Shown: one piece after another, positions 1-64,000 of the stretch
Layout: each line of letters starts with the position of its first letter
Numbering within the stretch: position 1 is the first letter of the stretch
Assembly: GCA_009838625.1 (NCBI GenBank)
Contig: VXRG01000109.1
Coordinates: forward strand, 1 to 64,000
Direction of reading: 5' to 3'
Length of the DNA: 64,000 nt
Source: Caldilineaceae bacterium SB0664_bin_27
Lineage (GTDB): Bacteria > Chloroflexota > Anaerolineae > Caldilineales > Caldilineaceae
Translations under genes and position numbers: made by a program
The notes under the pieces: model-generated
Told to the model about the DNA's origin: nothing
Databases searched by the model: none
The model's input: only the letters and a program-made list of their open reading frames with translations

Positions 1-658
1 GTTGGTGATCTTCCGAAAGTGTACAGGTTTTGTCTATGTTTTGTACAGGTATCCAGAGTTGAGCAGGAAGGGAACGCCCCAAGCCTGGTTGCCTGCCGAA
101 GTATATGAAACGCGTCCAATTTTGGCGTGCATCACAGATTTGGGAAGGGAACAGTTCGGCGGGTAATCAGTGGCAGGGGTGGGTGGAACGGTCTTCGGGT
201 CTTTGGAGAGAAGAAGGGCAGGCACCAGGCGAAGCGGCAGTGTTCAGTGACTGCGGCGATCGATAGAGGGGAGGTGCGGCGAGGTTGCGCGGCGTTGCGA
301 GGGCAGTCAGTTTGTGGGAGCAAGTTGCTCTTTTGACAAAGGTAAGGGAGCCGTTCAGTTCGACAATACAAAAATGAAAGATTTGAGGGAAATGTCCTGT
401 TTTGTCCACTTTTGTCCTGTTCTAAGGGGGGATGTACGATATTATATATTTTTTTCTTCCGAATGGGGCCGAACTGTTGCTTGGGTTTAAGCCACCACTG
501 TTTGCGTGATCACTGCAGAGAATCCGGCATGTACCCGTGCCCTCAACAGAGTAGCGCCCCTCATCGATTTGAAATATACTTTCTCCACACGGAATCCTTT
601 CACCGATCCCAGGCGCATAACCCAGTCCATTTGCGGGCGAAAAGCCCAGGAGGACAGC
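1..658. other. Non-coding left edge with short AT-rich repeats
   Basis: I see no convincing gene in this stretch; the open frames here are short and lack ribosome sites. It contains a duplicated TTTTGT core near 28-44 flanked by ACAGG, and at 391-420 three consecutive 10-bp units with the core TTTGTCC. A very AT-rich patch at 436-455 just upstream of the first gene could hold its -10 element, but no good -35 partner is evident. The first gene's ribosome site, AGGAGGA, ends a few bases before its ATG at 659. Confidence 0.5.
391..420 (-). repeat. Three 10-bp direct repeats (possible member of the aromatic-promoter repeat family)
   Basis: Three consecutive 10-bp units share the core TGTCC or TTTGTCC. 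The period and core resemble the arrays upstream of the two aromatic operons (23499-23530 and 50651-50680), but this copy is more divergent and lacks the clear polypyrimidine arm. Membership of that family is a guess. Confidence 0.35.
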
Positions 659-1609
659 ATGGCAGGAAATTTGGCAGCGCAGGAACAAGAGGGTGGCAGG
701 GCCGCACCGCAGGCGATCGGACTGACAGAGGAACAGATCTGCCAATTCAAAGAGGAAGGTTTCCTGATCGTACGCCAGATGCTGCCTCTCGATGCCCTTC
801 AACCTCTCATCGACGAATTGGTCCATAAGGTGGACGGTGCAGTAGGAGAAGCGGTCCGACAGGGTCAGCTTGACTCCGGAAAGACTTTCGAAGACGCGCC
901 GTTCGCCACTCGCCTGGCGCTGGCGTCTGAAGCTTGCAAGGACCGAAACTGGCTGTGGGAGAACTATTTTTCGAGAGGGAAGCCGATTTCGGCGGGCATG
1001 TTTACGCTGCGCACAGCTCCTGAACTTCTGGACGCAACCGAGTCCCTCATTGGGCCTGAGATCCTCGCTCATCCCCAGTTCGCGTTGCGCCCGAAGATGC
1101 CCGATCTTGACCTGATGGACATCCCCTGGCACCAGGACCTTGCTTACCTGATACCTGACGAAGCGGGCGAGACCCTTGTCGTAAATTACTGGATTCCGCT
1201 CGCCAGCGCTACCAAGCAAAACGGCTGCATGCAGGTGATTCCGGGCTCTCACCTTCAAGGGCTTATCGAGCATAATCTGTGGCTTGAGACGCCGGGACAT
1301 AAGGGGGCCAAAGGCATCGCCGACGCGGACCTGCCTGCCAGCAGTGTCGTCACATGCGAGGTGGATCCAGGGGACGTCTTGATCACGATGGAGCGGCTGG
1401 TGCATCGCTCGATTCCCAACCGGTCGCAAACGGTACGTTGGAGCGTCGACACACGCTACAGCCGCATCGGACTGCCGACGGGCCGCTCCAAGGTGCCGGG
1501 CTTTGTCGCCCGCAGCCGGCAACATCCCGAACGGGTCGCCGGCTCGCACGATGATTGGATACAGAATCTGGCGGACGCGGGCTTGGACCGCTGGCTGCAG
1601 CCGCTTTAG
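659..1609 (+). CDS. Phytanoyl-CoA dioxygenase (PhyH) family protein
   Basis: 316 residues. Predicted cytoplasmic non-heme Fe(II)/2-oxoglutarate oxygenase. The double-stranded beta-helix signature is visible: the HxD iron ligands in WHQDLAY, then NYWIPL, the turn GCMQVIPGSH, and a distal His in VHRSIPN. The ATG at 659 was chosen over the upstream frame start because AGGAGGA precedes it at normal spacing. It is followed after 25 bp by a sugar isomerase-like gene and then an ABC sugar importer, so a role in hydroxylating or demethylating an imported carbohydrate-like compound is likely but inferred. The substrate cannot be read from sequence; PhyH proteins also act on lipids, amino acids and phosphonates. 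A second, shorter paralogue lies at 13025. Confidence 0.85.
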   Translation: MAGNLAAQEQEGGRAAPQAIGLTEEQICQFKEEGFLIVRQMLPLDALQPLIDELVHKVDGAVGEAVRQGQLDSGKTFEDAPFATRLALASEACKDRNWLWENYFSRGKPISAGMFTLRTAPELLDATESLIGPEILAHPQFALRPKMPDLDLMDIPWHQDLAYLIPDEAGETLVVNYWIPLASATKQNGCMQVIPGSHLQGLIEHNLWLETPGHKGAKGIADADLPASSVVTCEVDPGDVLITMERLVHRSIPNRSQTVRWSVDTRYSRIGLPTGRSKVPGFVARSRQHPERVAGSHDDWIQNLADAGLDRWLQPL

Positions 1610-1634
1610 GACTGAGAGAAAAAGAGGCCGAGAG

Positions 1635-2558
1635 ATGACCGAGCACAAGTTCAAACTGGGCATGTACCTGCCGGAGTTGGATCTGCCCTTCGATGAGTCG
1701 CTGGCAAAAGCCAGGGAGATCGGGGCCGACTACGTCTGGTTCAATCGACTGGGTAATGACGGACCTCCCATGGAGGAGCTGGACGACGCGGGCGTGGACC
1801 GCCTTGGCAAGCAGGTGGCCAGTCATGGGCTGGAGATCTTCCTGATCAACGTCGGCAATCCTTTCAAGCAGATTCATCTCACCGATCTCGACCTGGACTG
1901 CATGGAAGAGCATCCGGAATTCCGCCGCGACATGGCCGACCTGGTGCGCTCAATGCAGATGGCTTCGCGACTGGGTGTCGGGGCCGTGGGCCTTTTCACT
2001 TTTGCCTGGCCTGGGGAGTATTCGGCGGCCAAGCCGACATGGCCGATGCGCTGGCTGACGCGCGGCGGCCATATTGCCGACGTTGACATGGAGAAGCTGG
2101 TGCGAGCCTTTTCGCTGATGCTAGAACAGGCCGAAAGGTACGATGTCGACTTGGCGCTATCGATGATGCCCTGGAACTATACCAACACCACCGGCAACTT
2201 CAGGCGGCTGGCCGAGGCGCTCAACTCCCCGCGCATCAAGGTAATGTGGGGTCCATCCGACAACCTGAACTGCGGCGAAGCGGACGTGGCGACGGCCGGA
2301 TTTCTCAACATTCATCCCTACCTCTACGGTCTCCATCTAAAAGACTTGACTGTGAAAGATGGCCTTCAACTGGACTTTTCGTACTGCCCCCTGGGAGAAG
2401 GCGACGTCGATTATCCCGCCATCTTCCGCAGTCTGCGCGACCGGCGCAGCGACGCGGTCCTGTCAGTCGCAACCCATTTTCTACCGGCCAGCGGTTCGCG
2501 CGAAGAGGCGATGCGCATTAACTATGCGAATTTGGAGCGGATGATCGAAGAAAGTTGA
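1635..2558 (+). CDS. Sugar phosphate isomerase/epimerase-like TIM-barrel protein
   Basis: 307 residues, starting at an ATG preceded by a GAGAG ribosome site. The fold of the AP-endonuclease-2/xylose isomerase-like superfamily is suggested by alternating beta-alpha units, by acidic metal-ligand-like positions (VMWGPSDNL; YGLHLKDL with the typical HxKD), and by the closing GEGDVDYPAIFRSL stretch where this family normally has GxGxxD. Members isomerise or epimerise ketoses and inositol derivatives. It lies between the dioxygenase and a sugar ABC transporter, which supports a catabolic role for an imported sugar or polyol. The exact substrate is unknown. Confidence 0.75.
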   Translation: MTEHKFKLGMYLPELDLPFDESLAKAREIGADYVWFNRLGNDGPPMEELDDAGVDRLGKQVASHGLEIFLINVGNPFKQIHLTDLDLDCMEEHPEFRRDMADLVRSMQMASRLGVGAVGLFTFAWPGEYSAAKPTWPMRWLTRGGHIADVDMEKLVRAFSLMLEQAERYDVDLALSMMPWNYTNTTGNFRRLAEALNSPRIKVMWGPSDNLNCGEADVATAGFLNIHPYLYGLHLKDLTVKDGLQLDFSYCPLGEGDVDYPAIFRSLRDRRSDAVLSVATHFLPASGSREEAMRINYANLERMIEES

Positions 2559-2796
2559 TGTCTCTTTTTTGAGGTTTTTCCTCTCCGGCAGTAAGGGCAT
2601 TGTAGAGCTCGGTTGACACCAAGGCATTTGCACGGTTGCTCCCCTTGTGTTTAGAGGCGTCTGCGGCTTCCTGCGCGCTCAGGCGCATTATTCAGAAGGG
2701 ATTGGGGCTGTCCTTGCGGGATGGTGGGAAAGGTTTGCTGTCGGGCCGGAAGCCGTATGCCCGGCAGGGGCCCGCTAGCTCAAACGCCCTGTTTTT

Positions 2797-2824
2797 TTGC
2801 AAATCCCGCGTGGTTATGTAAGAT
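2797..2824 (+). promoter_or_regulatory. Possible promoter of the first ABC transporter operon
   Basis: TTGCAA (2797-2802) and TAAGAT (2819-2824) are separated by 16 bp within the 345-bp gap after the isomerase gene. The match is moderate, and the start codon lies 80 bp downstream. The rest of the gap (2559-2903) holds nothing I recognise beyond a short GAGG/CCTC hairpin at 2571-2583. Confidence 0.35.
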
Positions 2825-2903
2825 TGCTCACTAGCTTCCTGTCCTCCCCTGAATCCGGGACGCCGGACCCTGTCCCTTCCAACCAACAGAAGAGACCACA
2901 TAC

Positions 2904-3866
2904 GTGACCAGAAACGTTGCTCGCACGCATCAGCCTTTGAACCTTTTCGACATGTGGCGCGGCATGAGCCGGCAGGCCCGTCGCGAGGCGATAGAGGGTT
3001 ACATTTGCATTTCTCCCTGGCTAATCGGTTTCGTGATGTTCGTCGCCGGCCCAATTCTGGCGTCGCTCGTTCTCAGTCTGACATACTGGGACATAGGAAG
3101 TGCCCCCCGCTGGGTGGGAATGCAGAACTATGTTGAGATTTTCACTAACGATGGGGATTTTCTTCAGGCTCTCAAGGTTACGCTTACCTATGCCGTGGTT
3201 ACACTGCCGCTGCACCTGGTGCTGGGGCTTGCGCTCTCGCTGCTACTGAATCTGCGCCTGCGCGGCATGAACTTCTATCGTACACTCTTCTACATTCCGG
3301 CGGTGCTGCCCATCGTGGCGGTGACCATGCTCTGGATCTGGATATTCAATCCCGAATTCGGCGTCATCAACCATCTACTCTCGCTGGTCGGAATAGAGGG
3401 TCCGACCTGGTTTCACAGTCCGCGCTGGGCCTTACCTGGTCTGATGCTGCTTGGCCTGTGGGGTGTAGGCGGGGGCGCCGTCATCTACCTGGCCGGTCTG
3501 CAGAACATACCGCCCCACCTCTATGAGGCGGCGGAGATTGACGGGGCGAACATCTGGCGCCGTTTCTGGCGAATCACGCTGCCACTGCTGACTCCGACAC
3601 TGTTCTTCCAGCTGGTTCTCAATCTGATTGCAACGTTTCAGGTCTTCACCCAGTCTTACATAGCGACCCAGGGAGGGCCCCTGCAAGCAACGTTTTTCTA
3701 TATGCTGTACATCTACAACAAAGCATTTGGCACTCTGCGAATGGGCTATGGTTCGGCACTGGCGTGGATACTCACGTTGATCATCCTGGCCGTGACTCTG
3801 CTGGTCTTCCGCAGTTCGCCGCATTGGGTCTACTACGAGGCTGAACGCCGCAAGGAAGATGCATGA
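2904..3866 (+). CDS. Carbohydrate ABC transporter permease (MalF/UgpA type)
   Basis: 320 residues starting at GTG. An integral membrane subunit with about six hydrophobic segments. The EAA loop that contacts the ATPase is clear near residues 205-230 (YEAAEIDGANIWRRFWRITLP). The N-terminus resembles the usual sugar-permease start (GYICISPWLIGFVMF). It overlaps the next permease gene by 8 bp, so the two are translationally coupled, and a binding-protein gene follows. No ATP-binding subunit is encoded nearby, so a shared MsmX-like ATPase elsewhere is expected. The substrate class (sugar, polyol or glycerol derivative) is inferred from the family. Confidence 0.93.
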   Translation: MTRNVARTHQPLNLFDMWRGMSRQARREAIEGYICISPWLIGFVMFVAGPILASLVLSLTYWDIGSAPRWVGMQNYVEIFTNDGDFLQALKVTLTYAVVTLPLHLVLGLALSLLLNLRLRGMNFYRTLFYIPAVLPIVAVTMLWIWIFNPEFGVINHLLSLVGIEGPTWFHSPRWALPGLMLLGLWGVGGGAVIYLAGLQNIPPHLYEAAEIDGANIWRRFWRITLPLLTPTLFFQLVLNLIATFQVFTQSYIATQGGPLQATFFYMLYIYNKAFGTLRMGYGSALAWILTLIILAVTLLVFRSSPHWVYYEAERRKEDA

Positions 3867-4779
3867 AGCCAAGGGTGCTAGACCTCCCATGAATGTACAA
3901 TCGCCAACGACACAGGGAGGCGGCTGGTTCAGTCAGCTGCGTTGGAATCGGCGTGTGCGCAGCCGGGTAGTAAGTGTCTCCGCCCATTTCTCCATGATAC
4001 TGTTGTCGCTTGTCTTCCTGATCCCGATGCTGTGGATGCTCTCGACTTCAATAAAGAGCCGTGCCCAGACGTGGCTGTTTCCCCCTGAATGGATTCCGAA
4101 TCCTGTTGTCTGGGAACATTTCCCCCGCATTTTTGAGATTGCACCGGTGTTTCTCTTTTTCCAGAACACCATGATCATCGTCTTCTGGAATGTATTGGGG
4201 CAGGTGTTCTCGACGAGCCTTGTTGCATTCGGGTTCGCGCGCATGCGCTTCCCGGGACGCGACGTGCTGTTCATCCTGCTGATTGCCACTCTGATGATCC
4301 CCTACCAGGTGACCCTGATCCCTACCTTCATTCTGTTCAAGCTCTTTGGTTGGATCAACACCTTCCTGCCGCTCACGGTGCCGGCTTTCACCGGCAGTGC
4401 CTTCTTCATCTTTCTAATGCGCCAGTACCTGATGTCGATCCCGTTCGATCTGGACGACGCCGCGCGCATGGATGGCTGCAATACGTTTCAGGTCCTGTTT
4501 TTCATTCTTTTGCCATTATGTATTCCGCCCCTGGTAATCGTTGTCGTTTTTACCTTTATCGGGGTATGGAACGACTTCCTCGGGCCGTTGATCTATCTGA
4601 ACGAGAATACGAAGTATACAATCGCGCTGGGTCTGAACCTGCTGCGCGGCCGAAATCGCACGGACTATAACGTGTTGATGGCGGCTTCTCTGCTGGCGGT
4701 CCTACCCACTCTCATCGTCTATTTCCTTGCCCAAAACAAGCTGATAGGCGGCATCGCCTCCGTTGGCTTGAAAGGGTAA
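3859..4779 (+). CDS. Carbohydrate ABC transporter permease (MalG/UgpE type)
   Basis: 306 residues; the second membrane subunit of the importer. About six hydrophobic segments; the EAA loop sits near residues 195-215 (FDLDDAARMDGCNTFQVLFFILLP), and the C-terminal KLIGGIASVGLKG is typical of the MalG group. The ATG at 3859 has AAGGAAG just upstream and overlaps the previous stop by 8 bp; an in-frame ATG at 3889 is an alternative. It forms a heterodimer with the preceding gene product. Confidence 0.93.
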   Translation: MHEAKGARPPMNVQSPTTQGGGWFSQLRWNRRVRSRVVSVSAHFSMILLSLVFLIPMLWMLSTSIKSRAQTWLFPPEWIPNPVVWEHFPRIFEIAPVFLFFQNTMIIVFWNVLGQVFSTSLVAFGFARMRFPGRDVLFILLIATLMIPYQVTLIPTFILFKLFGWINTFLPLTVPAFTGSAFFIFLMRQYLMSIPFDLDDAARMDGCNTFQVLFFILLPLCIPPLVIVVVFTFIGVWNDFLGPLIYLNENTKYTIALGLNLLRGRNRTDYNVLMAASLLAVLPTLIVYFLAQNKLIGGIASVGLKG

Positions 4780-4831
4780 CTCTTTCCAAAACGTTGAGGT
4801 AATTCTCGCAAACCCAAAAAGGGAGAACAGA

Positions 4832-6160
4832 ATGAAAGGTCACGAGCAACAGAGTCGTCGGGGTTTTCTGAAATTGGGAGCGCTGGCCGGGGCGGGCAGC
4901 TTGCTGGCAGCCTGTGCGGCGGTTGCACCAGGCGCGGCGGGAAACGAGGGAGCTCCGGATGCCGCCGCTACGACAATCTCCTGGTGGAACCCGGATGTTC
5001 TCGACTGGCAGCCGGCCTATATCGATATGGCGGCCGCGTTCATGGACCAGAATCCTGACATCCAGGTCGAAGTGCAGGATGTTCCTGAAGGAGGCTTCGC
5101 CGAAAAGATCCTGGCCATGATCGCAGGTGACACGGGACCGGACGTCTGGGTCTTCTATTACGCCACCGACTTTGCCCGCCGCGGATTCACGGAAGACATT
5201 ACGCCGATGCTCGAAGCCGACGCAATCCAGGCTGAGGAGATGTGGTTCCCGATCTGCCTCGAGCGGGCCACCTATGAGGGTCGGATGTACAGTACGCCGC
5301 GTGACGGTGTCTGGGGCATGGTTGGCTACAATGCCAGTCTCTTTGAGGAGATGGGGGTGCCGCTGCCTGTGGAGGGCTGGACGATTGACGACTACCTGGC
5401 CGCTTGTATCGCCCTCACCGATGAAGAGTTGGGAACCTGGGGCACACTCATTTCCGGTCCAGGCACACTCCTTTGGGACTCGGCGTTCTGCTGGAATATG
5501 GGATTTGAAATTGTGAGTGATAACGGGCGCGAGGTGCAGGGTCTACTGGATACGCCTACGTCGATCGAGGCCATCCAGTGGGTTCTCGACCTGGAGGTCG
5601 AGCATGGCGTTGCGCCGTCCGGCTCTCAGCAAGAGGCTCTCGGACCATTTGCCTTTGGATCGGGTAAGGTAGGGTTTTTCCCAGCCTCAGGCTGGAACCT
5701 GGTGGACCTGAAAGAGGTCCCATTCGATTGGGACATGGTCTCCGTTCCCATTCGCGAGGGCGGCGAGTCGTTCGCGTGGGGGGACTCGGTACAGTACTAC
5801 ATGTGGACCGGCTCACAGGAAAAAGAGGCCAGTTGGAAGTTGATGAAATACATCAGCGGTGTGGAAGGCAGCCAGATTGCCGCCGAAGTGGGGGCCTGGA
5901 CGCCGCCTACTCCGCAGACCTGGCTGAATCTGGGCTGGGACCAGGATCCCATTCTAAAAAGATTCTGGGAACAGGCGCAACTTCCTACCAAGGTGCCCAA
6001 CTACCTGCGCACAGAGTTCCACTGGGACTGCGTCCACCCGCAGTTTTCAGGCATCTGGACCCGGTACATCGAGAACGAAGAACGCCCCCTGGAGGCCCTG
6101 GTTCAGGAGGCGGCGGCGGAAGCCCAGTCCTGCCTGGACAAGTCATACGCAGCCAGCTAG
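4832..6160 (+). CDS. Extracellular sugar-binding lipoprotein with Tat signal
   Basis: 442 residues. Substrate-binding subunit of the importer encoded by the two preceding genes. The N-terminus carries a twin-arginine motif (SRRGFLKLG), a hydrophobic stretch and a lipobox ending LLAAC at about residue 28, so it should be folded in the cytoplasm, exported by Tat and lipid-anchored outside. The mature part fits the family 1 solute-binding fold (ISWWNPDVLDW near the start; a W-rich C-terminal half). AGGGAGA precedes the ATG. An 11-bp perfect hairpin lies just after its stop. Confidence 0.92.
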   Translation: MKGHEQQSRRGFLKLGALAGAGSLLAACAAVAPGAAGNEGAPDAAATTISWWNPDVLDWQPAYIDMAAAFMDQNPDIQVEVQDVPEGGFAEKILAMIAGDTGPDVWVFYYATDFARRGFTEDITPMLEADAIQAEEMWFPICLERATYEGRMYSTPRDGVWGMVGYNASLFEEMGVPLPVEGWTIDDYLAACIALTDEELGTWGTLISGPGTLLWDSAFCWNMGFEIVSDNGREVQGLLDTPTSIEAIQWVLDLEVEHGVAPSGSQQEALGPFAFGSGKVGFFPASGWNLVDLKEVPFDWDMVSVPIREGGESFAWGDSVQYYMWTGSQEKEASWKLMKYISGVEGSQIAAEVGAWTPPTPQTWLNLGWDQDPILKRFWEQAQLPTKVPNYLRTEFHWDCVHPQFSGIWTRYIENEERPLEALVQEAAAEAQSCLDKSYAAS

Positions 6161-6196
6161 GCGCGCGACGCACATCAGTTACTCAAATTGAAGTCC

Positions 6197-6223
6197 GAAG
6201 GTGCGGCAGTGAGCCGCACCTTC
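6197..6223 (+). terminator. Strong hairpin after the binding-protein gene
   Basis: GAAGGTGCGGC and its exact complement GCCGCACCTTC form an 11-bp stem with a 5-nt loop. The following sequence is only moderately T-rich (TCTGTTCC), so it may act as a leaky terminator or an mRNA-stabilising hairpin that keeps the binding-protein message in excess. It also argues that the next gene starts at 6269, not at the upstream TTG at 6188. Confidence 0.55.
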
Positions 6224-6268
6224 TCTGTTCCCTCTCTGCACAATACCCTGCGCGAAAGGAGAACCTAC

Positions 6269-7972
6269 GTGGCCAGCCGCATCAGCTTTGGAGGCTATAC
6301 ATTTTTGTTCCAGGTCCTGACGACCGGCAACGCCTACACCGCCGAGTTCAACGCGCCCGTGCAGGAGGGTGAGCGCCTCATCTACCGTACACAAGAGGTA
6401 AGCTACGGAGATGACAGCGGACGCGTCGCTGCACTGTTTGAAGTTTCATTCTCAAGCAGTTCGCAGACCGTCAGCTGGCAGGCGCGGGCTGAACACCCAG
6501 AACCAATCAAGGGAATAAAGGTGTTTGTCGAGTCTCTCCCGCACGGTAGAGTCGTCACGCCCCCGGGTTTGCGATGGGAGATAAGCGAATCGGCGGGGCA
6601 GTGCTTCGTATTTCCGCACGGCGCCTACCCGGTGCGGGGGCGCGGCGGAGAAACCGGCATCGTCCTTCCGGTCGGGCCGCTTCCCGGCATGGCCGCACAG
6701 TTCATTCTGATCGAAGGCGAGAAAGAGACCGTCTGTATACGCTCCAATGAACACCCGCCCCGCTTCAAGCGTTTCTGGGCTTACCGCGTCGAAGACAGTC
6801 TCGAAGTCCATCTGATGTCGGAAGAGAACGCCTTTGAACTAAGCAAAGAGCACAGCTCGCCAACCTGGCACATCGAACGCGTCTCGTCTTGGGAGGAGGC
6901 CGTCGATCCCTACGTCGAGTGGATGGAGGAGGCCTATGAATTGGAGCCTCTTGAAAACAGGGGCGATGTGCCCGAATGGCTGCGCCGGGTTGCTTTCATG
7001 GCCATTCTTCACGGCGTCACTTCAGACGGCAAGATGTGCCATAACTTCGCAGAAATGGAGGCGCGGCTGCATGAACTCGCCCAGATTTTCCCTCCGGAGC
7101 GCACGTTGATCAAAGTACTGGGCCATGAAGGCCGCGTCGACTACCACGTGCCCGACAATCTGCCTGGCGAAGAACTGGGGGGACAGGAGGGATTTGCCCG
7201 CTTCATGAAGTCGGCCCACGCCCTCGGATTCAAGGTGCTGGTGCACATGAACGTCTGGGGAATGGCGCTGGACCACCCTCTTTATCCTCAGTTTGAGCAG
7301 CACCAGATCCATGATCTTTTCGGTCGGCCGGTCTTCTGGGAGGTCGACTACGATAAGGATGATAATATCGAGCCGACCTTTGCCTATGTCTCGCCGGATG
7401 CCCCGGAATTCAGAAAACTAATGGTCGATTGTATAGGGCGGCTTGTAAATGACTATGCGATAGACGCTTTCCACCTGGACCAGTCGGCTTTCCCCATCAA
7501 CGACCTCCACCACGATCACATGCGCGGCGTGGGCCTCCTGTTTGAAGAGCTGCAGGCTGCGTTTCCGGGCGTTCTCTTCACGGGGGAAGGAACTTCGGAG
7601 TGGGTGGCCGGGATGTACGCGCTCTCATCAGGACAGGGTGAAATCCTGTGGATCGACCTGGTGTTGGGACACGACGGCAGCCAACTGGACGAATTGGTCA
7701 ACGCCGAAATGTACCGCCGTCTACTCGGCAACTATATGCTCAGTTACGGCTCCTCCGGTTCGATCGGGCCCGAACCCAGACGCGGCGTATGGACTTTTCC
7801 CCACCCCCGGATCTGGTGGTCCGAAGGTAAGTTTCGCGCCTGGCAGGACTTTTTCGAGAGACTCGATGCCATTCCTACGCTTGTGCTCACCGACAAGCAC
7901 GTTAGGACCGACAGCGCTCTGGCGCAGCTGGTCTTCGACAGAGCCAAACAGTGGCTGCAAAGGACTTTCTGA
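6269..7972 (+). CDS. TIM-barrel glycoside hydrolase-like protein (DUF6259-like)
   Basis: 567 residues from a GTG preceded by AAAGGAG at 7 nt; the longer frame from 6188 runs through a hairpin and is rejected. Residues 1-220 look like an all-beta N-terminal domain. Residues 240-550 look like a (beta/alpha)8 barrel with carboxylates at strand ends (DAFHLDQSAFP, LFTGEGTSEW, LWIDLVLGHDG), as in GH-D/GH36-like or DUF6259 proteins. No signal peptide is seen, so it probably acts inside the cell on the sugar delivered by the upstream importer. Family assignment is from fold impression only; the catalytic residues are not proven. Confidence 0.6.
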   Translation: MASRISFGGYTFLFQVLTTGNAYTAEFNAPVQEGERLIYRTQEVSYGDDSGRVAALFEVSFSSSSQTVSWQARAEHPEPIKGIKVFVESLPHGRVVTPPGLRWEISESAGQCFVFPHGAYPVRGRGGETGIVLPVGPLPGMAAQFILIEGEKETVCIRSNEHPPRFKRFWAYRVEDSLEVHLMSEENAFELSKEHSSPTWHIERVSSWEEAVDPYVEWMEEAYELEPLENRGDVPEWLRRVAFMAILHGVTSDGKMCHNFAEMEARLHELAQIFPPERTLIKVLGHEGRVDYHVPDNLPGEELGGQEGFARFMKSAHALGFKVLVHMNVWGMALDHPLYPQFEQHQIHDLFGRPVFWEVDYDKDDNIEPTFAYVSPDAPEFRKLMVDCIGRLVNDYAIDAFHLDQSAFPINDLHHDHMRGVGLLFEELQAAFPGVLFTGEGTSEWVAGMYALSSGQGEILWIDLVLGHDGSQLDELVNAEMYRRLLGNYMLSYGSSGSIGPEPRRGVWTFPHPRIWWSEGKFRAWQDFFERLDAIPTLVLTDKHVRTDSALAQLVFDRAKQWLQRTF

Positions 7973-8488
7973 CCTTCAGCCTCTGCCAGTTTTCTCACCG
8001 GAAGGACAGTTCGCGGGCCGCTGCACATGCATGAACGGCGATCCCAAACGAGCAGAGTTGCGTTCAGTTGCCAGTTTCGCAAGGGCCTTAGAGGGAAAAG
8101 CTGTTCCTGAATTGAAGGAAACACAGGCCCAAGCGGGGAAATACGGTGCTTTCTTGCCACTTTTCTGACGAAGTCTGCTGTGGTAACATGGACCCGCGCG
8201 GATGGGAGTTCTCTTGCCCGTTCCAGATGTTCCTCCAGATGACACGAGGAAAACCGTTTTGCTTGACCCAGGCGAAGTCGTGGATCCGCGTTCACGACTG
8301 CAGTTCGGTCAGGCAAAGTAAAATCGCTTCACTCTACCTGTTTTGAACAGAGGCGACCGCCGAATCTCTCAGAAAGCAACTTGACTGTCCGCTAAATCGT
8401 TTACTCTGCGGACGCTGCAGCTAATCCAAGCGCATTCGTTCACATCAACGTGTCACATTCGTTTACTCCATCACTGGGAGGGAAAACC
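7973..8488 (+). promoter_or_regulatory. Intergenic region with candidate promoter and inverted repeat
   Basis: No gene is supported in this 516-bp gap. Near its end, TTGACT (8381-8386) is followed at 15 bp by TACTCT (8402-8407), a weak promoter candidate. The arms GTCCGC (8387-8392) and GCGGAC (8408-8413) form a perfect 6-bp inverted repeat that overlaps the spacer and -10, the position of a repressor operator. The next gene starts about 75 bp downstream. Confidence 0.3.
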
Positions 8489-9805
8489 ATGTCAACGATG
8501 TTGAAGAGCGCAACCCAACCAAGCAGACGCGCATTTTTGAAAGGCATGTCGGTCGCGGCTGGCGGGGCACTACTCGCTGCATGCGCCGCGCCCGGCGCAT
8601 CGGGCGGGGACGAATCGATGGCAGATGACTCCGCCATGGAAGAGGCTGTAACTCTCAGATTCATGGCCTGGGGCGATATCTTTGGTGAAGTGCTTGATCT
8701 CTACAATGGTTCAAACGATACCCAGGTTGAGATGGCGGTCAGCCCCTGGTCGGGGTACGCCGAAAAGATGCTGACCCAGTTTGCGGGCGGCACCGCTCCG
8801 GAGGTGCTGTGGGTCCAGGCGCCATTCTTCCCAATGCTGGTACGGCGCTCGGTTTTCGCAGAGGTTGACGGCTTGATCGAGAGAGACGGCGTCGACGTGG
8901 ACGGGCTGGTGGGCAGCCCTTGGGTATGGGCCGGCTTCGAAGGCAAGGCATACGGTGTACCGTCACACGGCGCCGTGCCGCGCGGCCTTGCCTATAACAT
9001 CCGCCTTTTCGAAGAAGCAGGGGTCGAGTTGCCCCGCTATGACGACTGGACCATGGACGAAATGGACGCTGCGGCAAAGGCAATCGCCAGCCCGCCCGAC
9101 ATCTGGGGCGCGGCAACGCCGCCGAATATGGTCTATCTGGACCTGATCATGTCGAACGGAGGCTCGCTGCTAAGTGAAGACGAGACCCAGTGCCTGGTAA
9201 ATTCGGATGAGGCGCGTGAGGCCTTTGCCTATTCGGTGGACTGGCTGCTGGAAGCGGGGATTGCGCCGACTCCGGCCGAGCAGCAGCTGCTGGGCGAACG
9301 CATCTTCGCCAGCGATAAGATAGGGATGGTGGCCGCGGTCCTCTCGGACTGGGACTCCTGGGGGGCGAATACGCAGGACTACGCCATGAATGCCACGATG
9401 GCGCTGTGGCCAATAATGCCTGGCGGCAAACGGGTGAGCACGGGACAGTCACATCCCTTCTCGATCCCGGCAAACACGCCTTACGTGGACCAGGCCTGGG
9501 ATTTCATCTCCTTCTACGTCTGGAACGAAGAAGCCATTACGGCGATGATCAAGAAGATCCCTATTCCTTACAAGTTCGCCGAGAACGCGGCCAAGTTCGT
9601 GGATGATCCGGTGCAGCTTGAGTTCATGACGAAGCCGTTCACCTTCGGCCATACCTTTGTGCCGGAACACTGGGGCACGAAGCCCACCGAGGTACAACGC
9701 GCCTTTACTGAAGAGTTGGAATTGATGCTTCTGGGCGACAGCTCAATCGAAGAAGCCACCGACAACATGGTGGACAAGATCAACGCCATTCTGGCCGAAG
9801 AGTAA
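8489..9805 (+). CDS. Extracellular sugar-binding lipoprotein with Tat signal
   Basis: 438 residues from an ATG preceded by GGGAGGG; a GTG 39 bp upstream is a less likely start. The Tat motif is SRRAFLKGM and the lipobox reads LLAACA. The mature protein is a family 1 solute-binding protein with many Trp and acidic residues (FMAWGDIFGEVLDLYNGSND). It is separated from the nearest unpaired permeases (17031-18945) by nine enzyme genes on the same strand. I infer it works with those permeases. A clear terminator follows, so it may also be expressed on its own. Confidence 0.9.
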   Translation: MSTMLKSATQPSRRAFLKGMSVAAGGALLAACAAPGASGGDESMADDSAMEEAVTLRFMAWGDIFGEVLDLYNGSNDTQVEMAVSPWSGYAEKMLTQFAGGTAPEVLWVQAPFFPMLVRRSVFAEVDGLIERDGVDVDGLVGSPWVWAGFEGKAYGVPSHGAVPRGLAYNIRLFEEAGVELPRYDDWTMDEMDAAAKAIASPPDIWGAATPPNMVYLDLIMSNGGSLLSEDETQCLVNSDEAREAFAYSVDWLLEAGIAPTPAEQQLLGERIFASDKIGMVAAVLSDWDSWGANTQDYAMNATMALWPIMPGGKRVSTGQSHPFSIPANTPYVDQAWDFISFYVWNEEAITAMIKKIPIPYKFAENAAKFVDDPVQLEFMTKPFTFGHTFVPEHWGTKPTEVQRAFTEELELMLLGDSSIEEATDNMVDKINAILAEE

Positions 9806-9839
9806 GAAGCTGCCAGCGGCAGTAAGGATGGCTAACGCA

Positions 9840-9866
9840 GGGGAGGCTCTCTGCCTCCCCTTTATT
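9840..9866 (+). terminator. Intrinsic terminator after binding-protein gene
   Basis: GGGGAGGC and GCCTCCCC form a perfect 8-bp stem around a TCTCT loop, followed by TTTATTC. This is a good rho-independent terminator for the binding-protein message. It separates that gene from the enzyme genes that follow, unless read-through occurs. Confidence 0.8.
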
Positions 9867-9943
9867 CTGTCATTGATGTTTTCCTCAACAGCATTGCCGG
9901 CCCGGCAGACCGGCAAGCGTCCCGTCCGCCGAGGAGGCAAGGA

Positions 9944-10453
9944 GTGAGCAAAATCACGATCGATCACGTTGCCATTATGGTCAGCGATCTGGAGAAATCC
10001 CTGGCGTTCTATCGGGATATTCTTGGGATGGAGGTCGTTTCTCCGGAGGAGCACGATGGCGGTCCCATCGATGAGATGACCGCAATGTCGAATGTGCATA
10101 TGCGCGAGTACCGACTGCGCCCGCCCGGAGGCGTCAACGGCCACACGCGCACCTCGGAACAAGGTTTCACCTTCGACCTCATCGAATGGATCAGACCTGA
10201 AAGCCCGACGGGTCGGCAGCCGATCCACCACGTGCCCAGCGCTCACTTCTGCTTCGGTGTTGAGGATGTGCCGGCCACCTTTGAACGGCTCAAGGCCGCA
10301 GGTGTCGAGTTGGTTTCACACCCGGTACGCTTTGCTGGCGAGGGCGATTGGCACGTACTCTTTTTCTACGACCCGGACGGCAACCTCCTGGAACTGAACG
10401 AAATTGGCACTGGTGAGCAGGTGCCGCACGACTTCAATTGGAGTTCTGCCTGA
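9944..10453 (+). CDS. VOC (glyoxalase/bleomycin-resistance) family metalloprotein
   Basis: 169 residues from GTG, with GGAGG and AAGGAG just upstream. Typical paired beta-alpha-beta-beta-beta modules: the start ITIDHVAIMVSDLEKSLAFYRD supplies the first His ligand, HFCFGVED the second, and FFYDPDGNLLELNEI the Glu. VOC members include lactoylglutathione lyases, extradiol dioxygenases and methylmalonyl-CoA epimerases; sequence alone does not choose. It is the first of three VOC genes in a 4.4-kb stretch. Confidence 0.85.
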   Translation: MSKITIDHVAIMVSDLEKSLAFYRDILGMEVVSPEEHDGGPIDEMTAMSNVHMREYRLRPPGGVNGHTRTSEQGFTFDLIEWIRPESPTGRQPIHHVPSAHFCFGVEDVPATFERLKAAGVELVSHPVRFAGEGDWHVLFFYDPDGNLLELNEIGTGEQVPHDFNWSSA

Positions 10454-10555
10454 CGGGACAGTGTGTTCGTGGGGAAGGAAAGGTGAATTTCACGGCAATC
10501 CCTTTTGCCCAGCGGCGTACTTTGCCGCGCGGTCTATTCTTTCAAAGGACAAACT

Positions 10556-11353
10556 ATGCGAGATGTAGCATACTGGCCCAAGACATTTCTGGATGAAGTG
10601 GAAGGACGAACAGTTGATAACGGCATCCTGTTCTGGTCGCTGGGCGGGCCGAGCTTCGTTTACCGCACGCCGGAGACGATGATCTGGATCGATCCCTATT
10701 CATACGGTACGCCGGACGACGCCGTTCCTGACGCCTACAGGGCTACGGCCATTCCAGTCAAACCCGAAGAGGTAAGCATCGCCGATATCATCATCTCTAC
10801 CCATGATCACGTAGACCACTGCCACGACGGCACGCTGGTTCCAATCGTTGGCAATACCGATGCCTTCTGCGTCGCGCCCAGGTCTTCCGCGAAACTCATG
10901 CGCGAATTCGGAATCGCCGACAACCGCATCCGCGAAGTGGCGCCAGGCGATTCTTTCAGTTTTCGAGACGTAGAGTTTCAGGTCTATCCTTCTTACGACC
11001 CGAACGAGCCGGACGCGGTGACCTTCATCCTGTCCTCCGGGGGAACGAAGCTCTTTGTTTCCGGTGATACTTGGGATGGTCCGGCCATGGAAGAGATCGG
11101 AGCAGAACACGACCTTGACCTGGCACTGCTGGCTTTCGGACGGACCTGGTACATGGAGATAGAGGAGCTCATGACGGTGGCGGAAAAACTCGGTCCCAGG
11201 ACCCTTCTGCCCTTCCACTGGGAATTCTGGCGCAACCACACAGGGGATATAGGCAAGTTGTTTGAACTATACCACCGGCAGCAACGGGAGTTTGACATCC
11301 GCATACTGCTCGTCGGCGACTCGCTGCACCTGCCTTCCAGGAACGGCGCTTAA
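10556..11353 (+). CDS. MBL-fold metal-dependent hydrolase, UlaG-like
   Basis: 265 residues from the ATG at 10556, with AAAGGAC at good spacing; the frame also opens 51 bp earlier. The metallo-beta-lactamase HxHxDH motif is visible as STHDHVDHCHD, with later ligands in FVSGDTWDG and LLPFHWEFW. The size and the opening resemble UlaG-type L-ascorbate-6-phosphate lactonases, so opening of a sugar lactone is a reasonable hypothesis in this sugar-catabolic setting. That substrate is inferred. Confidence 0.75.
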   Translation: MRDVAYWPKTFLDEVEGRTVDNGILFWSLGGPSFVYRTPETMIWIDPYSYGTPDDAVPDAYRATAIPVKPEEVSIADIIISTHDHVDHCHDGTLVPIVGNTDAFCVAPRSSAKLMREFGIADNRIREVAPGDSFSFRDVEFQVYPSYDPNEPDAVTFILSSGGTKLFVSGDTWDGPAMEEIGAEHDLDLALLAFGRTWYMEIEELMTVAEKLGPRTLLPFHWEFWRNHTGDIGKLFELYHRQQREFDIRILLVGDSLHLPSRNGA

Positions 11354-11394
11354 CTCTGTATGCACTGAGTAACCAGACCTTGAGGGACAAGCAT

Positions 11395-12213
11395 ATGGGT
11401 CGACTGCAAGGGAAAGTCGCAATTGTAACCGGAGCCGGTCAGGGCCTGGGCCGGTCGACCGCGCTAAGGTTTGCGGCGGAAGGGGCCAAGGTTGTCGTCG
11501 CTGACTTGAACAGGGAAACGGCCCAAGACACGGTTGAGGCTATTACCTCAGGCGGCGGCGAGGCGACGGCAGTTGTCGTCGACGTCAGCGTTTCCCACGA
11601 TGCTGAACGGATGGCGGCGGACACTTTGTCCGAATATGGCCGCATCGACATCCTGGTGAACAACGCAGCTACGTTTGGCAGCGGCAAACATATCGCCGAG
11701 ATCGATGAAGAAGAGTGGGACCGGGTAATGCGGGTGAATCTCAAGGGGCCGTTTCTGTGTTCGAAATACGTAATCCCCCCGATGCGGAGTCAGGGAGGCG
11801 GCAGTGTCGTCTTTGTGTCGTCCATGTCCGGCGTGGTGGCGAACGAAATGCAGGCGGATTATAACACATCCAAGCACGGTCTCATTGGTCTGGCGCGTTG
11901 CCTGGCCCAGGATTGCGGCGAAGACGGCATTCGCGCCAACGTCGTCTGCCCCACGGGGATGAACACGCCGATGATGGCGCGTACGCCAGCGGAAAATGTC
12001 GCTTCCTACGCCGCCATGACCATGTTTTCCCGCTTCGCGGAGCCGGAGGAGGTGGCCAATGCGATCCTGTTTCTTGCCAGTGATGAGGCCTCGTATATCA
12101 CCGCGGCCGTTCTCATGGTGGATGGAGGGGCGACGGCAATCCAGCCCTCTGACCGGCAGCTCCGAGAAGGCGCGGCCAGGTATTTGCGCCGGGCAAGCGG
12201 CAACTTTGCGTAA
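11395..12213 (+). CDS. SDR-family NAD(P)-dependent oxidoreductase
   Basis: 272 residues from the ATG at 11395. Classical short-chain dehydrogenase: nucleotide-binding TGAGQGLG near residue 12, NNAA, catalytic Ser in SSMSG and the YxxxK pair (YNTSK). An Asp after the second beta strand (VVVADL) favours NAD+. It is clearly paralogous to the SDR gene at 15146, sharing LCSKY, the SKHGxIGL stretch and a C-terminal FLASDEASxxT segment. Probably oxidises a hydroxyl on the sugar-derived substrate. Confidence 0.9.
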   Translation: MGRLQGKVAIVTGAGQGLGRSTALRFAAEGAKVVVADLNRETAQDTVEAITSGGGEATAVVVDVSVSHDAERMAADTLSEYGRIDILVNNAATFGSGKHIAEIDEEEWDRVMRVNLKGPFLCSKYVIPPMRSQGGGSVVFVSSMSGVVANEMQADYNTSKHGLIGLARCLAQDCGEDGIRANVVCPTGMNTPMMARTPAENVASYAAMTMFSRFAEPEEVANAILFLASDEASYITAAVLMVDGGATAIQPSDRQLREGAARYLRRASGNFA

Positions 12214-12257
12214 CGCGGATTCATCACCCCGGATGCCACGGGAAGGAGAGGAGAGCC

Positions 12258-12707
12258 ATGAGAGTCAAAGCATTTGATCACGTTGCCATCACGGTCAGCG
12301 ACACGGAGCGGGCCCTGGATTTTTATGTCGGTAAACTGGGACTGCGGCAAGTCGAGCAGCACCAGCTGGAAGGTGAGAAGTGCGACCTGGCCGGTGGACT
12401 GCAAGGTTCACGCGCACAGTCAACGCGCCTGGCGGCCGCGGATACGCCGAAGATTCTGATCGACCTGCTTGAGTACTTTGCACCGCCAGGGAGTAAGCAC
12501 ATAACACCAATGGGTTCGGTCGGCTCCTGCCACTTCGCTCTGACCGTGGAGGATCTGCCGGCAGCAGTGAAATCATTGACCGAAGCCGGCGTTGAGTTCA
12601 TCTCGGGGCCGGTAAACTTCGAGCTGACAGAGGGCTCCGTCAGCGTCTGCTTCTGCTACGACCCCGACGGAAATCTTGTCGAGTTGATGGAAGAGTATGA
12701 ACACTGA
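12258..12707 (+). CDS. VOC family metalloprotein
   Basis: 149 residues from an ATG behind GGAAGGAGAGGAG. VOC ligands appear in FDHVAITVSD (His), SCHFALTVED (His) and FCYDPDGNLVELMEE (Glu). It shares an HxLEGE element and a LxDLxEY strand with the VOC protein at 13820, so the two are local paralogues. Function unassigned beyond the family. Confidence 0.85.
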   Translation: MRVKAFDHVAITVSDTERALDFYVGKLGLRQVEQHQLEGEKCDLAGGLQGSRAQSTRLAAADTPKILIDLLEYFAPPGSKHITPMGSVGSCHFALTVEDLPAAVKSLTEAGVEFISGPVNFELTEGSVSVCFCYDPDGNLVELMEEYEH

Positions 12708-12837
12708 TCTGTGTGGGATACTGCCTGAAGGTCGGGGAAGTCGCGGCCTCCCTCCGGCATGACTCCGAGCCAGTTATCCGGGTAAATGATAACATCCTAA
12801 GGACGCAGCGGCAGGCATCCCTTCACGAAAACTTTGC

Positions 12838-12867
12838 TTGACGGGCCGCGAATCGGGATGCTATACT
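12838..12867 (+). promoter_or_regulatory. Promoter upstream of second dioxygenase gene
   Basis: TTGACG (12838-12843) and TATACT (12862-12867) are 18 bp apart, a near-consensus sigma-70 arrangement. Transcription would start near 12875, giving an approximately 150-nt leader before the ATG at 13025. This splits the enzyme cluster into at least two transcription units. I see no other signal in the 317-bp gap 12708-13024. Confidence 0.7.
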
Positions 12868-13024
12868 CCGGCTCATTGCGGACTCCCTTCGATTATCCCG
12901 CAATAGAGCGCCACAGGTTTGATCGAGTTGCGCAAAAAACCCCTTGTAAGCGCGACTTCGATTTCTTCGCCTTTTGTTTGTCCAGCTGTGTGTAAGCGGC
13001 AACTACCTCTACGAAAGGGTTGGA

Positions 13025-13801
13025 ATGAAACTGTCGCAACAGCAACTCAACCTGTTTAACGACTTCGGATTCCTGGTCTTCCGCGGGCTTCTTTCGAGAG
13101 AAGAGATGGAGCTGTACAGCCGCGAATTCAATACAGGGCTGGATTCGTGGATTGAAGGGGGCAAACACGACGGCAAGAGCCGCCACTATGCCTCACTGAT
13201 GGAGGAGAAGTCACCTTTTATCGCCGGTTTGGCCGATGATCCCCGCTTCGCTGACGTAGCCGAGCAACTATTGGGCAAAGATGTGCTGGCCATTGCCGTA
13301 GACGGCAACTATCATGTGGACGATACGCTTTGGCACCCGGATACGAGTTCGCTGGCTTACACGGCAGTCAAGTTCTGCATCTACCCGGACCCCCTGGACG
13401 GGAGTAACGGAGCCCTGCGCGTAATCCCCGGATCTCACCGCGATCCCTTCCACAGCCAGATCAGCCGCGATCCCGAAAATGCTTACAACCTTGCCCAGTC
13501 AGAGGTGCCGTCGTACACGTTCGAATCACAACCGGGCGACGTCCTGGTTTTCAACGTAGCCCTCTGGCACGCGGCGTTCGGCGGCGGCAACGGCAGGCGG
13601 CAGGGCGTGGTGGTCTACTATGAAGACCCGGAGACGCCGGAAGCCTCAGCCGCGATTCAGCAACAGATGCGGGGAAACCAGAAGTTCTTCGCGCAGACGG
13701 GCCGCCCCATGTACGGCCCATACTGGCGTTCCATCGACGGTGCCCGCCACCAGCGTTGGATACGGCGTTTGGCGGAATTGGATGCACTGGAAACACCCTG
13801 A
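13025..13801 (+). CDS. Phytanoyl-CoA dioxygenase (PhyH) family protein
   Basis: 258 residues from the ATG at 13025 behind AAAGGG; a frame start 51 bp upstream is less likely. Iron ligands HxD appear in LWHPDTSS, followed by the family's NGALRVIPGSHRD turn and the distal His in LWHAAFGG, with a downstream Arg that could bind 2-oxoglutarate (GRRQG). It is shorter than the paralogue at 659 and only distantly similar. It is immediately followed (18 bp) by a VOC gene. A hydroxylation step in the catabolic pathway is inferred. Confidence 0.85.
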   Translation: MKLSQQQLNLFNDFGFLVFRGLLSREEMELYSREFNTGLDSWIEGGKHDGKSRHYASLMEEKSPFIAGLADDPRFADVAEQLLGKDVLAIAVDGNYHVDDTLWHPDTSSLAYTAVKFCIYPDPLDGSNGALRVIPGSHRDPFHSQISRDPENAYNLAQSEVPSYTFESQPGDVLVFNVALWHAAFGGGNGRRQGVVVYYEDPETPEASAAIQQQMRGNQKFFAQTGRPMYGPYWRSIDGARHQRWIRRLAELDALETP

Positions 13802-13819
13802 ACCGAGAAGGAGTGAACT

Positions 13820-14293
13820 GTGATCAGTTCTGTAAACGTGATGGACCATGTTTCGGTAACGGTGAGCGACATGGAACGGTCGCTTGCATTCTATCGGGAC
13901 CTGCTGGGCATGGAGGAGGTCGAACGTCACCGGCTCGAAGGCGAGACCATCTCCAAGATGGCCGGAAAGGATGAAGTGGTCATGCAGGTCGTGCGGCTGC
14001 AGGCGCCGGAATCTCCCGGGATGCTGCTGGACTTACAGGAGTATGTACAGCCGCAGGGTAAGGTTTCTGATGGAAAACTGGGAGATGTGGGCCACTCCCA
14101 CATCTGCTTTGGCGTGCCCAACATGGCTGACGCTTACAGAGAGCTCAGTGAAGAAGGCGTCAAATTCGTTTCGGAGCCTGTCAGTTTCGACCTGGGTTGG
14201 GCTGTTGTCCATGTTGTTTTCTTTGAGGACCCTGACGGCTACATCCTGGAGCTGATGCAGGTGCCGTACGAGACAAAGGATGGCGAGCATTGA
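13820..14293 (+). CDS. VOC family metalloprotein
   Basis: 157 residues from GTG with GAAGGAG upstream. VOC ligands: VMDHVSVTVSDMERS (His), GHSHICFGV (His) and FFEDPDGYILELMQV (Glu). Paralogous to the VOC protein at 12258. It lies 18 bp after the second dioxygenase gene and 38 bp before an SDR gene, so it belongs to the operon that starts near 12875. Confidence 0.85.
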   Translation: MISSVNVMDHVSVTVSDMERSLAFYRDLLGMEEVERHRLEGETISKMAGKDEVVMQVVRLQAPESPGMLLDLQEYVQPQGKVSDGKLGDVGHSHICFGVPNMADAYRELSEEGVKFVSEPVSFDLGWAVVHVVFFEDPDGYILELMQVPYETKDGEH

Positions 14294-14331
14294 GGCTCTT
14301 TTTTGTTTGGGATAGCCGCCGGAGATAGTCA

Positions 14332-15129
14332 ATGCCGCGTTATGATTTGGAAGGCCAGGTTGCCATTGTCACCGGGGCTGGCCGGGGCATCGGACGTGCC
14401 ATAGCCTTGCGCCTTGCGCAGGAAGGCTGCCAGGTGGCGGTCGCCGACCTGGACGGCGAGACGGCTGATCAGGTCGCTGACGAGGTTAGGGCACTTGGCT
14501 GTCGGGCCCTGCCGCTCCAGGTTGACGTGACCCGCAAAGAAGCAGTGCAGCAGATGGTGTCCCAGACCAGCGACCAGCTGGGTAGCCTTCGTATCCTCGT
14601 GAACAACGCAGGAATCGGCGCGATCGCGCCTCTACTGGAGACTGACGAAGAGATGTGGGATGCCCTGATGAACGTAAATGCCAAGAGCGTCCTGCTCTGC
14701 TCCCAAGCCGCCGCGCACCAAATGATAGAACAGGGCGGCGGTGGGCGCATCATCAACAACGCATCTGGGGCGGGTAAGATCGCGCCGGGCAAGAATATGC
14801 CTTTGGGGGCCTATGCCGCCAGCAAGCATGCCGTGGTTGCGCTAACAAAACAGATGGGGCTGGAGCTTTCAGACCACGGTATCCTCGTGAACTGCGTATG
14901 TGCAGGCATTGTTGACACACCAATGTGGGACCTGATCGACCGCGAGACCGCCGCACGCCAAGGGGCGCCTGTTGGCTCAATAAAGGCGCAGGCTGTGGCC
15001 GGCGTGCCGCTGGGCCGCATCCAGCAGCCCGAAGACGTCGCCAACCTGGTGGCGTTTCTGGCCTCCGCCGACGCTTCCTATATGACCGGCCAGACCTATA
15101 ACGTTAGCGGCGGTCTCCTGCCGTATTGA
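14332..15129 (+). CDS. SDR-family oxidoreductase
   Basis: 265 residues. Short-chain dehydrogenase: TGAGRGIG near residue 13, AVADLD (NAD-type Asp), NNAG, catalytic Tyr-Lys in YAASK, and a C-terminal YMTGQTYNVSGG. The best overall resemblance is to polyol or secondary-alcohol dehydrogenases (butanediol, sorbitol type). It is followed 16 bp later by another SDR gene. Confidence 0.9.
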   Translation: MPRYDLEGQVAIVTGAGRGIGRAIALRLAQEGCQVAVADLDGETADQVADEVRALGCRALPLQVDVTRKEAVQQMVSQTSDQLGSLRILVNNAGIGAIAPLLETDEEMWDALMNVNAKSVLLCSQAAAHQMIEQGGGGRIINNASGAGKIAPGKNMPLGAYAASKHAVVALTKQMGLELSDHGILVNCVCAGIVDTPMWDLIDRETAARQGAPVGSIKAQAVAGVPLGRIQQPEDVANLVAFLASADASYMTGQTYNVSGGLLPY

Positions 15130-15145
15130 CCAAGGTGCAGTTCAG

Positions 15146-15895
15146 ATGGCAAATCGTCTGCAGGGCAAAGTAGCGGCCATCACCGGCGCAGGCATGGGCC
15201 TGGGACAGGCAGTTGCATCGTTGTTCGCATCAGAGGGCGCCAGAATCGTGGTCGGGGAGATAAAGGAGGAGGAAGGCCGGGAGACTGTGAGCCGCATTGA
15301 GAACCAGGGTGGTGAGGCCGTTCTTGTGCAGATGGACGTGCGACAAGGGAAGGATGCGGAACGCCTGACTCGCGTCGCGGTGGACGAGTACGGCCGGCTG
15401 GATATCCTGGTCAACAACGTAGGCGTTCAGATCAACAAAGACGTTGTCGACACCAGTGAAGATGAGTGGGACTTCGTCGTCGATACAAACTTGAAGAGTA
15501 TGTTTCTGTGTTCCAAATACGCGGTTGCGCAGATGCGGCAACAGGGCGGAGGCAACATAATTTGCGTCTCTTCACTTTCGGGCCTGGTGGGCAACGGGCT
15601 GCAGGCCTCATACAACGCGAGCAAGCACGGGGTGATTGGACTCGTCCGGTCCATGGCCGTCGACCACGCAGCTGACAACATTCGCGTGAATGCCGTCTGT
15701 CCCGGCTCGATGAATACGCCGCTGACGGAGACGATACCTGAAGAAAAACTGGCGCCCTACCGGGACGCCAATTTGATGAAGCGCTTCGCCGCGCCAGGAG
15801 AGATCGCCAAGGCCGTACTGTTTCTGGCCAGCGACGAAGCGTCATTTGTAACCGGTTCGGTACTCGTGGCCGACGGCGGCTATACGACACTGTAG
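15146..15895 (+). CDS. SDR-family oxidoreductase
   Basis: 249 residues; AAGGTG precedes the ATG. SDR motifs: TGAGMGLG, NNVG (Val in place of the usual Ala), SSLSG and the YNASK catalytic pair. Strongly similar to the SDR at 11395 over its whole length, indicating a local duplication. Typical of FabG-like or glucose/hydroxyacid dehydrogenases; the substrate is unknown. Confidence 0.9.
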   Translation: MANRLQGKVAAITGAGMGLGQAVASLFASEGARIVVGEIKEEEGRETVSRIENQGGEAVLVQMDVRQGKDAERLTRVAVDEYGRLDILVNNVGVQINKDVVDTSEDEWDFVVDTNLKSMFLCSKYAVAQMRQQGGGNIICVSSLSGLVGNGLQASYNASKHGVIGLVRSMAVDHAADNIRVNAVCPGSMNTPLTETIPEEKLAPYRDANLMKRFAAPGEIAKAVLFLASDEASFVTGSVLVADGGYTTL

Positions 15896-15961
15896 TACTC
15901 GAACCGATTATCATCCAGACGGGGCAAGGCCGACGGCCTGCCTTCACTGCCAGGTGACCTG

Positions 15962-16948
15962 ATGACCAACCGACTGAACGTTATTTTTCTACCCCACCCT
16001 GTGAAAGTTTCCATGTTCGACCCGTGGGGTATGGACGTGGTAAAGGCTGTCAGCCGCAACCACAACATGCACGTCCTGGACTACGATCAACCGCTGGCGC
16101 CCCAGTTCAAGGGAATGGACGCGGTCATTGACCACGGCGGCTCGGCCGGAACGAGGGAGATGGTCGACGCCGCCACCGATGCCCGCCTTTGGCAGATCCT
16201 GGGTACCGGGTTCGATCATTTCGACCTGGATTACTGGAAATCCAAGGGAATGCCGGTAGCGAACTGTCCCGGGGCTTTTAGCGCTGTGGCCTTGGCCGAA
16301 TGCGCAATGATGTACATTTTGATGCTGACCCGCCGCTATCCGGAGGCGCGGGCGCGGTTGGACGAAGGTGAGCTATACGAACCGGTCGGATTCGAACTGG
16401 AGGGGTTGCAACTGGGCATCGTCGGCTTTGGCGCCAGCGGAATCGAGTTGGCTCGCCGTGCGCGGCCTTTCGGAATGAAAATCGCGGCCATCGATATTCG
16501 AGATGTCAGCGAATCGGAACGTCAAGAGTTCGGCCTCTCTTTTGTGGGAACGCCCGACGACCTAGAGAGAGTTGTGTCGGAATCGGATGTTCTCTCGCTT
16601 CACTTGCACCTGAATAGTGAAACGCATCATATCATCGACGCCCGCATGTTGGGCCTCATGAAACGGACTGCTCATATTATCAACGTTGCCCGCGGCGCGT
16701 TGATCGATGAGGATGCGCTGACAGAGGCACTGCTAGCGGGCAATTTGGGCGGCGCCGGCATCGACGCCTACAGCCAGGAACCCCCGGACATAAGTTCACC
16801 TTTCTTCGGACTGCCGAACGTCATCGCTACCCCGCATACCGCTGGTGTCACAGACGGAACATCCCGAAAACGGGCGCAGTGCGCCGCCGATAACGTGGAC
16901 CGGATTGCAGCCGGATTGGAGCCGTTATACCGCATCGACCTCGAGTAA
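15962..16948 (+). CDS. D-2-hydroxyacid dehydrogenase family protein
   Basis: 328 residues. NAD-binding domain with GFGASGIELARR at about residue 158, then the active-site Arg in INVARGALIDEDAL, a Glu within the substituted DAYSQEPP loop and the His in ATPHTAGVT. Members reduce 2-keto acids or oxidise 2-hydroxyacids such as glycerate, phosphoglycerate or glyoxylate. As the last enzyme before the transporter genes it could carry out the final oxidation of a sugar-acid intermediate; this is inferred. Confidence 0.88.
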   Translation: MTNRLNVIFLPHPVKVSMFDPWGMDVVKAVSRNHNMHVLDYDQPLAPQFKGMDAVIDHGGSAGTREMVDAATDARLWQILGTGFDHFDLDYWKSKGMPVANCPGAFSAVALAECAMMYILMLTRRYPEARARLDEGELYEPVGFELEGLQLGIVGFGASGIELARRARPFGMKIAAIDIRDVSESERQEFGLSFVGTPDDLERVVSESDVLSLHLHLNSETHHIIDARMLGLMKRTAHIINVARGALIDEDALTEALLAGNLGGAGIDAYSQEPPDISSPFFGLPNVIATPHTAGVTDGTSRKRAQCAADNVDRIAAGLEPLYRIDLE

Positions 16949-17030
16949 AGTCGGAGTGGCGGCGACGGCAGGAGCAGGCCGGTTACCTGATGCTGGCAAG
17001 TTGGCAATAGTGTAATGGCAGGGCCTGACA

Positions 17031-17978
17031 ATGAACACAATCAACGCGCAGAGCCAAGGCGGCGAAGTCGCTGCAGGGCGCTTTCGCATGGGCCGCCTCG
17101 CCCGCCGCGAGGCGCTGGCCGGATACCTGGCAATCGCTCCCTGGCTGCTCGGTTTCCTGGTTTTTGAGTTGGGGCCGCTCCTCACTTCCCTATACCTCAG
17201 CTTCACCAAATTCGATGTTCTTACGACTCCCAAGTGGGTGGGGTTCAAGAACTGGGACAAGATGCTGTTCAATGATCCCCTTGTTTGGCACAGCCTGAAG
17301 GTAACAGCTATCTACTCTGTGGGCGCGGTGAGCCTTGGCCTTGTCCTGGGCCTTGGCCTCGCCTTGCTACTCAATCAGGATGTAGCGGGCCTCTCCTACT
17401 ACCGTACAGTCTTCTATACGCCGGCAGTCGTTTCCGGAGCGGCTGTAGCGATGATGTGGCTCCTGCTCCTTAACCCGGAGGCAGGCGTCATCAACCGCAT
17501 ACTGGCTATGGTCGGCATCCCGGGGCCTGCGTGGCTGTTTGATCGTCAGTGGGCGCTGCCGGCCTTCATAATCATGAGCATTTGGGGCGTTGGCGGTGGA
17601 ATGGTGCTCTATTTGGCCGCATTGCAGGGCGTACCGACTGAACTATATGACGCAGCCATGATCGACGGCGCCGGCGCCTGGCCCAAACTCTATTTCGTCA
17701 CTCTGCCGATGATCTCGCCTGTGATCTTCTTCAATCTTGTCATGGGCATCATAGGTTCGTTCCAGGTCTTCACGAGCGCCTTTATTATGACCAAGGGAGG
17801 CCCTGCGAACGCCACCTACTTCTTTGTACTGGGCATATATCTGAACGCGTTCCAGTTTCTGAAGATGGGGTACGCATCGGCCCTTGCCTGGATGCTGGCC
17901 GTGATCATCCTGGTGCTGACGCTGGTCGCCTTTCGGAGTTCGGGCCGTTGGGTCCACTATGAAGGGCAGATCAGATGA
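17031..17978 (+). CDS. Carbohydrate ABC transporter permease (MalF/UgpA type)
   Basis: 315 residues. Membrane subunit with about six hydrophobic segments and the EAA loop near residues 205-230 (YDAAMIDGAGAWPKLYFVTLP). Closely similar in layout to the permease at 2904. The next permease gene starts 16 bp after its stop. No ATPase gene is nearby. Likely partner of the binding protein at 8489, which otherwise lacks permeases. Confidence 0.93.
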   Translation: MNTINAQSQGGEVAAGRFRMGRLARREALAGYLAIAPWLLGFLVFELGPLLTSLYLSFTKFDVLTTPKWVGFKNWDKMLFNDPLVWHSLKVTAIYSVGAVSLGLVLGLGLALLLNQDVAGLSYYRTVFYTPAVVSGAAVAMMWLLLLNPEAGVINRILAMVGIPGPAWLFDRQWALPAFIIMSIWGVGGGMVLYLAALQGVPTELYDAAMIDGAGAWPKLYFVTLPMISPVIFFNLVMGIIGSFQVFTSAFIMTKGGPANATYFFVLGIYLNAFQFLKMGYASALAWMLAVIILVLTLVAFRSSGRWVHYEGQIR

Positions 17979-17994
17979 CTGGGGAACTCGCATA

Positions 17995-18945
17995 ATGACT
18001 GAGTCAACGTTCGACCGCCCTGCGCCCGCTCTGGCCGCGGCCAGGCGGCAGAACACGATAGCAAGGAGAGTGCGCGCCATCTCCAAGTTGCTGATCCACC
18101 TTGTACTGATAGTCGGTGGATTTGCCGTGCTGATTCCCTTTTTCTGGATGGTCTCTGCTTCCCTGAAGCCGGACTGGGAGATCTTCCAGATCCCACCAAC
18201 GTGGATCCCCGAAGAGCCTCTATGGCAGAACTACGCCATTGTTCTGACCGGAAACCGTCCTGACGCGGAGGGATCACGCGCCGGACAGGGTTGGAGCTTT
18301 ATGGGCTTTGTCTGGAACACAGCCTATGTCACGGCATGGGTTATGGTTGGGCGGCTGCTTACCGCGTCATTGGCCGCATATGGTTTTGCCCGTCTGCGTT
18401 TTCCGGGGCGAAATGTACTGTTCATCATAATGCTTGCAACGATGATGGTACCCGGCCACGTAACCATGATCCCCCTCTACTTCATCTTCAAGTCGCTCCA
18501 GACACTGGACACGTACTGGCCTCTGGTGCTTCCCGTTTGGTTCGGGGGCGGCGCATTCTTCATCTTCCTTCTGCGACAGTTCATCAACAGCATCCCCCCG
18601 GACTATGACGATGCCGCCCGCATTGACGGTTGCAGTTGGCTGGGAGTGTACTGGCGCATCATACTGCCGATGATCAAACCCGCTCTCGGGGCCGTGGCAA
18701 TATTTTCCTTCATGGCCAGTTGGAACGATTTCATGGGGCCTCTTATCTATATCAGCTCGATGGACAAGTACACCGTCGCAATCGGGTTGCATTTCTTCAA
18801 GAACAACGCCAGTCCCGCGGCCAGGCCGCTTTGGAATCTGATGATGGCTGCCTCGGTCGTGGCCATGGTCCCGCCCCTCTTGCTCTTTTTCTTCGCACAA
18901 CGTTACTACATTCAAGGCATTGTCGTATCAGGCATCAAGGGTTAG
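17995..18945 (+). CDS. Carbohydrate ABC transporter permease (MalG/UgpE type)
   Basis: 316 residues from the ATG at 17995; an in-frame ATG at 17959 would overlap the previous gene but lacks a ribosome site. About six hydrophobic segments, EAA loop PDYDDAARIDGCSWLGVYW, and the standard C-terminal IQGIVVSGIKG. Forms the transmembrane pair with the preceding product. Confidence 0.92.
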   Translation: MTESTFDRPAPALAAARRQNTIARRVRAISKLLIHLVLIVGGFAVLIPFFWMVSASLKPDWEIFQIPPTWIPEEPLWQNYAIVLTGNRPDAEGSRAGQGWSFMGFVWNTAYVTAWVMVGRLLTASLAAYGFARLRFPGRNVLFIIMLATMMVPGHVTMIPLYFIFKSLQTLDTYWPLVLPVWFGGGAFFIFLLRQFINSIPPDYDDAARIDGCSWLGVYWRIILPMIKPALGAVAIFSFMASWNDFMGPLIYISSMDKYTVAIGLHFFKNNASPAARPLWNLMMAASVVAMVPPLLLFFFAQRYYIQGIVVSGIKG

Positions 18946-18987
18946 GTCCCCTAAGGCCGCCATTCGATCCTGCCTGCTCAACAGGGA

Positions 18988-19845
18988 ATGTCGAAACTTG
19001 CATTGACCCGGCGCCGTTTGCTGCAGCTGGCAGGCGCCGCGGCCGTAACCGGCGCTGCCGGTCTGGGATACGTTGGAAAGCTTGAGCCCGCTTGGGTGGA
19101 ATTGAGAAAGATCACGATCACACTCCCGGGCCTGGCCGAAAGACTGGCCGGCTTCAGTATTGCCCAGATTTCCGACATCCACCACAGCCGCTTCACTTCC
19201 GCCGACGAATTGCTGGCCGCGGTCACCCGCGTCAACCAGTTGCAGCCCGACATCGTCGCGCTTACCGGCGACTTCGTCGGCCACGAGGCCCGCTTTGCCG
19301 CCGGCCTGATCGAGCCATTGCGGATGCTGGAGCCTCCCGCCTTCGCGGTGTACGGCAACCACGATCTGTGGACGGACCGCGAAGCCGTGCGGGCCGCCTT
19401 GGCCGAAACGCCTGTCACAATTCTGGTCAATCAGAACGTCGAAGCTGCCCCCGGCCTCACGATCGCCGGCCTGGACGACGCCTGGTCCGGTCATCCCCGC
19501 CCGCAGGCTGCCCTGGCTGGTTCACCGTCAGACTATACGAATCTGCTCCTCTGTCACGAACCCGACTACATCGATACCATTCGCAGCCAAGAAGTGCCTG
19601 TTGCACTGCAGCTAAGCGGGCACAGCCACGGTGGACAGGTCCGGCTGCCATCAACGCAGCCCGACGGCCTGGGACTGGCGACGCGCGCACCGCTTCTGCC
19701 GCACATGGCAACAAGATACCCCATCGGCCACTATCGTGTGGGAAATCACCAGCTCTATACCAACCGGGGTCTGGGCGTTTGGCCTCTCCCCTTCCGCTTC
19801 AACTGCCGGCCTGAGATTACGCATCTGATCCTCCAACCAGCCTGA
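18988..19845 (+). CDS. Tat-exported metallophosphoesterase (YaeI/YkuE-like)
   Basis: 285 residues. The N-terminus TRRRLLQLAG followed by an Ala-rich hydrophobic stretch is a twin-arginine signal or anchor. The calcineurin-like dimetal site is complete: SDIHH, TGDFVGH, YGNHD, LLCHEPD and SGHSHGGQ. The YaeI/YkuE group are membrane-associated phosphoesterases. A CAGGGA site precedes the ATG. It probably ends the catabolic island; I see no terminator after it. Confidence 0.9.
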   Translation: MSKLALTRRRLLQLAGAAAVTGAAGLGYVGKLEPAWVELRKITITLPGLAERLAGFSIAQISDIHHSRFTSADELLAAVTRVNQLQPDIVALTGDFVGHEARFAAGLIEPLRMLEPPAFAVYGNHDLWTDREAVRAALAETPVTILVNQNVEAAPGLTIAGLDDAWSGHPRPQAALAGSPSDYTNLLLCHEPDYIDTIRSQEVPVALQLSGHSHGGQVRLPSTQPDGLGLATRAPLLPHMATRYPIGHYRVGNHQLYTNRGLGVWPLPFRFNCRPEITHLILQPA

Positions 19846-19954
19846 AAGGTGGATGGGGCCTTACTGCATCTAAAGCGCTTCTGCAGCAGAATAGAAGTGC
19901 AAAAAGGTTGAAGATTTGTCTTCTTCAAGGAGAAGCAGCCCGATTCTGAACTAT

Positions 19955-19983
19955 TTGACGCTGTGATGTGCCTATGCTAGACT
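19955..19983 (+). promoter_or_regulatory. Promoter of ftsH
   Basis: TTGACG (19955-19960) and TAGACT (19978-19983) with 17-bp spacing. The start would be near 19990, about 85 nt before the ftsH ATG. No heat-shock CIRCE element was seen. Confidence 0.7.
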
Positions 19984-20075
19984 TCCCGCGGGTAGTGCAG
20001 GGCCCGAAACGCAGGTCGAGACCCATTGAGTCGCTCGGGCTGTGAGCTATTACCCCGTGGACTGTACGAGGAGCT

Positions 20076-22040
20076 ATGGATTCCAAACGAATTCGCAACG
20101 GCATGATCTACTTCCTCTTGGTGGTAGCTCTCGGCGCGTTTCTCTATATTGTCCTGAGTAACCAAGGCAACAATATCTCTGCATCGGTTTCCATCGCTGA
20201 AGTCGCGTCCCTGGTGCGAGGCGGCAACGTTCAGGAAATCCGTGTAGATGGTGACGAAGTATTCGCCTATACGGGCGGCAAGGTGATTGGTTCGCGTAAA
20301 GAGACCGGCATCGGCCTGATCGAGACCCTGGAGAATCTAGGCGTAACCGAGGACCAGCTTTCGGCTATTAATGTCCAGATTGAAGCACCAAGCGGGTGGG
20401 AGGTGTACGGCGGCATACTGTTGGCCCTATTGCCCATATTGCTGATCGCAGTATTTTTCATCTTCATATTGCGGCAGGCCCAGGGCGCCGGCAACCAGGC
20501 CTTCAGTTTCAGCAAGAGCAAGGCGCGCATGTTTACGGGTGACAAGCCGACAGTCAACTTCGGTGACGTGGCGGGCAATGAAGAGGCCAGACAGGACCTT
20601 TCGGAGGTGGTTGAATTCCTGAAAGAGCCGCAGAAATTTGCTTCTCTCGGCGCTCGCATTCCCAAGGGTGTACTTCTCGTCGGACCGCCCGGGACCGGCA
20701 AAACGCTGATGGCGAAGGCGGTATCGGGTGAAGCGGGAGTTCCATTTTTCAACATAAGCGGCTCCGAGTTCGTAGAAATGTTTGTTGGCGTCGGAGCGAG
20801 CCGCGTGCGGGATCTGTTCGAACAGGCCAAGAAGAATTCTCCCTGCATCATTTTCATTGACGAGATCGACGCAGTCGGCCGCCACCGAGGCGCGGGTCTG
20901 GGTGGTTCCCACGACGAACGCGAGCAAACTCTCAACCAGATCCTGGTCGAGATGGACGGCTTTGATACCGACGTCAACATCATTATCATCGCCGCGACCA
21001 ACAGACCGGATATACTAGATCCTGCGCTGTTGAGGCCTGGGCGCTTCGACCGGCAGGTCATAATGGATTCGCCCGACGTAAAGGGTCGGCAGCAGATCCT
21101 GGATGTCCACGTGAAAGGTAAGCCCTTGGCAACGGACATCGATCTGGAAGTCGTCGCCAAGCAGACGCCCGGGTTCGTCGGCGCCGACATTGAGAACCTG
21201 GTGAATGAGGCAGCGATTTTGGCGGCCCGACGCAATCGACGTTCAATCGGTCTCGCCGAGTTTCAGGAAGCGATAGAGCGGGTCATTGCCGGCCCTGAGC
21301 GGCGCAGCCGCGTCATGTCTCCAAAGGAAAAGGAGATTATCTCCTACCATGAGGCTGGTCACGCAGTGGCAATGCACGTACTTCCCAAGCATGACCCTGT
21401 CCATAAGGTGACCATAGTTCCCAGGGGGATGGCAGGCGGATATACGATGCCATTGCCGGAGGAAGAGTCCAACCTGAGTACAAGAGACAAGTACCGCGAT
21501 GAGTTGGCTGCGCTCCTGGGCGGACGGGTGGCGGAGGAGATTCGCTTCGAGGACGTCACCACAGGGGCCAGCAACGACCTGGAGCGCGTGACCAACATGG
21601 CCCGTATGATGATCACGCAGTGGGGCATGAGCGACAATCTTGGACCGGTCCAATACGGTGAACGCGAAGAGATGGTCTTTCTGGGCAGGGGCATTGCCGA
21701 GACGCGCAATTACAGCGATAAAGTTGCACAGGAGATCGACGAAGAGGTTCGTGAATTAGTTGACGAGGCCCACAGCCGCTGCCATGAAATCCTGACATCC
21801 TATGAGGACCGCCTTGATGCGGTGGCGGCGGCTCTGCTGGAGCATGAAACTCTTCATGCCCCTGAATTTCAGGCGATCATGCGCGGCGAAGACCCGTTCC
21901 AATCGCTTGACGACGTTGAGACGAGGCAGACCAGCGGCACGCCTACTTCCGAAAGGGACGGCAGCGAACAGCCTCATGAGGAGGATAGCCGCGATCAGGG
22001 GTTGGACTTGAGTGGAGGGACTTTGCCCGCCCCTGCTTGA
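20076..22040 (+). CDS. ftsH: ATP-dependent zinc metalloprotease FtsH
   Basis: 654 residues. Membrane-bound hexameric AAA+ protease for quality control of membrane and regulatory proteins. Two transmembrane segments (about 8-28 and 105-130) flank an extracytoplasmic domain. The AAA module has Walker A GPPGTGKT at about 206, Walker B IIFIDEID, and the second region of homology [21 protein letters not shown]. The protease zinc site is HEAGH with the distal Asp in [10 protein letters not shown]. The ATG has GAGGAG upstream. The C-terminal tail (from about 610) is charged and poorly conserved, as usual. Confidence 0.97.
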
Positions 22041-22090
22041 CACGTGCGTCCTGCCCTCAACACAACGAGCATGTCCTTGATGTTGCTTGG

Positions 22091-22117
22091 CCTCGTCCCG
22101 TAGGGCGGGGTCTTCTC
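22091..22117 (+). terminator. Terminator-like hairpin after ftsH
   Basis: CCTCGTCCC can pair with GGGCGGGG around a GTA loop, with one bulged T, and is followed by TCTTCTC. A moderate intrinsic terminator for ftsH. Confidence 0.5.
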
Positions 22118-22168
22118 ACATAGATCGCTCATCCAGCCCAATCAACCACTGCAGGCACTGACAAAATC

Positions 22169-22930
22169 GTGTCCCGTCTGATCTATCACCTTGACCGCAT
22201 GATGCTGGCAGGTGCGCCGGTCGTCCGCTGGATTGACGGCCTTCTTCTGCTCGTTGGCGCGCTCGGGGCTTTCCATTTCGTTCCCGGACACTTTTTCACG
22301 ACAGGGCTCTGCCTTGTACTATTTGCATCTTTCATTTGGCTTCGGCGCCACTGGCGCAGCCGCGACTACGTACAGTTTGTCGAATCGCCGACCCCTTCCG
22401 TTACGCCACAACCCCTGGCCCCTAAGGACAGTGTGCCCATCCACGCCAGCGGCTACTTCACGGTCGAAGAAAAGAACGAACGATTTACCTGGTTGCAAGG
22501 CTATTTCCGCACATTCGCGACACGTGAACACGCAGTGATCTGCCTCGTGCAGCCGAAACGCTTTCTCCTGGCGGAGTGGCCCGAAAAGGATGTCGGGATG
22601 TGGTACGTCTTCTTCTTTCCCAAGTCGGTCCGCAGTATTCGCTACGGCACAGTCAGCTATGGGAGAAATGCACAGACTTGCCTTGCGATAGAACACGAGA
22701 TTCTCATTCCCAAGCGCGGTCGTTTCAGTAGAGAACGCACTGTTCAGGAAACAGTCCTTCTGGCATCACCGACCGAAGAAGATACCCGCCGAATCCTGGC
22801 GGACCTTCTCCATGACTCGCATGCCAAGAGCGAAGAAGCGAAGCCGAGCAAACCGCTCCAGCCGGCCCCCGACCCGGCGCGCAATGGACAGGTGAAGATT
22901 CCGATAGAATCAACTCGCCGACTGGACTGA
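22169..22930 (+). CDS. Membrane-anchored protein of unknown function
   Basis: 253 residues from GTG (an ATG at 22199 is an alternative start). Residues about 17-60 contain two closely spaced hydrophobic segments, then basic residues (RRHWRSRD), so a hairpin anchor with a cytoplasmic C-terminal domain is likely. Residues 90-215 look like a compact mixed domain, and the last 40 are Pro/Lys/Glu-rich and probably disordered. I do not recognise the family. It is followed 32 bp later by a dCMP deaminase gene, with which it may be cotranscribed. Confidence 0.7.
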
Positions 22931-22962
22931 TCCGGCTCGGGCATTGTCGAATCGCGCTGCGC

Positions 22963-23403
22963 ATGACTTCTCCTCAGTCTCATCGCCCTTCATGGGATGA
23001 GTACTTCCTCCAGATTGCATTTACCGTGGCCGCGCGCAGCACATGCGATCGAGCCCATGTGGGCGCGGTAATCGTCCGCGACAGGCGCATACTGGCTACC
23101 GGCTACAACGGTGCGCCAACCGGCCTGCCCCACTGCGACGACGTGGGCCATCTGATTATCGACGGGCACTGCGTACGGCCACTCCACGCCGAACAGAACG
23201 CAATCATACAGGCCGCGCTCCACGGGGTGGGTACTGCAGGCAGCATGATCTATGTGACCCACCAGCCGTGCATTACCTGCGCCAAGATGATCATCAACGC
23301 CGGTGTGACAAGGGTCGTCTACGCCGGCCCCTACCCGGACGAAAACAGCCGCCGCTTTCTGCAGGAGGCTGGCGTCTCCCTCGTCCAGATGCCTGCTCCT
23401 TAG
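22963..23403 (+). CDS. Deoxycytidylate (dCMP) deaminase family protein
   Basis: 146 residues. Zinc-dependent CMP/dCMP deaminase: the catalytic HAEQNA motif supplies the His ligand and proton-shuttle Glu, and PCITC supplies two Cys ligands. The sequence [20 protein letters not shown] is characteristic of ComEB-like dCMP deaminases that provide dUMP for thymidylate synthesis. Length is normal. No clear ribosome site is seen, so coupling to the upstream gene is possible. Confidence 0.9.
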
Positions 23404-23672
23404 CTTTTTGCAATTCAAAACCTGACAACACCATTCAGCTTTTTCGCTGTCGAGCCGTCGAGAAGAACGGGTGATTCCCCAAAAAAGGCGAAATATGGTG
23501 TCAAAATGCGTCAAATTGCGTCAAATTCCTTCGGCGCTCCCCCCTCCACGCTCCGCCCCACGCCACTCACGCCTCACTCCTCTCCACTCTCTCCTCGCCC
23601 TTTATCATGCAAATCCTGATTCAGACAACGACCTTACAAGAATCTGGGATGTACACCTGCCCTGAGCAGAAA
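23404..23672. other. Non-coding region upstream of the trp promoter
   Basis: No gene is supported here. The region is unusual in containing the triple 10-bp repeat and the long C/T-rich tract listed separately, and a TTTTTGGGG-like counterpart (CCCCAAAAAA, 23478-23487) matching a similar stretch near 50680-50700. Confidence 0.6.
23499..23605 (+). repeat. Shared upstream element: three 10-bp repeats plus polypyrimidine tract
   Basis: On the + strand three units of consensus TGYGYCAAAT, exactly 10 bp apart, run from 23499 to about 23527. They are followed by TCCTTCGGCGCTCCCC and a C/T-rich run to about 23605. The same order and orientation relative to the promoter is found, on the other strand, at 50588-50680 upstream of the second aromatic operon. 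The in-phase 10-bp spacing resembles tandem protein-binding sites, but a dispersed intergenic repeat is equally possible. Confidence 0.6.
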
Positions 23673-23701
23673 TTGACAGGCTGAAACTGTTAAGGTATAG
23701 T
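23673..23701 (+). promoter_or_regulatory. Promoter of the trp/aro + strand operon
   Basis: TTGACA (23673-23678) and TATAGT (23696-23701) with 17-bp spacing, nearly perfect sigma-70. Transcription should start near 23708, at the head of the T-box leader. Confidence 0.85.
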
Positions 23702-23997
23702 CGGTTCCAACAACTGAATTGAAATGACCGTGAACCGGAATAGTAGCACTCAAGGCTGGTTCCAGAGAGTCCCGGACCCGGTGGAAACGGGATAGCAGCG
23801 CAGAGTGTGAATGGACCGGGGAGTCGGAAGGCGAACAGTGGACGCTTGTAGTACAGGGCAGATGTGCCTGCCTGAACAGCAGCGGTACCACCCACTAGCC
23901 TCTCCCGGAGACGCCACCGTTATCAGGGCGCCGCGGCTCAGGCAGGTCCGTATTTATGCAGAGCCTTCTGACCGCGATGAGTGAGACTGGTGCAGGC

Positions 23998-24027
23998 ATC
24001 CCTTGCGTTTCATGCGAGGGATTTTTT
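23998..24027 (+). terminator. Stem III-like hairpin with T tract inside the T-box leader
   Basis: ATCCCTTGCG pairs with TGCGAGGGAT (10 bp including two G-T pairs) around TTTCA and is followed by five T residues. It sits where T-box stem III lies. Its form is that of an intrinsic terminator, so it may pause or terminate transcription before the T-box sequence is made. Confidence 0.5.
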
Positions 24028-24081
24028 GTTGCCCATCCATCGCCGGTCTAAACAGGGTGGTACCGCGGGCGTCAAAACTGG

Positions 24082-24133
24082 CCTCGTCCCCGTTAGCAGC
24101 GGTTTTTTGCTGCAGTCGGAGACGAGGTTTTTT
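24082..24133 (+). terminator. T-box regulated terminator
   Basis: CCTCGTC (24082-24088) pairs with GACGAGG (24121-24127) and is followed by TTTTTT. An inner hairpin, GCAGC (24096-24100) with GCTGC (24109-24113), lies in the loop. The 5' arm CCTCGTCCC is also the part that would pair with AGGG..CCGCG of the T-box to form the antiterminator. Confidence 0.85.
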
Positions 24134-24181
24134 GTTCGGCATGAATCCGGGGCCGGGCTTCGAAGTAAGGAGAGAGCGAAC

Positions 24182-25723
24182 ATGGCAACCTATCGACCAT
24201 CACTGGATGAAGTACGGGAGTTAGCGGCCACCGGCAATACGATTCCGGTGTTCCGGGAACTGCCGGCCGACCTGGAGACTCCGGTTTCTGTATATCTGAA
24301 GTTGAGGAACGGCGGCCCATCCTTTCTACTCGAATCGGTGGTGAAAGGGGAGCAGGTAGGCAGGTACAGCTTTCTAGGCGTTCGCCCGCCGCTGACCCTG
24401 TGTGCACAGGGCGATCAGTTGGTGATCGGAGGGGCGGACGGCGCCGAGTTGGAACGCCGGAAAGGAGACCCGTTCGAGGCTGTGCGGAGCTTGCTGGCGG
24501 AGCGTTGCCCTGTAGAAATCCCGGGCCTGCCCCGCTTCTCGGGAGGCGCGGTCGGCTATTTTGGTTACGACACGGTGCGTTTTGTCGAGCGCCTTCCCGA
24601 AACGGCTAAGAGGAAGCTGGACATTCCCGACATGCTGCTGCTTTTCAGCGACAACCTCGTCGTCTTTGACCACGTGCAGCATAAGCTGCTGGTCATTGCC
24701 AACATGCAGACGCCGGGACAAGGTCTGGATTCCAGTGAGCAGATTGATGCGGCCTACGCCGATGCAGTTGCCCGCATCGACGAGATCGTCAGCGACCTGC
24801 GCCAGCCTCTTTCTCCGCCTGTGAATGCCCCGGTTAATGGCGATGCCGAATGGCGCAGCAATTTCACCAAAGAGGAGTATGAAGAAATTGTGCGCCAGGC
24901 AAAGGAGTATATTGCGGCCGGCGATATATTTCAGGTGGTTCCCAGCCAGCGCCTCAGCCGGCCAACGGACGCGGAGCCGTTCGCGATCTACCGCGTGCTG
25001 CGCATGCTGAACCCATCTCCCTATATGTACTTCCTGGAGTTCAACTGTGTAGCCGGATTGGAAGAGACTTCCGGAACTGACGAGCCGTTGAGGATCATCG
25101 GTTCAAGCCCGGAGATGCACGTCAGACTGGAAGACGGCCGCGCTTACCTTCACCCGATCGCCGGGACGCGCTGGCGCGGCGAAAGCGCTGCCGAAGACGA
25201 CGCTTTGGCAGAAGGTCTGTTGAACGATCCCAAGGAGAGGGCAGAGCACGTGATGCTGGTCGACCTGGGTCGAAACGATCTGGGGCGCGTGTGCGAGTAT
25301 GGGACAGTCAAAGTGCCGGAAATGATGGTTATCGAACGCTACAGCCATGTCATGCACATTGTCAGCGATGTACAAGGGGAGCTGGCATCCGGCCACGACG
25401 CCATCAGCCTGCTTAAGGCGACCTTTCCGGCAGGGACAGTCAGCGGGGCGCCGAAAGTGCGGGCCATGGAGATCATCGAAGAGCTGGAGGGACTGCGGCG
25501 CGGGCTGTACGCCGGCGCGGTCGGTTACATCGACTACGACGGCACGATGGACACCTGCATCGCCATCCGCACGATCGTGATGCAGGGCAAGACTTGCCAC
25601 CTGCAGGCGGGCGGCGGAATTGTCGCGGACAGCGATCCCACATATGAGTGGGAGGAGACGCTGAACAAGGCCAAGGCACTCTCCGCCGCGGTTCAGCGGG
25701 CCGAAGAGGGCTTCGACGACTAA
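24182..25723 (+). CDS. trpE: Anthranilate synthase component I
   Basis: 513 residues. Converts chorismate and ammonia (from TrpG) to anthranilate, the committed Trp step. The frame is open back to 23981 but that part is T-box leader; the ATG at 24182 with AAGGAGAGAG upstream is the start. The feedback-inhibition element LLES is present (SFLLESVVKGEQVGRYSFLG), so Trp inhibition is expected. The chorismate-binding C-terminal half shows GDIFQVVPSQR, IIGSSPEMHVR, PIAGTRWRG, ERAEHVMLVDLGRND and PAGTVSGAPKVRAME. First gene of the + block under the T-box. Confidence 0.97.
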   Translation: MATYRPSLDEVRELAATGNTIPVFRELPADLETPVSVYLKLRNGGPSFLLESVVKGEQVGRYSFLGVRPPLTLCAQGDQLVIGGADGAELERRKGDPFEAVRSLLAERCPVEIPGLPRFSGGAVGYFGYDTVRFVERLPETAKRKLDIPDMLLLFSDNLVVFDHVQHKLLVIANMQTPGQGLDSSEQIDAAYADAVARIDEIVSDLRQPLSPPVNAPVNGDAEWRSNFTKEEYEEIVRQAKEYIAAGDIFQVVPSQRLSRPTDAEPFAIYRVLRMLNPSPYMYFLEFNCVAGLEETSGTDEPLRIIGSSPEMHVRLEDGRAYLHPIAGTRWRGESAAEDDALAEGLLNDPKERAEHVMLVDLGRNDLGRVCEYGTVKVPEMMVIERYSHVMHIVSDVQGELASGHDAISLLKATFPAGTVSGAPKVRAMEIIEELEGLRRGLYAGAVGYIDYDGTMDTCIAIRTIVMQGKTCHLQAGGGIVADSDPTYEWEETLNKAKALSAAVQRAEEGFDD

Positions 25724-25777
25724 GAAAATGCTAAAGCCAGTTCCCAAGAGATCATTCCTAGAACACGGGAGGGAGAA

Positions 25778-26833
25778 ATGACAGAGAAGAGGCGGATTCT
25801 CACCGGCGACCGTCCGACGGGCAAACTGCACGTCGGCCACTACGTGGGCAGCTTACAGCACAGGTTGGCGTTCCAAGAGGACTATGATTGCTTCTTCATC
25901 ATCGCCGATCTTCACATGCTGACTACGAAGCCATCCAAAGAGGACATAGCACAGATCGGGGAAAATGCTCGGGAGATCGTTCTCGATCACCTCGCAATCG
26001 GCATCGACCCGGCCAAGACATCGTTCTATCTGCAGTCGGCCGTCCATGAGATCTATGAGATGCACCTTATTCTCAGCGGCATGGTGACGGTGGAGCGTTT
26101 GCAACAGCTGCCCACGATAAAGGATATGGCCGCGGCGGCCGAAATGGAGCAGATGCCATACAGCCTGCTTGGGTACCCTGTTCTGCAGGCGGCGGACATT
26201 CTGATGCCGCGCGCGCATATGGTACCGGTAGGCAAAGACAACGAGTCCCACATTGAGATCAGCCGACAGATTGCGCGCCGCTTCAACAATGCCTACTCCG
26301 AAGTCTTTCCTTTGCCGGACGCATATATCGTCGGCGGCACACTCGTTGGCACTGACGGCCAGGCCAAGATGAGCAAGAGTCTGGGCAACGCAATCCTACT
26401 TAGCGACGACTCGGCCACGGTCAGAAAAGGGGTTATGAGCATGTATACGGACCCCAATCGCATTCGCGCCGACATTCCCGGCACGGTCGAAGGCAACCCG
26501 GTCTTCAGCTATCATGACACTTTCAACCCCAACAAGGAAGAGGTGGAAGATCTGAAGAGTCGATACCGAGAAGGCGCTGTCGGCGACGTGGAAGTGAAGA
26601 CGAAACTCTACAACGCCCTGGAGAACTTCCTCGAACCGATCCGTGAACGGCGAGCTTACTACGCCGAACAGACCGGCTTCACCGACCAGCTAATCTATGA
26701 AGGCACGCAGCGGGCACAGGAAGAGGCCCGGGAAACTCTCATGGAAATGAAGAAGGCGATGGGGCTGACCGGCGTGTGGAATCGTATTCGCCGCGCGAAT
26801 GAGCGCCGGCAAAAGAGGCTCGCAAAGGCATAG
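25778..26833 (+). CDS. trpS: Tryptophanyl-tRNA synthetase
   Basis: 351 residues. Class I synthetase charging tRNA-Trp. The HIGH-type motif is [10 protein letters not shown] near residue 14, and the KMSKS loop appears intact ([11 protein letters not shown]). Length is typical of bacterial TrpRS. Placed directly behind trpE (54 bp gap) and therefore under the same Trp T-box: low charged tRNA-Trp raises both synthesis and charging. Confidence 0.97.
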
Positions 26834-26862
26834 ATCGGGAATCGGGAGAAAGGAGCGGAGCA

Positions 26863-27459
26863 ATGATCGCCGTCATCGACAATTATGATAGCTTCACATA
26901 CAATCTGGTTCAGTTCCTGGGTGAAATCGTCAATGATACCCCTTTGTCCGGCGGCGAGGAGGCCAATCGCATTCAGGTATGGCGCAACGATGCCATCGAC
27001 ATCGGGGAACTGATAGAGAAACGGCCAAACCACATCATAATCAGCCCAGGCCCGGGCACACCGAAACAGGACAGCGGCGTCAGCAACGACGTAATCCGCC
27101 ATATGGGCGACCGCACGCCAATACTTGGCGTCTGTCTCGGTCAGCAGTGCATCGGCCACGTTCATGGCGGCAGTGTTGAACGGGCCCCGCGTTTGATGCA
27201 CGGCAAGGTCAGCCCGATTCATCACAAGGGAACAACCCTCTTTCAAGGGATTCCAAGCCCATTTACAGCCACCCGATACCATAGTCTGATCGTGGAGGAG
27301 CCGCTGCCGGCAGAGTTGGAAGCCACAGCCCATACAGTCGAGGGTGAGTTGATGGGTGTGCAGCACAGGTCCAAGCCAATTTTCGGTGTGCAATTTCATC
27401 CGGAAAGCATTCTGACGCAGTATGGGCACGACCTGTTGCGAAACTTTCTGAATGTTTGA
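26863..27459 (+). CDS. trpG: Anthranilate synthase component II (glutamine amidotransferase)
   Basis: 198 residues; ammonia-supplying subunit for TrpE, possibly also for p-aminobenzoate synthesis. Class I amidotransferase triad: nucleophile Cys in GVCLGQQ (family usually GVCLGHQ, here Gln), and His and Glu in FHPES. Also shows NYDSFTYNL and SPGPGTP. AGGAGCGGAG precedes the ATG. Overlap or near contact with the next gene suggests coupling. Confidence 0.95.
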   Translation: MIAVIDNYDSFTYNLVQFLGEIVNDTPLSGGEEANRIQVWRNDAIDIGELIEKRPNHIIISPGPGTPKQDSGVSNDVIRHMGDRTPILGVCLGQQCIGHVHGGSVERAPRLMHGKVSPIHHKGTTLFQGIPSPFTATRYHSLIVEEPLPAELEATAHTVEGELMGVQHRSKPIFGVQFHPESILTQYGHDLLRNFLNV

Positions 27460-27473
27460 CCGGTGCGAATGGA

Positions 27474-28523
27474 ATGAGTGCGTGGACGCAGGCCGTACAA
27501 GGTTATCTGACCAGCTCCCCCTCCAGCAACTTTCGCAATCTGGAGGTGGCCATCAAGAGTCATTGGCAGGGGCGCGACAATCTGCTCTGGCGTGTTCACT
27601 GCGGGAACGGCACCGATGCCGTATTCAAAATGTTCACAGACGCCGGCCAGGCTCGTTGCAGGCGCCAGTTCAGCGGCCAGGAGCAGTTTGCAGGCGCCGG
27701 TCTGGCGCCGGAGCCGCTTTGGTATGATCGATATCCCCACGGATTGCCGCGTCAAATTTTGGTTTACCGCTGGGCCGATGGTGAGTCACTAACAGTTGCA
27801 GACCCTCGTCATCGCATGGCTCACGCAGACGCGGTGGCCCGGGTCCACTGCGCCGACAGTTACAACGTGCAGCGGTTCAGCCCACACCCATTCAATCTGC
27901 TTACATTCTGGCAGATATGGCAGGCGGGTGAGGCCCCACTGCGCGAGTGGACATCTGCTGCTCCGGCGCCTGTGTTGTCAGAGCAACTCTCCACGCTTTG
28001 GGCGGCCGTGCACCGGCAAATGGATACGGCGCTGCCCCTGTTCGGAGAGACTGCCCCTTCACCGATCCATGGCGACTTGACGGCCGACAATGCTCTGATT
28101 CACAAAGGCCAGATCTTGCTGGTCGATTGGGAGTTCTTTGGTTTGGGCGACCCGGCCCAGGAGATAGCCCGCTTTCTGCTTTTTGGTGGTGAGGAATGGT
28201 CCGAAGAAGGCCGCGATGAGTGGCGGCGGCACTATTCCCATACAAACAGCGATCCCAGCTTACCTGATCGAGTCGACATTTACTTGCGGCTGCTCAGCTT
28301 TCAGGCCGTAACCTATTTGCTGGATGGCATTCGACAAAGGGCCGTACCGCCAGTTTCCGACACAAGTCCGGATGCGGAAAGTACTCAGTACCTATCCTTT
28401 CTCAACAGCGCAATTACGGTTGCATTGCACCGCTCAGCGACGTTGTGGGGTCTGTCTCCGCTGGGAAAGGGAGACAGCGATTTGCTGGCAGGCGAAATTG
28501 AGTTCCTTACCAGCAGTCGGTAG
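27474..28523 (+). CDS. Aminoglycoside phosphotransferase/choline kinase-like protein
   Basis: 349 residues from the ATG at 27474 (a TTG at 27456 overlaps trpG). Kinase-like fold: the catalytic loop IHGDLTADNAL near residue 200 and the metal-binding LVDWEFFGLGD after it are the Brenner motif and DFG equivalents of the APH family. No aromatic-pathway function is known for this family. Its position between trpG and trpD, on the T-box transcript, is unusual; a metabolite or small-molecule kinase function is possible. Substrate unknown. Confidence 0.8.
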   Translation: MSAWTQAVQGYLTSSPSSNFRNLEVAIKSHWQGRDNLLWRVHCGNGTDAVFKMFTDAGQARCRRQFSGQEQFAGAGLAPEPLWYDRYPHGLPRQILVYRWADGESLTVADPRHRMAHADAVARVHCADSYNVQRFSPHPFNLLTFWQIWQAGEAPLREWTSAAPAPVLSEQLSTLWAAVHRQMDTALPLFGETAPSPIHGDLTADNALIHKGQILLVDWEFFGLGDPAQEIARFLLFGGEEWSEEGRDEWRRHYSHTNSDPSLPDRVDIYLRLLSFQAVTYLLDGIRQRAVPPVSDTSPDAESTQYLSFLNSAITVALHRSATLWGLSPLGKGDSDLLAGEIEFLTSSR

Positions 28524-28617
28524 CTGGCACTGAAGCTACCGGCAACTACAGCCAGTTGGTCAGGATTGACTGGGTGAAGAAAAACTGTAGCCGTTGGAAT
28601 TGACAGGAGAGATACTC

Positions 28618-29664
28618 ATGGCGTCACCACTACTTGAAGCATTGGAATCCGTTTTCGCAGGGCAAGACCTCAACGCAGACACAGCCGACGCGGCCATGAC
28701 GCAGATCATGGGCGGCGAGGCGACTGATGCACAGATCGGCGCGTTTCTGGCGGCGCTCCGCATGAAAGGTGAAAGCGTAGCCGAGATTACAGGCTGCGCA
28801 CGGGCGATGAAGCGCGTCGCAGTGCAGGTGCGGCCGAATATAAGCGGCCAGCGCCTCCTGGACACTTGCGGAACGGGCGGCGATCAGACTGGCACCTTCA
28901 ACATCAGTACCACCGTCGCTTTCGTCGTTGCCGGGGCCGGCGAAAAGGTAGCCAAGCACGGCAACCGGTCCGCGAGCAGTCAATGCGGCAGCGCCGACGT
29001 GCTCGAGGAATTGGGCGTCCAACTGGACCTTGGCCCTGAACAGGTAGAAGAATGCATTGAGTCCGTTGGCATCGGCTTCTTGTTCGCACCCCTCTACCAC
29101 CCTGCAATGAAGTACGCCATCGGACCGCGCCGGGAGTTGGCGACCCGCACCGTCTTCAACTTCCTCGGTCCGCTGACAAACCCTGCCAACGCCACGCACC
29201 AGGTTATCGGCGTACCCAGCCCCAATCTCACTTCCCAGATGGCGAAAGTCCTTGGGCAGATGGGTAGTACGGCCGCATTTGTCGTCCATGGAACCACCGA
29301 CGATGGACGCGGCGTGGACGAGCTTACCACCACCGGCGCCAACCGAATCAGCCATTTGCGCCATGGTGAGGTACGGGAAAGTGAACTGTCGGCAACCGAT
29401 CTCGGAATGCCGCCCGCATCGCTCGACGACCTGGTTGGGGGAGACGCATCTACAAACGCTGCCATCACCCGGGGAATTCTCAGTGGCGAACTGCGCGGCC
29501 CCAAGCGGGATGTGGTACTATTGAATGCAGCGGCCGCTCTGGCAACCGAGAACAGTGACTGGGAGGCCGGACTGTCCGCAGCCGCCCAATCTATCGATAG
29601 CGGCGCGGCACAGGACTCGCTCAATTCGTTTATCGAGAAGACGCAGAGCTTCAGCGACAGCTAG
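28618..29664 (+). CDS. trpD: Anthranilate phosphoribosyltransferase
   Basis: 348 residues. Transfers phosphoribose from PRPP to anthranilate. Motifs: DTCGTGGDQTGTFNIST (PRPP/metal), KHGNRSASSQCGSADVLEELG (anthranilate side), and GPLTNPA. The ATG at 28618 follows AGGAGA; an in-frame TTG at 28594 is not needed. Eight bases separate its stop from trpC. Confidence 0.97.
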   Translation: MASPLLEALESVFAGQDLNADTADAAMTQIMGGEATDAQIGAFLAALRMKGESVAEITGCARAMKRVAVQVRPNISGQRLLDTCGTGGDQTGTFNISTTVAFVVAGAGEKVAKHGNRSASSQCGSADVLEELGVQLDLGPEQVEECIESVGIGFLFAPLYHPAMKYAIGPRRELATRTVFNFLGPLTNPANATHQVIGVPSPNLTSQMAKVLGQMGSTAAFVVHGTTDDGRGVDELTTTGANRISHLRHGEVRESELSATDLGMPPASLDDLVGGDASTNAAITRGILSGELRGPKRDVVLLNAAAALATENSDWEAGLSAAAQSIDSGAAQDSLNSFIEKTQSFSDS

Positions 29665-29671
29665 CAAGACA

Positions 29672-30520
29672 ATGGCCAGACATTCTCAGTTGGAAATAAG
29701 TAAGCATAAGGGGCAGGTCCTGGACAGGATCATGGCCTGGAAGCGCGAGGAGGTGGCACGTCAGATGGGGGATGTGCCGCTGGCTCAACTCAAGGCGCTT
29801 GCGCTGGTGGCCGAGCCTCCTCTGGATTTCGCGGCTGCACTCACCGCGGAGGCCGGCGCCAGCCTCATCGCCGAAGTCAAGCGTGCAAGTCCCTCCAAGG
29901 GGTTGATCGCCAAGGACTGGTCGCCGACAGCCATCGCCGAAACATACGCCGCCTGCGGCGCTGCCGCAATATCCTGCTTGACCGACGCTCGCTTTTTCCA
30001 GGGAAGACTTGCATACCTGGCTGAGATAGTCGAGCACCTGCGGGCAAAGAACCTGACTACACCGCTGCTGCGCAAGGAGTTCATCTATCATCCTTATCAG
30101 GTTTACGAGGCCCGAGCGGCCGGCGCGGACGCACTGTTATTGATCGTTGGCGTGTTGGGGGACTCAGATCTGCGCGAACTGCTCAGCCTGACGAAACAGT
30201 TGGGAATGGGTGCGCTGGTGGAAGTCCACGACGAGGAGGAAGTGGAGCGGGCGTTAGCGGCGGAGGCCCGGATCGTCGGTGTGAATAACCGGAACCTGAA
30301 AACGTTCGACGTGGATATCGAAACGACGGCCCGGTTGCGAGAACTGATTCCTGCCGACATTATCCTGGTCGGCGAGAGCGGCATCCGCAATGCGGTCGAT
30401 GTGAGGCGCATGGCTGATATGGGCTGCGATGCCATTCTCGTGGGAGAGAGCTTTTGCAAATTGCCCCAGGAAAAGCGGGGCGCGCTTGTGCACGAGTTCG
30501 TTCAAGCGGGAAAGCCGTGA
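29672..30520 (+). CDS. trpC: Indole-3-glycerol-phosphate synthase
   Basis: 282 residues. TIM-barrel enzyme closing the indole ring. Catalytic Lys and surroundings in AEVKRASPSKG, the second Lys in LLRKEFI, and the phosphate-site VGVNNRNLKTF and LVGESGI are all present. The frame is open 49 codons further upstream inside trpD; the ATG at 29672 fits the family N-terminus. A pseudogene separates it from trpF. Confidence 0.97.
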   Translation: MARHSQLEISKHKGQVLDRIMAWKREEVARQMGDVPLAQLKALALVAEPPLDFAAALTAEAGASLIAEVKRASPSKGLIAKDWSPTAIAETYAACGAAAISCLTDARFFQGRLAYLAEIVEHLRAKNLTTPLLRKEFIYHPYQVYEARAAGADALLLIVGVLGDSDLRELLSLTKQLGMGALVEVHDEEEVERALAAEARIVGVNNRNLKTFDVDIETTARLRELIPADIILVGESGIRNAVDVRRMADMGCDAILVGESFCKLPQEKRGALVHEFVQAGKP

Positions 30521-30568
30521 TTCAGTGCGTTTTGAGAACCATCGTCAAATGCTCGGAGCGCATCGTCA

Positions 30569-30869
30569 ATGACCGGTACAGTTCTCAATGTGATTGCCGT
30601 CTTTATCGGCGGCTCAATTGAAACGGTATTGGGAAACCGGTTGCCGGCAAGGATCCAAGTGACAGTGATGCATGGCCTGGGACTGATTCGCCGCCATTTC
30701 CTTTGCCGCCAGTCTGGGGCTAGGCGTTCTGCTCAGTGTCGGGAGGGCAGCAGCGGTGCAGGGAGGGCTGTCCGCATTGGCAATGGGAGCCGGAAGCGGT
30801 CTTGGAGGGGTCAGCCGGGAAACGGTTAAGGCCATTCGCCGGCACTTCTGCCCTTTAGGAAATTGCTAA
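30569..30869 (+). pseudogene. Decayed DUF554 membrane protein gene
   Basis: The first 38 codons (MTGTVLNVIAVFIGG, then GNRLPARIQVTVMHGLGL) match the N-terminus expected for DUF554 (YdfK-like) proteins. After about 30684 the family sequence resumes in another frame with what corresponds to a later region (FAAISFAASLGLGVLLSVG, then QGGLSALAMGAGSG), ending at TAA 30867-30869. A large internal deletion plus frameshift fits. The remnant ends 2 bp before the trpF ATG. Confidence 0.7.
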
Positions 30870-30871
30870 CG

Positions 30872-31588
30872 ATGACACGCGTCAAAATCTGTGGTATCAC
30901 CAGCTTCGAAGATGGACTTTGCGCGGCCAGGGCTGGAGCGGATTTCCTGGGGTTCATTTTTTTCAAGAAATCTCCCCGCTACGTTGCTCCTGAGGCTGCA
31001 GGTGAGATCACTTCCGCATTGGCTGAGCACATCTCTCAGCTGACGCCGCGCCCGGCTAGCGGCACGCCATTCGGGAAGACGCCCCGCTATATCGGTGTCT
31101 TTGTGAATGAACCGCTGGCTGGGGTCAAGGAGACGGCGAGAGTCGCCAACCTGGACTTTGCCCAGTTACACGGGGAAGAGCCGCCTGCGATGCTGGAGGC
31201 CCTGCAAGGGTTCGGGTTCAAAGCGTTGCGTCCAACCAGCGCCGCCGAAGCCGAAATTGAAGCCGAATGGTACGCGGAGTTGGGACCAGACAACGGTCCG
31301 CAACTTCTGATCGACGCCTACGATCCTGATGAGTACGGGGGAACAGGAAAGAAGGCTGACTGGAACGCGGCTGCCGGCATTGCGAGAACCTGCTCTCGTC
31401 TGGTCTTGGCGGGCGGCCTCACCCCGGAGAATGTCGGTGCGGCCGTGGAGGCCGTCCGGCCGTGGGCCGTTGATGTAAGTAGCGGCGTAGAAGTGGAACC
31501 AGGACGAAAGGACCCGGACAAGGTACGCGCATTTGTTTCGTGTGCCAAGGGCCATGGCTGGCAGGCGAAAGCTCTGGACTCAGAATGA
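30872..31588 (+). CDS. trpF: Phosphoribosylanthranilate isomerase
   Basis: 238 residues. TIM-barrel Amadori isomerase. The general base Cys is in VKICGIT near residue 7 and the acid Asp in LLIDAYDPDEYGGTG. The family's LAGGLTPENV and VDVSSGVE phosphate-site motifs are present. The ATG at 30872 gives the standard N-terminus; AGGAAA lies slightly further upstream than ideal. Confidence 0.96.
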   Translation: MTRVKICGITSFEDGLCAARAGADFLGFIFFKKSPRYVAPEAAGEITSALAEHISQLTPRPASGTPFGKTPRYIGVFVNEPLAGVKETARVANLDFAQLHGEEPPAMLEALQGFGFKALRPTSAAEAEIEAEWYAELGPDNGPQLLIDAYDPDEYGGTGKKADWNAAAGIARTCSRLVLAGGLTPENVGAAVEAVRPWAVDVSSGVEVEPGRKDPDKVRAFVSCAKGHGWQAKALDSE

Positions 31589-31599
31589 GGGATTGAAGC

Positions 31600-32850
31600 A
31601 TGGAAATTCTGGGGGGACCTCTCTTTGCCGTTGCCGGCGCGGGTGAATCGCACGGACCCGGTGTAACGACCATTGTATTCGGTTGCCCTGCCGGGCTTCG
31701 CATTCGTCGAGATGAGGTGCAGCGGTACTTGGACAGGCGCCGTCCAGGCAGTAACCGCCACGGCACACCCCGTCAGGAAGCCGACAGGGTTGTGCTTCTC
31801 TCCGGTCTGTACGCTGAAGGCGAGATTGACCAGTTGCTGTCCGGGCCCGCAGTATCGATAAGCGGCGAAGGCGATTCAGCCACCGAGAGCTACGAAGTTG
31901 GATTCGCCACGGGCGAGCCGATCGCCGCGCTGGTCCTCTCCACGTCACAACGCTCGCGCCACTACGAACAGTTTGCCGGACCCCGCGGCGAGGTACGTCC
32001 GGGCCACACAGACCTGGTAAAGTATCACAAGTCTCAGGGCTTCATCGATATTCGCGGCGGCGGGCGTTCCAGTTACCGCTCGACGATTTCGGATGTCATC
32101 GGTGGGGCCATCGCCCGAATATTTCTGAAAGAACGGTTCAGCACTGAGGTGCTGTCATCCATCTCACAGGTCGGACCGCTGCGCACGAATTTGAGCCTGG
32201 CTCAGCATTTCGAGAGCGTCAGGCAGAAAGAGGAGTCGCGGCCGGTCACACCGGAACAGGTTGCGGCGGTGGAGGGCAGGCTCGACGAGGCCGAGATTCG
32301 TTCGCTCGATGCCGAGTTTGCGCAGGAGGCTGGTGAACTGATCAAACGCACACGCATCGAAGGTGATTCGTTGGGTGCGGCGGTTGAGGTTGTAGCTGTG
32401 AACCCTCCGTCGTTGGTGGGCGAGCCCCTCTATCAGAGTCTCAAAGTGCGGCTGATGGGGGCGCTAGGAGGGTTGAACGCTGTGCAGTCGTGCGAGGTAG
32501 GCGACGGAGTGCAGGTCATCTCTCGCAAGGGCAGCGAGAATAACGATCCCATTCGTAGCAGAGGCTACCAGGCCAACAGCCATGGGGGGCTGATTGGCGG
32601 CGTTACGACCGGTTCACCGCTGGTATGCAGGGTCGGATTCAAGCCAACTTCGACCATTCTCAAAACCCAGCAATCGGTACGCAAGAATATGGAAGAGATC
32701 GACTTTGCGTTGGAAAAGGGGCGGCACGATCCCTGCGTAGGCGTACGCGCCGGAGTAACGCTGGAATCCCGCCTAGCGATTGAGCTGATGAACGCGGTGT
32801 TGATGCACCAGTCCGGACGAGTGGACACGAGAAACTTCAGGCTGTTCTGA
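31600..32850 (+). CDS. aroC: Chorismate synthase
   Basis: 416 residues, somewhat longer than common bacterial forms. Converts EPSP to chorismate using reduced FMN. Signatures: GESHGPGVTTIVFG near residue 17, SNRHGTPRQEAD, RPGHTDLVKYHKSQGFIDIRGGGRSS and the C-terminal RHDPCVGVRA with the conserved Asp-Pro-Cys. Eleven bases after trpF, so the operon moves here from Trp-specific to common-pathway genes. Confidence 0.96.
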   Translation: MEILGGPLFAVAGAGESHGPGVTTIVFGCPAGLRIRRDEVQRYLDRRRPGSNRHGTPRQEADRVVLLSGLYAEGEIDQLLSGPAVSISGEGDSATESYEVGFATGEPIAALVLSTSQRSRHYEQFAGPRGEVRPGHTDLVKYHKSQGFIDIRGGGRSSYRSTISDVIGGAIARIFLKERFSTEVLSSISQVGPLRTNLSLAQHFESVRQKEESRPVTPEQVAAVEGRLDEAEIRSLDAEFAQEAGELIKRTRIEGDSLGAAVEVVAVNPPSLVGEPLYQSLKVRLMGALGGLNAVQSCEVGDGVQVISRKGSENNDPIRSRGYQANSHGGLIGGVTTGSPLVCRVGFKPTSTILKTQQSVRKNMEEIDFALEKGRHDPCVGVRAGVTLESRLAIELMNAVLMHQSGRVDTRNFRLF

Positions 32851-32865
32851 ATTGGGGACAACAGA

Positions 32866-34512
32866 GTGGAAAACGACCACGCTTCAGCGGCCGTGCAGCC
32901 AATGGAAAGTCCTGTGGCCGACGGCTGCAACCTTACGATTACCGGCTTTATGGGTACGGGCAAGACAACCGTAGGCCGCATCATGGCCGATCGTCTGGGC
33001 CGCCGGCTCGTCGATATGGATGAGCTTATTGAGGCCGAATTTGGAAAGCCGATAGCCCAGATATTCGCGCAGGAAGGCGAAGAGCTGTTTCGCCAAGCGG
33101 AGGCGCGTCTCTGTCAAACACTCGCCGGTGAGACCGACCTAGTCATCGCAACCGGCGGGGGCACGCTAGTCAGCGAAGACAACCGGCAGACGTTGGAAGG
33201 AAGCGGCCCCGTGGTCTGCCTCACCGCGGGAGTTGACACTGTCCTGGAGCGCGTGGAGACGTTTGAAGACCGCCCACTTCTGCCCGGGGACCGGGAAGAA
33301 AAGAGACGCAACATTGAGAGTCTACTCCTGAACCGCCGCGACGCATATGGGCGGATTCCCCTGCGAGTGCCTACCGACGGCGTCGAACCGGAGACCGTTG
33401 CAGAGCGCGTTCTAGACACTCTGGCGGGCAACAATGAGATCGCTGAGATGACCCGTATCACGGTGCCCACGCCGGAAGGGCACTACCACATCTGTATTGG
33501 CGAAGGCATCCTGGTGAATGCGGGCCGTCTCCTTTCCAACCGAGGGGTGGCTAAAGGAAAGGCTGCGATCGTTTCGAATGCAGAAATCGCTGAACATTAC
33601 GCCGATACTGTGTCTGAGAGCCTCAAGAAGGAGGGCTACACACCGGTTCTCTGCCTCGTACCCGAAGGGGAAGAGCACAAGACGCTAGCGACAGTTCACA
33701 GCCTGTACGACCAGTTTGTGGCAGCGGAACTCGACAGGAGAAGCCCTATTGTCGGTCTGGGGGGCGGCGTTATCGGCGATATGGCGGGATTCGCGGCAGC
33801 CACCTACTTGCGAGGCGCTCCTTTCGTACAGATCCCGACATCTCTGCTGGCAATGGTCGATGCCTCGGTCGGCGGCAAGACAGCCGTAGATTTACCGCAG
33901 GGCAAGAATCTTGTTGGCGCGTTCAAGCAGCCCGTCGTCGTGATCATCGATCCGGAAGTTCTCGCTGAACTTCCGGCGGCCGAATTTCGGTCGGGGCTGG
34001 CTGAGATCGTTAAGCACGGAATTCTGGGAGACCCTGATCTCTTTCGCCAACTGGAAGGTCAGGGCCCGGCGAATCTGACACAAATGATCGCCGACGCTGT
34101 GCGGGTGAAGGTAGAAGTGGTGATAGAGGACCCGTTTGAGAAAGGGCGGAGGGCGACTCTCAACCTGGGACACACATTTGGGCATGCCATCGAACAGGTA
34201 AGCGGCTATTCACTGCGGCACGGGGAGGCGGTCGCCATAGGGACTGTAGCCGCTGCCCGTATGGCAGTGGCGTTGGATCGCTGCGACGCCCAGACCGCAA
34301 GCCGCATCGAGAGCTGCCTGGCGCGGCTGGAGCTGCCCACTGAGGCCAGCGGACTCGAACTGAACGATGTATACGCCATGATGTTCAAAGACAAGAAAAG
34401 AAGTGGCAGGATGCTGAGATTCATCATTCCCCAGGCAATTGGCGACGTGGTCATCATCGACGATCCAGGAGAGCAGGTTGTGCAAGAAGCTCTTGCCTCG
34501 GTTTTGACGTAA
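32866..34512 (+). CDS. aroKB: Bifunctional shikimate kinase/3-dehydroquinate synthase
   Basis: 548 residues from GTG. Residues about 20-185 are shikimate kinase (P-loop GFMGTGKTTVGR; DMDELIE; ATGGGTLV; DRPLLPGDREEKRR). Residues about 190-548 are dehydroquinate synthase (GEEHKTLATVHSLYD, GLGGGVIGDMAGFAAATYLRG, TSLLAMVDASVGGKTAVD, and zinc ligands Glu in LAEIVKHGI and His in NLGHTFGHAIE and LRHGEAVAIG). The fusion joins steps 2 and 5 of the pathway. No stop or frameshift separates the halves. Confidence 0.96.
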   Translation: MENDHASAAVQPMESPVADGCNLTITGFMGTGKTTVGRIMADRLGRRLVDMDELIEAEFGKPIAQIFAQEGEELFRQAEARLCQTLAGETDLVIATGGGTLVSEDNRQTLEGSGPVVCLTAGVDTVLERVETFEDRPLLPGDREEKRRNIESLLLNRRDAYGRIPLRVPTDGVEPETVAERVLDTLAGNNEIAEMTRITVPTPEGHYHICIGEGILVNAGRLLSNRGVAKGKAAIVSNAEIAEHYADTVSESLKKEGYTPVLCLVPEGEEHKTLATVHSLYDQFVAAELDRRSPIVGLGGGVIGDMAGFAAATYLRGAPFVQIPTSLLAMVDASVGGKTAVDLPQGKNLVGAFKQPVVVIIDPEVLAELPAAEFRSGLAEIVKHGILGDPDLFRQLEGQGPANLTQMIADAVRVKVEVVIEDPFEKGRRATLNLGHTFGHAIEQVSGYSLRHGEAVAIGTVAAARMAVALDRCDAQTASRIESCLARLELPTEASGLELNDVYAMMFKDKKRSGRMLRFIIPQAIGDVVIIDDPGEQVVQEALASVLT

Positions 34513-34513
34513 G

Positions 34514-34536
34514 AACGCGACCCATTGCGTCGCGTT
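34514..34536 (+). other. Hairpin between aroKB and aroQ
   Basis: AACGCGAC pairs perfectly with GTCGCGTT around a 7-nt loop just after the aroKB stop. There is no T tract, so it is more likely an mRNA-stabilising or partial-termination hairpin than a true terminator. Confidence 0.4.
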
Positions 34537-34591
34537 GCGGCCCCTCAAAAATGCAGAAGCTGAATCTATTCACTGAATAAGATAGAAACCC

Positions 34592-35038
34592 ATGACGAAA
34601 ATCCTGGTGCTCCATGGCCCAAATCTGAATCTGCTGGGCGCGCGCGAGCGTTCGATCTACGGCAATGTAACCCTGGAAACAATCGACAAAGAGCTCGTTG
34701 CCGCCGCCGGAACCGACAATGAGATTCGCACTTTTCAGAGCAACTATGAAGGCGGGCTGATCGACGAAATCCACAGTGCGCGTTCCTGGGCCGACGGGCT
34801 GCTGATGAATCCTGGCGCGTTCACTCACTATTCCTACGCCATACGCGACGCGGTGGCTGGCGTAGCACTGCCCACGGTCGAAGTCCATTTGAGCAACGTC
34901 CACAGCCGAGAAGAGTTCCGCCACCGTTCCGTAATTGCTCCGGTCTGCGTAGGACAGATCAGTGGTTTTGGCTGGCGCAGCTATCTGCTCGGATTGCAAG
35001 GGCTCCTTTCTTACATAGCCGAGAATCGGACCGACTGA
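34592..35038 (+). CDS. aroQ: 3-dehydroquinate dehydratase, type II
   Basis: 148 residues, the normal size of the small dodecameric type II enzyme. Motifs: [11 protein letters not shown] (catalytic Arg/Tyr loop), [29 protein letters not shown] and [17 protein letters not shown] with the active-site His. Last aromatic gene of the + block. Confidence 0.97.
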
Positions 35039-35147
35039 ATTGCGCGGGGTATTTCACCTGTGCATAACCGATGCCGTTCCGGCAAGGCCCGGGACGGGCC
35101 TGACTCTTTTCCCGCGAAGTTCGCGCAATCTTTCACTCTCGTCGCAC

Positions 35148-36521
35148 ATGTCCCAGTTTCGTTGGCGCCTTTTCTGGACGCTCACCACTCTATCGGTGTT
35201 GATGCTGACGGCTGTCCTGGTCATGGCTTCCGGTCGACCTGGCTCCACCACAGCGCTTCTCTCTTCGTCTGTCCGCACAGACCTTGATCCATTGGTCGAG
35301 TTGGTGCCAACCACTGCCCCGACTGCTGTGTCGCTCGTTGACTCACCCGTAGATCCCCAGCCTACCTCACCTGCCTTGGTGGGCACGGTCGAGCTATGGC
35401 ACAGCTGGGCAGGCAAGGACGGGGACGCCCTGGCGGCTATTTTGGACCGTTTCCACCAGACAAATCCGAATACACAAGTAGAAACTGTGTTTGTGGATTA
35501 CGGCGATCTGGCCCGGTCCTATACGGAGGCTGTCCAAGGAGGCGGTGGGCCGGACCTGATTCTGGCGCCCAATTGGTGGCTTCGAGAGCTGACGGCAGCA
35601 AACGTTCTCTGGCCAATCGACAGTCAAGTAACAGCACAGGAACGCATGCAGTACATCCCGGCGACCATAGAAAACCTGGTTTGGGAAGGGACTCTGTATG
35701 GGTTGCCGACAGATTACGAGCTTGTTGCGCTTTATTTCAACCGGCGGCTGCTGGACGAAAGCAACTTGCCGGGTACTGTGGACGACCTGATCGATCTGGC
35801 CCTGGAGTCCCCTTTACAGGGCGCCGGCATATACTCGAACTTCTATCACCTTGTATGGGGCGTCGCCGCCTACGGAGGTAAACTCTTCGATGCGGATGGT
35901 CGCGTCGTTCTCGAACAGTCACCGGGGACGGCAAAGTTTCTGACATGGTTGAAAGAGGCCGACAGCACACCGGGTATCTTTGTTTCTCTCGACTATGGGA
36001 TGCTGATGGAGCGCTTCAAAAAGGAAGAGTTTGCTCTCTTCATCGACGGACCCTGGAGCCTTGGCGAACTGCGGCAAAGGTTTGGATCGGATCTGGGCGT
36101 GTCCACATTGCCAGGCGGAGATTCAGGGCCGGCGCGCCCCTGGTTAAGCGCAGACGGCGTGTTTCTGAATCCGTCCAAGACCCCCGACCAGCGGGAACTT
36201 GCCCTGACACTTGCCCGGCATTTGACGAACGCCGAAAGCGGGTCGCTCGTGGCCGAAATCGCAGGCCGCCTGCCAGCGCACAAAGACGCTGACCTGAATG
36301 GAACGCCTCATTTGGCCGGATTTGCAATTCAGGCGGGCAATGCGATTCCTCAGCCCCATTACGCCGAGCTAGAGGAAGTCTGGGGCTATGCCACCGACAT
36401 GATTACGCAGATTCTGCGCGGCTCAGCGACGCCCGAGGAGGCTGTACTCGAGGCTTCGACACTCATCAATGAAGCGAATGGCAAGCAATTTGAACAGTCA
36501 GAGTCGCAGCAGGATCCCTGA
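35148..36521 (+). CDS. Orphan extracellular solute-binding protein
   Basis: 457 residues from the ATG at 35148; the frame opens earlier at 35040 but lacks a sensible signal. A single hydrophobic segment near residues 8-27 is a signal or anchor, without the Cys lipobox seen in the other two binding proteins. The mature part is a family 1 binding protein (VELWHSWAGKDGDALAAILDRF, NPNTQVETVFVDYGDLARSYTEAV, FALFIDGPWSLGEL). No permeases are adjacent. It begins 110 bp after aroQ and could be transcribed by read-through. Confidence 0.85.
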   Translation: MSQFRWRLFWTLTTLSVLMLTAVLVMASGRPGSTTALLSSSVRTDLDPLVELVPTTAPTAVSLVDSPVDPQPTSPALVGTVELWHSWAGKDGDALAAILDRFHQTNPNTQVETVFVDYGDLARSYTEAVQGGGGPDLILAPNWWLRELTAANVLWPIDSQVTAQERMQYIPATIENLVWEGTLYGLPTDYELVALYFNRRLLDESNLPGTVDDLIDLALESPLQGAGIYSNFYHLVWGVAAYGGKLFDADGRVVLEQSPGTAKFLTWLKEADSTPGIFVSLDYGMLMERFKKEEFALFIDGPWSLGELRQRFGSDLGVSTLPGGDSGPARPWLSADGVFLNPSKTPDQRELALTLARHLTNAESGSLVAEIAGRLPAHKDADLNGTPHLAGFAIQAGNAIPQPHYAELEEVWGYATDMITQILRGSATPEEAVLEASTLINEANGKQFEQSESQQDP

Positions 36522-36726
36522 TTCCATTTGAACGGAAAGAGATGCCCTTGGCGTGACGTACGGATTACCGCGGCGTGGGATTTCGGTTCAGGTTCTTTCT
36601 GCCACAGTTTTCACCCCGCCGTCAAACAGAAGTTTCAGATCTTCCCATGTTCCCAGTACGGCCTGACATTGCGATTGCTTGCTACCGCAAGCGGCCGGTG
36701 GTTACAATCGGACCAACTGAAAGACC

Positions 36727-37761
36727 TTGACATTGAAGACCCGACTTTCTTTGGAGACCCGCCCTCAAGGTATTGTTGCAGGCCTTTACGACAGGCTGCC
36801 TTTCCCCAACATCGGTCCGGTGCAGGAGGTCGCGCTTGACCTGGGAATCACTGCGCACGATGGTGATGTTCAATTGCAAGGGCTGGTCTTTCAGGGCTAC
36901 AGCGGGCATCAGCTGCTGTTCGAGCAGCGATGGTCGGCAGGCGTCATCCGTCAACGTACAGGCGAAGAGGACCTGACGATCGCTGCCAACACCGGATTGG
37001 CGGTCCGCAGTCTACAGTTTCTCCTGCATGGCTACGAACAGCTTTCCTATGTTGAAATCACTGCTGTCGGCAGGTCGCAGGCGGCGGCAGCATCTGCCGA
37101 TGCCGGACAGCGAATACAGGCCCACTGCCAATCACCTGTGACCTATCATGACCAACAGACTGACTTCTACTTTCCGTTGACGGGGGCCTGGTGGGCGGTG
37201 CAGGCGGGCGATTGGAGCGACTTCCACAAGACGGAGGTCTACAGCCAGCCTTTCGCAGTGGATTTCATGAAGTTGGGACCCGAGGGGCGTACACACCAAG
37301 GCGATGGCCGCGCGCTTTCGGACCACTACAGCTGGCATCAGCCGGTCTATGCCGCCGCAGGGGGGAAAGTGGCCTACGTCTGTTACGACATGCCGGATAT
37401 GGCGCCCGGCGCAATCCCCGACCAGGCAATCATGCGCGGCGATATGCGGCGCCTGCTGGGCAACGCCATCGCGATCAGCCACGCTAATGGGGAGTTCAGT
37501 TACTATGCACATCTGCAGCAGGCCAGTTTGCAGGTCAACGAGGGTGAAATGATAAGAAGAGGTACGCTTCTGGGAAGAGTCGGAAGCAGCGGCAATTCGC
37601 CGGGGCCGCACTTTCACTTTCATGTGATGAACGGCCCCAACCTTTTCATCGACCAGGGATTGCCATTCCAGTTCAGTCACCTTGAAGCTGGCGGACAGTA
37701 TTTTGCCGAACCGGTGACGATTCCCACTCGAATGATAGTTATCGGGCCGGAAAGGACGTGA
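36727..37761 (+). CDS. M23-like peptidase domain protein
   Basis: 344 residues if the TTG at 36727 is used; there is no ATG before residue 180, so the start is uncertain. Residues 1-120 look like a beta-rich domain. The C-terminal part resembles LytM/M23 peptidases (HQPVYAAAGGKVAYVCYD, ISHANGEFSYYAHLQQ, RVGSSGNSPGPHFHFHV with the HxH ligands). The usual first zinc motif HxxxD is replaced by QPFAVD, so peptidase activity is doubtful. No signal peptide is visible. The 205 bp before it hold no feature I recognise. Confidence 0.65.
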   Translation: MTLKTRLSLETRPQGIVAGLYDRLPFPNIGPVQEVALDLGITAHDGDVQLQGLVFQGYSGHQLLFEQRWSAGVIRQRTGEEDLTIAANTGLAVRSLQFLLHGYEQLSYVEITAVGRSQAAAASADAGQRIQAHCQSPVTYHDQQTDFYFPLTGAWWAVQAGDWSDFHKTEVYSQPFAVDFMKLGPEGRTHQGDGRALSDHYSWHQPVYAAAGGKVAYVCYDMPDMAPGAIPDQAIMRGDMRRLLGNAIAISHANGEFSYYAHLQQASLQVNEGEMIRRGTLLGRVGSSGNSPGPHFHFHVMNGPNLFIDQGLPFQFSHLEAGGQYFAEPVTIPTRMIVIGPERT

Positions 37762-37829
37762 AGGTACAGTAGAGGAATGCAAGGCCCACTGAGTTCGACA
37801 TACAGCAACTACAAGAAGGCACATGTGAA

Positions 37830-38291
37830 ATGAATGACTTTTCAACCAATGGTAAGGGGCCTGGCGAAGCCCTGCTTCAATACCATCTGGACGACGAACA
37901 GTATGAGGAACTGGTTAACACTGTCGCCGGCAAAAGGGTGATTGGACTGGCTCTGTGGGAGGAATCGGTTAGCGATGAAGAGGGTAGGAGACCATCGCCG
38001 GCGTTGCGCGAACTGTTTGACCTGGACCTATACCTGGAAAACAGACTGTTGCTGGCATTGTACGGGACGGCAATGTATACTGATCCTGAAAGCGATCCTT
38101 TGCGCGGCTGGCAACAGGCTGGTAAAATAGTGCAAGCCTTTATCAACCAGGGAATCTGGCTGGACGAAGTCGCGGCTACTGAAGAGGATGAGTTGGTGCT
38201 GATACTGAGTCGCAACCATGTGCCGCAACTGTATCTGAACGTGAGTGGCTGGACTGTCGAGGCGTGGGAGAACCTGCCTGGCGAGGAGTGA
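37830..38291 (+). CDS. Hypothetical protein, acidic
   Basis: 153 residues, rich in Glu/Asp/Leu, with no signal peptide or membrane segment. The opening HLDDEQYEELVNTVAGKR and the closing LYLNVSGWTVEAWENL look like a small folded domain, but I do not recognise a family. Codon use and length support a real gene. No strong ribosome site. Confidence 0.6.
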   Translation: MNDFSTNGKGPGEALLQYHLDDEQYEELVNTVAGKRVIGLALWEESVSDEEGRRPSPALRELFDLDLYLENRLLLALYGTAMYTDPESDPLRGWQQAGKIVQAFINQGIWLDEVAATEEDELVLILSRNHVPQLYLNVSGWTVEAWENLPGEE

Positions 38292-38447
38292 ACACCGCCT
38301 CGGAGCAGACTGACTGAAACGCTACCGGTTTCAACTCCGCTCTAGGCGGAATGGAATTCTACGCACTGAAATCAGCTCCCTTTCTCCATAGCTGGTAGAG
38401 ACGTTGTAGAGAATCAGCTGTTACGACCCGACCGGGGAGGATTAACG

Positions 38448-38993
38448 ATGACAATTCTAACTGCTACAAGCGTCGCCCAGACAAGCACGGAACGCTGGAA
38501 GGCGTCGCTCTATGCTGCCCTGGCCGCGGCGGTAGTGTCGCTCCTGATGGTTCTGCTCAAAGGCGTACCTGTCGTGGGGGCCTTACTGGGTATCGTGATC
38601 GGAGCCGCGCCAATTGTCGGCTACGACTTTGCCCGGAATGCGCTTGGCGAAAGCTGGCGACCCGTCATTGGCGGCCTGATAGGCAATGTGTTCTTCGTCA
38701 TTGGTGTAGCTCTTCCCGGGGTCTTTACGGAAGACTTTGGTTTTGTCGTCACGGGGCTTCCAATAAGTATCCTTACAGCGATCTTGTGGCCAATTGTTGT
38801 CGGGGCGATGAGCCAGAATCAGTCGATCTGGAAGCTCCTCCTAGCAAGTTTAATCGGTCTCGTTCTTGGCTATGTCGTTGCTTTCTTTGCCGCCGGACAG
38901 GATCCAACCAGTTGGCCTAACCTTGCGGCGATCCTGTTTTGGGCCGTTTGGGGCGGCACTGTAGGCGCGGCATTGAGCGCTTGGAGTAAGTAG
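38448..38993 (+). CDS. Small integral membrane protein of unknown function
   Basis: 181 residues with about five hydrophobic segments (about 20-40, 42-58, 74-95, 99-120, 133-150 and a final one) and few charged residues. GGGAGGA precedes the ATG. No catalytic motif is visible. It resembles Chloroflexota-type hypothetical membrane proteins only in general composition. A hairpin follows its stop. Confidence 0.7.
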   Translation: MTILTATSVAQTSTERWKASLYAALAAAVVSLLMVLLKGVPVVGALLGIVIGAAPIVGYDFARNALGESWRPVIGGLIGNVFFVIGVALPGVFTEDFGFVVTGLPISILTAILWPIVVGAMSQNQSIWKLLLASLIGLVLGYVVAFFAAGQDPTSWPNLAAILFWAVWGGTVGAALSAWSK

Positions 38994-39047
38994 AGAACGA
39001 ATCGAAGCACGAGAGTGCTGTGCGTCATATGAAATGAATGAACTGGC

Positions 39048-39075
39048 TCAGCGGGCGGTTGTCAGCGCCCGCTGA
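39048..39075 (+). terminator. Hairpin terminator after the membrane protein gene
   Basis: TCAGCGGGCG pairs perfectly with CGCCCGCTGA (10 bp, 8-nt loop), followed by TTCAATTCT. A fair intrinsic terminator with an interrupted T tract. Confidence 0.6.
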
Positions 39076-39159
39076 TTCAATTCTGGCCGGTTTGACTTAG
39101 AAAACACATACCCTCTACAGCCGTGAACCCAACAGTAGTTGTTCTGGCTGGCCTGGCTT

Positions 39160-40815
39160 ATGTATCGCGACGCGACTACCCTTGAAGAAATCTACCGACT
39201 GGCATTGCCGCAAGGATCGCGGATACTGTTTGGGGAAGAGCTGCTGAACAGGCCTGTCAGTTGGGCTTGCAGCCTGCGCCCCAGCCCTCCGGCCTTCCCC
39301 AACCTCGAGGGGGAGGAGCTGGCATTGATAGACGTCGATGACCTGCACCGTTTTAACCCTCAAATGCGTCTGGACCGGGTCGTGAACAGCCTGCATCAGG
39401 CGCGTATCTCCGCGATCGGCGTGCTGGGTGAAGTACCGCGAGACGCGGTCGCCGTCGCCGAGCAAAACCGGATTCCACTCATCGCCCTTCCAGCCTCCGA
39501 GCCCCTCCTTTCAGTCGAGCGTACCGTGATCCGTTTGATCGTTGATCGGGGCGGTTACCTTGCTACAAAGGCCGCCGACTTGCAGCGGGAACTGACTCAG
39601 ATCGAACTGGACGGCGGCGGCATGGGGATGATGGCCGAGCTTCTGGCGAGTTTCTCTGAACAGCCAGTACTCTTTCTGAAAGATGGAGGGACGCCTATCG
39701 CATTCGCCGGTCTCGAAGAGCTTACAGAGCAGCACAAACGGCGTGTGCTTGCCTCTATGCCAAGCCACACGACTCTGCGAAGCTGGCTGGCCGCCGAATT
39801 TGGGACAGAGCCGGCCGAAAACACAGAGTTGACCGGAATTCTCCCTATCGACAGCAAACATCGGTACCGCGAAATGGTCGTCAGCCCTGTCATTGTCGCC
39901 GAGCGGGTCGAAGGATACTGCCTCCTGCTACGGTCTAATTCCGTTGCATCTGAGGAAATCTCCACTGTCGAAAGACTTGCGGTACTGCAAGGAGCAGGAG
40001 CGGCTGCCTTGGCCTGGAGCCGGGAGCAGGCGGTTGGCGCGGTCGAAGAAAAGATGAGGACCGTCTTTTTGGACGAGCTGCTCGCAACAGAAATTGCCGA
40101 CGAGGATGCGTGGATTCAGCGGGGAAATACGCTTGGCTTCGACCTGACCAGGCCCCACACTGCCTGGTTGATCCAGGCCGAAGGCATCCAGGATTGGCCG
40201 AATGCGCTGCACCAATATTTGGCAGCGAAACAGGACCAAATCCTGCTATCAGTCCGGGCTGAAGATACGCTGCTCTTTTGGCCGTGCGACAATCCCAAGA
40301 GCGGCCGGGAGTTCAAATCGGTTGCCAACGGCTTAGTGGAGCATTTTACGTCGACTTTCCGGAGGGCTTCACTGGTAGTCGGGATCGGTCGACCGGCCGC
40401 ATCAGTGCGAGAATGGCTGCGCAGTCTGGATCAGGCGCGTGAGAGCTGGCGAATGGGTTGTTCCTGGCAGGCCTCACCTGTGACCTATTTCGGTGACCTG
40501 GGCTTATATCAACTGCTGACCGGGCTGGGTGGAAGCGGGGAAGCGAACCGTTTCTTCCGCAAGACGGTAGAACCACTGATCACGCACGACGAAGAACACA
40601 ATGCCGAATTGGTAGAGACGCTGGAAGCCTTTTTTGCCTGTCACGGTAATCTCAGCCAGACCGCAGCCTTGCTGCATATCCACCGCAACACATTGACCTA
40701 CCGTTTACAGCGCATCTCGAGCATCACCCAAATAGATTTGAACGATGCCGACGCGCGATTTTCACTCCAACTTGGTCTCAAGCTACGCCCTGTGATGCAG
40801 AACCGTTTGCAATAG
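39160..40815 (+). CDS. PucR-family transcriptional regulator
   Basis: 551 residues from the ATG at 39160 (a TTG at 39139 is also in frame). Residues 1-125 match the PucR N-terminal domain (TTLEEIYRLALPQGSRILFG, VSWACSLRP, ALIDVDDLHR). The middle is a GAF-like/GGDEF-like sensor region. Residues 490-545 are the C-terminal HTH (LSQTAALLHIHRNTLTYRLQRISSIT). PucR-type regulators control purine or amino-acid catabolism genes. Its location between the two aromatic blocks makes it a candidate regulator of either, but no operator is known. Confidence 0.9.
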   Translation: MYRDATTLEEIYRLALPQGSRILFGEELLNRPVSWACSLRPSPPAFPNLEGEELALIDVDDLHRFNPQMRLDRVVNSLHQARISAIGVLGEVPRDAVAVAEQNRIPLIALPASEPLLSVERTVIRLIVDRGGYLATKAADLQRELTQIELDGGGMGMMAELLASFSEQPVLFLKDGGTPIAFAGLEELTEQHKRRVLASMPSHTTLRSWLAAEFGTEPAENTELTGILPIDSKHRYREMVVSPVIVAERVEGYCLLLRSNSVASEEISTVERLAVLQGAGAAALAWSREQAVGAVEEKMRTVFLDELLATEIADEDAWIQRGNTLGFDLTRPHTAWLIQAEGIQDWPNALHQYLAAKQDQILLSVRAEDTLLFWPCDNPKSGREFKSVANGLVEHFTSTFRRASLVVGIGRPAASVREWLRSLDQARESWRMGCSWQASPVTYFGDLGLYQLLTGLGGSGEANRFFRKTVEPLITHDEEHNAELVETLEAFFACHGNLSQTAALLHIHRNTLTYRLQRISSITQIDLNDADARFSLQLGLKLRPVMQNRLQ

Positions 40816-40825
40816 TCAGTGAAAG

Positions 40826-40850
40826 GCCGGCGCTGCTTTCGCCCGGTTTT
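40826..40850 (+). terminator. Terminator between pucR-type gene and trpA
   Basis: CCGGCG pairs with CGCCCGG (one bulged C), followed by TTTTCC. It lies between the convergent ends of the regulator gene and trpA. Confidence 0.55.
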
Positions 40851-40855
40851 CCTGT

Positions 40856-41656
40856 CTACCCTCCGCGGCTGCCGGCCGCCAGCTGTGCAGCCAGACTACG
40901 CACGGCGTCGACTCCCGCCTCCGAGCCGGCGGCTTTCACCAGCGCCGAACCAACAATCACGCCTTCGACAATCTCGGACACCCTGGCAGCCTGGGGGCCG
41001 GTACTGATACCAAAGCCGACCGCCAAGGGTAGATCGGTGTGGCGGCGTACGCGTTCTACAAAAGCGGGTAGACCGGGTGGCAGCTCATCGCGGGCTCCGG
41101 TGATTCCGGTTACGCTCACGAGGTAGATAAAGCCGGTGGCGTGCCGTGCTACCGACTTGATGCGGTCTTCTGTGCTTGTCGGCGCCAGCATGTAGATTGT
41201 GGCCAGACCGGCGGCGCGGCAGGCGGGCTCCAGGAGTTCTGACTCTCCCGGCGGCAGATCGGGGACTATCAGTCCGTCGATGCCCGCCTCGGCGGCAGCA
41301 TTCGCGAAGCGTTCTTCGCCGAACGCAAGGATTGGATTGTAGTAGCTCATGGCGCAGAAAGGCGTGTCAACGCCCTGGTCACGCAGCTCGCGCACCATGC
41401 GGAGGCAGTCGGCCACGGTTGTCCCGCCAACGAGCGCGGCGTAGGTGGCAGTCTGAATTGTCGGCCCATCGGCAAGCGGGTCACTGTGGGGTATGCCGAT
41501 TTCGACGAGGTCCGCGCCGGCCTCGGCCAGGGCGGCAATTACATCAAGGGACTGCTGCCGGTCAGGATAGCCCATGGCATGGTAGGGCATGAAGGCGGCG
41601 GCGCCAGCCTTATTCAGATTGCGGAAAACCTGCTCGATGCGTTCTACTCCCCTCAT
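40856..41656 (-). CDS. trpA: Tryptophan synthase alpha chain
   Basis: 266 residues. Cleaves indole-glycerol phosphate to indole. Catalytic Glu and Asp lie in [19 protein letters not shown] near residues 50-65. The loop and phosphate-site motifs [12 protein letters not shown] and AVGFGIST are intact. GAGAGGTGAAAG precedes the ATG. Last gene of the - block, 29 bp after trpB. Confidence 0.97.
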
Positions 41657-41685
41657 CTTTCACCTCTCGGCCTAAGCTTACGCAT

Positions 41686-42936
41686 TTAACTGTCTCCTCC
41701 GATTGTCTGCATCACCGTGCCCAGATCCTTGTCGCCGCGTCCGCTGAGATTCACCAGTATCACCTGATCTTTCGCCATCTGCGGCGCAAGTTCCAACACA
41801 TAGCCGATCGCATGGGCACTTTCCAGTGCAGGGATGATACCTTCCAGTTCGCACAGCGCCTTGAACCCTTTGAGAGTCTGCGCGTCTGTGCAGTAGGTGT
41901 ATTCGGAGCGTCCTACATCTCGAAGCCAAGCGTGTTCCGGGCCCACGCTGGCGTAATCCAGGCCGGCGGAAATCGAGTGGGTCAGTGCGATCTGCCCGTC
42001 ACCGTCCTGAAGGACGTAGCTCTTGGTGCCCTGCAGTACGCCGAGCCTGCCCCGCTCGGGATCAGCGAAACGAGCGGCATGGGCGCCGTCTTCAATCCCG
42101 TGTCCGCCCGCCTCGACACCAATGAGACGCACACTCTCCTCCTCAAGGAAAGGATGGAATATACCAATGGCGTTGCTGCCCCCTCCAACGCAGGCCACGA
42201 TAGCGTCGGGCAGCCGGCCCGGGCCGCCTTCAGCGGGATCCTGCATCTGGCTGTGGGCCTCCAGACCAATGATCGATTGGAAGTCCCGCACCATGGCAGG
42301 ATAGGGATGGGGACCAAGCGCGCTGCCCAGCAGGTAGTGTGTGGATTCCACGTTTGTTACCCAATCGCGGATGGCCTCGTTGATGGCGTCTTTGAGCGTC
42401 TGCGAACCGCTGTCGACGGCCCGCACCTCAGTGCCGAGAAGCTGCATGCGAAAGACGTTGGGCTTCTGGCGCTCCATGTCTACAGTGCCCATGTAGACGA
42501 TACAGCCAATCCCCAGGAGCGCAGCTGCGGTGGCGGTGGCGACACCGTGCTGGCCGGCGCCAGTTTCTGCCACGATACGCGTTTTGCCCATCTTGCGTTT
42601 CATCAGCAGGGCCTGGCCCAGAGCATTGTTGATTTTGTGGGCGCCGGAGTGAGCAAGGTCTTCCCGTTTCAGATAGATCCGGGCGCCGCCCAGTTCTTCG
42701 CTCAGTCGGCGGGCATAGGAGAGCGGAGTCGGACGGCCAACGTAGGTATGCTGCAAGTGGGCCAGTTCCGCCATGAACTCTTTATCAACGCGGGCGTTCA
42801 GGTATGCTTCTTCCAGTTCATCCAGCGCCGGCATAAGTGTTTCGGGCACATATTTGCCTCCGTACGGTCCGAAACGCCCCGTCTCGTCCGGAACAGCGTT
42901 GTAGTTGACAGTTGTAGATGTGGTAGAAAGAGTCAT
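41686..42936 (-). CDS. trpB: Tryptophan synthase beta chain
   Basis: 416 residues. PLP enzyme joining indole and serine. The PLP Lys is in [15 protein letters not shown], the catalytic Glu in [12 protein letters not shown], and the phosphate-binding GGGSNAIG is present. The frame is open to 43089, but the ATG at 42936 with GAGGA in front gives the normal N-terminus ([22 protein letters not shown]), characteristic of the TrpB1 form. Confidence 0.97.
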
Positions 42937-42979
42937 CAGTTCCTCGCATTCGGTCTGGTGACGGGCGCCCATCTGTCCG

Positions 42980-43915
42980 TCATCTGCGCTCGAAAATGAT
43001 ATTGGTTGCCTGCTGCATTTCAGCCACAGGCGCAGATTCACCGGTCCACTTTTCCCAGGCAATTGCACCTTGGTAGACGAGCATTCCAAGGCCGCCTATG
43101 GCAGCAGCTCCATCGGTCGAGGCCAGTTGCAGCAACCGTGTCATGGCCGGGTTGTAGACCAGATCGTAGACGATCTGATCCTTGCGGAATTCGACATTTT
43201 CCTCCCAGGGCAAGCCTTCGATGCGCGGCTCCATGCCCAGCGAGGTGCAGTTGACGATCAGGTCCGCGTTCTGGGCGCTACCTGTCACATCATCAGGGAA
43301 GGCGGCACCGCTGATATTGATCTCCGGAAAGTAGGACTGCATCGTTGCGGCCAGATCGACAGCCTTCGGGACGGTGCGGTTGAGGATCTTCACACTCTTC
43401 ACGCCGGCCTCGGCCAGACCGTACACGACTGCCCTTGAGGAACCGCCCGCGCCTATAACCAGCGCCCGCATGCCGGCAGGCTCAACGTCGTGGGCCTGCA
43501 GGTCGGCGATAAAACCGGCGCCGTCAGTATTGTCTCCGGATAGCTGGCCATCTTGCTGGACGACAATTGTATTCACCGCTCCGATTGCTTCGGCCGCGGG
43601 TGTCCAATGATGCAGATGGGGCATGACGGACTGCTTGTGGGGAACAGTCACGTTTACACCCCTCAATCCGAGAGCAGGCAACGCGGCGACAGCCTCCGGC
43701 ACTCTTTCCGGCGGCACCGCGAAGGCCAGATAGCGCCAGTTCATCTGGCGTACGACAAAGGCGGCGTTGTGCATCTGAGGACTGATGGAGTGGGTAACCG
43801 GCCAACCGAAAAGGCCGACGAGTGTCGTTGCGGCATTTATATCGGTTGGGAACGGTTCTGAACTGGCCTCGTTTGAACGATTAGGGACCGATTCTTTCCG
43901 AAGAGGTTCACTCAT
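42980..43915 (-). CDS. aroE: Shikimate dehydrogenase
   Basis: 311 residues from the ATG at 43915, which overlaps the aroA stop by 8 bp; the frame is open to 44035 inside aroA. Shikimate-binding SISPQMHN, the catalytic Lys in [10 protein letters not shown], Asp in GDNTDGAGF, and NADP-binding [13 protein letters not shown] with NRT are present. The N-terminal approximately 30 residues before [11 protein letters not shown] are a variable extension. Confidence 0.96.
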
Positions 43916-45239
43916 TTTCACTTTCCCGGTCCATTGCCTGCACATTGACGTTGAGCGCGCGTAAGGTTGATTCGAAGCCGGGAAAACTGTCTGCGGTAAC
44001 ATGCGCGTTATGGATGGTGGTCTCTCCATCGGCAACTACTGCGGCCACGGCCAAAGCCATCGCCAGCCGGTGGTCACCATGGCTGTCCACGCTCGCGCCC
44101 TCCAGTTTAGTGGGCCCGTCCACGATGAAGCCGTCAGCGGTTTCCTGAATCCTGGCGCCCATCTTTTTGAGTTCGGAGACGGTCGTGGCGATGCGGTCGG
44201 TCTCCTTAACGCGTAGTTCCTGGGCATCGCGTACGACAGTCCGGCCCTCGGCCTGCGTGGCTGCGACTGCCAGAACCGGCAGTTCGTCGATCATCGTGAC
44301 GAGTTGTGCTCCGCCGAATTCCATACCTCGCAGCCCGCCGCCGCTTACAATCAGATCTGCTACGGGCTCTCCACCCTGGAATGGCCGCTCTCTGCGCCGA
44401 ATGCTGGCCCCCATCTCGGAAAGGGCATCGACGATTCCGGTCCGGGTCGCATTGACACCGACATCGACGATCGTCAGGTTACTGCCCTGTAACGAGGATG
44501 CCCCGACAAGCAGGAATGCGGCCGAGGAGATATCTCCGGGAACCAGAATGTTCAGAGGGTTAAGCGGGGTCTGGGGGCGCTCGCTATGCGTTGTATTGCC
44601 CAAGGCGGTGACCGGGGCGCCCATCGAACTCAGCATACGCTCGGTATGATCTCGCGCAGGTCCAGGTTGGTGAACCACAGTCAATCCGTGGGCATAGAGA
44701 CCTGCCAGCAGGAGACAGCTCTTGACCTGGGCGCTGGCGACCGGCATCTGGTATTCGATCGCGGAAAGGCGGGAGGGAATGATAGTGAGGGGCGCGAACC
44801 GGCCATTTTGGCGTCCGAAAATCTGCGCGCCCATCGTCCGCAGCGGATCGGCAATCCGGGCCATAGGACGGCCTCGAATCTGGGCCGTGCCGCTAAGTAC
44901 GCTTACGAACTCCTGTCCAGCGAGCAGCCCCGCCAGTAGACGCATTGTCGTGCCGCTGTTGTCGCAGTCGAGCACGTCATTTGGCTCTTTCAAGCCATCA
45001 AGACCGACGCCGTAAACCTCGAGGCGCGTGCGGCTGATTTCATCGATGCGCACGCCCATGGCACGCATAATGTTCATGGTGGCCCTACAGTCGTGGCCAT
45101 CGAGAAAGTTGCGAATATGTGTGGACCCTTCGGCAATTGAACCGAAGATCACCGCCCGATGGCTGATGGACTTATCGCCCGGCACGCTGCACCGGCCGAC
45201 AAGAGGACCGTCACTGCTGATCTTGAGGATGTCTGCCAT
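43908..45239 (-). CDS. aroA: 3-phosphoshikimate 1-carboxyvinyltransferase (EPSP synthase)
   Basis: 443 residues. Shows PGDKSISHRA near residue 21, CDNSGTTMRLLAG (the region equivalent to GNAGTAMR), the RPMARIADPLR element, SAQVKSCLLLAG, DELPVLAVAATQAEG and the C-terminal GDHRLAMALAVAA. The Gly-Thr-Thr in DNSGTT in place of the usual Gly-Thr-Ala places it nearer the class II-like group; inhibitor sensitivity cannot be read reliably. Confidence 0.96.
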   Translation of the reverse strand: MADILKISSDGPLVGRCSVPGDKSISHRAVIFGSIAEGSTHIRNFLDGHDCRATMNIMRAMGVRIDEISRTRLEVYGVGLDGLKEPNDVLDCDNSGTTMRLLAGLLAGQEFVSVLSGTAQIRGRPMARIADPLRTMGAQIFGRQNGRFAPLTIIPSRLSAIEYQMPVASAQVKSCLLLAGLYAHGLTVVHQPGPARDHTERMLSSMGAPVTALGNTTHSERPQTPLNPLNILVPGDISSAAFLLVGASSLQGSNLTIVDVGVNATRTGIVDALSEMGASIRRRERPFQGGEPVADLIVSGGGLRGMEFGGAQLVTMIDELPVLAVAATQAEGRTVVRDAQELRVKETDRIATTVSELKKMGARIQETADGFIVDGPTKLEGASVDSHGDHRLAMALAVAAVVADGETTIHNAHVTADSFPGFESTLRALNVNVQAMDRESENE

Positions 45240-45331
45240 GGAAAATCTCAGCTGTATTGGTTCGTTCGGTCAAAAACGTTTTCAATGTCGACATCGGTGT
45301 TGCGGCTTGTTGAGAATCTCACACTGGCAGA

Positions 45332-46261
45332 TCATTGTGCATTGACTGGCGGCGGCCCGTTTCTGCCACCTGCCGGCGTTGCGAATGAACCCTTCTTCTG
45401 CTGCCATTCCGCGCGCGTATTCTGTGAGCAGGAGAGCTTACTCCGCAGAGAATCTTCATCGTTGTCAGCGAGAAGAGTTCGCAGTTCCTGAAGATGCCCA
45501 CCCAGGGTGTCCAACTGCTCCAGGACCGCCTCGCGATTGGTCACCAGAATGTCCAGGAACATCTGCGTATCGCTAGCCGCCACCCGGCTGGTGTCGCGAA
45601 AACCTCCGGCAGCCAGTTCCCAAACTGCGGCATCTTCTTCTCCGCTGTCGCTGACCGTGTGAACCAGGGCGCTCGCCAGGAGAAATGGCAGATGACTGAT
45701 GGCAGCAACAAGGCGGTCATGGCGAACCGGCTCCAAGGTGATTGGGAAGGCCCCGATTGCCTCCGCCAGTTCGGAGGCCAGTTCGATTGTTTCCTTCGAG
45801 GTGCGAGGAAGGGGCGTGAGGACCCACGGCGCCCCTTCATAAAGCCCACCTTCTGCGGAGGCGTAACCGGCAGTTTCCTTTCCTGTCATGGGATGGCCGC
45901 CTATTGGCTGAATTCCAGGCGGCAGCCGGTCCATGGCCGCGCAGATTTCGGCCTTGGTACTTCCCATATCCATGACAACGGTACCTGGCCAAAGGATTGG
46001 ACTGAGCGTCTCCAGCATCTTTACGACTGCCCGTACTGGCGTGGACAAGATGACTACATCGGCCCCGGCGACGCCGGAGTTAAGATCGGTAGTCGCCAAA
46101 TCGACCGCGTCTTCGTGAAAGGCGCGCAGGATAGTGCTGAAGTTGCGGGTCACGCCTCTCACTTCACGGCACAGATTGCGTTTTTTCAGATCGATGCACA
46201 GGCTTGCGCCCATCAGGCCCAGCCCGATGACCGCAACGCTGCACTCAGAAAGAGGTTTCAT
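45332..46261 (-). CDS. tyrA: Prephenate dehydrogenase
   Basis: 309 residues. Rossmann motif GLGLMGASL near residue 13, then DMGSTKAEI, the substrate loop [12 protein letters not shown] and the His in [13 protein letters not shown]. No C-terminal ACT domain is evident; the last 30 residues are polar. Makes 4-hydroxyphenylpyruvate for Tyr synthesis. 88 bp from the upstream DAHP synthase gene. Confidence 0.95.
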
Positions 46262-46349
46262 GAGTGGTCTGTCGTTGCCGCGGTATTGCCCCTACTTTGC
46301 CGGTGAAGACGGCCTCGTTGATTTGAGGGCTTCAGACGGAAACCGGAAA

Positions 46350-47366
46350 TCAGAGTTTGCGTCCGACAGCGTTGGCAATGGATTCCAGTTCCTTCATCAA
46401 GACGCCGAAATGCTCGAAGGTCAGACTCTGGGCGCCGTCGCTCCAGGCCTTTGAAGGGTCAGGGTGTACTTCGATCATCAGAGCATCCGCCCCCGCGGCG
46501 ACTGCGGCCTTTGCAATCGGTGGCACGTATTCCCATTGGCCTGTTCCGTGTGCCGGGTCGGCCACGACAGGCAAGTGAGTCAACTGCTTGAGGACGGGGA
46601 TGGCATTAATATCGAAGGTGTTGCGGGTAGTTGTCTCGTAAGTTCGAATCCCGCGTTCACAGACCATCACCTGCATGTTGCCGTTGCTTAAAATGTACTC
46701 GGCTCCCATCAGCAGCTCCTGAATAGTGCCGCTGATGCCGCGCTTGAGGAAGACCGGTTTGGTCGTTTTGCCCACTGCCTTGAGAAGCGGATAGTTCTGG
46801 TTGTTGCGAGCGCCGATCTGAAAGATGTCGGTGTATTCGCCGACCAATTCTATATCTTCCGAGCTCATGACTTCGGTAATAATCGGGAGACCGGTCTGCT
46901 CCCTGGCCTCTGCCAGGAACTTGAGACCCTCTTCTCCCAAGCCCTGGAAACTGTACGGGCTGCTGCGCGGTTTGAAGGCGCCGCCCCGCAGCACGGACCC
47001 ACCGGCTTCTTTGACCGCGTGAGCCGTCTCCAGGATTTGCTCGCGGCTTTCCACACTGCAAGGTCCCGCCATGACCACTACTTTCTCACCGCCGACGTTT
47101 GTGCCGTTCACGGGAATCGTGGTTGACGACTGAACGAAGTCACGGCTGGCGTACTTGTAGGGCTGCATAATACGGACTGTCTTTTCCACACCGTCAAGGA
47201 CCTCGAACGTGTCCTGCTGGATCAGATAGTCGTCAGCGCCGATGATACCCACGATTGTACGGGCTTCGCCGCGGCTCAGGTGCACCTTGTACCCGAGTTC
47301 CTCGACGCGCTTGACGACTTCCTCCACCTGGTCTTGGGCAGCGCCCTGTTTCATTACAACAATCAT
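46350..47366 (-). CDS. aroF: 3-deoxy-7-phosphoheptulonate (DAHP) synthase, type I-beta
   Basis: 338 residues. First committed step: erythrose-4-phosphate plus PEP. Residues 1-70 form a ferredoxin-like regulatory domain ([20 protein letters not shown]), as in feedback-controlled type I-beta enzymes. The catalytic barrel has [56 protein letters not shown] and [12 protein letters not shown]. It is the second of two tandem paralogues in the block. Confidence 0.95.
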
Positions 47367-47469
47367 TGAAGATTCCTTTCCTGGTCTGGTTGCGTAGCTA
47401 GGCTATCGGTGCGCGTTGCGTTCTTTGTCAGGCTGAGTGAGATCCTCTTTCCACACTGTACCGGGCCGT

Positions 47470-48573
47470 TCATGCCAACACGGCACTCTTGCTCGTTTCC
47501 TCAGTACTCCGGTTTTTGTTACCTGCCATCCCGGCGGAGTCATCTGATTCTTTAGGGGTTGCAATCGAGCGGCCGACAGCCGCAGCAACTCTTCGCAAGC
47601 TTCTCATCAGGTCTGCGAACCTTTCAGGTTTGAGACTCTGGTCTCCATCACTCAAGGCTGATTCCGGGTCCGGGTGAACTTCCAGGATCAGGGCATCGGC
47701 TCCAGCCGCGACCGCAGCCAGTGACATCGGCGGCACCAGTTCCCAGTCGCCCGTACCATGTGCGGGATCGGCGACGACCGGCAGATGGGAGGAACGCTTG
47801 AGAACGGGTACAGCGTTGAGATCAAAAGTGTTACGGGTGGCCGTTTCATAGGTACGAATGCCGCGCTCGCACAGCATAACCTGCATGTTGCCGTTGCTGA
47901 GGATATACTCGGCACACATCAGAAGCTCGTTGATTTCACCGCTGAGGCCGCGCTTGAGCATCACCGGTCGCCGGGTCTTGCCGACTGCCTGGAGAAGCGC
48001 GTAATTCTGCATATTGCGGGCGCCAATCTGAAGGATATCCACGTACTCGGCCACCAGGTCGATTGTTTCGACAGTCATGACTTCGGAGATGACGGGCAGG
48101 CCTGTGACCTCGCGGGCTTCGGCCAGGTATTTCAGCCCCTCTTCGCCAAGGCCCTGGAAGCTGTACGGACTGGTACGCGGCTTGAAGGCACCGCCGCGCA
48201 GTACGCTGGCCCCTGCCTCTTTGACTGCTACGGCGGTCTGAATAATCTGCTCTCTGCTCTCAACGCTGCAGGGCCCGGCCATAACGACAACCTGCTCGCC
48301 CCCGAAACGGATGCCGTTCACGTCTATTACGGTTCCTTCGGGGTTTGTGGTTCTACTGGCGAGCTTGTAAGGATCCTGGATTCGAACTGTCTTCTGCACG
48401 CCTGCCATCGCATCGAAGGTAGCCCTCTGCACCTGGGTCAGGTCGCCGACAAGGGCGATAACGGTATGGCTTTCGCCAGTGATCGGTTGCGTTTGGGCGC
48501 CCATTGAGGCTGCCCGCTTGATGACGTGATCTATCTCGGCCTGGGAAGCCTCGGGCTTCATTACGACAACCAT
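47470..48573 (-). CDS. aroF: DAHP synthase, type I-beta (second copy)
   Basis: 367 residues with the same domain order as the neighbour at 46350: N-terminal ferredoxin-like domain ([14 protein letters not shown]), then a barrel with [56 protein letters not shown] and [12 protein letters not shown]. It has a polar C-terminal extension of about 30 residues that the other copy lacks. AGGAGAG precedes the ATG. The N-terminal domains differ more than the barrels, suggesting different feedback ligands; inferred. Confidence 0.95.
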
Positions 48574-48678
48574 TCAACTCTCCTATTGCACAGTTCCTCA
48601 TTGGTAGGATATGACATTCAGGTTTGAAGGTGTGCTGAGATGCTTCCTTCGTTGATTCGAGTTGGCGCTCTCGACTTT

Positions 48679-49536
48679 CTATATCTGCAACACCGCCTCT
48701 TGCGCGTACTCCTCAGGAGTGGGTTGCACGGCCGCGGGGTAGCTGCCCAGCATCTTGACAAACGCTGCTCTATTGAGCAGCCCTAAAACGGCAGCACTAC
48801 AGTCCGGCTCTTGCCAGTGACCTTCAAAATCCAGATAAAACACGTATTGCCAGGGCCGGTTGCGGCGCGGGCGGCTCTCCAGTTTTACGAGATTGATGCT
48901 GCGCTCGGCGAACTCTCCCAGACAGGCATATAAGGCCCCCGGGCTGTGGGGCGTGGCAAAGACGAGGGAGGTCTTGGCGTTCGCCGACTGCTGGGCATCG
49001 CCCTTTCCAATTACGAAGAAGCGGGTAAAGTTGAAGAGGAGATCCTCGATACCCTCCTGGACAATCTCCAGATCATAGATCTCGGCAGCCAGTGCGCTTG
49101 CGATCACGCCTACCTGCGGCTCCGGATGCTCGGCAAGCTCTTTGGCGCTGCCGGCAGTATCGTACCAGGGTATGGCAGTGTAGCCGTGGCGATTGAGAAA
49201 ACCCTCACACTGGGCGAGGGCCTGTGGATGGCTGCGCACCTGATCAATCTTGTCGCCATTGCCTGGCATCGTCAGCAGATTGTGCCGTACACGCAAAAGG
49301 ATTTCCCCCTGAACGCGAAAGTCATGATCCAGCAAGAGGTCATAGGCTTTATTAATACTGCCTGCGAGGGAGTTTTCGACTGGGACTACGCCCAAAGTAG
49401 AGCGGTCATCGCCCAGCGATGCGAAGATGTCTTCAAAGGTCCTGCTGGGCAGTGTATCGACCTCGGCGCCAAACTGTTGGCGGATGGCCTCTTCGGAGTA
49501 TGCGCCATGCTCTCCCTGAAAAGCGACAACTGACAT
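48679..49536 (-). CDS. pheA: Prephenate dehydratase
   Basis: 285 residues. Catalytic domain about 1-180 ([55 protein letters not shown] with the TRF motif). C-terminal ACT domain about 190-270 ([27 protein letters not shown] with the ESRP element), indicating Phe feedback. No chorismate mutase domain is fused; that activity is encoded by the neighbouring aroH. GGAGTAA precedes the ATG. Confidence 0.96.
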
Positions 49537-49612
49537 TGGGTTACTCCATGGTTACTTGGCGGCGATGAGGTGCATCAGTGAGCTAAGATTCTCCATTCCG
49601 GCGCAGGCGCGG

Positions 49613-50032
49613 TCAATTCTGCAACTGTTCATCGATCCAGCGGTTCAACTCGTCAAGATCGATTTCGGACGCCAGCCTCTTGTCGGGGCGCAGAGCCTGG
49701 GCCTCTTTCAGATAAACATGCTGGATTTCCTTCTGCGGCGTGTCGGTATTCCAGTTGATCAGAATGCGAATACATAGTGGAGTACTGTCAGGAACCCGCA
49801 TCTCATGTCCGCAGAGCAGGGGTACGTCCATCCAACCCAGCTGACGGGCGGCCAGAGCCGGGTATTGACTGACCACATCGAAAGTTGTGGTAAAGATTGC
49901 GCTGGCCACGTCTTCGGATTGGATATTGTTAAGACGAATCATAAAGGCCAACAGTTCTCTGGTTGCCTGCAAGATTGATTCGGGTGTGTCCTCTTCAATG
50001 GTTGTTGCGCCCCGCACTCCTCGACAGATCAC
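49613..50032 (-). CDS. aroH: Chorismate mutase, AroH class
   Basis: 139 residues from GTG at 50032, preceded by GGAGAG; the longer frame to 50248 runs into the attenuator terminator and is rejected. The sequence VICRGVRGATTIEEDTPESILQATRELL is the AroH start with the catalytic Arg. The trimeric AroH fold is further supported by SAIFTTTFDVVSQYPALAARQLGW, the Cys in PLLCGHEM and the Arg in IRILI. First structural gene of the - block, about 135 nt after the terminator. Confidence 0.94.
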   Translation of the reverse strand: MICRGVRGATTIEEDTPESILQATRELLAFMIRLNNIQSEDVASAIFTTTFDVVSQYPALAARQLGWMDVPLLCGHEMRVPDSTPLCIRILINWNTDTPQKEIQHVYLKEAQALRPDKRLASEIDLDELNRWIDEQLQN

Positions 50033-50167
50033 GGCTCTCTCCAGTTTTTTTCGCGGCGTCCTGCATAGATTGGAATTTACAACACCAGGCGAATCAGGTT
50101 TTTGTCGGCCGACTTTGCAGGCGGCAAGAATAGGCACGCAATCCGGATAAAACTGCCTCAAGGCCAA

Positions 50168-50199
50168 CAAAAAAAGCGTGGAGTTCGTCTCCACGCTTT
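50168..50199 (-). terminator. Terminator arm of the aromatic attenuator
   Basis: On the - strand AAAGCGTGGAG pairs perfectly with CTCCACGCTTT around ACGAA and is followed by a run of T. A textbook rho-independent terminator located in front of aroH rather than after a gene, so it must be conditional if the block is expressed from the promoter at 50540. Confidence 0.88.
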
Positions 50200-50222
50200 G
50201 AGTGTGTTTACGTTGACTGTCT

Positions 50223-50339
50223 CTACACAGCCCAACGCTCCTCAACAAGTGGAGACGGTTGGTTCACGCCAAAATAATAACCAAACCAAAAATTGCCAAA
50301 AGAAAACCCGCGCCACTCATGGCGCAGGTTGCTGGACAA
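50223..50339 (-). CDS. Putative aromatic leader peptide
   Basis: 38 codons from a TTG at 50339 that has GGAG at a 6-nt spacing (GGAGATCCTG then TTG). The centre reads GFSFGNFWFGYYFG: residues 12-23 contain five Phe, one Trp and two Tyr; Trp also occurs at 9 and 36. The run is encoded at 50271-50306. An alternative is an 18-codon ATG frame starting at 50316-50318 and ending just before region 2; its stop position suits attenuation better but it is rich in Leu/Ile rather than Tyr/Trp and lacks a ribosome site. The existence of translation is unproven. Confidence 0.5.
   Translation of the reverse strand: MSSNLRHEWRGFSFGNFWFGYYFGVNQPSPLVEERWAV
50300..50327 (-). terminator. Hairpin with T-rich tail at the head of the leader peptide
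   Basis: CTGCGCCA pairs with TGGCGCGG around TGAG (8 bp, one G-T), followed by TTTTCTTTT. It has the form of an intrinsic terminator, but the T-rich tail is also the start of the Phe-rich codon run. It may be a pause hairpin that lets the ribosome catch up with the polymerase. Confidence 0.5.
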
Positions 50340-50511
50340 CAGGATCTCCGCGGCTGACGGACCATCCAACAGGTTGATCGGAAGGAGCGAATCGTCCTCG
50401 TTTCGAATCAGATCGGCGATTGTTACTTGCGCTTCGCTTCGTTCTTTAGCCACTCTGTCGAGCCGTCCTCGTTGCTGTGCAATTGAGAGTCTCTTCAAGA
50501 CATTGAGGCAG

Positions 50512-50540
50512 AGATTACCACACGCTGAAATCAATGTCAA
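50512..50540 (-). promoter_or_regulatory. Promoter of the - strand aromatic operon
   Basis: On the - strand TTGACA (50540-50535) and TAATCT (50517-50512) are 17 bp apart, with a TG pair just before the -10 (extended -10). Transcription would start near 50505, giving a leader of about 470 nt before aroH. Confidence 0.8.
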
Positions 50541-50587
50541 ATCTCTCGCGAGAAAGTGGTGCAGTCCAGAATTGGGGGGAATTTCGC

Positions 50588-50697
50588 CATGGACGAGGAG
50601 TGAGGAGAGAGGGGAGCAAGGAGGCGCGTGAGAGGGGAGCACTGAAGGACTTTGGCACAATTTGGCACAATTTGGCACGTTTTTGGGCGGTTTTCCC
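50588..50697 (-). repeat. Shared upstream element: three 10-bp repeats plus polypyrimidine tract (second copy)
   Basis: Read on the - strand: three 10-bp units with TGTGCCAAAT-like sequence (50651-50680), then TCCTTCAGTGCTCCCC, then a C/T-rich run to about 50588. This aligns unit by unit with 23499-23605 and has the same orientation relative to its promoter, about 110 bp upstream. A second GA-rich stretch at 50758-50790 may be a fragment of another copy. Confidence 0.6.
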
Positions 50698-50814
50698 CCA
50701 AAAAGCCGGATCTAATCTGGTTTGCCAGTATTGCCGAAGATAGCCAGAGGGACCACGAAGAGGCGAGGAGTGAGTGGAGCAGGGAGGCGCTTGAAGATGG
50801 GGCGAGGGCAGGCA

Positions 50815-51010
50815 CAAAGGCGGAACTGCAGTGGACAGTGGTCGAAGCCGCAGTGCTGGGGGCGCCAGAACAGGGGCGAGACCTGCACTACGAGGACGAA
50901 GCGGGGAGTAGACCCGGTTTGGCTGCCGCTAGAAGAGTGGGAACGCTTGCCCCCTTTTTTGGGATACATACGCGACGATTTTCAACGAATTGGTCTTGGG
51001 TTCTGCCAGA
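50815..51010 (+). pseudogene. Possible frameshifted gene remnant
   Basis: One frame reads TVVEAAVLGAPEQGRDLHYEDEAG and, after a +1 shift near 50910, continues as DPVWLPLEEWERLPPFLGYIRDDF, which looks more protein-like than either frame alone. No start, ribosome site or family could be assigned. It may be chance in a GC-rich region. Confidence 0.25.
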
Positions 51011-51025
51011 CACCTTTCAGTGGAG

Positions 51026-51814
51026 TCATTCGGGGGCGATTTGCCGCATCACAAGGACGTCATAAGGACCATAGAAACTGTCCTGGACTACAAATGCCTT
51101 ATACCTGCCATCCGTGGACTTCGATTCTTCCACGATACGAGTAACCGAGAGTCCGCTCTGTCCCATGGGATGGCTTGTATAAGTCTTCAATGATGATGCA
51201 GGCTCAAAATCAGATGGGAGTCGATTAATTCTGTGAAGCAGTTCAGTTTTCTGTGGATCGTACATCCACAGGTCATTGAAGCAGTTGGAGCCGAAGTAGA
51301 GCCGATGATCAGTGGTCCAGCCATGAAGTCTATATTTGCAGCCTGTCACATCATGTTCGCGTTGAGCGCTCCTGAAAGCGCTTGCAAAGTTGCCTTCCGG
51401 CTGCGTAAGCCAGTCCAGTACGTAACCTCGTGAGGCCTCAACCGTCCGCAACGAATACTGGCCGTAGATCTGTGCAAGTGCGAATGGAGCGACCAATACT
51501 ATGGCCAGAATCGAGGTCGACACGGCGCGTGCTCGCCCCCCTCCCCAAAACCAGAGGAGGCCGCAAACGATCAGCCCGGCGCTGCAAAGGGAAACGAACC
51601 AGACCTGACTGAAGAGGACTACATTCAGAAAGTCAGTCAGCAGCAGGAACGGACCGAACACGTACCAGGCCGGTTGCAAAGGCTCCGGAGTCGAAGCAAT
51701 CAGCCATTTGCCGTATAGGGAAAGCAAGAGGAGGGCCAAGGCCGACCACATGCCGACTCGGACGAACCAATTGCGGGTCAGAGATCCTCTGTTGAACTTC
51801 AACTCGTGTATCAT
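51026..51814 (-). CDS. Membrane protein of unknown function
   Basis: 262 residues. Four hydrophobic segments in the first half (about 20-38, 48-66, 72-90, 98-116), followed by a soluble C-terminal domain of about 140 residues (YVLDWLTQPEGNFASAF, GWTTDHRLYFGSNCFNDLWMYDP, STDGRYKAFVVQDSFYGPYDVLV) with beta-propeller-like repeats of short strands. No family recognised. Transcribed divergently from the SDR gene at 52205. Confidence 0.7.
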   Translation of the reverse strand: MIHELKFNRGSLTRNWFVRVGMWSALALLLLSLYGKWLIASTPEPLQPAWYVFGPFLLLTDFLNVVLFSQVWFVSLCSAGLIVCGLLWFWGGGRARAVSTSILAIVLVAPFALAQIYGQYSLRTVEASRGYVLDWLTQPEGNFASAFRSAQREHDVTGCKYRLHGWTTDHRLYFGSNCFNDLWMYDPQKTELLHRINRLPSDFEPASSLKTYTSHPMGQSGLSVTRIVEESKSTDGRYKAFVVQDSFYGPYDVLVMRQIAPE

Positions 51815-51907
51815 GGCCTCTCTCCCCGGGTCAGGTACAGAGATGCAGGCAGGCGGCGCCAGGCCGCGGTGGCAGGGCGGTCGCTCGCATCAGAGGGGGC
51901 AGGTCTA

Positions 51908-51938
51908 CGATACGCCAGTTCGTGTAATCGGCGTATCG
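51908..51938. promoter_or_regulatory. Perfect 9-bp inverted repeat, operator-like
   Basis: CGATACGCC and GGCGTATCG are separated by 13 bp, placing the half-site centres 22 bp (two helical turns) apart, in the divergent gap 51815-52204 between a membrane protein gene and an SDR gene. No T tract. A dimeric regulator site is plausible. Confidence 0.4.
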
Positions 51939-52088
51939 GGGCAAACGGCGCCTAGCCTGTACGTTATCTTATCAGATTATCCAGTTTTGCGTGCGAGGCT
52001 ACAAGTGCCGCCTTCCGAGAGAATCGACTGAAGCTGACTCGGTCACCATCTTGCATATCTATTGCCCTTCCCCGACAATGGCGGAAAG

Positions 52089-52109
52089 TCTGACTCAATG
52101 AGAGTCAGA
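52089..52109. promoter_or_regulatory. Perfect 8-bp inverted repeat
   Basis: TCTGACTC, a 5-nt AATGA spacer, then GAGTCAGA, about 95 bp before the SDR start codon. No T tract follows, so an operator is more likely than a terminator. Confidence 0.4.
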
Positions 52110-52204
52110 TCTGAAACAGGCTTACTGAATAGCCGCTCGATGTCTCTCCGTTGGGAGAACACAGTTGCGGCTTGATCGTCAACAACATCTCCAGGAGGAT
52201 CTAC

Positions 52205-52975
52205 GTGCAGAGTTCATTTTCCTTAGACAATAAGGTCGCATTGGTTACTGGCGCCAACGGCGGCATCGGCCGCTCGATTGCGTTGGGATACAAGTCCATG
52301 GGCGCAACCGTCATTGCCAGCGGGCGCAACCCGCAGAAAAACGCTGCCGTGGCACAAGAGTTGGGAGACGGTCATGAAGTGATATCTCTGGACGTGCGGG
52401 ACGAAGAGGCGGTCAACGGGGCGGTGGCGGGGATCGTCGAAAGACACGGCAGGATTGACATCCTGGTCAACAATGCCGGCATCGCCCGCCGTATAAACAT
52501 ACTGGACATGGATACGGAGGACTGGCATTCAGTCATAGACACGCATCTCAACGGAGGCTTCTACTGTGCAAAGGCGGCAGCCAAGGCGATGGTGAACGCC
52601 GGAAACGGCGGCAAAATCATCAACATCGGGTCGATGTACTCGTTGCTGGGCCCCCCTAATGTCACCAACTATGCCGCCGCCAAGACCGGCATCCTGGGAT
52701 TGACGCGCGGGCTGGCGGTTGAGCTGGCAGTTCACAATATCCAGGTCAATGCTCTGCTGCCCGGCTGGCACAAAACGGACCTCAACCGGGACCTACTCGA
52801 TGGACCGCTGGGCGAGGAGATCCGGCACAAGACGCCGGCGAGGCGCCTGGGGACATCCGACGACCTGGCAGGGGCTGCCATTTTCCTGGCCTCCCAGGCG
52901 GCTGAGTTCGTCACTGGCACAACTCTGGTTGTGGACGGCGGCTACTCGATCATGGACCGACAGTGGGCGGATTGA
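52205..52975 (+). CDS. SDR-family oxidoreductase (gluconate 5-dehydrogenase-like)
   Basis: 256 residues from GTG with an excellent CCAGGAGGA site; the frame opens 54 bp earlier. Short-chain dehydrogenase: TGANGGIG, SGR after beta-2 (Arg suggests NADP), NNAG, SMYS, catalytic Tyr-Lys in YAAAK. The motif GSMYSLLGPPNVTNYAAAKTG is typical of gluconate 5-dehydrogenase and 2-deoxy-gluconate 3-dehydrogenase. Apparently single-gene unit; 69 bp to the next gene. Confidence 0.9.
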   Translation: MQSSFSLDNKVALVTGANGGIGRSIALGYKSMGATVIASGRNPQKNAAVAQELGDGHEVISLDVRDEEAVNGAVAGIVERHGRIDILVNNAGIARRINILDMDTEDWHSVIDTHLNGGFYCAKAAAKAMVNAGNGGKIINIGSMYSLLGPPNVTNYAAAKTGILGLTRGLAVELAVHNIQVNALLPGWHKTDLNRDLLDGPLGEEIRHKTPARRLGTSDDLAGAAIFLASQAAEFVTGTTLVVDGGYSIMDRQWAD

Positions 52976-53044
52976 ATCCGCCTACCTGGATCGAGTATAA
53001 TGCGGTCACCGCGACGCACTGTTGATTGGGCAAGGAGGAGCACA

Positions 53045-53776
53045 GTGGCAGTATCTGCAGTCGAACGAACGTCGACGCCTCCAACGACAGAAGAAGAGAC
53101 CCCAGTTCCGCCTCTGAACAACGGCGACCGGCTGACGCGCGCCGAGTTTGAGCGTATCTACGCGGCCCATCCTGAGATAAAGAAAGCGGAACTGATTGAA
53201 GGAGTCGTCTATATGCCATCCCCGGCACGGCACCGCGAACACGGGAAACCGCACTTTCATTCAATTGGCTGGCTCTGTCTTTACAGCGCTTCCACTCCTG
53301 GCGTGGAAGGAAGTGATAACGCTACGCTACGCCTTGATTTCGAGAACGAACCTCAGCCGGATGCCCTCCTGTTTCTGCCACCTGAATGCGGAGGGGCAGT
53401 ACGGGTGGGTGAAGATGGTTATCTCGAAGGCACGCCGGAACTGATTCTGGAAGTATCAGCCAGCAGCGCCAGCTATGATCTGAATCAGAAAAAGCGGGTA
53501 TATGCCCGTAGCGGCGTTCCAGAGTACATCGTGTATCTGGCTTATGAGCAACGCGTTACCTGGTTTGTTCTGCGAGACGGCGTCTATGTAGAGCAGCAGC
53601 CAGACGGGGAGGGCATTCTAAAAGGCGCACGCTTCCCAGGACTATGGTTGTTGCAGGATGCGCTCCTGGCCGGCGATCTTTCCGGCGTATTTGAGACGTT
53701 GCAGCAGGGGCTTAAATCTGAGGAACAAAAGAGATTCTGCGCCGCGCTGGCACAGCGCCGCAAGGAGGCCAAATGA
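53045..53776 (+). CDS. Uma2-family (DUF820) putative nuclease
   Basis: 243 residues from GTG behind AGGAGGAG. PD-(D/E)xK-like fold of the Uma2/DUF820 group: ELIEGVVYMP, PQPDALLFLP with the conserved Asp, and LILEVSASSASYDLNQKKRVYARSGVPEYIVY containing the E-x-S and Lys residues. The family is often present in many copies in Cyanobacteria and Chloroflexota. Its role is unknown. Start of the next gene overlaps by 4 bp (ATGA). Confidence 0.85.
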   Translation: MAVSAVERTSTPPTTEEETPVPPLNNGDRLTRAEFERIYAAHPEIKKAELIEGVVYMPSPARHREHGKPHFHSIGWLCLYSASTPGVEGSDNATLRLDFENEPQPDALLFLPPECGGAVRVGEDGYLEGTPELILEVSASSASYDLNQKKRVYARSGVPEYIVYLAYEQRVTWFVLRDGVYVEQQPDGEGILKGARFPGLWLLQDALLAGDLSGVFETLQQGLKSEEQKRFCAALAQRRKEAK

Positions 53777-54438
53777 TTCTGTCGACGCCTGAAAACCTGG
53801 CAGTTGCCGACCATCTGTTGACTACCACGCGTTCGGTGCGAAAACGACTGGACCTGAATCGTCCGGTAGAGAGCGAAATCATCCAGCAGTGCCTGGAGAT
53901 TGCAGGGCAGGCCCCAACAGGCAGCAACCGTCAGAACTGGCACTTCGTCGTGGTAACCGATGGCGAGAAGAAGCGCTTCATCGCCGAGCGATACCGAAAG
54001 GTGTGGTACGACTACAACGCCACTCGGAGTGTGCCTACGGGACCGGACGCAACCACCGAAGACAGACAGATGCAGCGTGTGATCAGTTCCGCCCAGTATC
54101 TGGCCGACAATTTACAGGATGTTCCCGTGCTGGTCATCCCATGCATTGAAGGCCGCCCCGAGGATGCCGCTCCGGCTTCACAGGCTGGGCACTACGGCTC
54201 CATTCTTCCGGCCGCATGGTCGTTCATGATGGCGCTTCGAGCCAGAGGACTAGGCTCCGCCTGGACGACTCTTCACTTGCGGCATGAAGGTGAAATCGCC
54301 GAGTTGCTAGGCATTCCCGATGATATCTCCCAGGCGGCTCTGCTGCCGGTGGCCTACTTCAAGGGCGACGACTTCCGTCCGGCCAAACGAAAGCCGATGC
54401 GCGACAGGACTTACTGGAACAGCTGGCAGACAGAATGA
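53773..54438 (+). CDS. Nitroreductase family protein
   Basis: 221 residues. FMN-dependent nitroreductase fold: TRSVRKRLDLNRPV, the FMN-binding GQAPTGSNRQNWHFVVVTD, then PAAWSFMMALRARGLGSAWTT and LGIPDDISQAALLPVAYFKG near the C-terminus. It overlaps both neighbours by 4 bp (ATGA), so Uma2, this gene and the large helicase are translationally coupled. Confidence 0.9.
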   Translation: MILSTPENLAVADHLLTTTRSVRKRLDLNRPVESEIIQQCLEIAGQAPTGSNRQNWHFVVVTDGEKKRFIAERYRKVWYDYNATRSVPTGPDATTEDRQMQRVISSAQYLADNLQDVPVLVIPCIEGRPEDAAPASQAGHYGSILPAAWSFMMALRARGLGSAWTTLHLRHEGEIAELLGIPDDISQAALLPVAYFKGDDFRPAKRKPMRDRTYWNSWQTE

Positions 54439-57400
54439 AGCTAGTCGCCGATATTCATCTGCACTCCCATTTTTCGCGAGCCACGAGCAAGAACCTGACC
54501 CTTGAGCACCTGTGGAAGTGGGCACAGCTCAAGGGCGTGCAGGTTGTCGCCACGGGCGACATTGCGCATCCAGGATGGTTAGCGGAATTGCAGGCGAAAT
54601 TGGCGCCAGCTGAAGACGGTTTGTTTCAACTGAAACCTGAGTGCGCCGCAACGGTAGCCGAAGAGGTGCCCCCGTCCTGTGAAGGGCCTGTTCGATTCCT
54701 GATCGGCGGCGAGATCAGCAACATTTACAAGAGATATGACCGAACGCGCAAAGTTCACAACATTGTTTTTGCGCCTTCGGTCGAGGCCACCGCGATTCTG
54801 CAGGCCGAACTGGAAAAAATCGGCAACATTCGCTCGGACGGCCGCCCAATCCTGGGTCTGGACAGCCGCGACCTATTGGAAATTGTGCTGGAGGTGGACG
54901 ACAGGTGCCACCTGATCCCTGCCCACATCTGGACACCCTGGTTCTCGATCCTCGGTTCAAAGTCCGGCTTCGATTCGGTGGAGGCATGCTTCGCCGACCT
55001 GACTCCGCACATCTTCGCGGTCGAAACCGGCCTCTCTTCCGATCCGCCGATGAACTGGCGCGTTTCGTGGCTGGATGACTACACTCTCGTCTCCAATTCA
55101 GACGCCCACTCACCGCCTAAGCTGGCGCGAGAAGCCACTCTCTTTGATACCGAGTTGAGCTATGACGCGCTGTTCAATGCGCTGAAGAGCGGTGACCCCA
55201 CGGAGTTCCTGGGCACTATCGAGTTCTTCCCTGAGGAAGGCAAATATCATCTTGACGGCCATCGCAAATGCGGGGTCTGCTGGAAACCGGTTACAACGGT
55301 CGCCAACGGGGGACTTTGTTCGCAGTGCGGCAAGCCGGTGACTGTCGGTGTTTACCACAGGGTCGAGGAGCTGGCCGACCGCGCCCCCGGCACACGTCCG
55401 ACCTCGGCGGCTCCTTTCACCAGTCTCATTCCGCTGCCCGAGGCACTGGGCGAGATTCTGGACGTTGGCCCCAATTCCAAGCGCGTGCAGACCGAGTATC
55501 TACGACTCCTGGGACGGTTGGGGCCGGAGCTGGCGATTCTGCGAGCAGTCCCACTTGAGGATATCTCCGCGGCAGGCGGCCCGGTTCTGGCTGAAGGAAT
55601 CCGGCGAATGCGGGGAGGTGAGGTGGTTGCGAAGAGCGGGTTCGACGGCGAATACGGCGTTATCCGCATGTTTGACGGAGAGGCAGACAGACTTTCTTCT
55701 TTCCAGCTCGGGATATTCGCGGGCGAGCCTGCGGCGGAAAAAGAGGAGAGTAGCGCTACATCAGCAGGGCGGGATTTTCTCAGGCAGAGAGATGAGAGTG
55801 TACCGTCAGAAGCAGCGGAGCCGCCTGAAGAGAAGGCCTTGGCAGAAGGGGAGATCCAGTATAGTCTGCCCTTCGATTCAGCGTCGAACGGGCATGCCTC
55901 TTCCGATCCACGAAGCCACCAGGAAGCAGACGGCAGAGTTGCGTCCGCCTGGTTCTATCAGCTCAATGCGGAACAGCAGACCGCTGCCGCACATACCAGT
56001 ACGCCACTGGCCATCGTAGCCGGTCCGGGTACCGGCAAGACTCGCACATTGACCGTGCGCATTGCGCGTCTGATCGAGGGGAAGGGGGCGGCGCCGTCTT
56101 CGATCCTGGCAGTTACATTTACAAACAGGGCGGCCGAAGAAATGCGAGAGCGGCTGACCGAGCTTCTGGGAACAGAGAGGTCATCGCGAATCACTGTCGG
56201 TACGTTTCATCAGTTGGGCGCCAGTCTCCTCAGGGAGTTCGGCAATGCAATCGGAGTTTCGCAGAATTTCACCATTATCGCGGAACCGGACCGGCAGACT
56301 TTACTGAGGCGCGCCTGCCCGGAATTGGGCGCAAGGGAGTTGCGGGCGGCGCTGGAAGAGATATCGGCTCGCAAGAATGGCTTAACGACAGCGACCACAG
56401 AGGGAAAAACTGAGGAAAGAGGAAGCGAAACCTGGGCTCGCTATCAAGCCGCCCTACAAGAGGCCAACGCGCTCGATTTTGACGATCTGATATTGCGGGC
56501 CGTACAGCTGCTGGAGACGGACGCGGCGGTCCTGCGTACGGTGCAGGCGCGCTTTCGCTGGATCTCCGTGGATGAATATCAGGATGTGAATGCGGCGCAG
56601 CACACGCTGTTGAGACTACTGGCGGCCGGGGGCGCCAACATCTGCGTAATCGGAGATCCGGACCAGGCGATATATGGTTTCAGAGGCGCCGATCGCCGCC
56701 ACTTTCTGTCCTTTGAGGATGACTTTCCTGCTGGTGAACGCCTCCACCTGGAGAGGAATTACCGGTCAGCCCAGACGATTCTGGACGCTGCAATGCAGGT
56801 CATCTCACACAGTCCCGATCATCAGTCGATTGCACTGATCGCCGACTTTGCCGAGCAGGTAAAGTTGGACGTCTATCGCGCACCTACTGATAAGGCCGAA
56901 GCAGAGTATGTCGTCCACCAGGTGGAGCAGATGGTGGGTGGGGTCAGCCACTTCTCATTGGATTCAGGACGAGTAGACGACAGCGGTCTGCCAGAGGACT
57001 TTACATTCGGCGATTTCGCCGTCCTTTACCGTCTCAACGCACAGGCCAGGTTGATGGAGGAAGCATTCGACCGGTCGGGCATTCCCTATTCGACGATCGG
57101 GGGCCCCGCACTGGTAGAACAGAGGCCGGTGCAGGAGATTGTGGCGCTCTTGTGGCTAGCACAGGCTCCAGACATCCCATTCCATTGGCAGCGCATCCTG
57201 ACGGAAGGAAAGAGGGCGCTAACGGATGACGAAGCGGCAGGTCTGGCAGGGAGGCAGATCAAAGCTTCTGAGGCGCGCAGCACACCGGGGGCCTGGCTCA
57301 AGGAGATCGCAGCTGCGCCGATTACCCGTGCCTTGCGGCAACCCCAGAGGGAACGATTGGTCCAAACGGTTGAACTCGTGGAGGAGTTGGTCAGAAATGC

Positions 57401-57932
57401 CTCCGCGCCCCTGTCTTCACAGATTCAAATCGCGGCCGCGGGCTGGGCTGGATTGCGCGGTACCAACTTCAGCGAGGCTGAGGAAGAGCGAATCGAGCGT
57501 CTGCAGCGGCGCGCGGCGCCTTATCGAAACCGGCTGCAGGAGTTCCTGACGACGATTTCATTGCATAGCGAAGCAGACCAGTTCGACAGTCGGGCCGACC
57601 GGGTGACGCTGATGAGTCTCCACGCCGCGAAGGGACTGGAGTTCCCTGTCGTATTCATTGCAGGCTGCGAGGAGGGGCTTCTACCCTATACGCCTTCCAA
57701 CCGGGACGTTGACCTGGATGAGGAGCGTCGGCTTTTCTACGTGGGCATGACACGAGCACAACGGCGGTTAGTTCTGACACATTCCGGCCGGCGCTTTTTG
57801 TTTGGGCAATCAATGGAAAACGGAATCTCAGGCTTTGTCACCGATATAGAGACGGCCCTGCAGGAGGTGCAGAAGGCCGAACCGCGACGGACCCGCAAGA
57901 GGGCAGAAGATCAGCAGATGCGACTGTTCTAA
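54435..57932 (+). CDS. PHP domain-zinc ribbon-UvrD/Rep helicase fusion protein
   Basis: 1165 residues. Residues 1-270 are a PHP phosphoesterase-like domain (DIHLHSHFSR, TGDIAHPGW, PAHIWTPWF, SNSDAHSPPKL), as in TIGR00375 proteins. Residues about 278-305 are a CxxC..CxxC zinc ribbon, followed to about 425 by a helix-hairpin-helix-like region (LGEILDVGPNSKRVQ) and a disordered linker. From about 515 there is a superfamily 1 helicase: Walker A AGPGTGKT near 530, TFTNRAAEEMRERL, ISVDEYQDVN near 709, GDPDQAIYGFRGAD, LERNYRS, LMSLHAAKGLEFP and YVGMTRAQ. A nuclease-like processing module joined to a 3'-5' translocase suggests DNA repair. Confidence 0.9.
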   Translation: MKLVADIHLHSHFSRATSKNLTLEHLWKWAQLKGVQVVATGDIAHPGWLAELQAKLAPAEDGLFQLKPECAATVAEEVPPSCEGPVRFLIGGEISNIYKRYDRTRKVHNIVFAPSVEATAILQAELEKIGNIRSDGRPILGLDSRDLLEIVLEVDDRCHLIPAHIWTPWFSILGSKSGFDSVEACFADLTPHIFAVETGLSSDPPMNWRVSWLDDYTLVSNSDAHSPPKLAREATLFDTELSYDALFNALKSGDPTEFLGTIEFFPEEGKYHLDGHRKCGVCWKPVTTVANGGLCSQCGKPVTVGVYHRVEELADRAPGTRPTSAAPFTSLIPLPEALGEILDVGPNSKRVQTEYLRLLGRLGPELAILRAVPLEDISAAGGPVLAEGIRRMRGGEVVAKSGFDGEYGVIRMFDGEADRLSSFQLGIFAGEPAAEKEESSATSAGRDFLRQRDESVPSEAAEPPEEKALAEGEIQYSLPFDSASNGHASSDPRSHQEADGRVASAWFYQLNAEQQTAAAHTSTPLAIVAGPGTGKTRTLTVRIARLIEGKGAAPSSILAVTFTNRAAEEMRERLTELLGTERSSRITVGTFHQLGASLLREFGNAIGVSQNFTIIAEPDRQTLLRRACPELGARELRAALEEISARKNGLTTATTEGKTEERGSETWARYQAALQEANALDFDDLILRAVQLLETDAAVLRTVQARFRWISVDEYQDVNAAQHTLLRLLAAGGANICVIGDPDQAIYGFRGADRRHFLSFEDDFPAGERLHLERNYRSAQTILDAAMQVISHSPDHQSIALIADFAEQVKLDVYRAPTDKAEAEYVVHQVEQMVGGVSHFSLDSGRVDDSGLPEDFTFGDFAVLYRLNAQARLMEEAFDRSGIPYSTIGGPALVEQRPVQEIVALLWLAQAPDIPFHWQRILTEGKRALTDDEAAGLAGRQIKASEARSTPGAWLKEIAAAPITRALRQPQRERLVQTVELVEELVRNASAPLSSQIQIAAAGWAGLRGTNFSEAEEERIERLQRRAAPYRNRLQEFLTTISLHSEADQFDSRADRVTLMSLHAAKGLEFPVVFIAGCEEGLLPYTPSNRDVDLDEERRLFYVGMTRAQRRLVLTHSGRRFLFGQSMENGISGFVTDIETALQEVQKAEPRRTRKRAEDQQMRLF

Positions 57933-58003
57933 CGTCCCGCAGGAAAACACGCGCAAGGCATCCTTAAAAGAATTGAACCGCGCCGCCGCCCCCTCAGCCA
58001 GTG

Positions 58004-58972
58004 TCACCATGCTGACGCGACTTCCAACGCCTCCATCTGGTCCGCAGTAAGTTCCACATCAAGGGCATTCAAGCTGCCATTCAACTGCTCGACCGTATTG
58101 GCGCCGATGATCGGCGCGGTCACCCCTGGTTGGGCCAGGAGCCAGGCGAGTGAGACGGCAGCCGGCGTTGCTCCAAGTTCACCGGCTACGACTTCCACCG
58201 CTTTCAGGACTCTCCAGCCTGCGTCATTGAAATAACGCTGGCGTACGCTTGCTGACCGGACGCTGTCTGTCGGGCGCTCACTGCTGTATTTCCCTGTCAG
58301 AAATCCGCCGGCCAGCGGGCTGTATGGGATGATTCCGATGCCGAAAGTTTGGCAGACATCCGCCAGTTCCTGCTCAAACTCGGCCCTGTGCACAAGGTTG
58401 TAGTGGGGTTGAAAGGAATCGTAGCGAACGAGGCCGTGCTTGTCGCTCGTCCAAAGAGCTTCCATCAGTCGCCAGGCCGGATAGTTGCTACAGCCGATGT
58501 AGCGCACTTTTCCTTGCTGTACCAGTCGGTCCAGCGCCTCCAACGACTCATCGATGTGTACATCCGCGTCGAAATAGTGTGCCTGGTAAAGGTCGATGGT
58601 ATCGGTTTGCAGGCGGCGAAGAGAGGCTTCGCAAGCATCCAGGATATGCCTCCGACTAAGGCCCTCGTCGTTCGGCCCCGGCCCCATCTGACCCCGCACC
58701 TTGGTGGCGATGATCATCTGACGCCGATTCCCTTTTGACCGCAGCCAGCGGCCGATCACCGTTTCGCTTTCCCCGCCTTCATTTCCTTCCACCCAGCGGC
58801 TGTAGATGTCGGCGGTGTCGATGAAGTTGCCGCCGGCCTCTGCAAATGCATCCATCACCGCGAAACTTGTGCCTTCATCGGCTGTCCAGCCGAACTGCAT
58901 CGAGCCAAGGCAGAGGGGAGAAACCTTGAGCCCTGTCCGGCCGAGGCGGCGGTATTCGATTCCTCTCTTCAT
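58004..58972 (-). CDS. Aldo/keto reductase
   Basis: 322 residues. NADPH-dependent oxidoreductase barrel: [25 protein letters not shown] type start, the catalytic Asp-Tyr region in [11 protein letters not shown], Lys in IATKVRG, His in YQAHYF, and cofactor-binding IGANTVEQL. Its ATG overlaps the selB stop by 4 bp, so it is the third gene of the coiled coil-selB operon. A link to selenium metabolism is not established. Confidence 0.92.
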
Positions 58973-60897
58973 TCGACGCCTCTCAACAATCTCTCGTCCC
59001 CCACACGGCGTGTGACGCGGCGGGCGTCGAGCTCTTCCAGGAGTGCCTGCGCGTATTTGCGACTTGTGCCAAGCAGATCGCGTACATCTGCCAGCGTTAT
59101 TGCCCCTCTGGACCGGGCCAGCCCAACAATTTTCTGTGCGGCGGCTTCGAAGTCCTCCCTGCGAAAATAAACGGAGGAGGGAAGCCGGACGATAATCTCC
59201 CGCTCAACCAACGATTCCAGGAGTTCTTCGTCGCCGTTCAACAGTTTGAGGGTTTCGATGGCATTGGGCGGACTGAATGGCGCCTCGGCATAGGACTGAA
59301 GCGCCCGTTCAACGGCCCGCTGCTGTGTATCGGAATAGCGGACGCTGTGGGCAAGAAGGCGGACTGTGTTCTCTTCGCTTGCAACCAGCCCGTCCTCATT
59401 CGCCTGGGAGGCCAGGTCATTGAAAGCTCGTTGGGGCAACTCTTTGCGCACGCCTCCAGCACCGACCACTCGCAGACGGCTGCGCACTTCACTGCGGGGC
59501 ATGCCCTGTCGTAAAGAATGGCGGTGGTGGAACTCGGCAAGGAGCGACTGCATGTCGGCGACGACCTGCTGGTATGCCGATTCGCTTATCAGGAGTCGCT
59601 GGTCGTCCAATCCCCGCATCAGTTTGTCATCGAAAAGCCGTCGAACTGCCGAACCTGCAATCTCTCTGTCAAGTCCGGAAGCGGCGATCAGCTCCTGTTC
59701 AGCTAGCAAGGGTTCCCGTTCCAGGCTCTGAAGCACGATTTCATCGGGGCTCCCTTGCGCGAGAGTTTCCAGCCTGTTGATTACAGTGGCGTCGTTGCGT
59801 CGATAGCGCCGGCGCGGGTGTGGGTCGAGCACTTCGCCGCCACCCAAGGTGAGGCTGGGAGACGGTTGGCGCAGTATGAACCGGTCTCCGGCGGCGACGA
59901 GAATCGGGCGCTCGAGGCGTAGCTGCAGCCATCCCTCGCCGCCGGGAGGCAGCTCCTCAGCAGCCAGGAGACGTAGATGTGCAGGCGTCTCTGACGCACC
60001 GCTGAACAGGTCTACGGCCGTGTTGTGACGCAGCGGCTTAGGCGCGTCGGGAAGTAGACGAAAGGAGACGTCGAGCAGTCGCGTCGCCCGCAGCGTCCCC
60101 GGGGTGACGGCTACCTGTCCGCGGCGTATTTCGTCGGTAGCGATGCCGCTGAGGTTTACGGCGACCCGGCTGCCGGGCAGCGCGCGTTCGATTTCCTGCT
60201 TGTGCGTCTGCAGTGCCCGCACGCGGCCCGAAGGCCCGTCGGGAAGAATATCTACCGGTTCCCCCACGGCAAGATGTCCGTCGCTCAGCGTGCCGGTAAC
60301 GATTGTGCCGAAACCGGGCAGGCTGAAGATCCGATCGACAGGCAAACGCGGTCGGCCTCGATCGCGTCGGGGGGGTAGCGCCGTCAGAGCAGCTGACAAG
60401 GAGGATCGCAGGTGATCCAGGCCTTCGCCGGTCTGCGCGCTGACGCGTATGATAGGCGCGGCCTCCAATCGAGTGCCAGCAAGAATTTCCTGAATATCAA
60501 GCTCGATCAGCTCCAGCCACTCGGGGTCGTCGATCAGATCCGTCTTCGTGAGGGCAACCAGGCCGTCGGGGAGAGCGAGCAGGTCCAATATGGCGAGATG
60601 TTCACGGGTCTGGGGCATGACCCCCTCGTCTGCGGCGATGACGAGGATAGCGGCGTCAACGCTGCCGACGCCGGCAAGCATATTCTTGATGAAGTCGATA
60701 TGGCCGGGTACGTCAACAATGCTGACAGGCTCTACAGAACCGTCCGGCATTGCCAGGTCCATCCAGGCGAAGCCGAGCACGATGGTGAGCCCGCGACGTT
60801 TTTCTTCTTCAAGCCGGTCGGGGTTACTTCCCGTAAGCGCCTGGACCAGTGTCGACTTGCCGTGGTCCACGTGTCCTGCAGTGGCGACGACCCGCAT
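58969..60897 (-). CDS. selB: Selenocysteine-specific elongation factor SelB
   Basis: 642 residues. GTPase that delivers Sec-tRNA to UGA codons with a SECIS. G1 [11 protein letters not shown]3 DVPGHIDF, G4 TKTD; beta-barrel domains about 175-350; C-terminal winged-helix repeats ending with [38 protein letters not shown], the SECIS-binding part that separates SelB from EF-Tu. Its start overlaps the preceding stop by one base (TGATG). Neither selA, selD nor tRNA-Sec is in the window. Confidence 0.95.
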
Positions 60898-62204
60898 CAG
60901 GTGCGGTTTTGTGACTGTTCACCGGAGACCACTCCGGCCATGCGGGGCGTGTTGTTGTTTTGGCGGGCATACAGTTCGGCGGTACGGCGCTGCTTCTGCC
61001 ACTCTTCTTCGAGGTCTTTCATTGTTTCGTCCCTTTCTTCAAGGGCCGTCTGCAGACCGTCGAGCCAAAGCTGCGCCGCACTGATGTAGCGGCCACCGTA
61101 TTGTTCCTGCAGTTTCCAGAGGAGGCGCAGCATCTCTTCGTGCACGCGCAGGTCGTGCAAAATGGGAGGGAGATGATCGAGCAGTTCCTTGTTGTTCTTT
61201 TCTTGCTCCCGCCACAAATGCTCCTGTCGAAGACCATCGCGGCGGCTACTTTTCTCGTACTCCTCTTGAAACTCTTCCATCTCCCTTCGCATGCGTTCTT
61301 CGGCCAGCCGTTGGAGCTCCTGCACCTGGGTCTGATCGCGACGAATGTTTTCCTGAAACTCAGGGATGGTATTGGCGGCACGACGAGCAGTTTCGACGGT
61401 CTGGGAAAAGGACTGCAAACGTTCTTCATTCTTGTTAACGACCGACTGCTGGTCGTCAATGATTTCCTGCCAGCGGGTGAGAACCTGGAGGCGCTCGACG
61501 ACCTCGACGCGCAGCCGCTCCATGAACTGCTGCTGCTCCTCCCGGATTTCGCCAAAGACCGGCCGCCAGCGCTCAATTTCTGCGCTCATTCGGCGGTCGG
61601 CGTCCTCAAGAATTGAGAAGCGTCCCGTGAAAGCTTCGGTTCGCTTGAACAGCTCGACAGTCTCCTGCTGCAACTGGGCGATACGCTTTGCGTCGCCTGT
61701 GCGCTGGTCGGCGAGAAATGGAATCTGGCGCGTGCGTTCTTCAAGATCCTTGACAAGCAGATTCACCTGATTCCGACTCTCCATGATCATATCGACCATG
61801 CGCTCTTCCTCGCCTTTGCGCAACTCGACCGCTTCTTCGATGCGGCCGATGCGAGGCAGTTCGCGACGCACCTCACTAATCTCTCTTGTCAGCGCTTCCC
61901 TGTCGGCCAGCCTGGCACGCTCGTATTCGCGGGCCGTCTGGGAGTAGCCCTCATCGCTGCGGTCGATTACCAAGCCAAGTTCCTGCTTGAAGCTCTCAAT
62001 CTGCTGTTCAAGTTGATTGAACCGGCCCAATTGCGCGATCGTAGATGCCAGCCGTCCTTCAAGCTCCTGGATACGACGCGCTTGTTCGACGACATCTCCG
62101 CTCTGGCTCTCCAACTGCTGTTGCAATCGCGAGATTTCAGCGCGATCGCGCCGATGCTCTTCGTCGAGCCAGGTCACCATTTGGGCTAGTTGGGCGTTGT
62201 CCAT
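60897..62204 (-). CDS. Long coiled-coil protein of unknown function
   Basis: 435 residues, almost entirely heptad-like and rich in Glu, Gln, Arg and Leu (for example EISRLQQQLESQSGDVVEQ, QELQRLAEERMRREMEEFQEEYEKS). No membrane segment, signal or enzyme motif. A short less helical stretch (QYGGRYISAAQLWLDGLQ) lies near 370-390. It is the first gene of the operon with selB and an aldo/keto reductase. Function unknown; not obviously an SMC or Rad50 fragment since no ATPase motif is present. Confidence 0.8.
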   Translation of the reverse strand: MDNAQLAQMVTWLDEEHRRDRAEISRLQQQLESQSGDVVEQARRIQELEGRLASTIAQLGRFNQLEQQIESFKQELGLVIDRSDEGYSQTAREYERARLADREALTREISEVRRELPRIGRIEEAVELRKGEEERMVDMIMESRNQVNLLVKDLEERTRQIPFLADQRTGDAKRIAQLQQETVELFKRTEAFTGRFSILEDADRRMSAEIERWRPVFGEIREEQQQFMERLRVEVVERLQVLTRWQEIIDDQQSVVNKNEERLQSFSQTVETARRAANTIPEFQENIRRDQTQVQELQRLAEERMRREMEEFQEEYEKSSRRDGLRQEHLWREQEKNNKELLDHLPPILHDLRVHEEMLRLLWKLQEQYGGRYISAAQLWLDGLQTALEERDETMKDLEEEWQKQRRTAELYARQNNNTPRMAGVVSGEQSQNRT

Positions 62205-62365
62205 TTTTCTTTCTTTCGGGGCACCTTATTGGAATAGTTGCGTTCGATTCGCTTTGCTTGTCAGGAGAACCGTTCTTTGCTATGTATGCCGCGCTTTCAG
62301 GTCGCATTGGAAGAACGGTCTAAACAGTTCAACCTGATAGACAGAAAGGGCGAATCTGGATATGA

Positions 62366-62395
62366 ATTGTACCACTTGACGGAAAGTGCGATCAA
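62366..62395 (-). promoter_or_regulatory. Promoter of the coiled coil-selB-AKR operon
   Basis: On the - strand TTGATC (62395-62390) and TACAAT (62371-62366) are 18 bp apart. The start would be near 62359, about 155 nt upstream of the coiled-coil gene. The remainder of the 430-bp gap 62205-62633 holds nothing else I can name. Confidence 0.65.
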
Positions 62396-62633
62396 CCGTG
62401 CATCGCTCAGAGTTCATCCTTGCCCCGTAACTGAAATCCCAGTAGCGGCTAGTATCGCATGGGGTAAGCCCGCGCAGGCAGTGCTCTGGCTGAGAGCCGC
62501 TAAGCTGTCGCAAGAGCGAAGAGCTGGTGCGGCCTTTCCCGCCAAGTCGAAAGGTAGTCCGCCCATCTTAATGAAGGAAGTGTTCGACTCGTCCAGCTCT
62601 GACTCTGCGCGCTCGACTGGTAGGCGGCTAATC

Positions 62634-63734
62634 TCACTCTACAGCATAGTGTTTGACCGCATCCGGGTCAAGTTCCAGACCCAGCCCGTGTTTGTCAGGA
62701 TTGGGGGACCACATGCCGTCTTGCGGCTCATCAAAGGAACTGTAGAAGATACGGTCTGCCATTTCCACCGTACCCAGATATTCGACGACTTTCAGATTTG
62801 GTGTGGCGCAAGCCATATGCAGATGAATAAGCTGGTATGCATGGGGGGCAACGGGCAGGTTGAAGGCGTGGGCAAGGTGGGCGACCTTCATCCACTCGGT
62901 GATTCCGCCAACGCGGCCCACGTCGGGCTGCACGATGTCGGCGCCGCCCCGGGCAATGAGATCACGGAATCCATACTTGGTGTATTCGTGTTCGCCGGTT
63001 GCAACGGGAATATCGATGGCTTTGGCAACCGCAGCAAGACCTTCGATATCGTCTGCCAAGACCGGCTCCTCAAACCAGCCTACATCGTACTGTTCAAAGA
63101 TTCGCGCCATGCGGACGGCCTGCTTGGCGTAATATCCGTTATTGGCGTCGATGTATATTTGCACATCAGGGCCAACGGCCTCTCTCACCGCCGCCAGGCG
63201 AGCCACATCCTCCTGTTCACTCTGGCCGAAATCCTTGCCGACCTTCATCTTCACGGCCTTCATACCGCGCTCCACGTAGCCGCACTGTTCGGCAACAAGC
63301 TCATGCTGGTTGAAGTGGGTCCATCCGCCGCTGCCGTAGACCGGTACGGACTCCGTGTACGGCCCCAGCAGCCTATAGAGGGGCGTTTCGTAGTATTTCG
63401 CTTTCAGATCCCAGAGAGCGATGTCCACAGCCGACAGGGCGCTGAAGGCAAGCCCCTTACGACCTACGCCCCGAATCGCCCAGAACATGTCGTCCCACAG
63501 TTTTTCTATGTGCAGAGCATTCTGACCGATAAGAATGGGCTTGAGCGTACGTTCGATCACTTCGCGCGCCGCAGTGACGCCTCCGCCCAATCCCAATCCC
63601 ACCAGCCCCTGGTCTGAGTGAACATGGACGAAACACTGGCTGCGCCCTTGAGAGATGTGGCGGATTGTCGCATCCTGGAATCCCGGCAGATGGGGCAGGG
63701 ACAATACGGTTGTTTTGATGTCATGAATTATCAT
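62634..63734 (-). CDS. Mandelate racemase/muconate lactonizing enzyme family protein
   Basis: 366 residues. Enolase superfamily: the N-terminal capping domain, then the Lys pair in AVKMKVGK, metal ligands Asp in IYIDANNGY, Glu in WFEEPV and Glu in ATGEHEY, and the His in VAPHAYQLIHLHM. The KxK plus distal His arrangement fits the mandelate racemase or sugar-acid dehydratase subgroup (for example galactonate or rhamnonate dehydratase). AGGAG precedes the ATG. An acid-sugar dehydratase would suit an organism with two sugar importers; inferred. Confidence 0.9.
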   Translation of the reverse strand: MIIHDIKTTVLSLPHLPGFQDATIRHISQGRSQCFVHVHSDQGLVGLGLGGGVTAAREVIERTLKPILIGQNALHIEKLWDDMFWAIRGVGRKGLAFSALSAVDIALWDLKAKYYETPLYRLLGPYTESVPVYGSGGWTHFNQHELVAEQCGYVERGMKAVKMKVGKDFGQSEQEDVARLAAVREAVGPDVQIYIDANNGYYAKQAVRMARIFEQYDVGWFEEPVLADDIEGLAAVAKAIDIPVATGEHEYTKYGFRDLIARGGADIVQPDVGRVGGITEWMKVAHLAHAFNLPVAPHAYQLIHLHMACATPNLKVVEYLGTVEMADRIFYSSFDEPQDGMWSPNPDKHGLGLELDPDAVKHYAVE

Positions 63735-64000
63735 CCGTTCTCTCCTGCAGGACTGTTTGGCTTTCAGGTTGGCAGTTGGTATTATCCCACAGATTCATCA
63801 AAAGTAGCTGCGTCGAAATCTTGCACCAGAGATTCATCTGGGAAGGGGACAAGGGAATGCACAGGCTGCCGAGAGCAGTGCCGCTTATCAACGGCCAGTT
63901 AGCGGGCCTGACGCCGCTGCGGGGGTACAGATTTCGGACAGACGCTCATTGGAGAACAGGAACTGGGAGCAGGACCCGCTTATGAAGAAAATCGAATTGG
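63735..64000. other. Right-edge region, no gene supported
   Basis: 266 bp upstream of the enolase-superfamily gene. Small open frames are present but lack ribosome sites and recognisable sequence. A GATAAT-like box occurs on the - strand near 63780 without a good -35 partner. Confidence 0.4.

What the first reader, a model, noticed from the sequence alone, without database searches (positions are those of the whole stretch)
50168..50345. Ribosome-mediated attenuator with a Phe/Tyr/Trp leader in front of a nine-gene aromatic operon
The sequence shows an 11-bp terminator stem with a T run, a 9-bp perfect alternative pairing for its 5' arm (50186-50194 with 50249-50257), and a leader frame with eight aromatic codons in twelve (50271-50306). 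Known attenuators for trp or pheA sense one amino acid. One leader mixing Phe, Trp and Tyr, controlling both DAHP synthases, both Phe/Tyr branch enzymes and TrpAB, would be a cumulative aromatic sensor. I do not know of a described equivalent in this lineage.
Basis: partly seen in the sequence, partly recalled or inferred. Interest (0 to 1): 0.85.

Follow-up and report, generated by a model that had tools for sequence, protein, structure and literature searches.

The report
Mixed aromatic leader-peptide transcription attenuator
In front of a nine-gene operon for making aromatic amino acids, this uncultured Chloroflexota bacterium carries an RNA switch whose short leader peptide is packed with phenylalanine, tyrosine and tryptophan codons; the same design recurs in front of this operon across the whole class, which makes it a conserved and apparently undescribed way of sensing aromatic amino acid shortage.

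Summary
The window is from a Caldilineaceae MAG (Chloroflexota). The leader has a TTGACA-17-TAATCT promoter, an open frame (probably GTG 50453 to TAG 50223) with the aromatic run FSFGNFWFGYYF, an antiterminator arm inside that frame (50257-50249), and a terminator (50199-50173) before nine aromatic genes. Within the genus the run has no amino-acid change, while 6 of 13 third positions vary. The same order (promoter, aromatic run, arm complementary to the terminator, stop, terminator) precedes chorismate mutase/pheA in about 45 genera of the class. Cognate arms pair better than swapped ones (0 of 10,000 permutations). All 45 representatives mix Phe and Tyr codons; 29 also have Trp. It is a classical-type ribosome-mediated attenuator with unusual features: multivalent aromatic control codons, antiterminator arm inside the ORF, tandem terminator-like hairpin. 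Rfam has no match. The nearest relative found, Corynebacterium aroR (Phe-Tyr-Phe), is much smaller. Trp sensing is the weakest part: a Trp (UGG) T-box guards trpE in the same window.

The parts
50512..50540 (-). Promoter: -35 TTGACA (50540-50535), 17-nt spacer, -10 TAATCT (50517-50512); transcript expected to start near 50505
   Evidence: Sequence; TTGACN with a 17- or 18-nt spacer and TANNNT found upstream of the leader frame in 23 of 23 leaders checked across the class. Start site inferred.
50223..50453 (-). Leader ORF, probable GTG start 50453 to TAG 50225-50223, 76 codons, ending ...LRHEWRGFSFGNFWFGYYFGVNQPSPLVEERWAV
   Evidence: Variable columns at codon positions 1/2/3 in 17 same-genus sequences: 9/7/38; synonymous:nonsynonymous pairwise codon differences 1727:468 in this frame versus about 240:2000 in the other two. 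Start codon inferred.
50305..50330 (-). Hairpin A, AACCTGCGCCATGAGTGGCGCGGGTT (11 bp), followed by the U-rich tract TTCTTTT that encodes F-S-F: a terminator-like or pause hairpin at the first control codons
   Evidence: 99.2% of cells paired over 38 leaders, 5 of 10 pairs with changes on both sides, 0/500 shuffles; present with a T-tract in 29 of 45 genus representatives versus mean 4.2, max 8 in shuffles. Role inferred.
50271..50306 (-). Control codons: F S F G N F W F G Y Y F, 8 aromatic of 12
   Evidence: 0 nonsynonymous and 184 synonymous pairwise codon differences within the genus; mixed aromatic runs at the same place across the class.
50240..50257 (-). Region 2 (antiterminator arm), inside the ORF: core CGTCTCCAC 50257-50249, extension to about 50240
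   Evidence: Starts 13 nt after the last control codon. 2:3 duplex -22.2 kcal/mol versus -10.4 for shuffles, z -6.4. Cognate versus swapped arms over 45 representatives: -20.7 versus -16.0 kcal/mol, 0/10000 permutations.
50184..50199 (-). Region 3: 5' arm and loop of the terminator, shared by both structures
50173..50183 (-). Region 4: 3' arm of the intrinsic terminator, followed by the T-run (to 50169)
40856..50032 (-). Controlled operon: chorismate mutase (49613-50032, GTG start), pheA (48679-49536), DAHP synthase (47470-48573), DAHP synthase (46350-47366), tyrA (45332-46261), aroA (43908-45239), aroE (42980-44035), trpB (41686-42942 as searched; ORF extends to 43089), trpA (40856-41656)
   Evidence: Pfam. 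Same operon core behind the leader in related genomes. Co-transcription inferred from spacing and strand.

Best explanation
This is a ribosome-mediated transcription attenuator that senses charging of aromatic tRNAs (Phe and Tyr surely intended, Trp possibly) and controls the aromatic operon. Transcription starts near 50505 and the leader ORF is translated behind RNA polymerase. With charged aromatic tRNAs, the ribosome runs through the control codons and over region 2, so region 3 pairs with region 4 and transcription ends at 50169. When an aromatic tRNA is uncharged, the ribosome stalls in 50306-50271. Its front edge leaves region 2 (from 50257) free, region 2 pairs with region 3 as soon as region 3 emerges, the terminator cannot form in time, and the nine genes are transcribed. 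Hairpin A with its U-tract just before the run probably pauses RNA polymerase to synchronise it with the ribosome, or ends transcripts that are not being translated. Shown here: the anatomy, that the frame is translated, conservation, and co-evolution of the pairing. Inferred: stalling, the kinetic choice, which amino acids count, the role of hairpin A.
For: Reading frame: only synonymous changes in the run within the genus. Control codons favour TTT/TAT (Caldilineaceae run; 161:32 and 87:61 over the class), while the operon favours TTC/TAC (52:26, 45:18). Conservation: 30 loci, all Chloroflexota, in a scan of 84,980 species genomes; mixed aromatic runs before the chorismate mutase or pheA of most genera of the class. 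Terminator plus complementary arm with different sequences in different families, e.g. CGTCTCCAC/GTGGAGACG, TCGCCAT/ATGGCGA, GGTTGCTTCACGC/GCGTGGAGCAACC; permutation test 0/10000, z -11. Geometry: region 2 begins a median of 11 nt after the last aromatic codon, about a ribosome's reach, and 2:3 forms before region 4 is made in 39 of 45. Promoter upstream of the ORF in 23 of 23. Operon content matches the sensed amino acids.
Against: No RNA or expression data. At equilibrium 3:4 beats 2:3 in most relatives, so the switch must be kinetic. There is no conserved region 1 that sequesters region 2, so the model predicts read-through without translation unless hairpin A terminates. The start codon and ribosome binding site are not strong. 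Trp codons do not track trpBA: L062 has no Trp codon but trpBA in its operon (L150), and L066 has a Trp codon but no trpBA (L116).
Confidence: 0.87

Rival explanations
1. Nascent-peptide arrest (TnaC-like): the conserved peptide stalls the ribosome through its exit-tunnel contacts and a free aromatic amino acid or metabolite, not through lack of charged tRNA.
For: In Caldilineaceae the whole peptide is conserved, including non-aromatic residues (GFSFGNFWFGYYF), and the N-terminal half also evolves synonymously.
Against: Across the class only the aromatic character is kept. Order, spacing and identity change freely (VFYFGFYFYFWGF, FAGVYFYYYYFPF, PAAFSGYYYYYYY), and Phe and Tyr replace each other. 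That suits codon sensing, not a defined arrest motif.
Confidence: 0.06
2. Chance T-rich DNA: the stretch 50299-50271 is a promoter (TTGGCA-17-TATTTT) and the aromatic codons only reflect a T-rich promoter between two terminators.
For: The promoter-like match exists, and T-rich DNA codes for Phe and Tyr.
Against: Third-position-only variation in the run and open frame in all relatives; a better promoter lies upstream in all leaders checked; 0 of 1000 shuffles of the 333-nt leader reach the aromatic count.
Confidence: 0.02
3. Attenuation by a metabolite-binding RNA, T-box or RNA-binding protein, with the small ORF incidental.
For: Two terminator-like hairpins and a long structured leader.
Against: No Rfam match at gathering or E<=1 apart from one chance hit. 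The T-box motif is absent here but found at trpE in the same window. Region 2 lies in the ORF at ribosome distance from the run.
Confidence: 0.03
4. The leader peptide also acts in trans as a small protein, and its N-terminal conservation reflects that.
For: N-terminal part: 21 variable third positions versus 7 and 4 at positions 1 and 2 within the genus. Precedent: Sinorhizobium peTrpL acts in trans (PMC7298713).
Against: No Pfam domain. Leaders in other families are short and lack the N-terminal part (L078, L085).
Confidence: 0.1

Closest known systems
Corynebacterium glutamicum aroR-aroF attenuator (Neshat et al. 2014, as cited in PMC11802643; leader noted in PMC4046766)
   Same: Leader peptide with both Phe and Tyr codons (Phe-Tyr-Phe) before a DAHP synthase gene; ribosome-mediated attenuation.
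   Different: Three aromatic codons against eight; no Trp codon reported; controls aroF and not a nine-gene operon; responds to Phe but reportedly not to Tyr. No shared origin tested; different phylum.
Escherichia coli pheA (pheL) and trp (trpL) attenuators
   Same: Leader ORF with control codons, mutually exclusive 2:3 and 3:4 hairpins, intrinsic terminator.
   Different: Each senses a single amino acid. In the trp leader the RNAP pause hairpin is 1:2, after the control codons (PMC1183508), and the ORF ends before region 2 (own knowledge). Here the antiterminator arm is inside the ORF and a U-tract hairpin precedes the codons.
E. coli ilvGMEDA leader
   Same: Multivalent control codons for the several end products of one operon (own knowledge).
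   Different: Branched-chain amino acids, not aromatic; different lineage and RNA.
T-box leaders (RF00230)
   Same: Sense tRNA charging and switch a terminator; one lies upstream of trpE in this window.
   Different: Bind tRNA directly without translation; none of the T-box motifs are in this leader.

Membership tests
Ribosome-mediated (classical) transcription attenuator | Translated leader ORF with a cluster of codons for the operon's end products | tested here: met
   Synonymous-only evolution of the run and open frame in relatives; 8 of 12 aromatic codons; operon makes Phe, Tyr, Trp
Ribosome-mediated (classical) transcription attenuator | Intrinsic terminator between leader ORF and first gene | tested here: met
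   50199-50173 with T-run; equivalent in about 45 genera
Ribosome-mediated (classical) transcription attenuator | Alternative pairing (2:3) exclusive with the terminator, freed by a stalled ribosome | tested here: met
   9-bp perfect pairing; co-evolution 0/10000 permutations; region 2 median 11 nt beyond the last control codon
Ribosome-mediated (classical) transcription attenuator | Region 1 pairing with region 2 so that untranslated leaders terminate | tested here: inconclusive
   No conserved 1:2 found; without a ribosome 2:3 still forms before region 4 in the folding model (median 0.64). Hairpin A may replace this role.
Ribosome-mediated (classical) transcription attenuator | Read-through rises on limitation of the cognate amino acid or tRNA charging | not testable with these tools
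   Needs expression data
Rfam Trp_leader, Phe_leader or any described leader RNA | Match to the covariance model | tested here: not met
   No match at gathering threshold in the window nor a meaningful one at E<=1 in 50000-50600
T-box | Specifier loop and conserved GGGTGGTACCGCG antiterminator | tested here: not met
   Absent in this leader; present before trpE at 23721-24094
Nascent-chain arrest leader | Conserved amino-acid arrest motif independent of codon supply | tested here: inconclusive
   Conserved in the family, not across the class

The most novel reading that the evidence does not exclude
A phylum-level family of attenuators that acts as a cumulative aromatic gauge: shortage of Phe, Tyr or Trp alone is enough to open the operon, and a first terminator-like hairpin, whose U-tract doubles as the first Phe-Ser-Phe control codons, checks that the leader is being translated before the second terminator reads amino-acid supply.
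Probability: 0.3. Interest if true: 0.75.

Novelty: new variant of a known kind. Interest (0 to 1): 0.62.

Why it matters
Leader-peptide attenuation was described mainly in Proteobacteria and Actinobacteria, with later cases in Firmicutes (PMC2965389). I found no report for Chloroflexota in the library searched. This family spans a class, with clear examples in at least three lineages outside it. It places nearly the whole chorismate-to-Phe/Tyr pathway under one multi-amino-acid sensor, and sits beside a Trp T-box operon in the same genome, so two different tRNA-charging sensors divide one pathway. It offers natural variation, in 45 genera, in the mix of aromatic codons and in the presence of hairpin A, for testing how multivalent attenuators weigh their signals.

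Tried and rejected
Trp codons as a marker of trpBA in the operon: rejected, counterexamples both ways (L062/L150 and L066/L116). Alternative frames of the leader: the ATG frame at 50320 (MSGAGFLLAIFGLVIILA*) and the GTG frame at about 50316 (ARVFFWQFLVWLLFW..., also aromatic) were considered; both are contradicted by the codon-position test. Promoter inside the run: rejected. The 151-aa ORF from 50678 as a real protein: no Pfam match, the frame upstream of the promoter is not conserved, and in several relatives stop codons cut it. RNA family search: nothing. A Trp-codon leader at trpE: none; a T-box was found instead. My first terminator finder missed bulged stems in one subclade and the second mis-picked L001; L001 was corrected by hand. 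G076, G081, G087-type losses: a few class members showed no clear run (L076, L081, L087, L094, L095) and were left out of the structural tests.

Full report
What is in the sequence. The finding lies on the - strand upstream of a chorismate mutase gene (49613-50032). The 11-bp terminator with T-run, the 9-bp complement of its 5' arm, and the 8-in-12 aromatic frame are all there as described. Pfam names the nine downstream genes chorismate mutase type I, prephenate dehydratase, two DAHP synthases, prephenate dehydrogenase, EPSP synthase, shikimate dehydrogenase, and tryptophan synthase beta and alpha. Aromatic density is above chance: 0 of 1000 dinucleotide shuffles of the 333-nt leader reach 8 in 12 codons, 1 of 1000 for the 181-nt core. 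Among 126 one-kb pieces of the window only the one holding the leader exceeds 6 in 13.

Which organism. A scan of 84,980 species genomes with a degenerate pattern of the run found 30 loci, one per record, in MAGs labelled Caldilineaceae, Litorilinea, Chloroflexi/Chloroflexota or, in one case, unclassified bacterium. The window's assembly has 16 same-genus and 29 same-family relatives in the genome set.

The frame is translated. In 17 same-genus leaders, variable columns at codon positions 1, 2 and 3 number 9, 7 and 38. The 13-codon run has no nonsynonymous difference and 184 synonymous pairwise ones. The other two frames give mostly nonsynonymous changes and contain stops in most relatives. 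This settles which of three possible frames is the leader: the ATG frame and the GTG frame, which is also aromatic, are not it. The start is probably GTG 50453 (conserved as GTG in the genus), so the leader is about 76 codons. In other families it can be as short as about 25-30 codons with an ATG just after the promoter (L078, L085), which confirms that the ORF is a leader and not the end of another gene. A TTGACN promoter with a 17- or 18-nt spacer and TANNNT is found before the frame in 23 of 23 leaders examined.

How far it extends. Upstream regions of the chorismate mutase gene from the family and from other families of the class were read. Nearly all have a run of 6-10 aromatic codons in 13, most often 170-330 nt before the gene. 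Family members in which chorismate mutase was not found have the leader in front of pheA (L101, L102, L104-L108). In 20 chorismate-mutase loci from other classes, most have none, but G132, G110 and G243 have a similar aromatic leader with a terminator containing GCGCGGAGC, GCGTGAGGCAGC or GCGTGAGGCAGC; G115 has a run but no clear terminator.

The structure is conserved and co-evolves. Downstream of each run there is a terminator, and inside the ORF an arm complementary to its 5' strand. The sequences differ between families while pairing is kept. With one leader per genus (45), the cognate 2:3 duplex averages -20.7 kcal/mol against -16.0 (sd 0.43) when arms are swapped between genera; 0 of 10,000 permutations reach it. 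This test does not correct for phylogeny beyond one sequence per genus. Region 2 starts a median of 11 nt after the last aromatic codon, and the stop codon lies a median of 16 nt after region 2. In the folding model, a ribosome stalled on the last aromatic codon lets 2:3 form before region 4 is made in 39 of 45. With region 4 present 3:4 is usually more stable, so the choice must be kinetic, as assumed for classical attenuators. In the window itself the two structures are nearly balanced (0.55 against 0.26).

A second hairpin. Just before the run, 50330-50305 forms an 11-bp GC-rich hairpin followed by TTCTTTT. Over 38 Caldilineaceae leaders 99.2% of its cells pair and 5 of 10 pairs show changes on both sides, with 0/500 shuffles reaching this. 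A hairpin with a T-tract at this place occurs in 29 of 45 genus representatives, against 4.2 on average (max 8) when the upstream bases are shuffled. The codons of the U-tract, TTT TCT TTT, are nearly invariant in the family (35/35, 33/33 of Ser, 33/34), although TCT is the rarest Ser codon and TTC the commoner Phe codon of the operon. The tract is therefore selected as RNA as well as for its codons. I infer a synchronising pause, or a terminator for untranslated transcripts. In E. coli trp the synchronising hairpin is 1:2, followed by a pause site after region II (PMC1183508), so the placement differs.

Which amino acids. All 45 representatives have both Phe and Tyr codons; 29 also have Trp (193 Phe, 148 Tyr, 32 Trp). 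Phe and Tyr replace each other at several positions. The operon core across the class is chorismate mutase, pheA, DAHP synthase, tyrA, aroA, aroE, with trpBA found behind it only in Caldilineaceae loci. Trp codons do not follow trpBA. In this window trpE has its own T-box (E = 9.9e-19, although under Rfam's gathering score) with UGG at the specifier position (specifier read by eye), and its neighbours include a Trp/Tyr-type tRNA synthetase, an anthranilate phosphoribosyltransferase-type protein, chorismate synthase and a shikimate kinase-DHQ synthase fusion. So Trp already has a dedicated sensor, and the leader is best called a Phe/Tyr sensor with Trp possible.

Comparison with what is known. 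Rfam has no matching family. The library search found no Chloroflexota leader-peptide attenuator. The closest described system found is C. glutamicum aroR, Phe-Tyr-Phe before aroF, which responds to Phe and reportedly not to Tyr (PMC11802643). That is a warning that a mixed leader need not respond to every amino acid in it. An actinobacterial survey found no RNA elements at Phe or Tyr genes (PMC1262725), and Naville and Gautheret (PMC2965389) knew of leader peptides only in Proteobacteria and Actinobacteria before adding Firmicutes. Most subscription literature was not searchable, so novelty is provisional.

Verdict. The finding is real, conserved and correctly interpreted in its main point. 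It is a new variant of ribosome-mediated attenuation, not a new kind of mechanism. No expression data exist here; stalling, read-through and the role of hairpin A are inferred.

Noticed in passing
window 23673-24140 (+): A T-box leader (RF00230, E 9.9e-19, below Rfam's gathering score, so missed by the default scan) with UGG at the specifier position upstream of trpE, behind a TTGACA-17-TATAGT promoter. The same window thus holds two different tRNA-charging sensors for aromatic genes.
   Followed up: partly
window 23981-34512 (+): The T-box is followed on the same strand by trpE, a Trp/Tyr-type tRNA synthetase, a phosphotransferase (APH), an anthranilate phosphoribosyltransferase-type gene, chorismate synthase and a fused shikimate kinase-3-dehydroquinate synthase. 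Whether they form one operon was not tested.
   Followed up: partly
window 50309-50453 (-): The N-terminal half of the leader peptide (VTIADLIRNEDDSLLPINLLDGPSAAEILLSSNLR) is conserved at protein level in part of Caldilineaceae, more than attenuation alone seems to need; a role in trans is possible.
   Followed up: partly
L036 4009 and 5025; L054 2352 and 3368; L047 5339 and 6355: Some same-genus operons carry two pheA copies in tandem behind the chorismate mutase gene. The window's genome has a second pheA-like gene on another contig (G000:C90:22688-23542).
   Followed up: no
L062, L063, L064, L067 (one genus): Leaders with a different terminator (GGAGCGGTCC...GGATCGCT) and no Trp codon in the run, although trpBA are in the operon (L150).
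   Followed up: no
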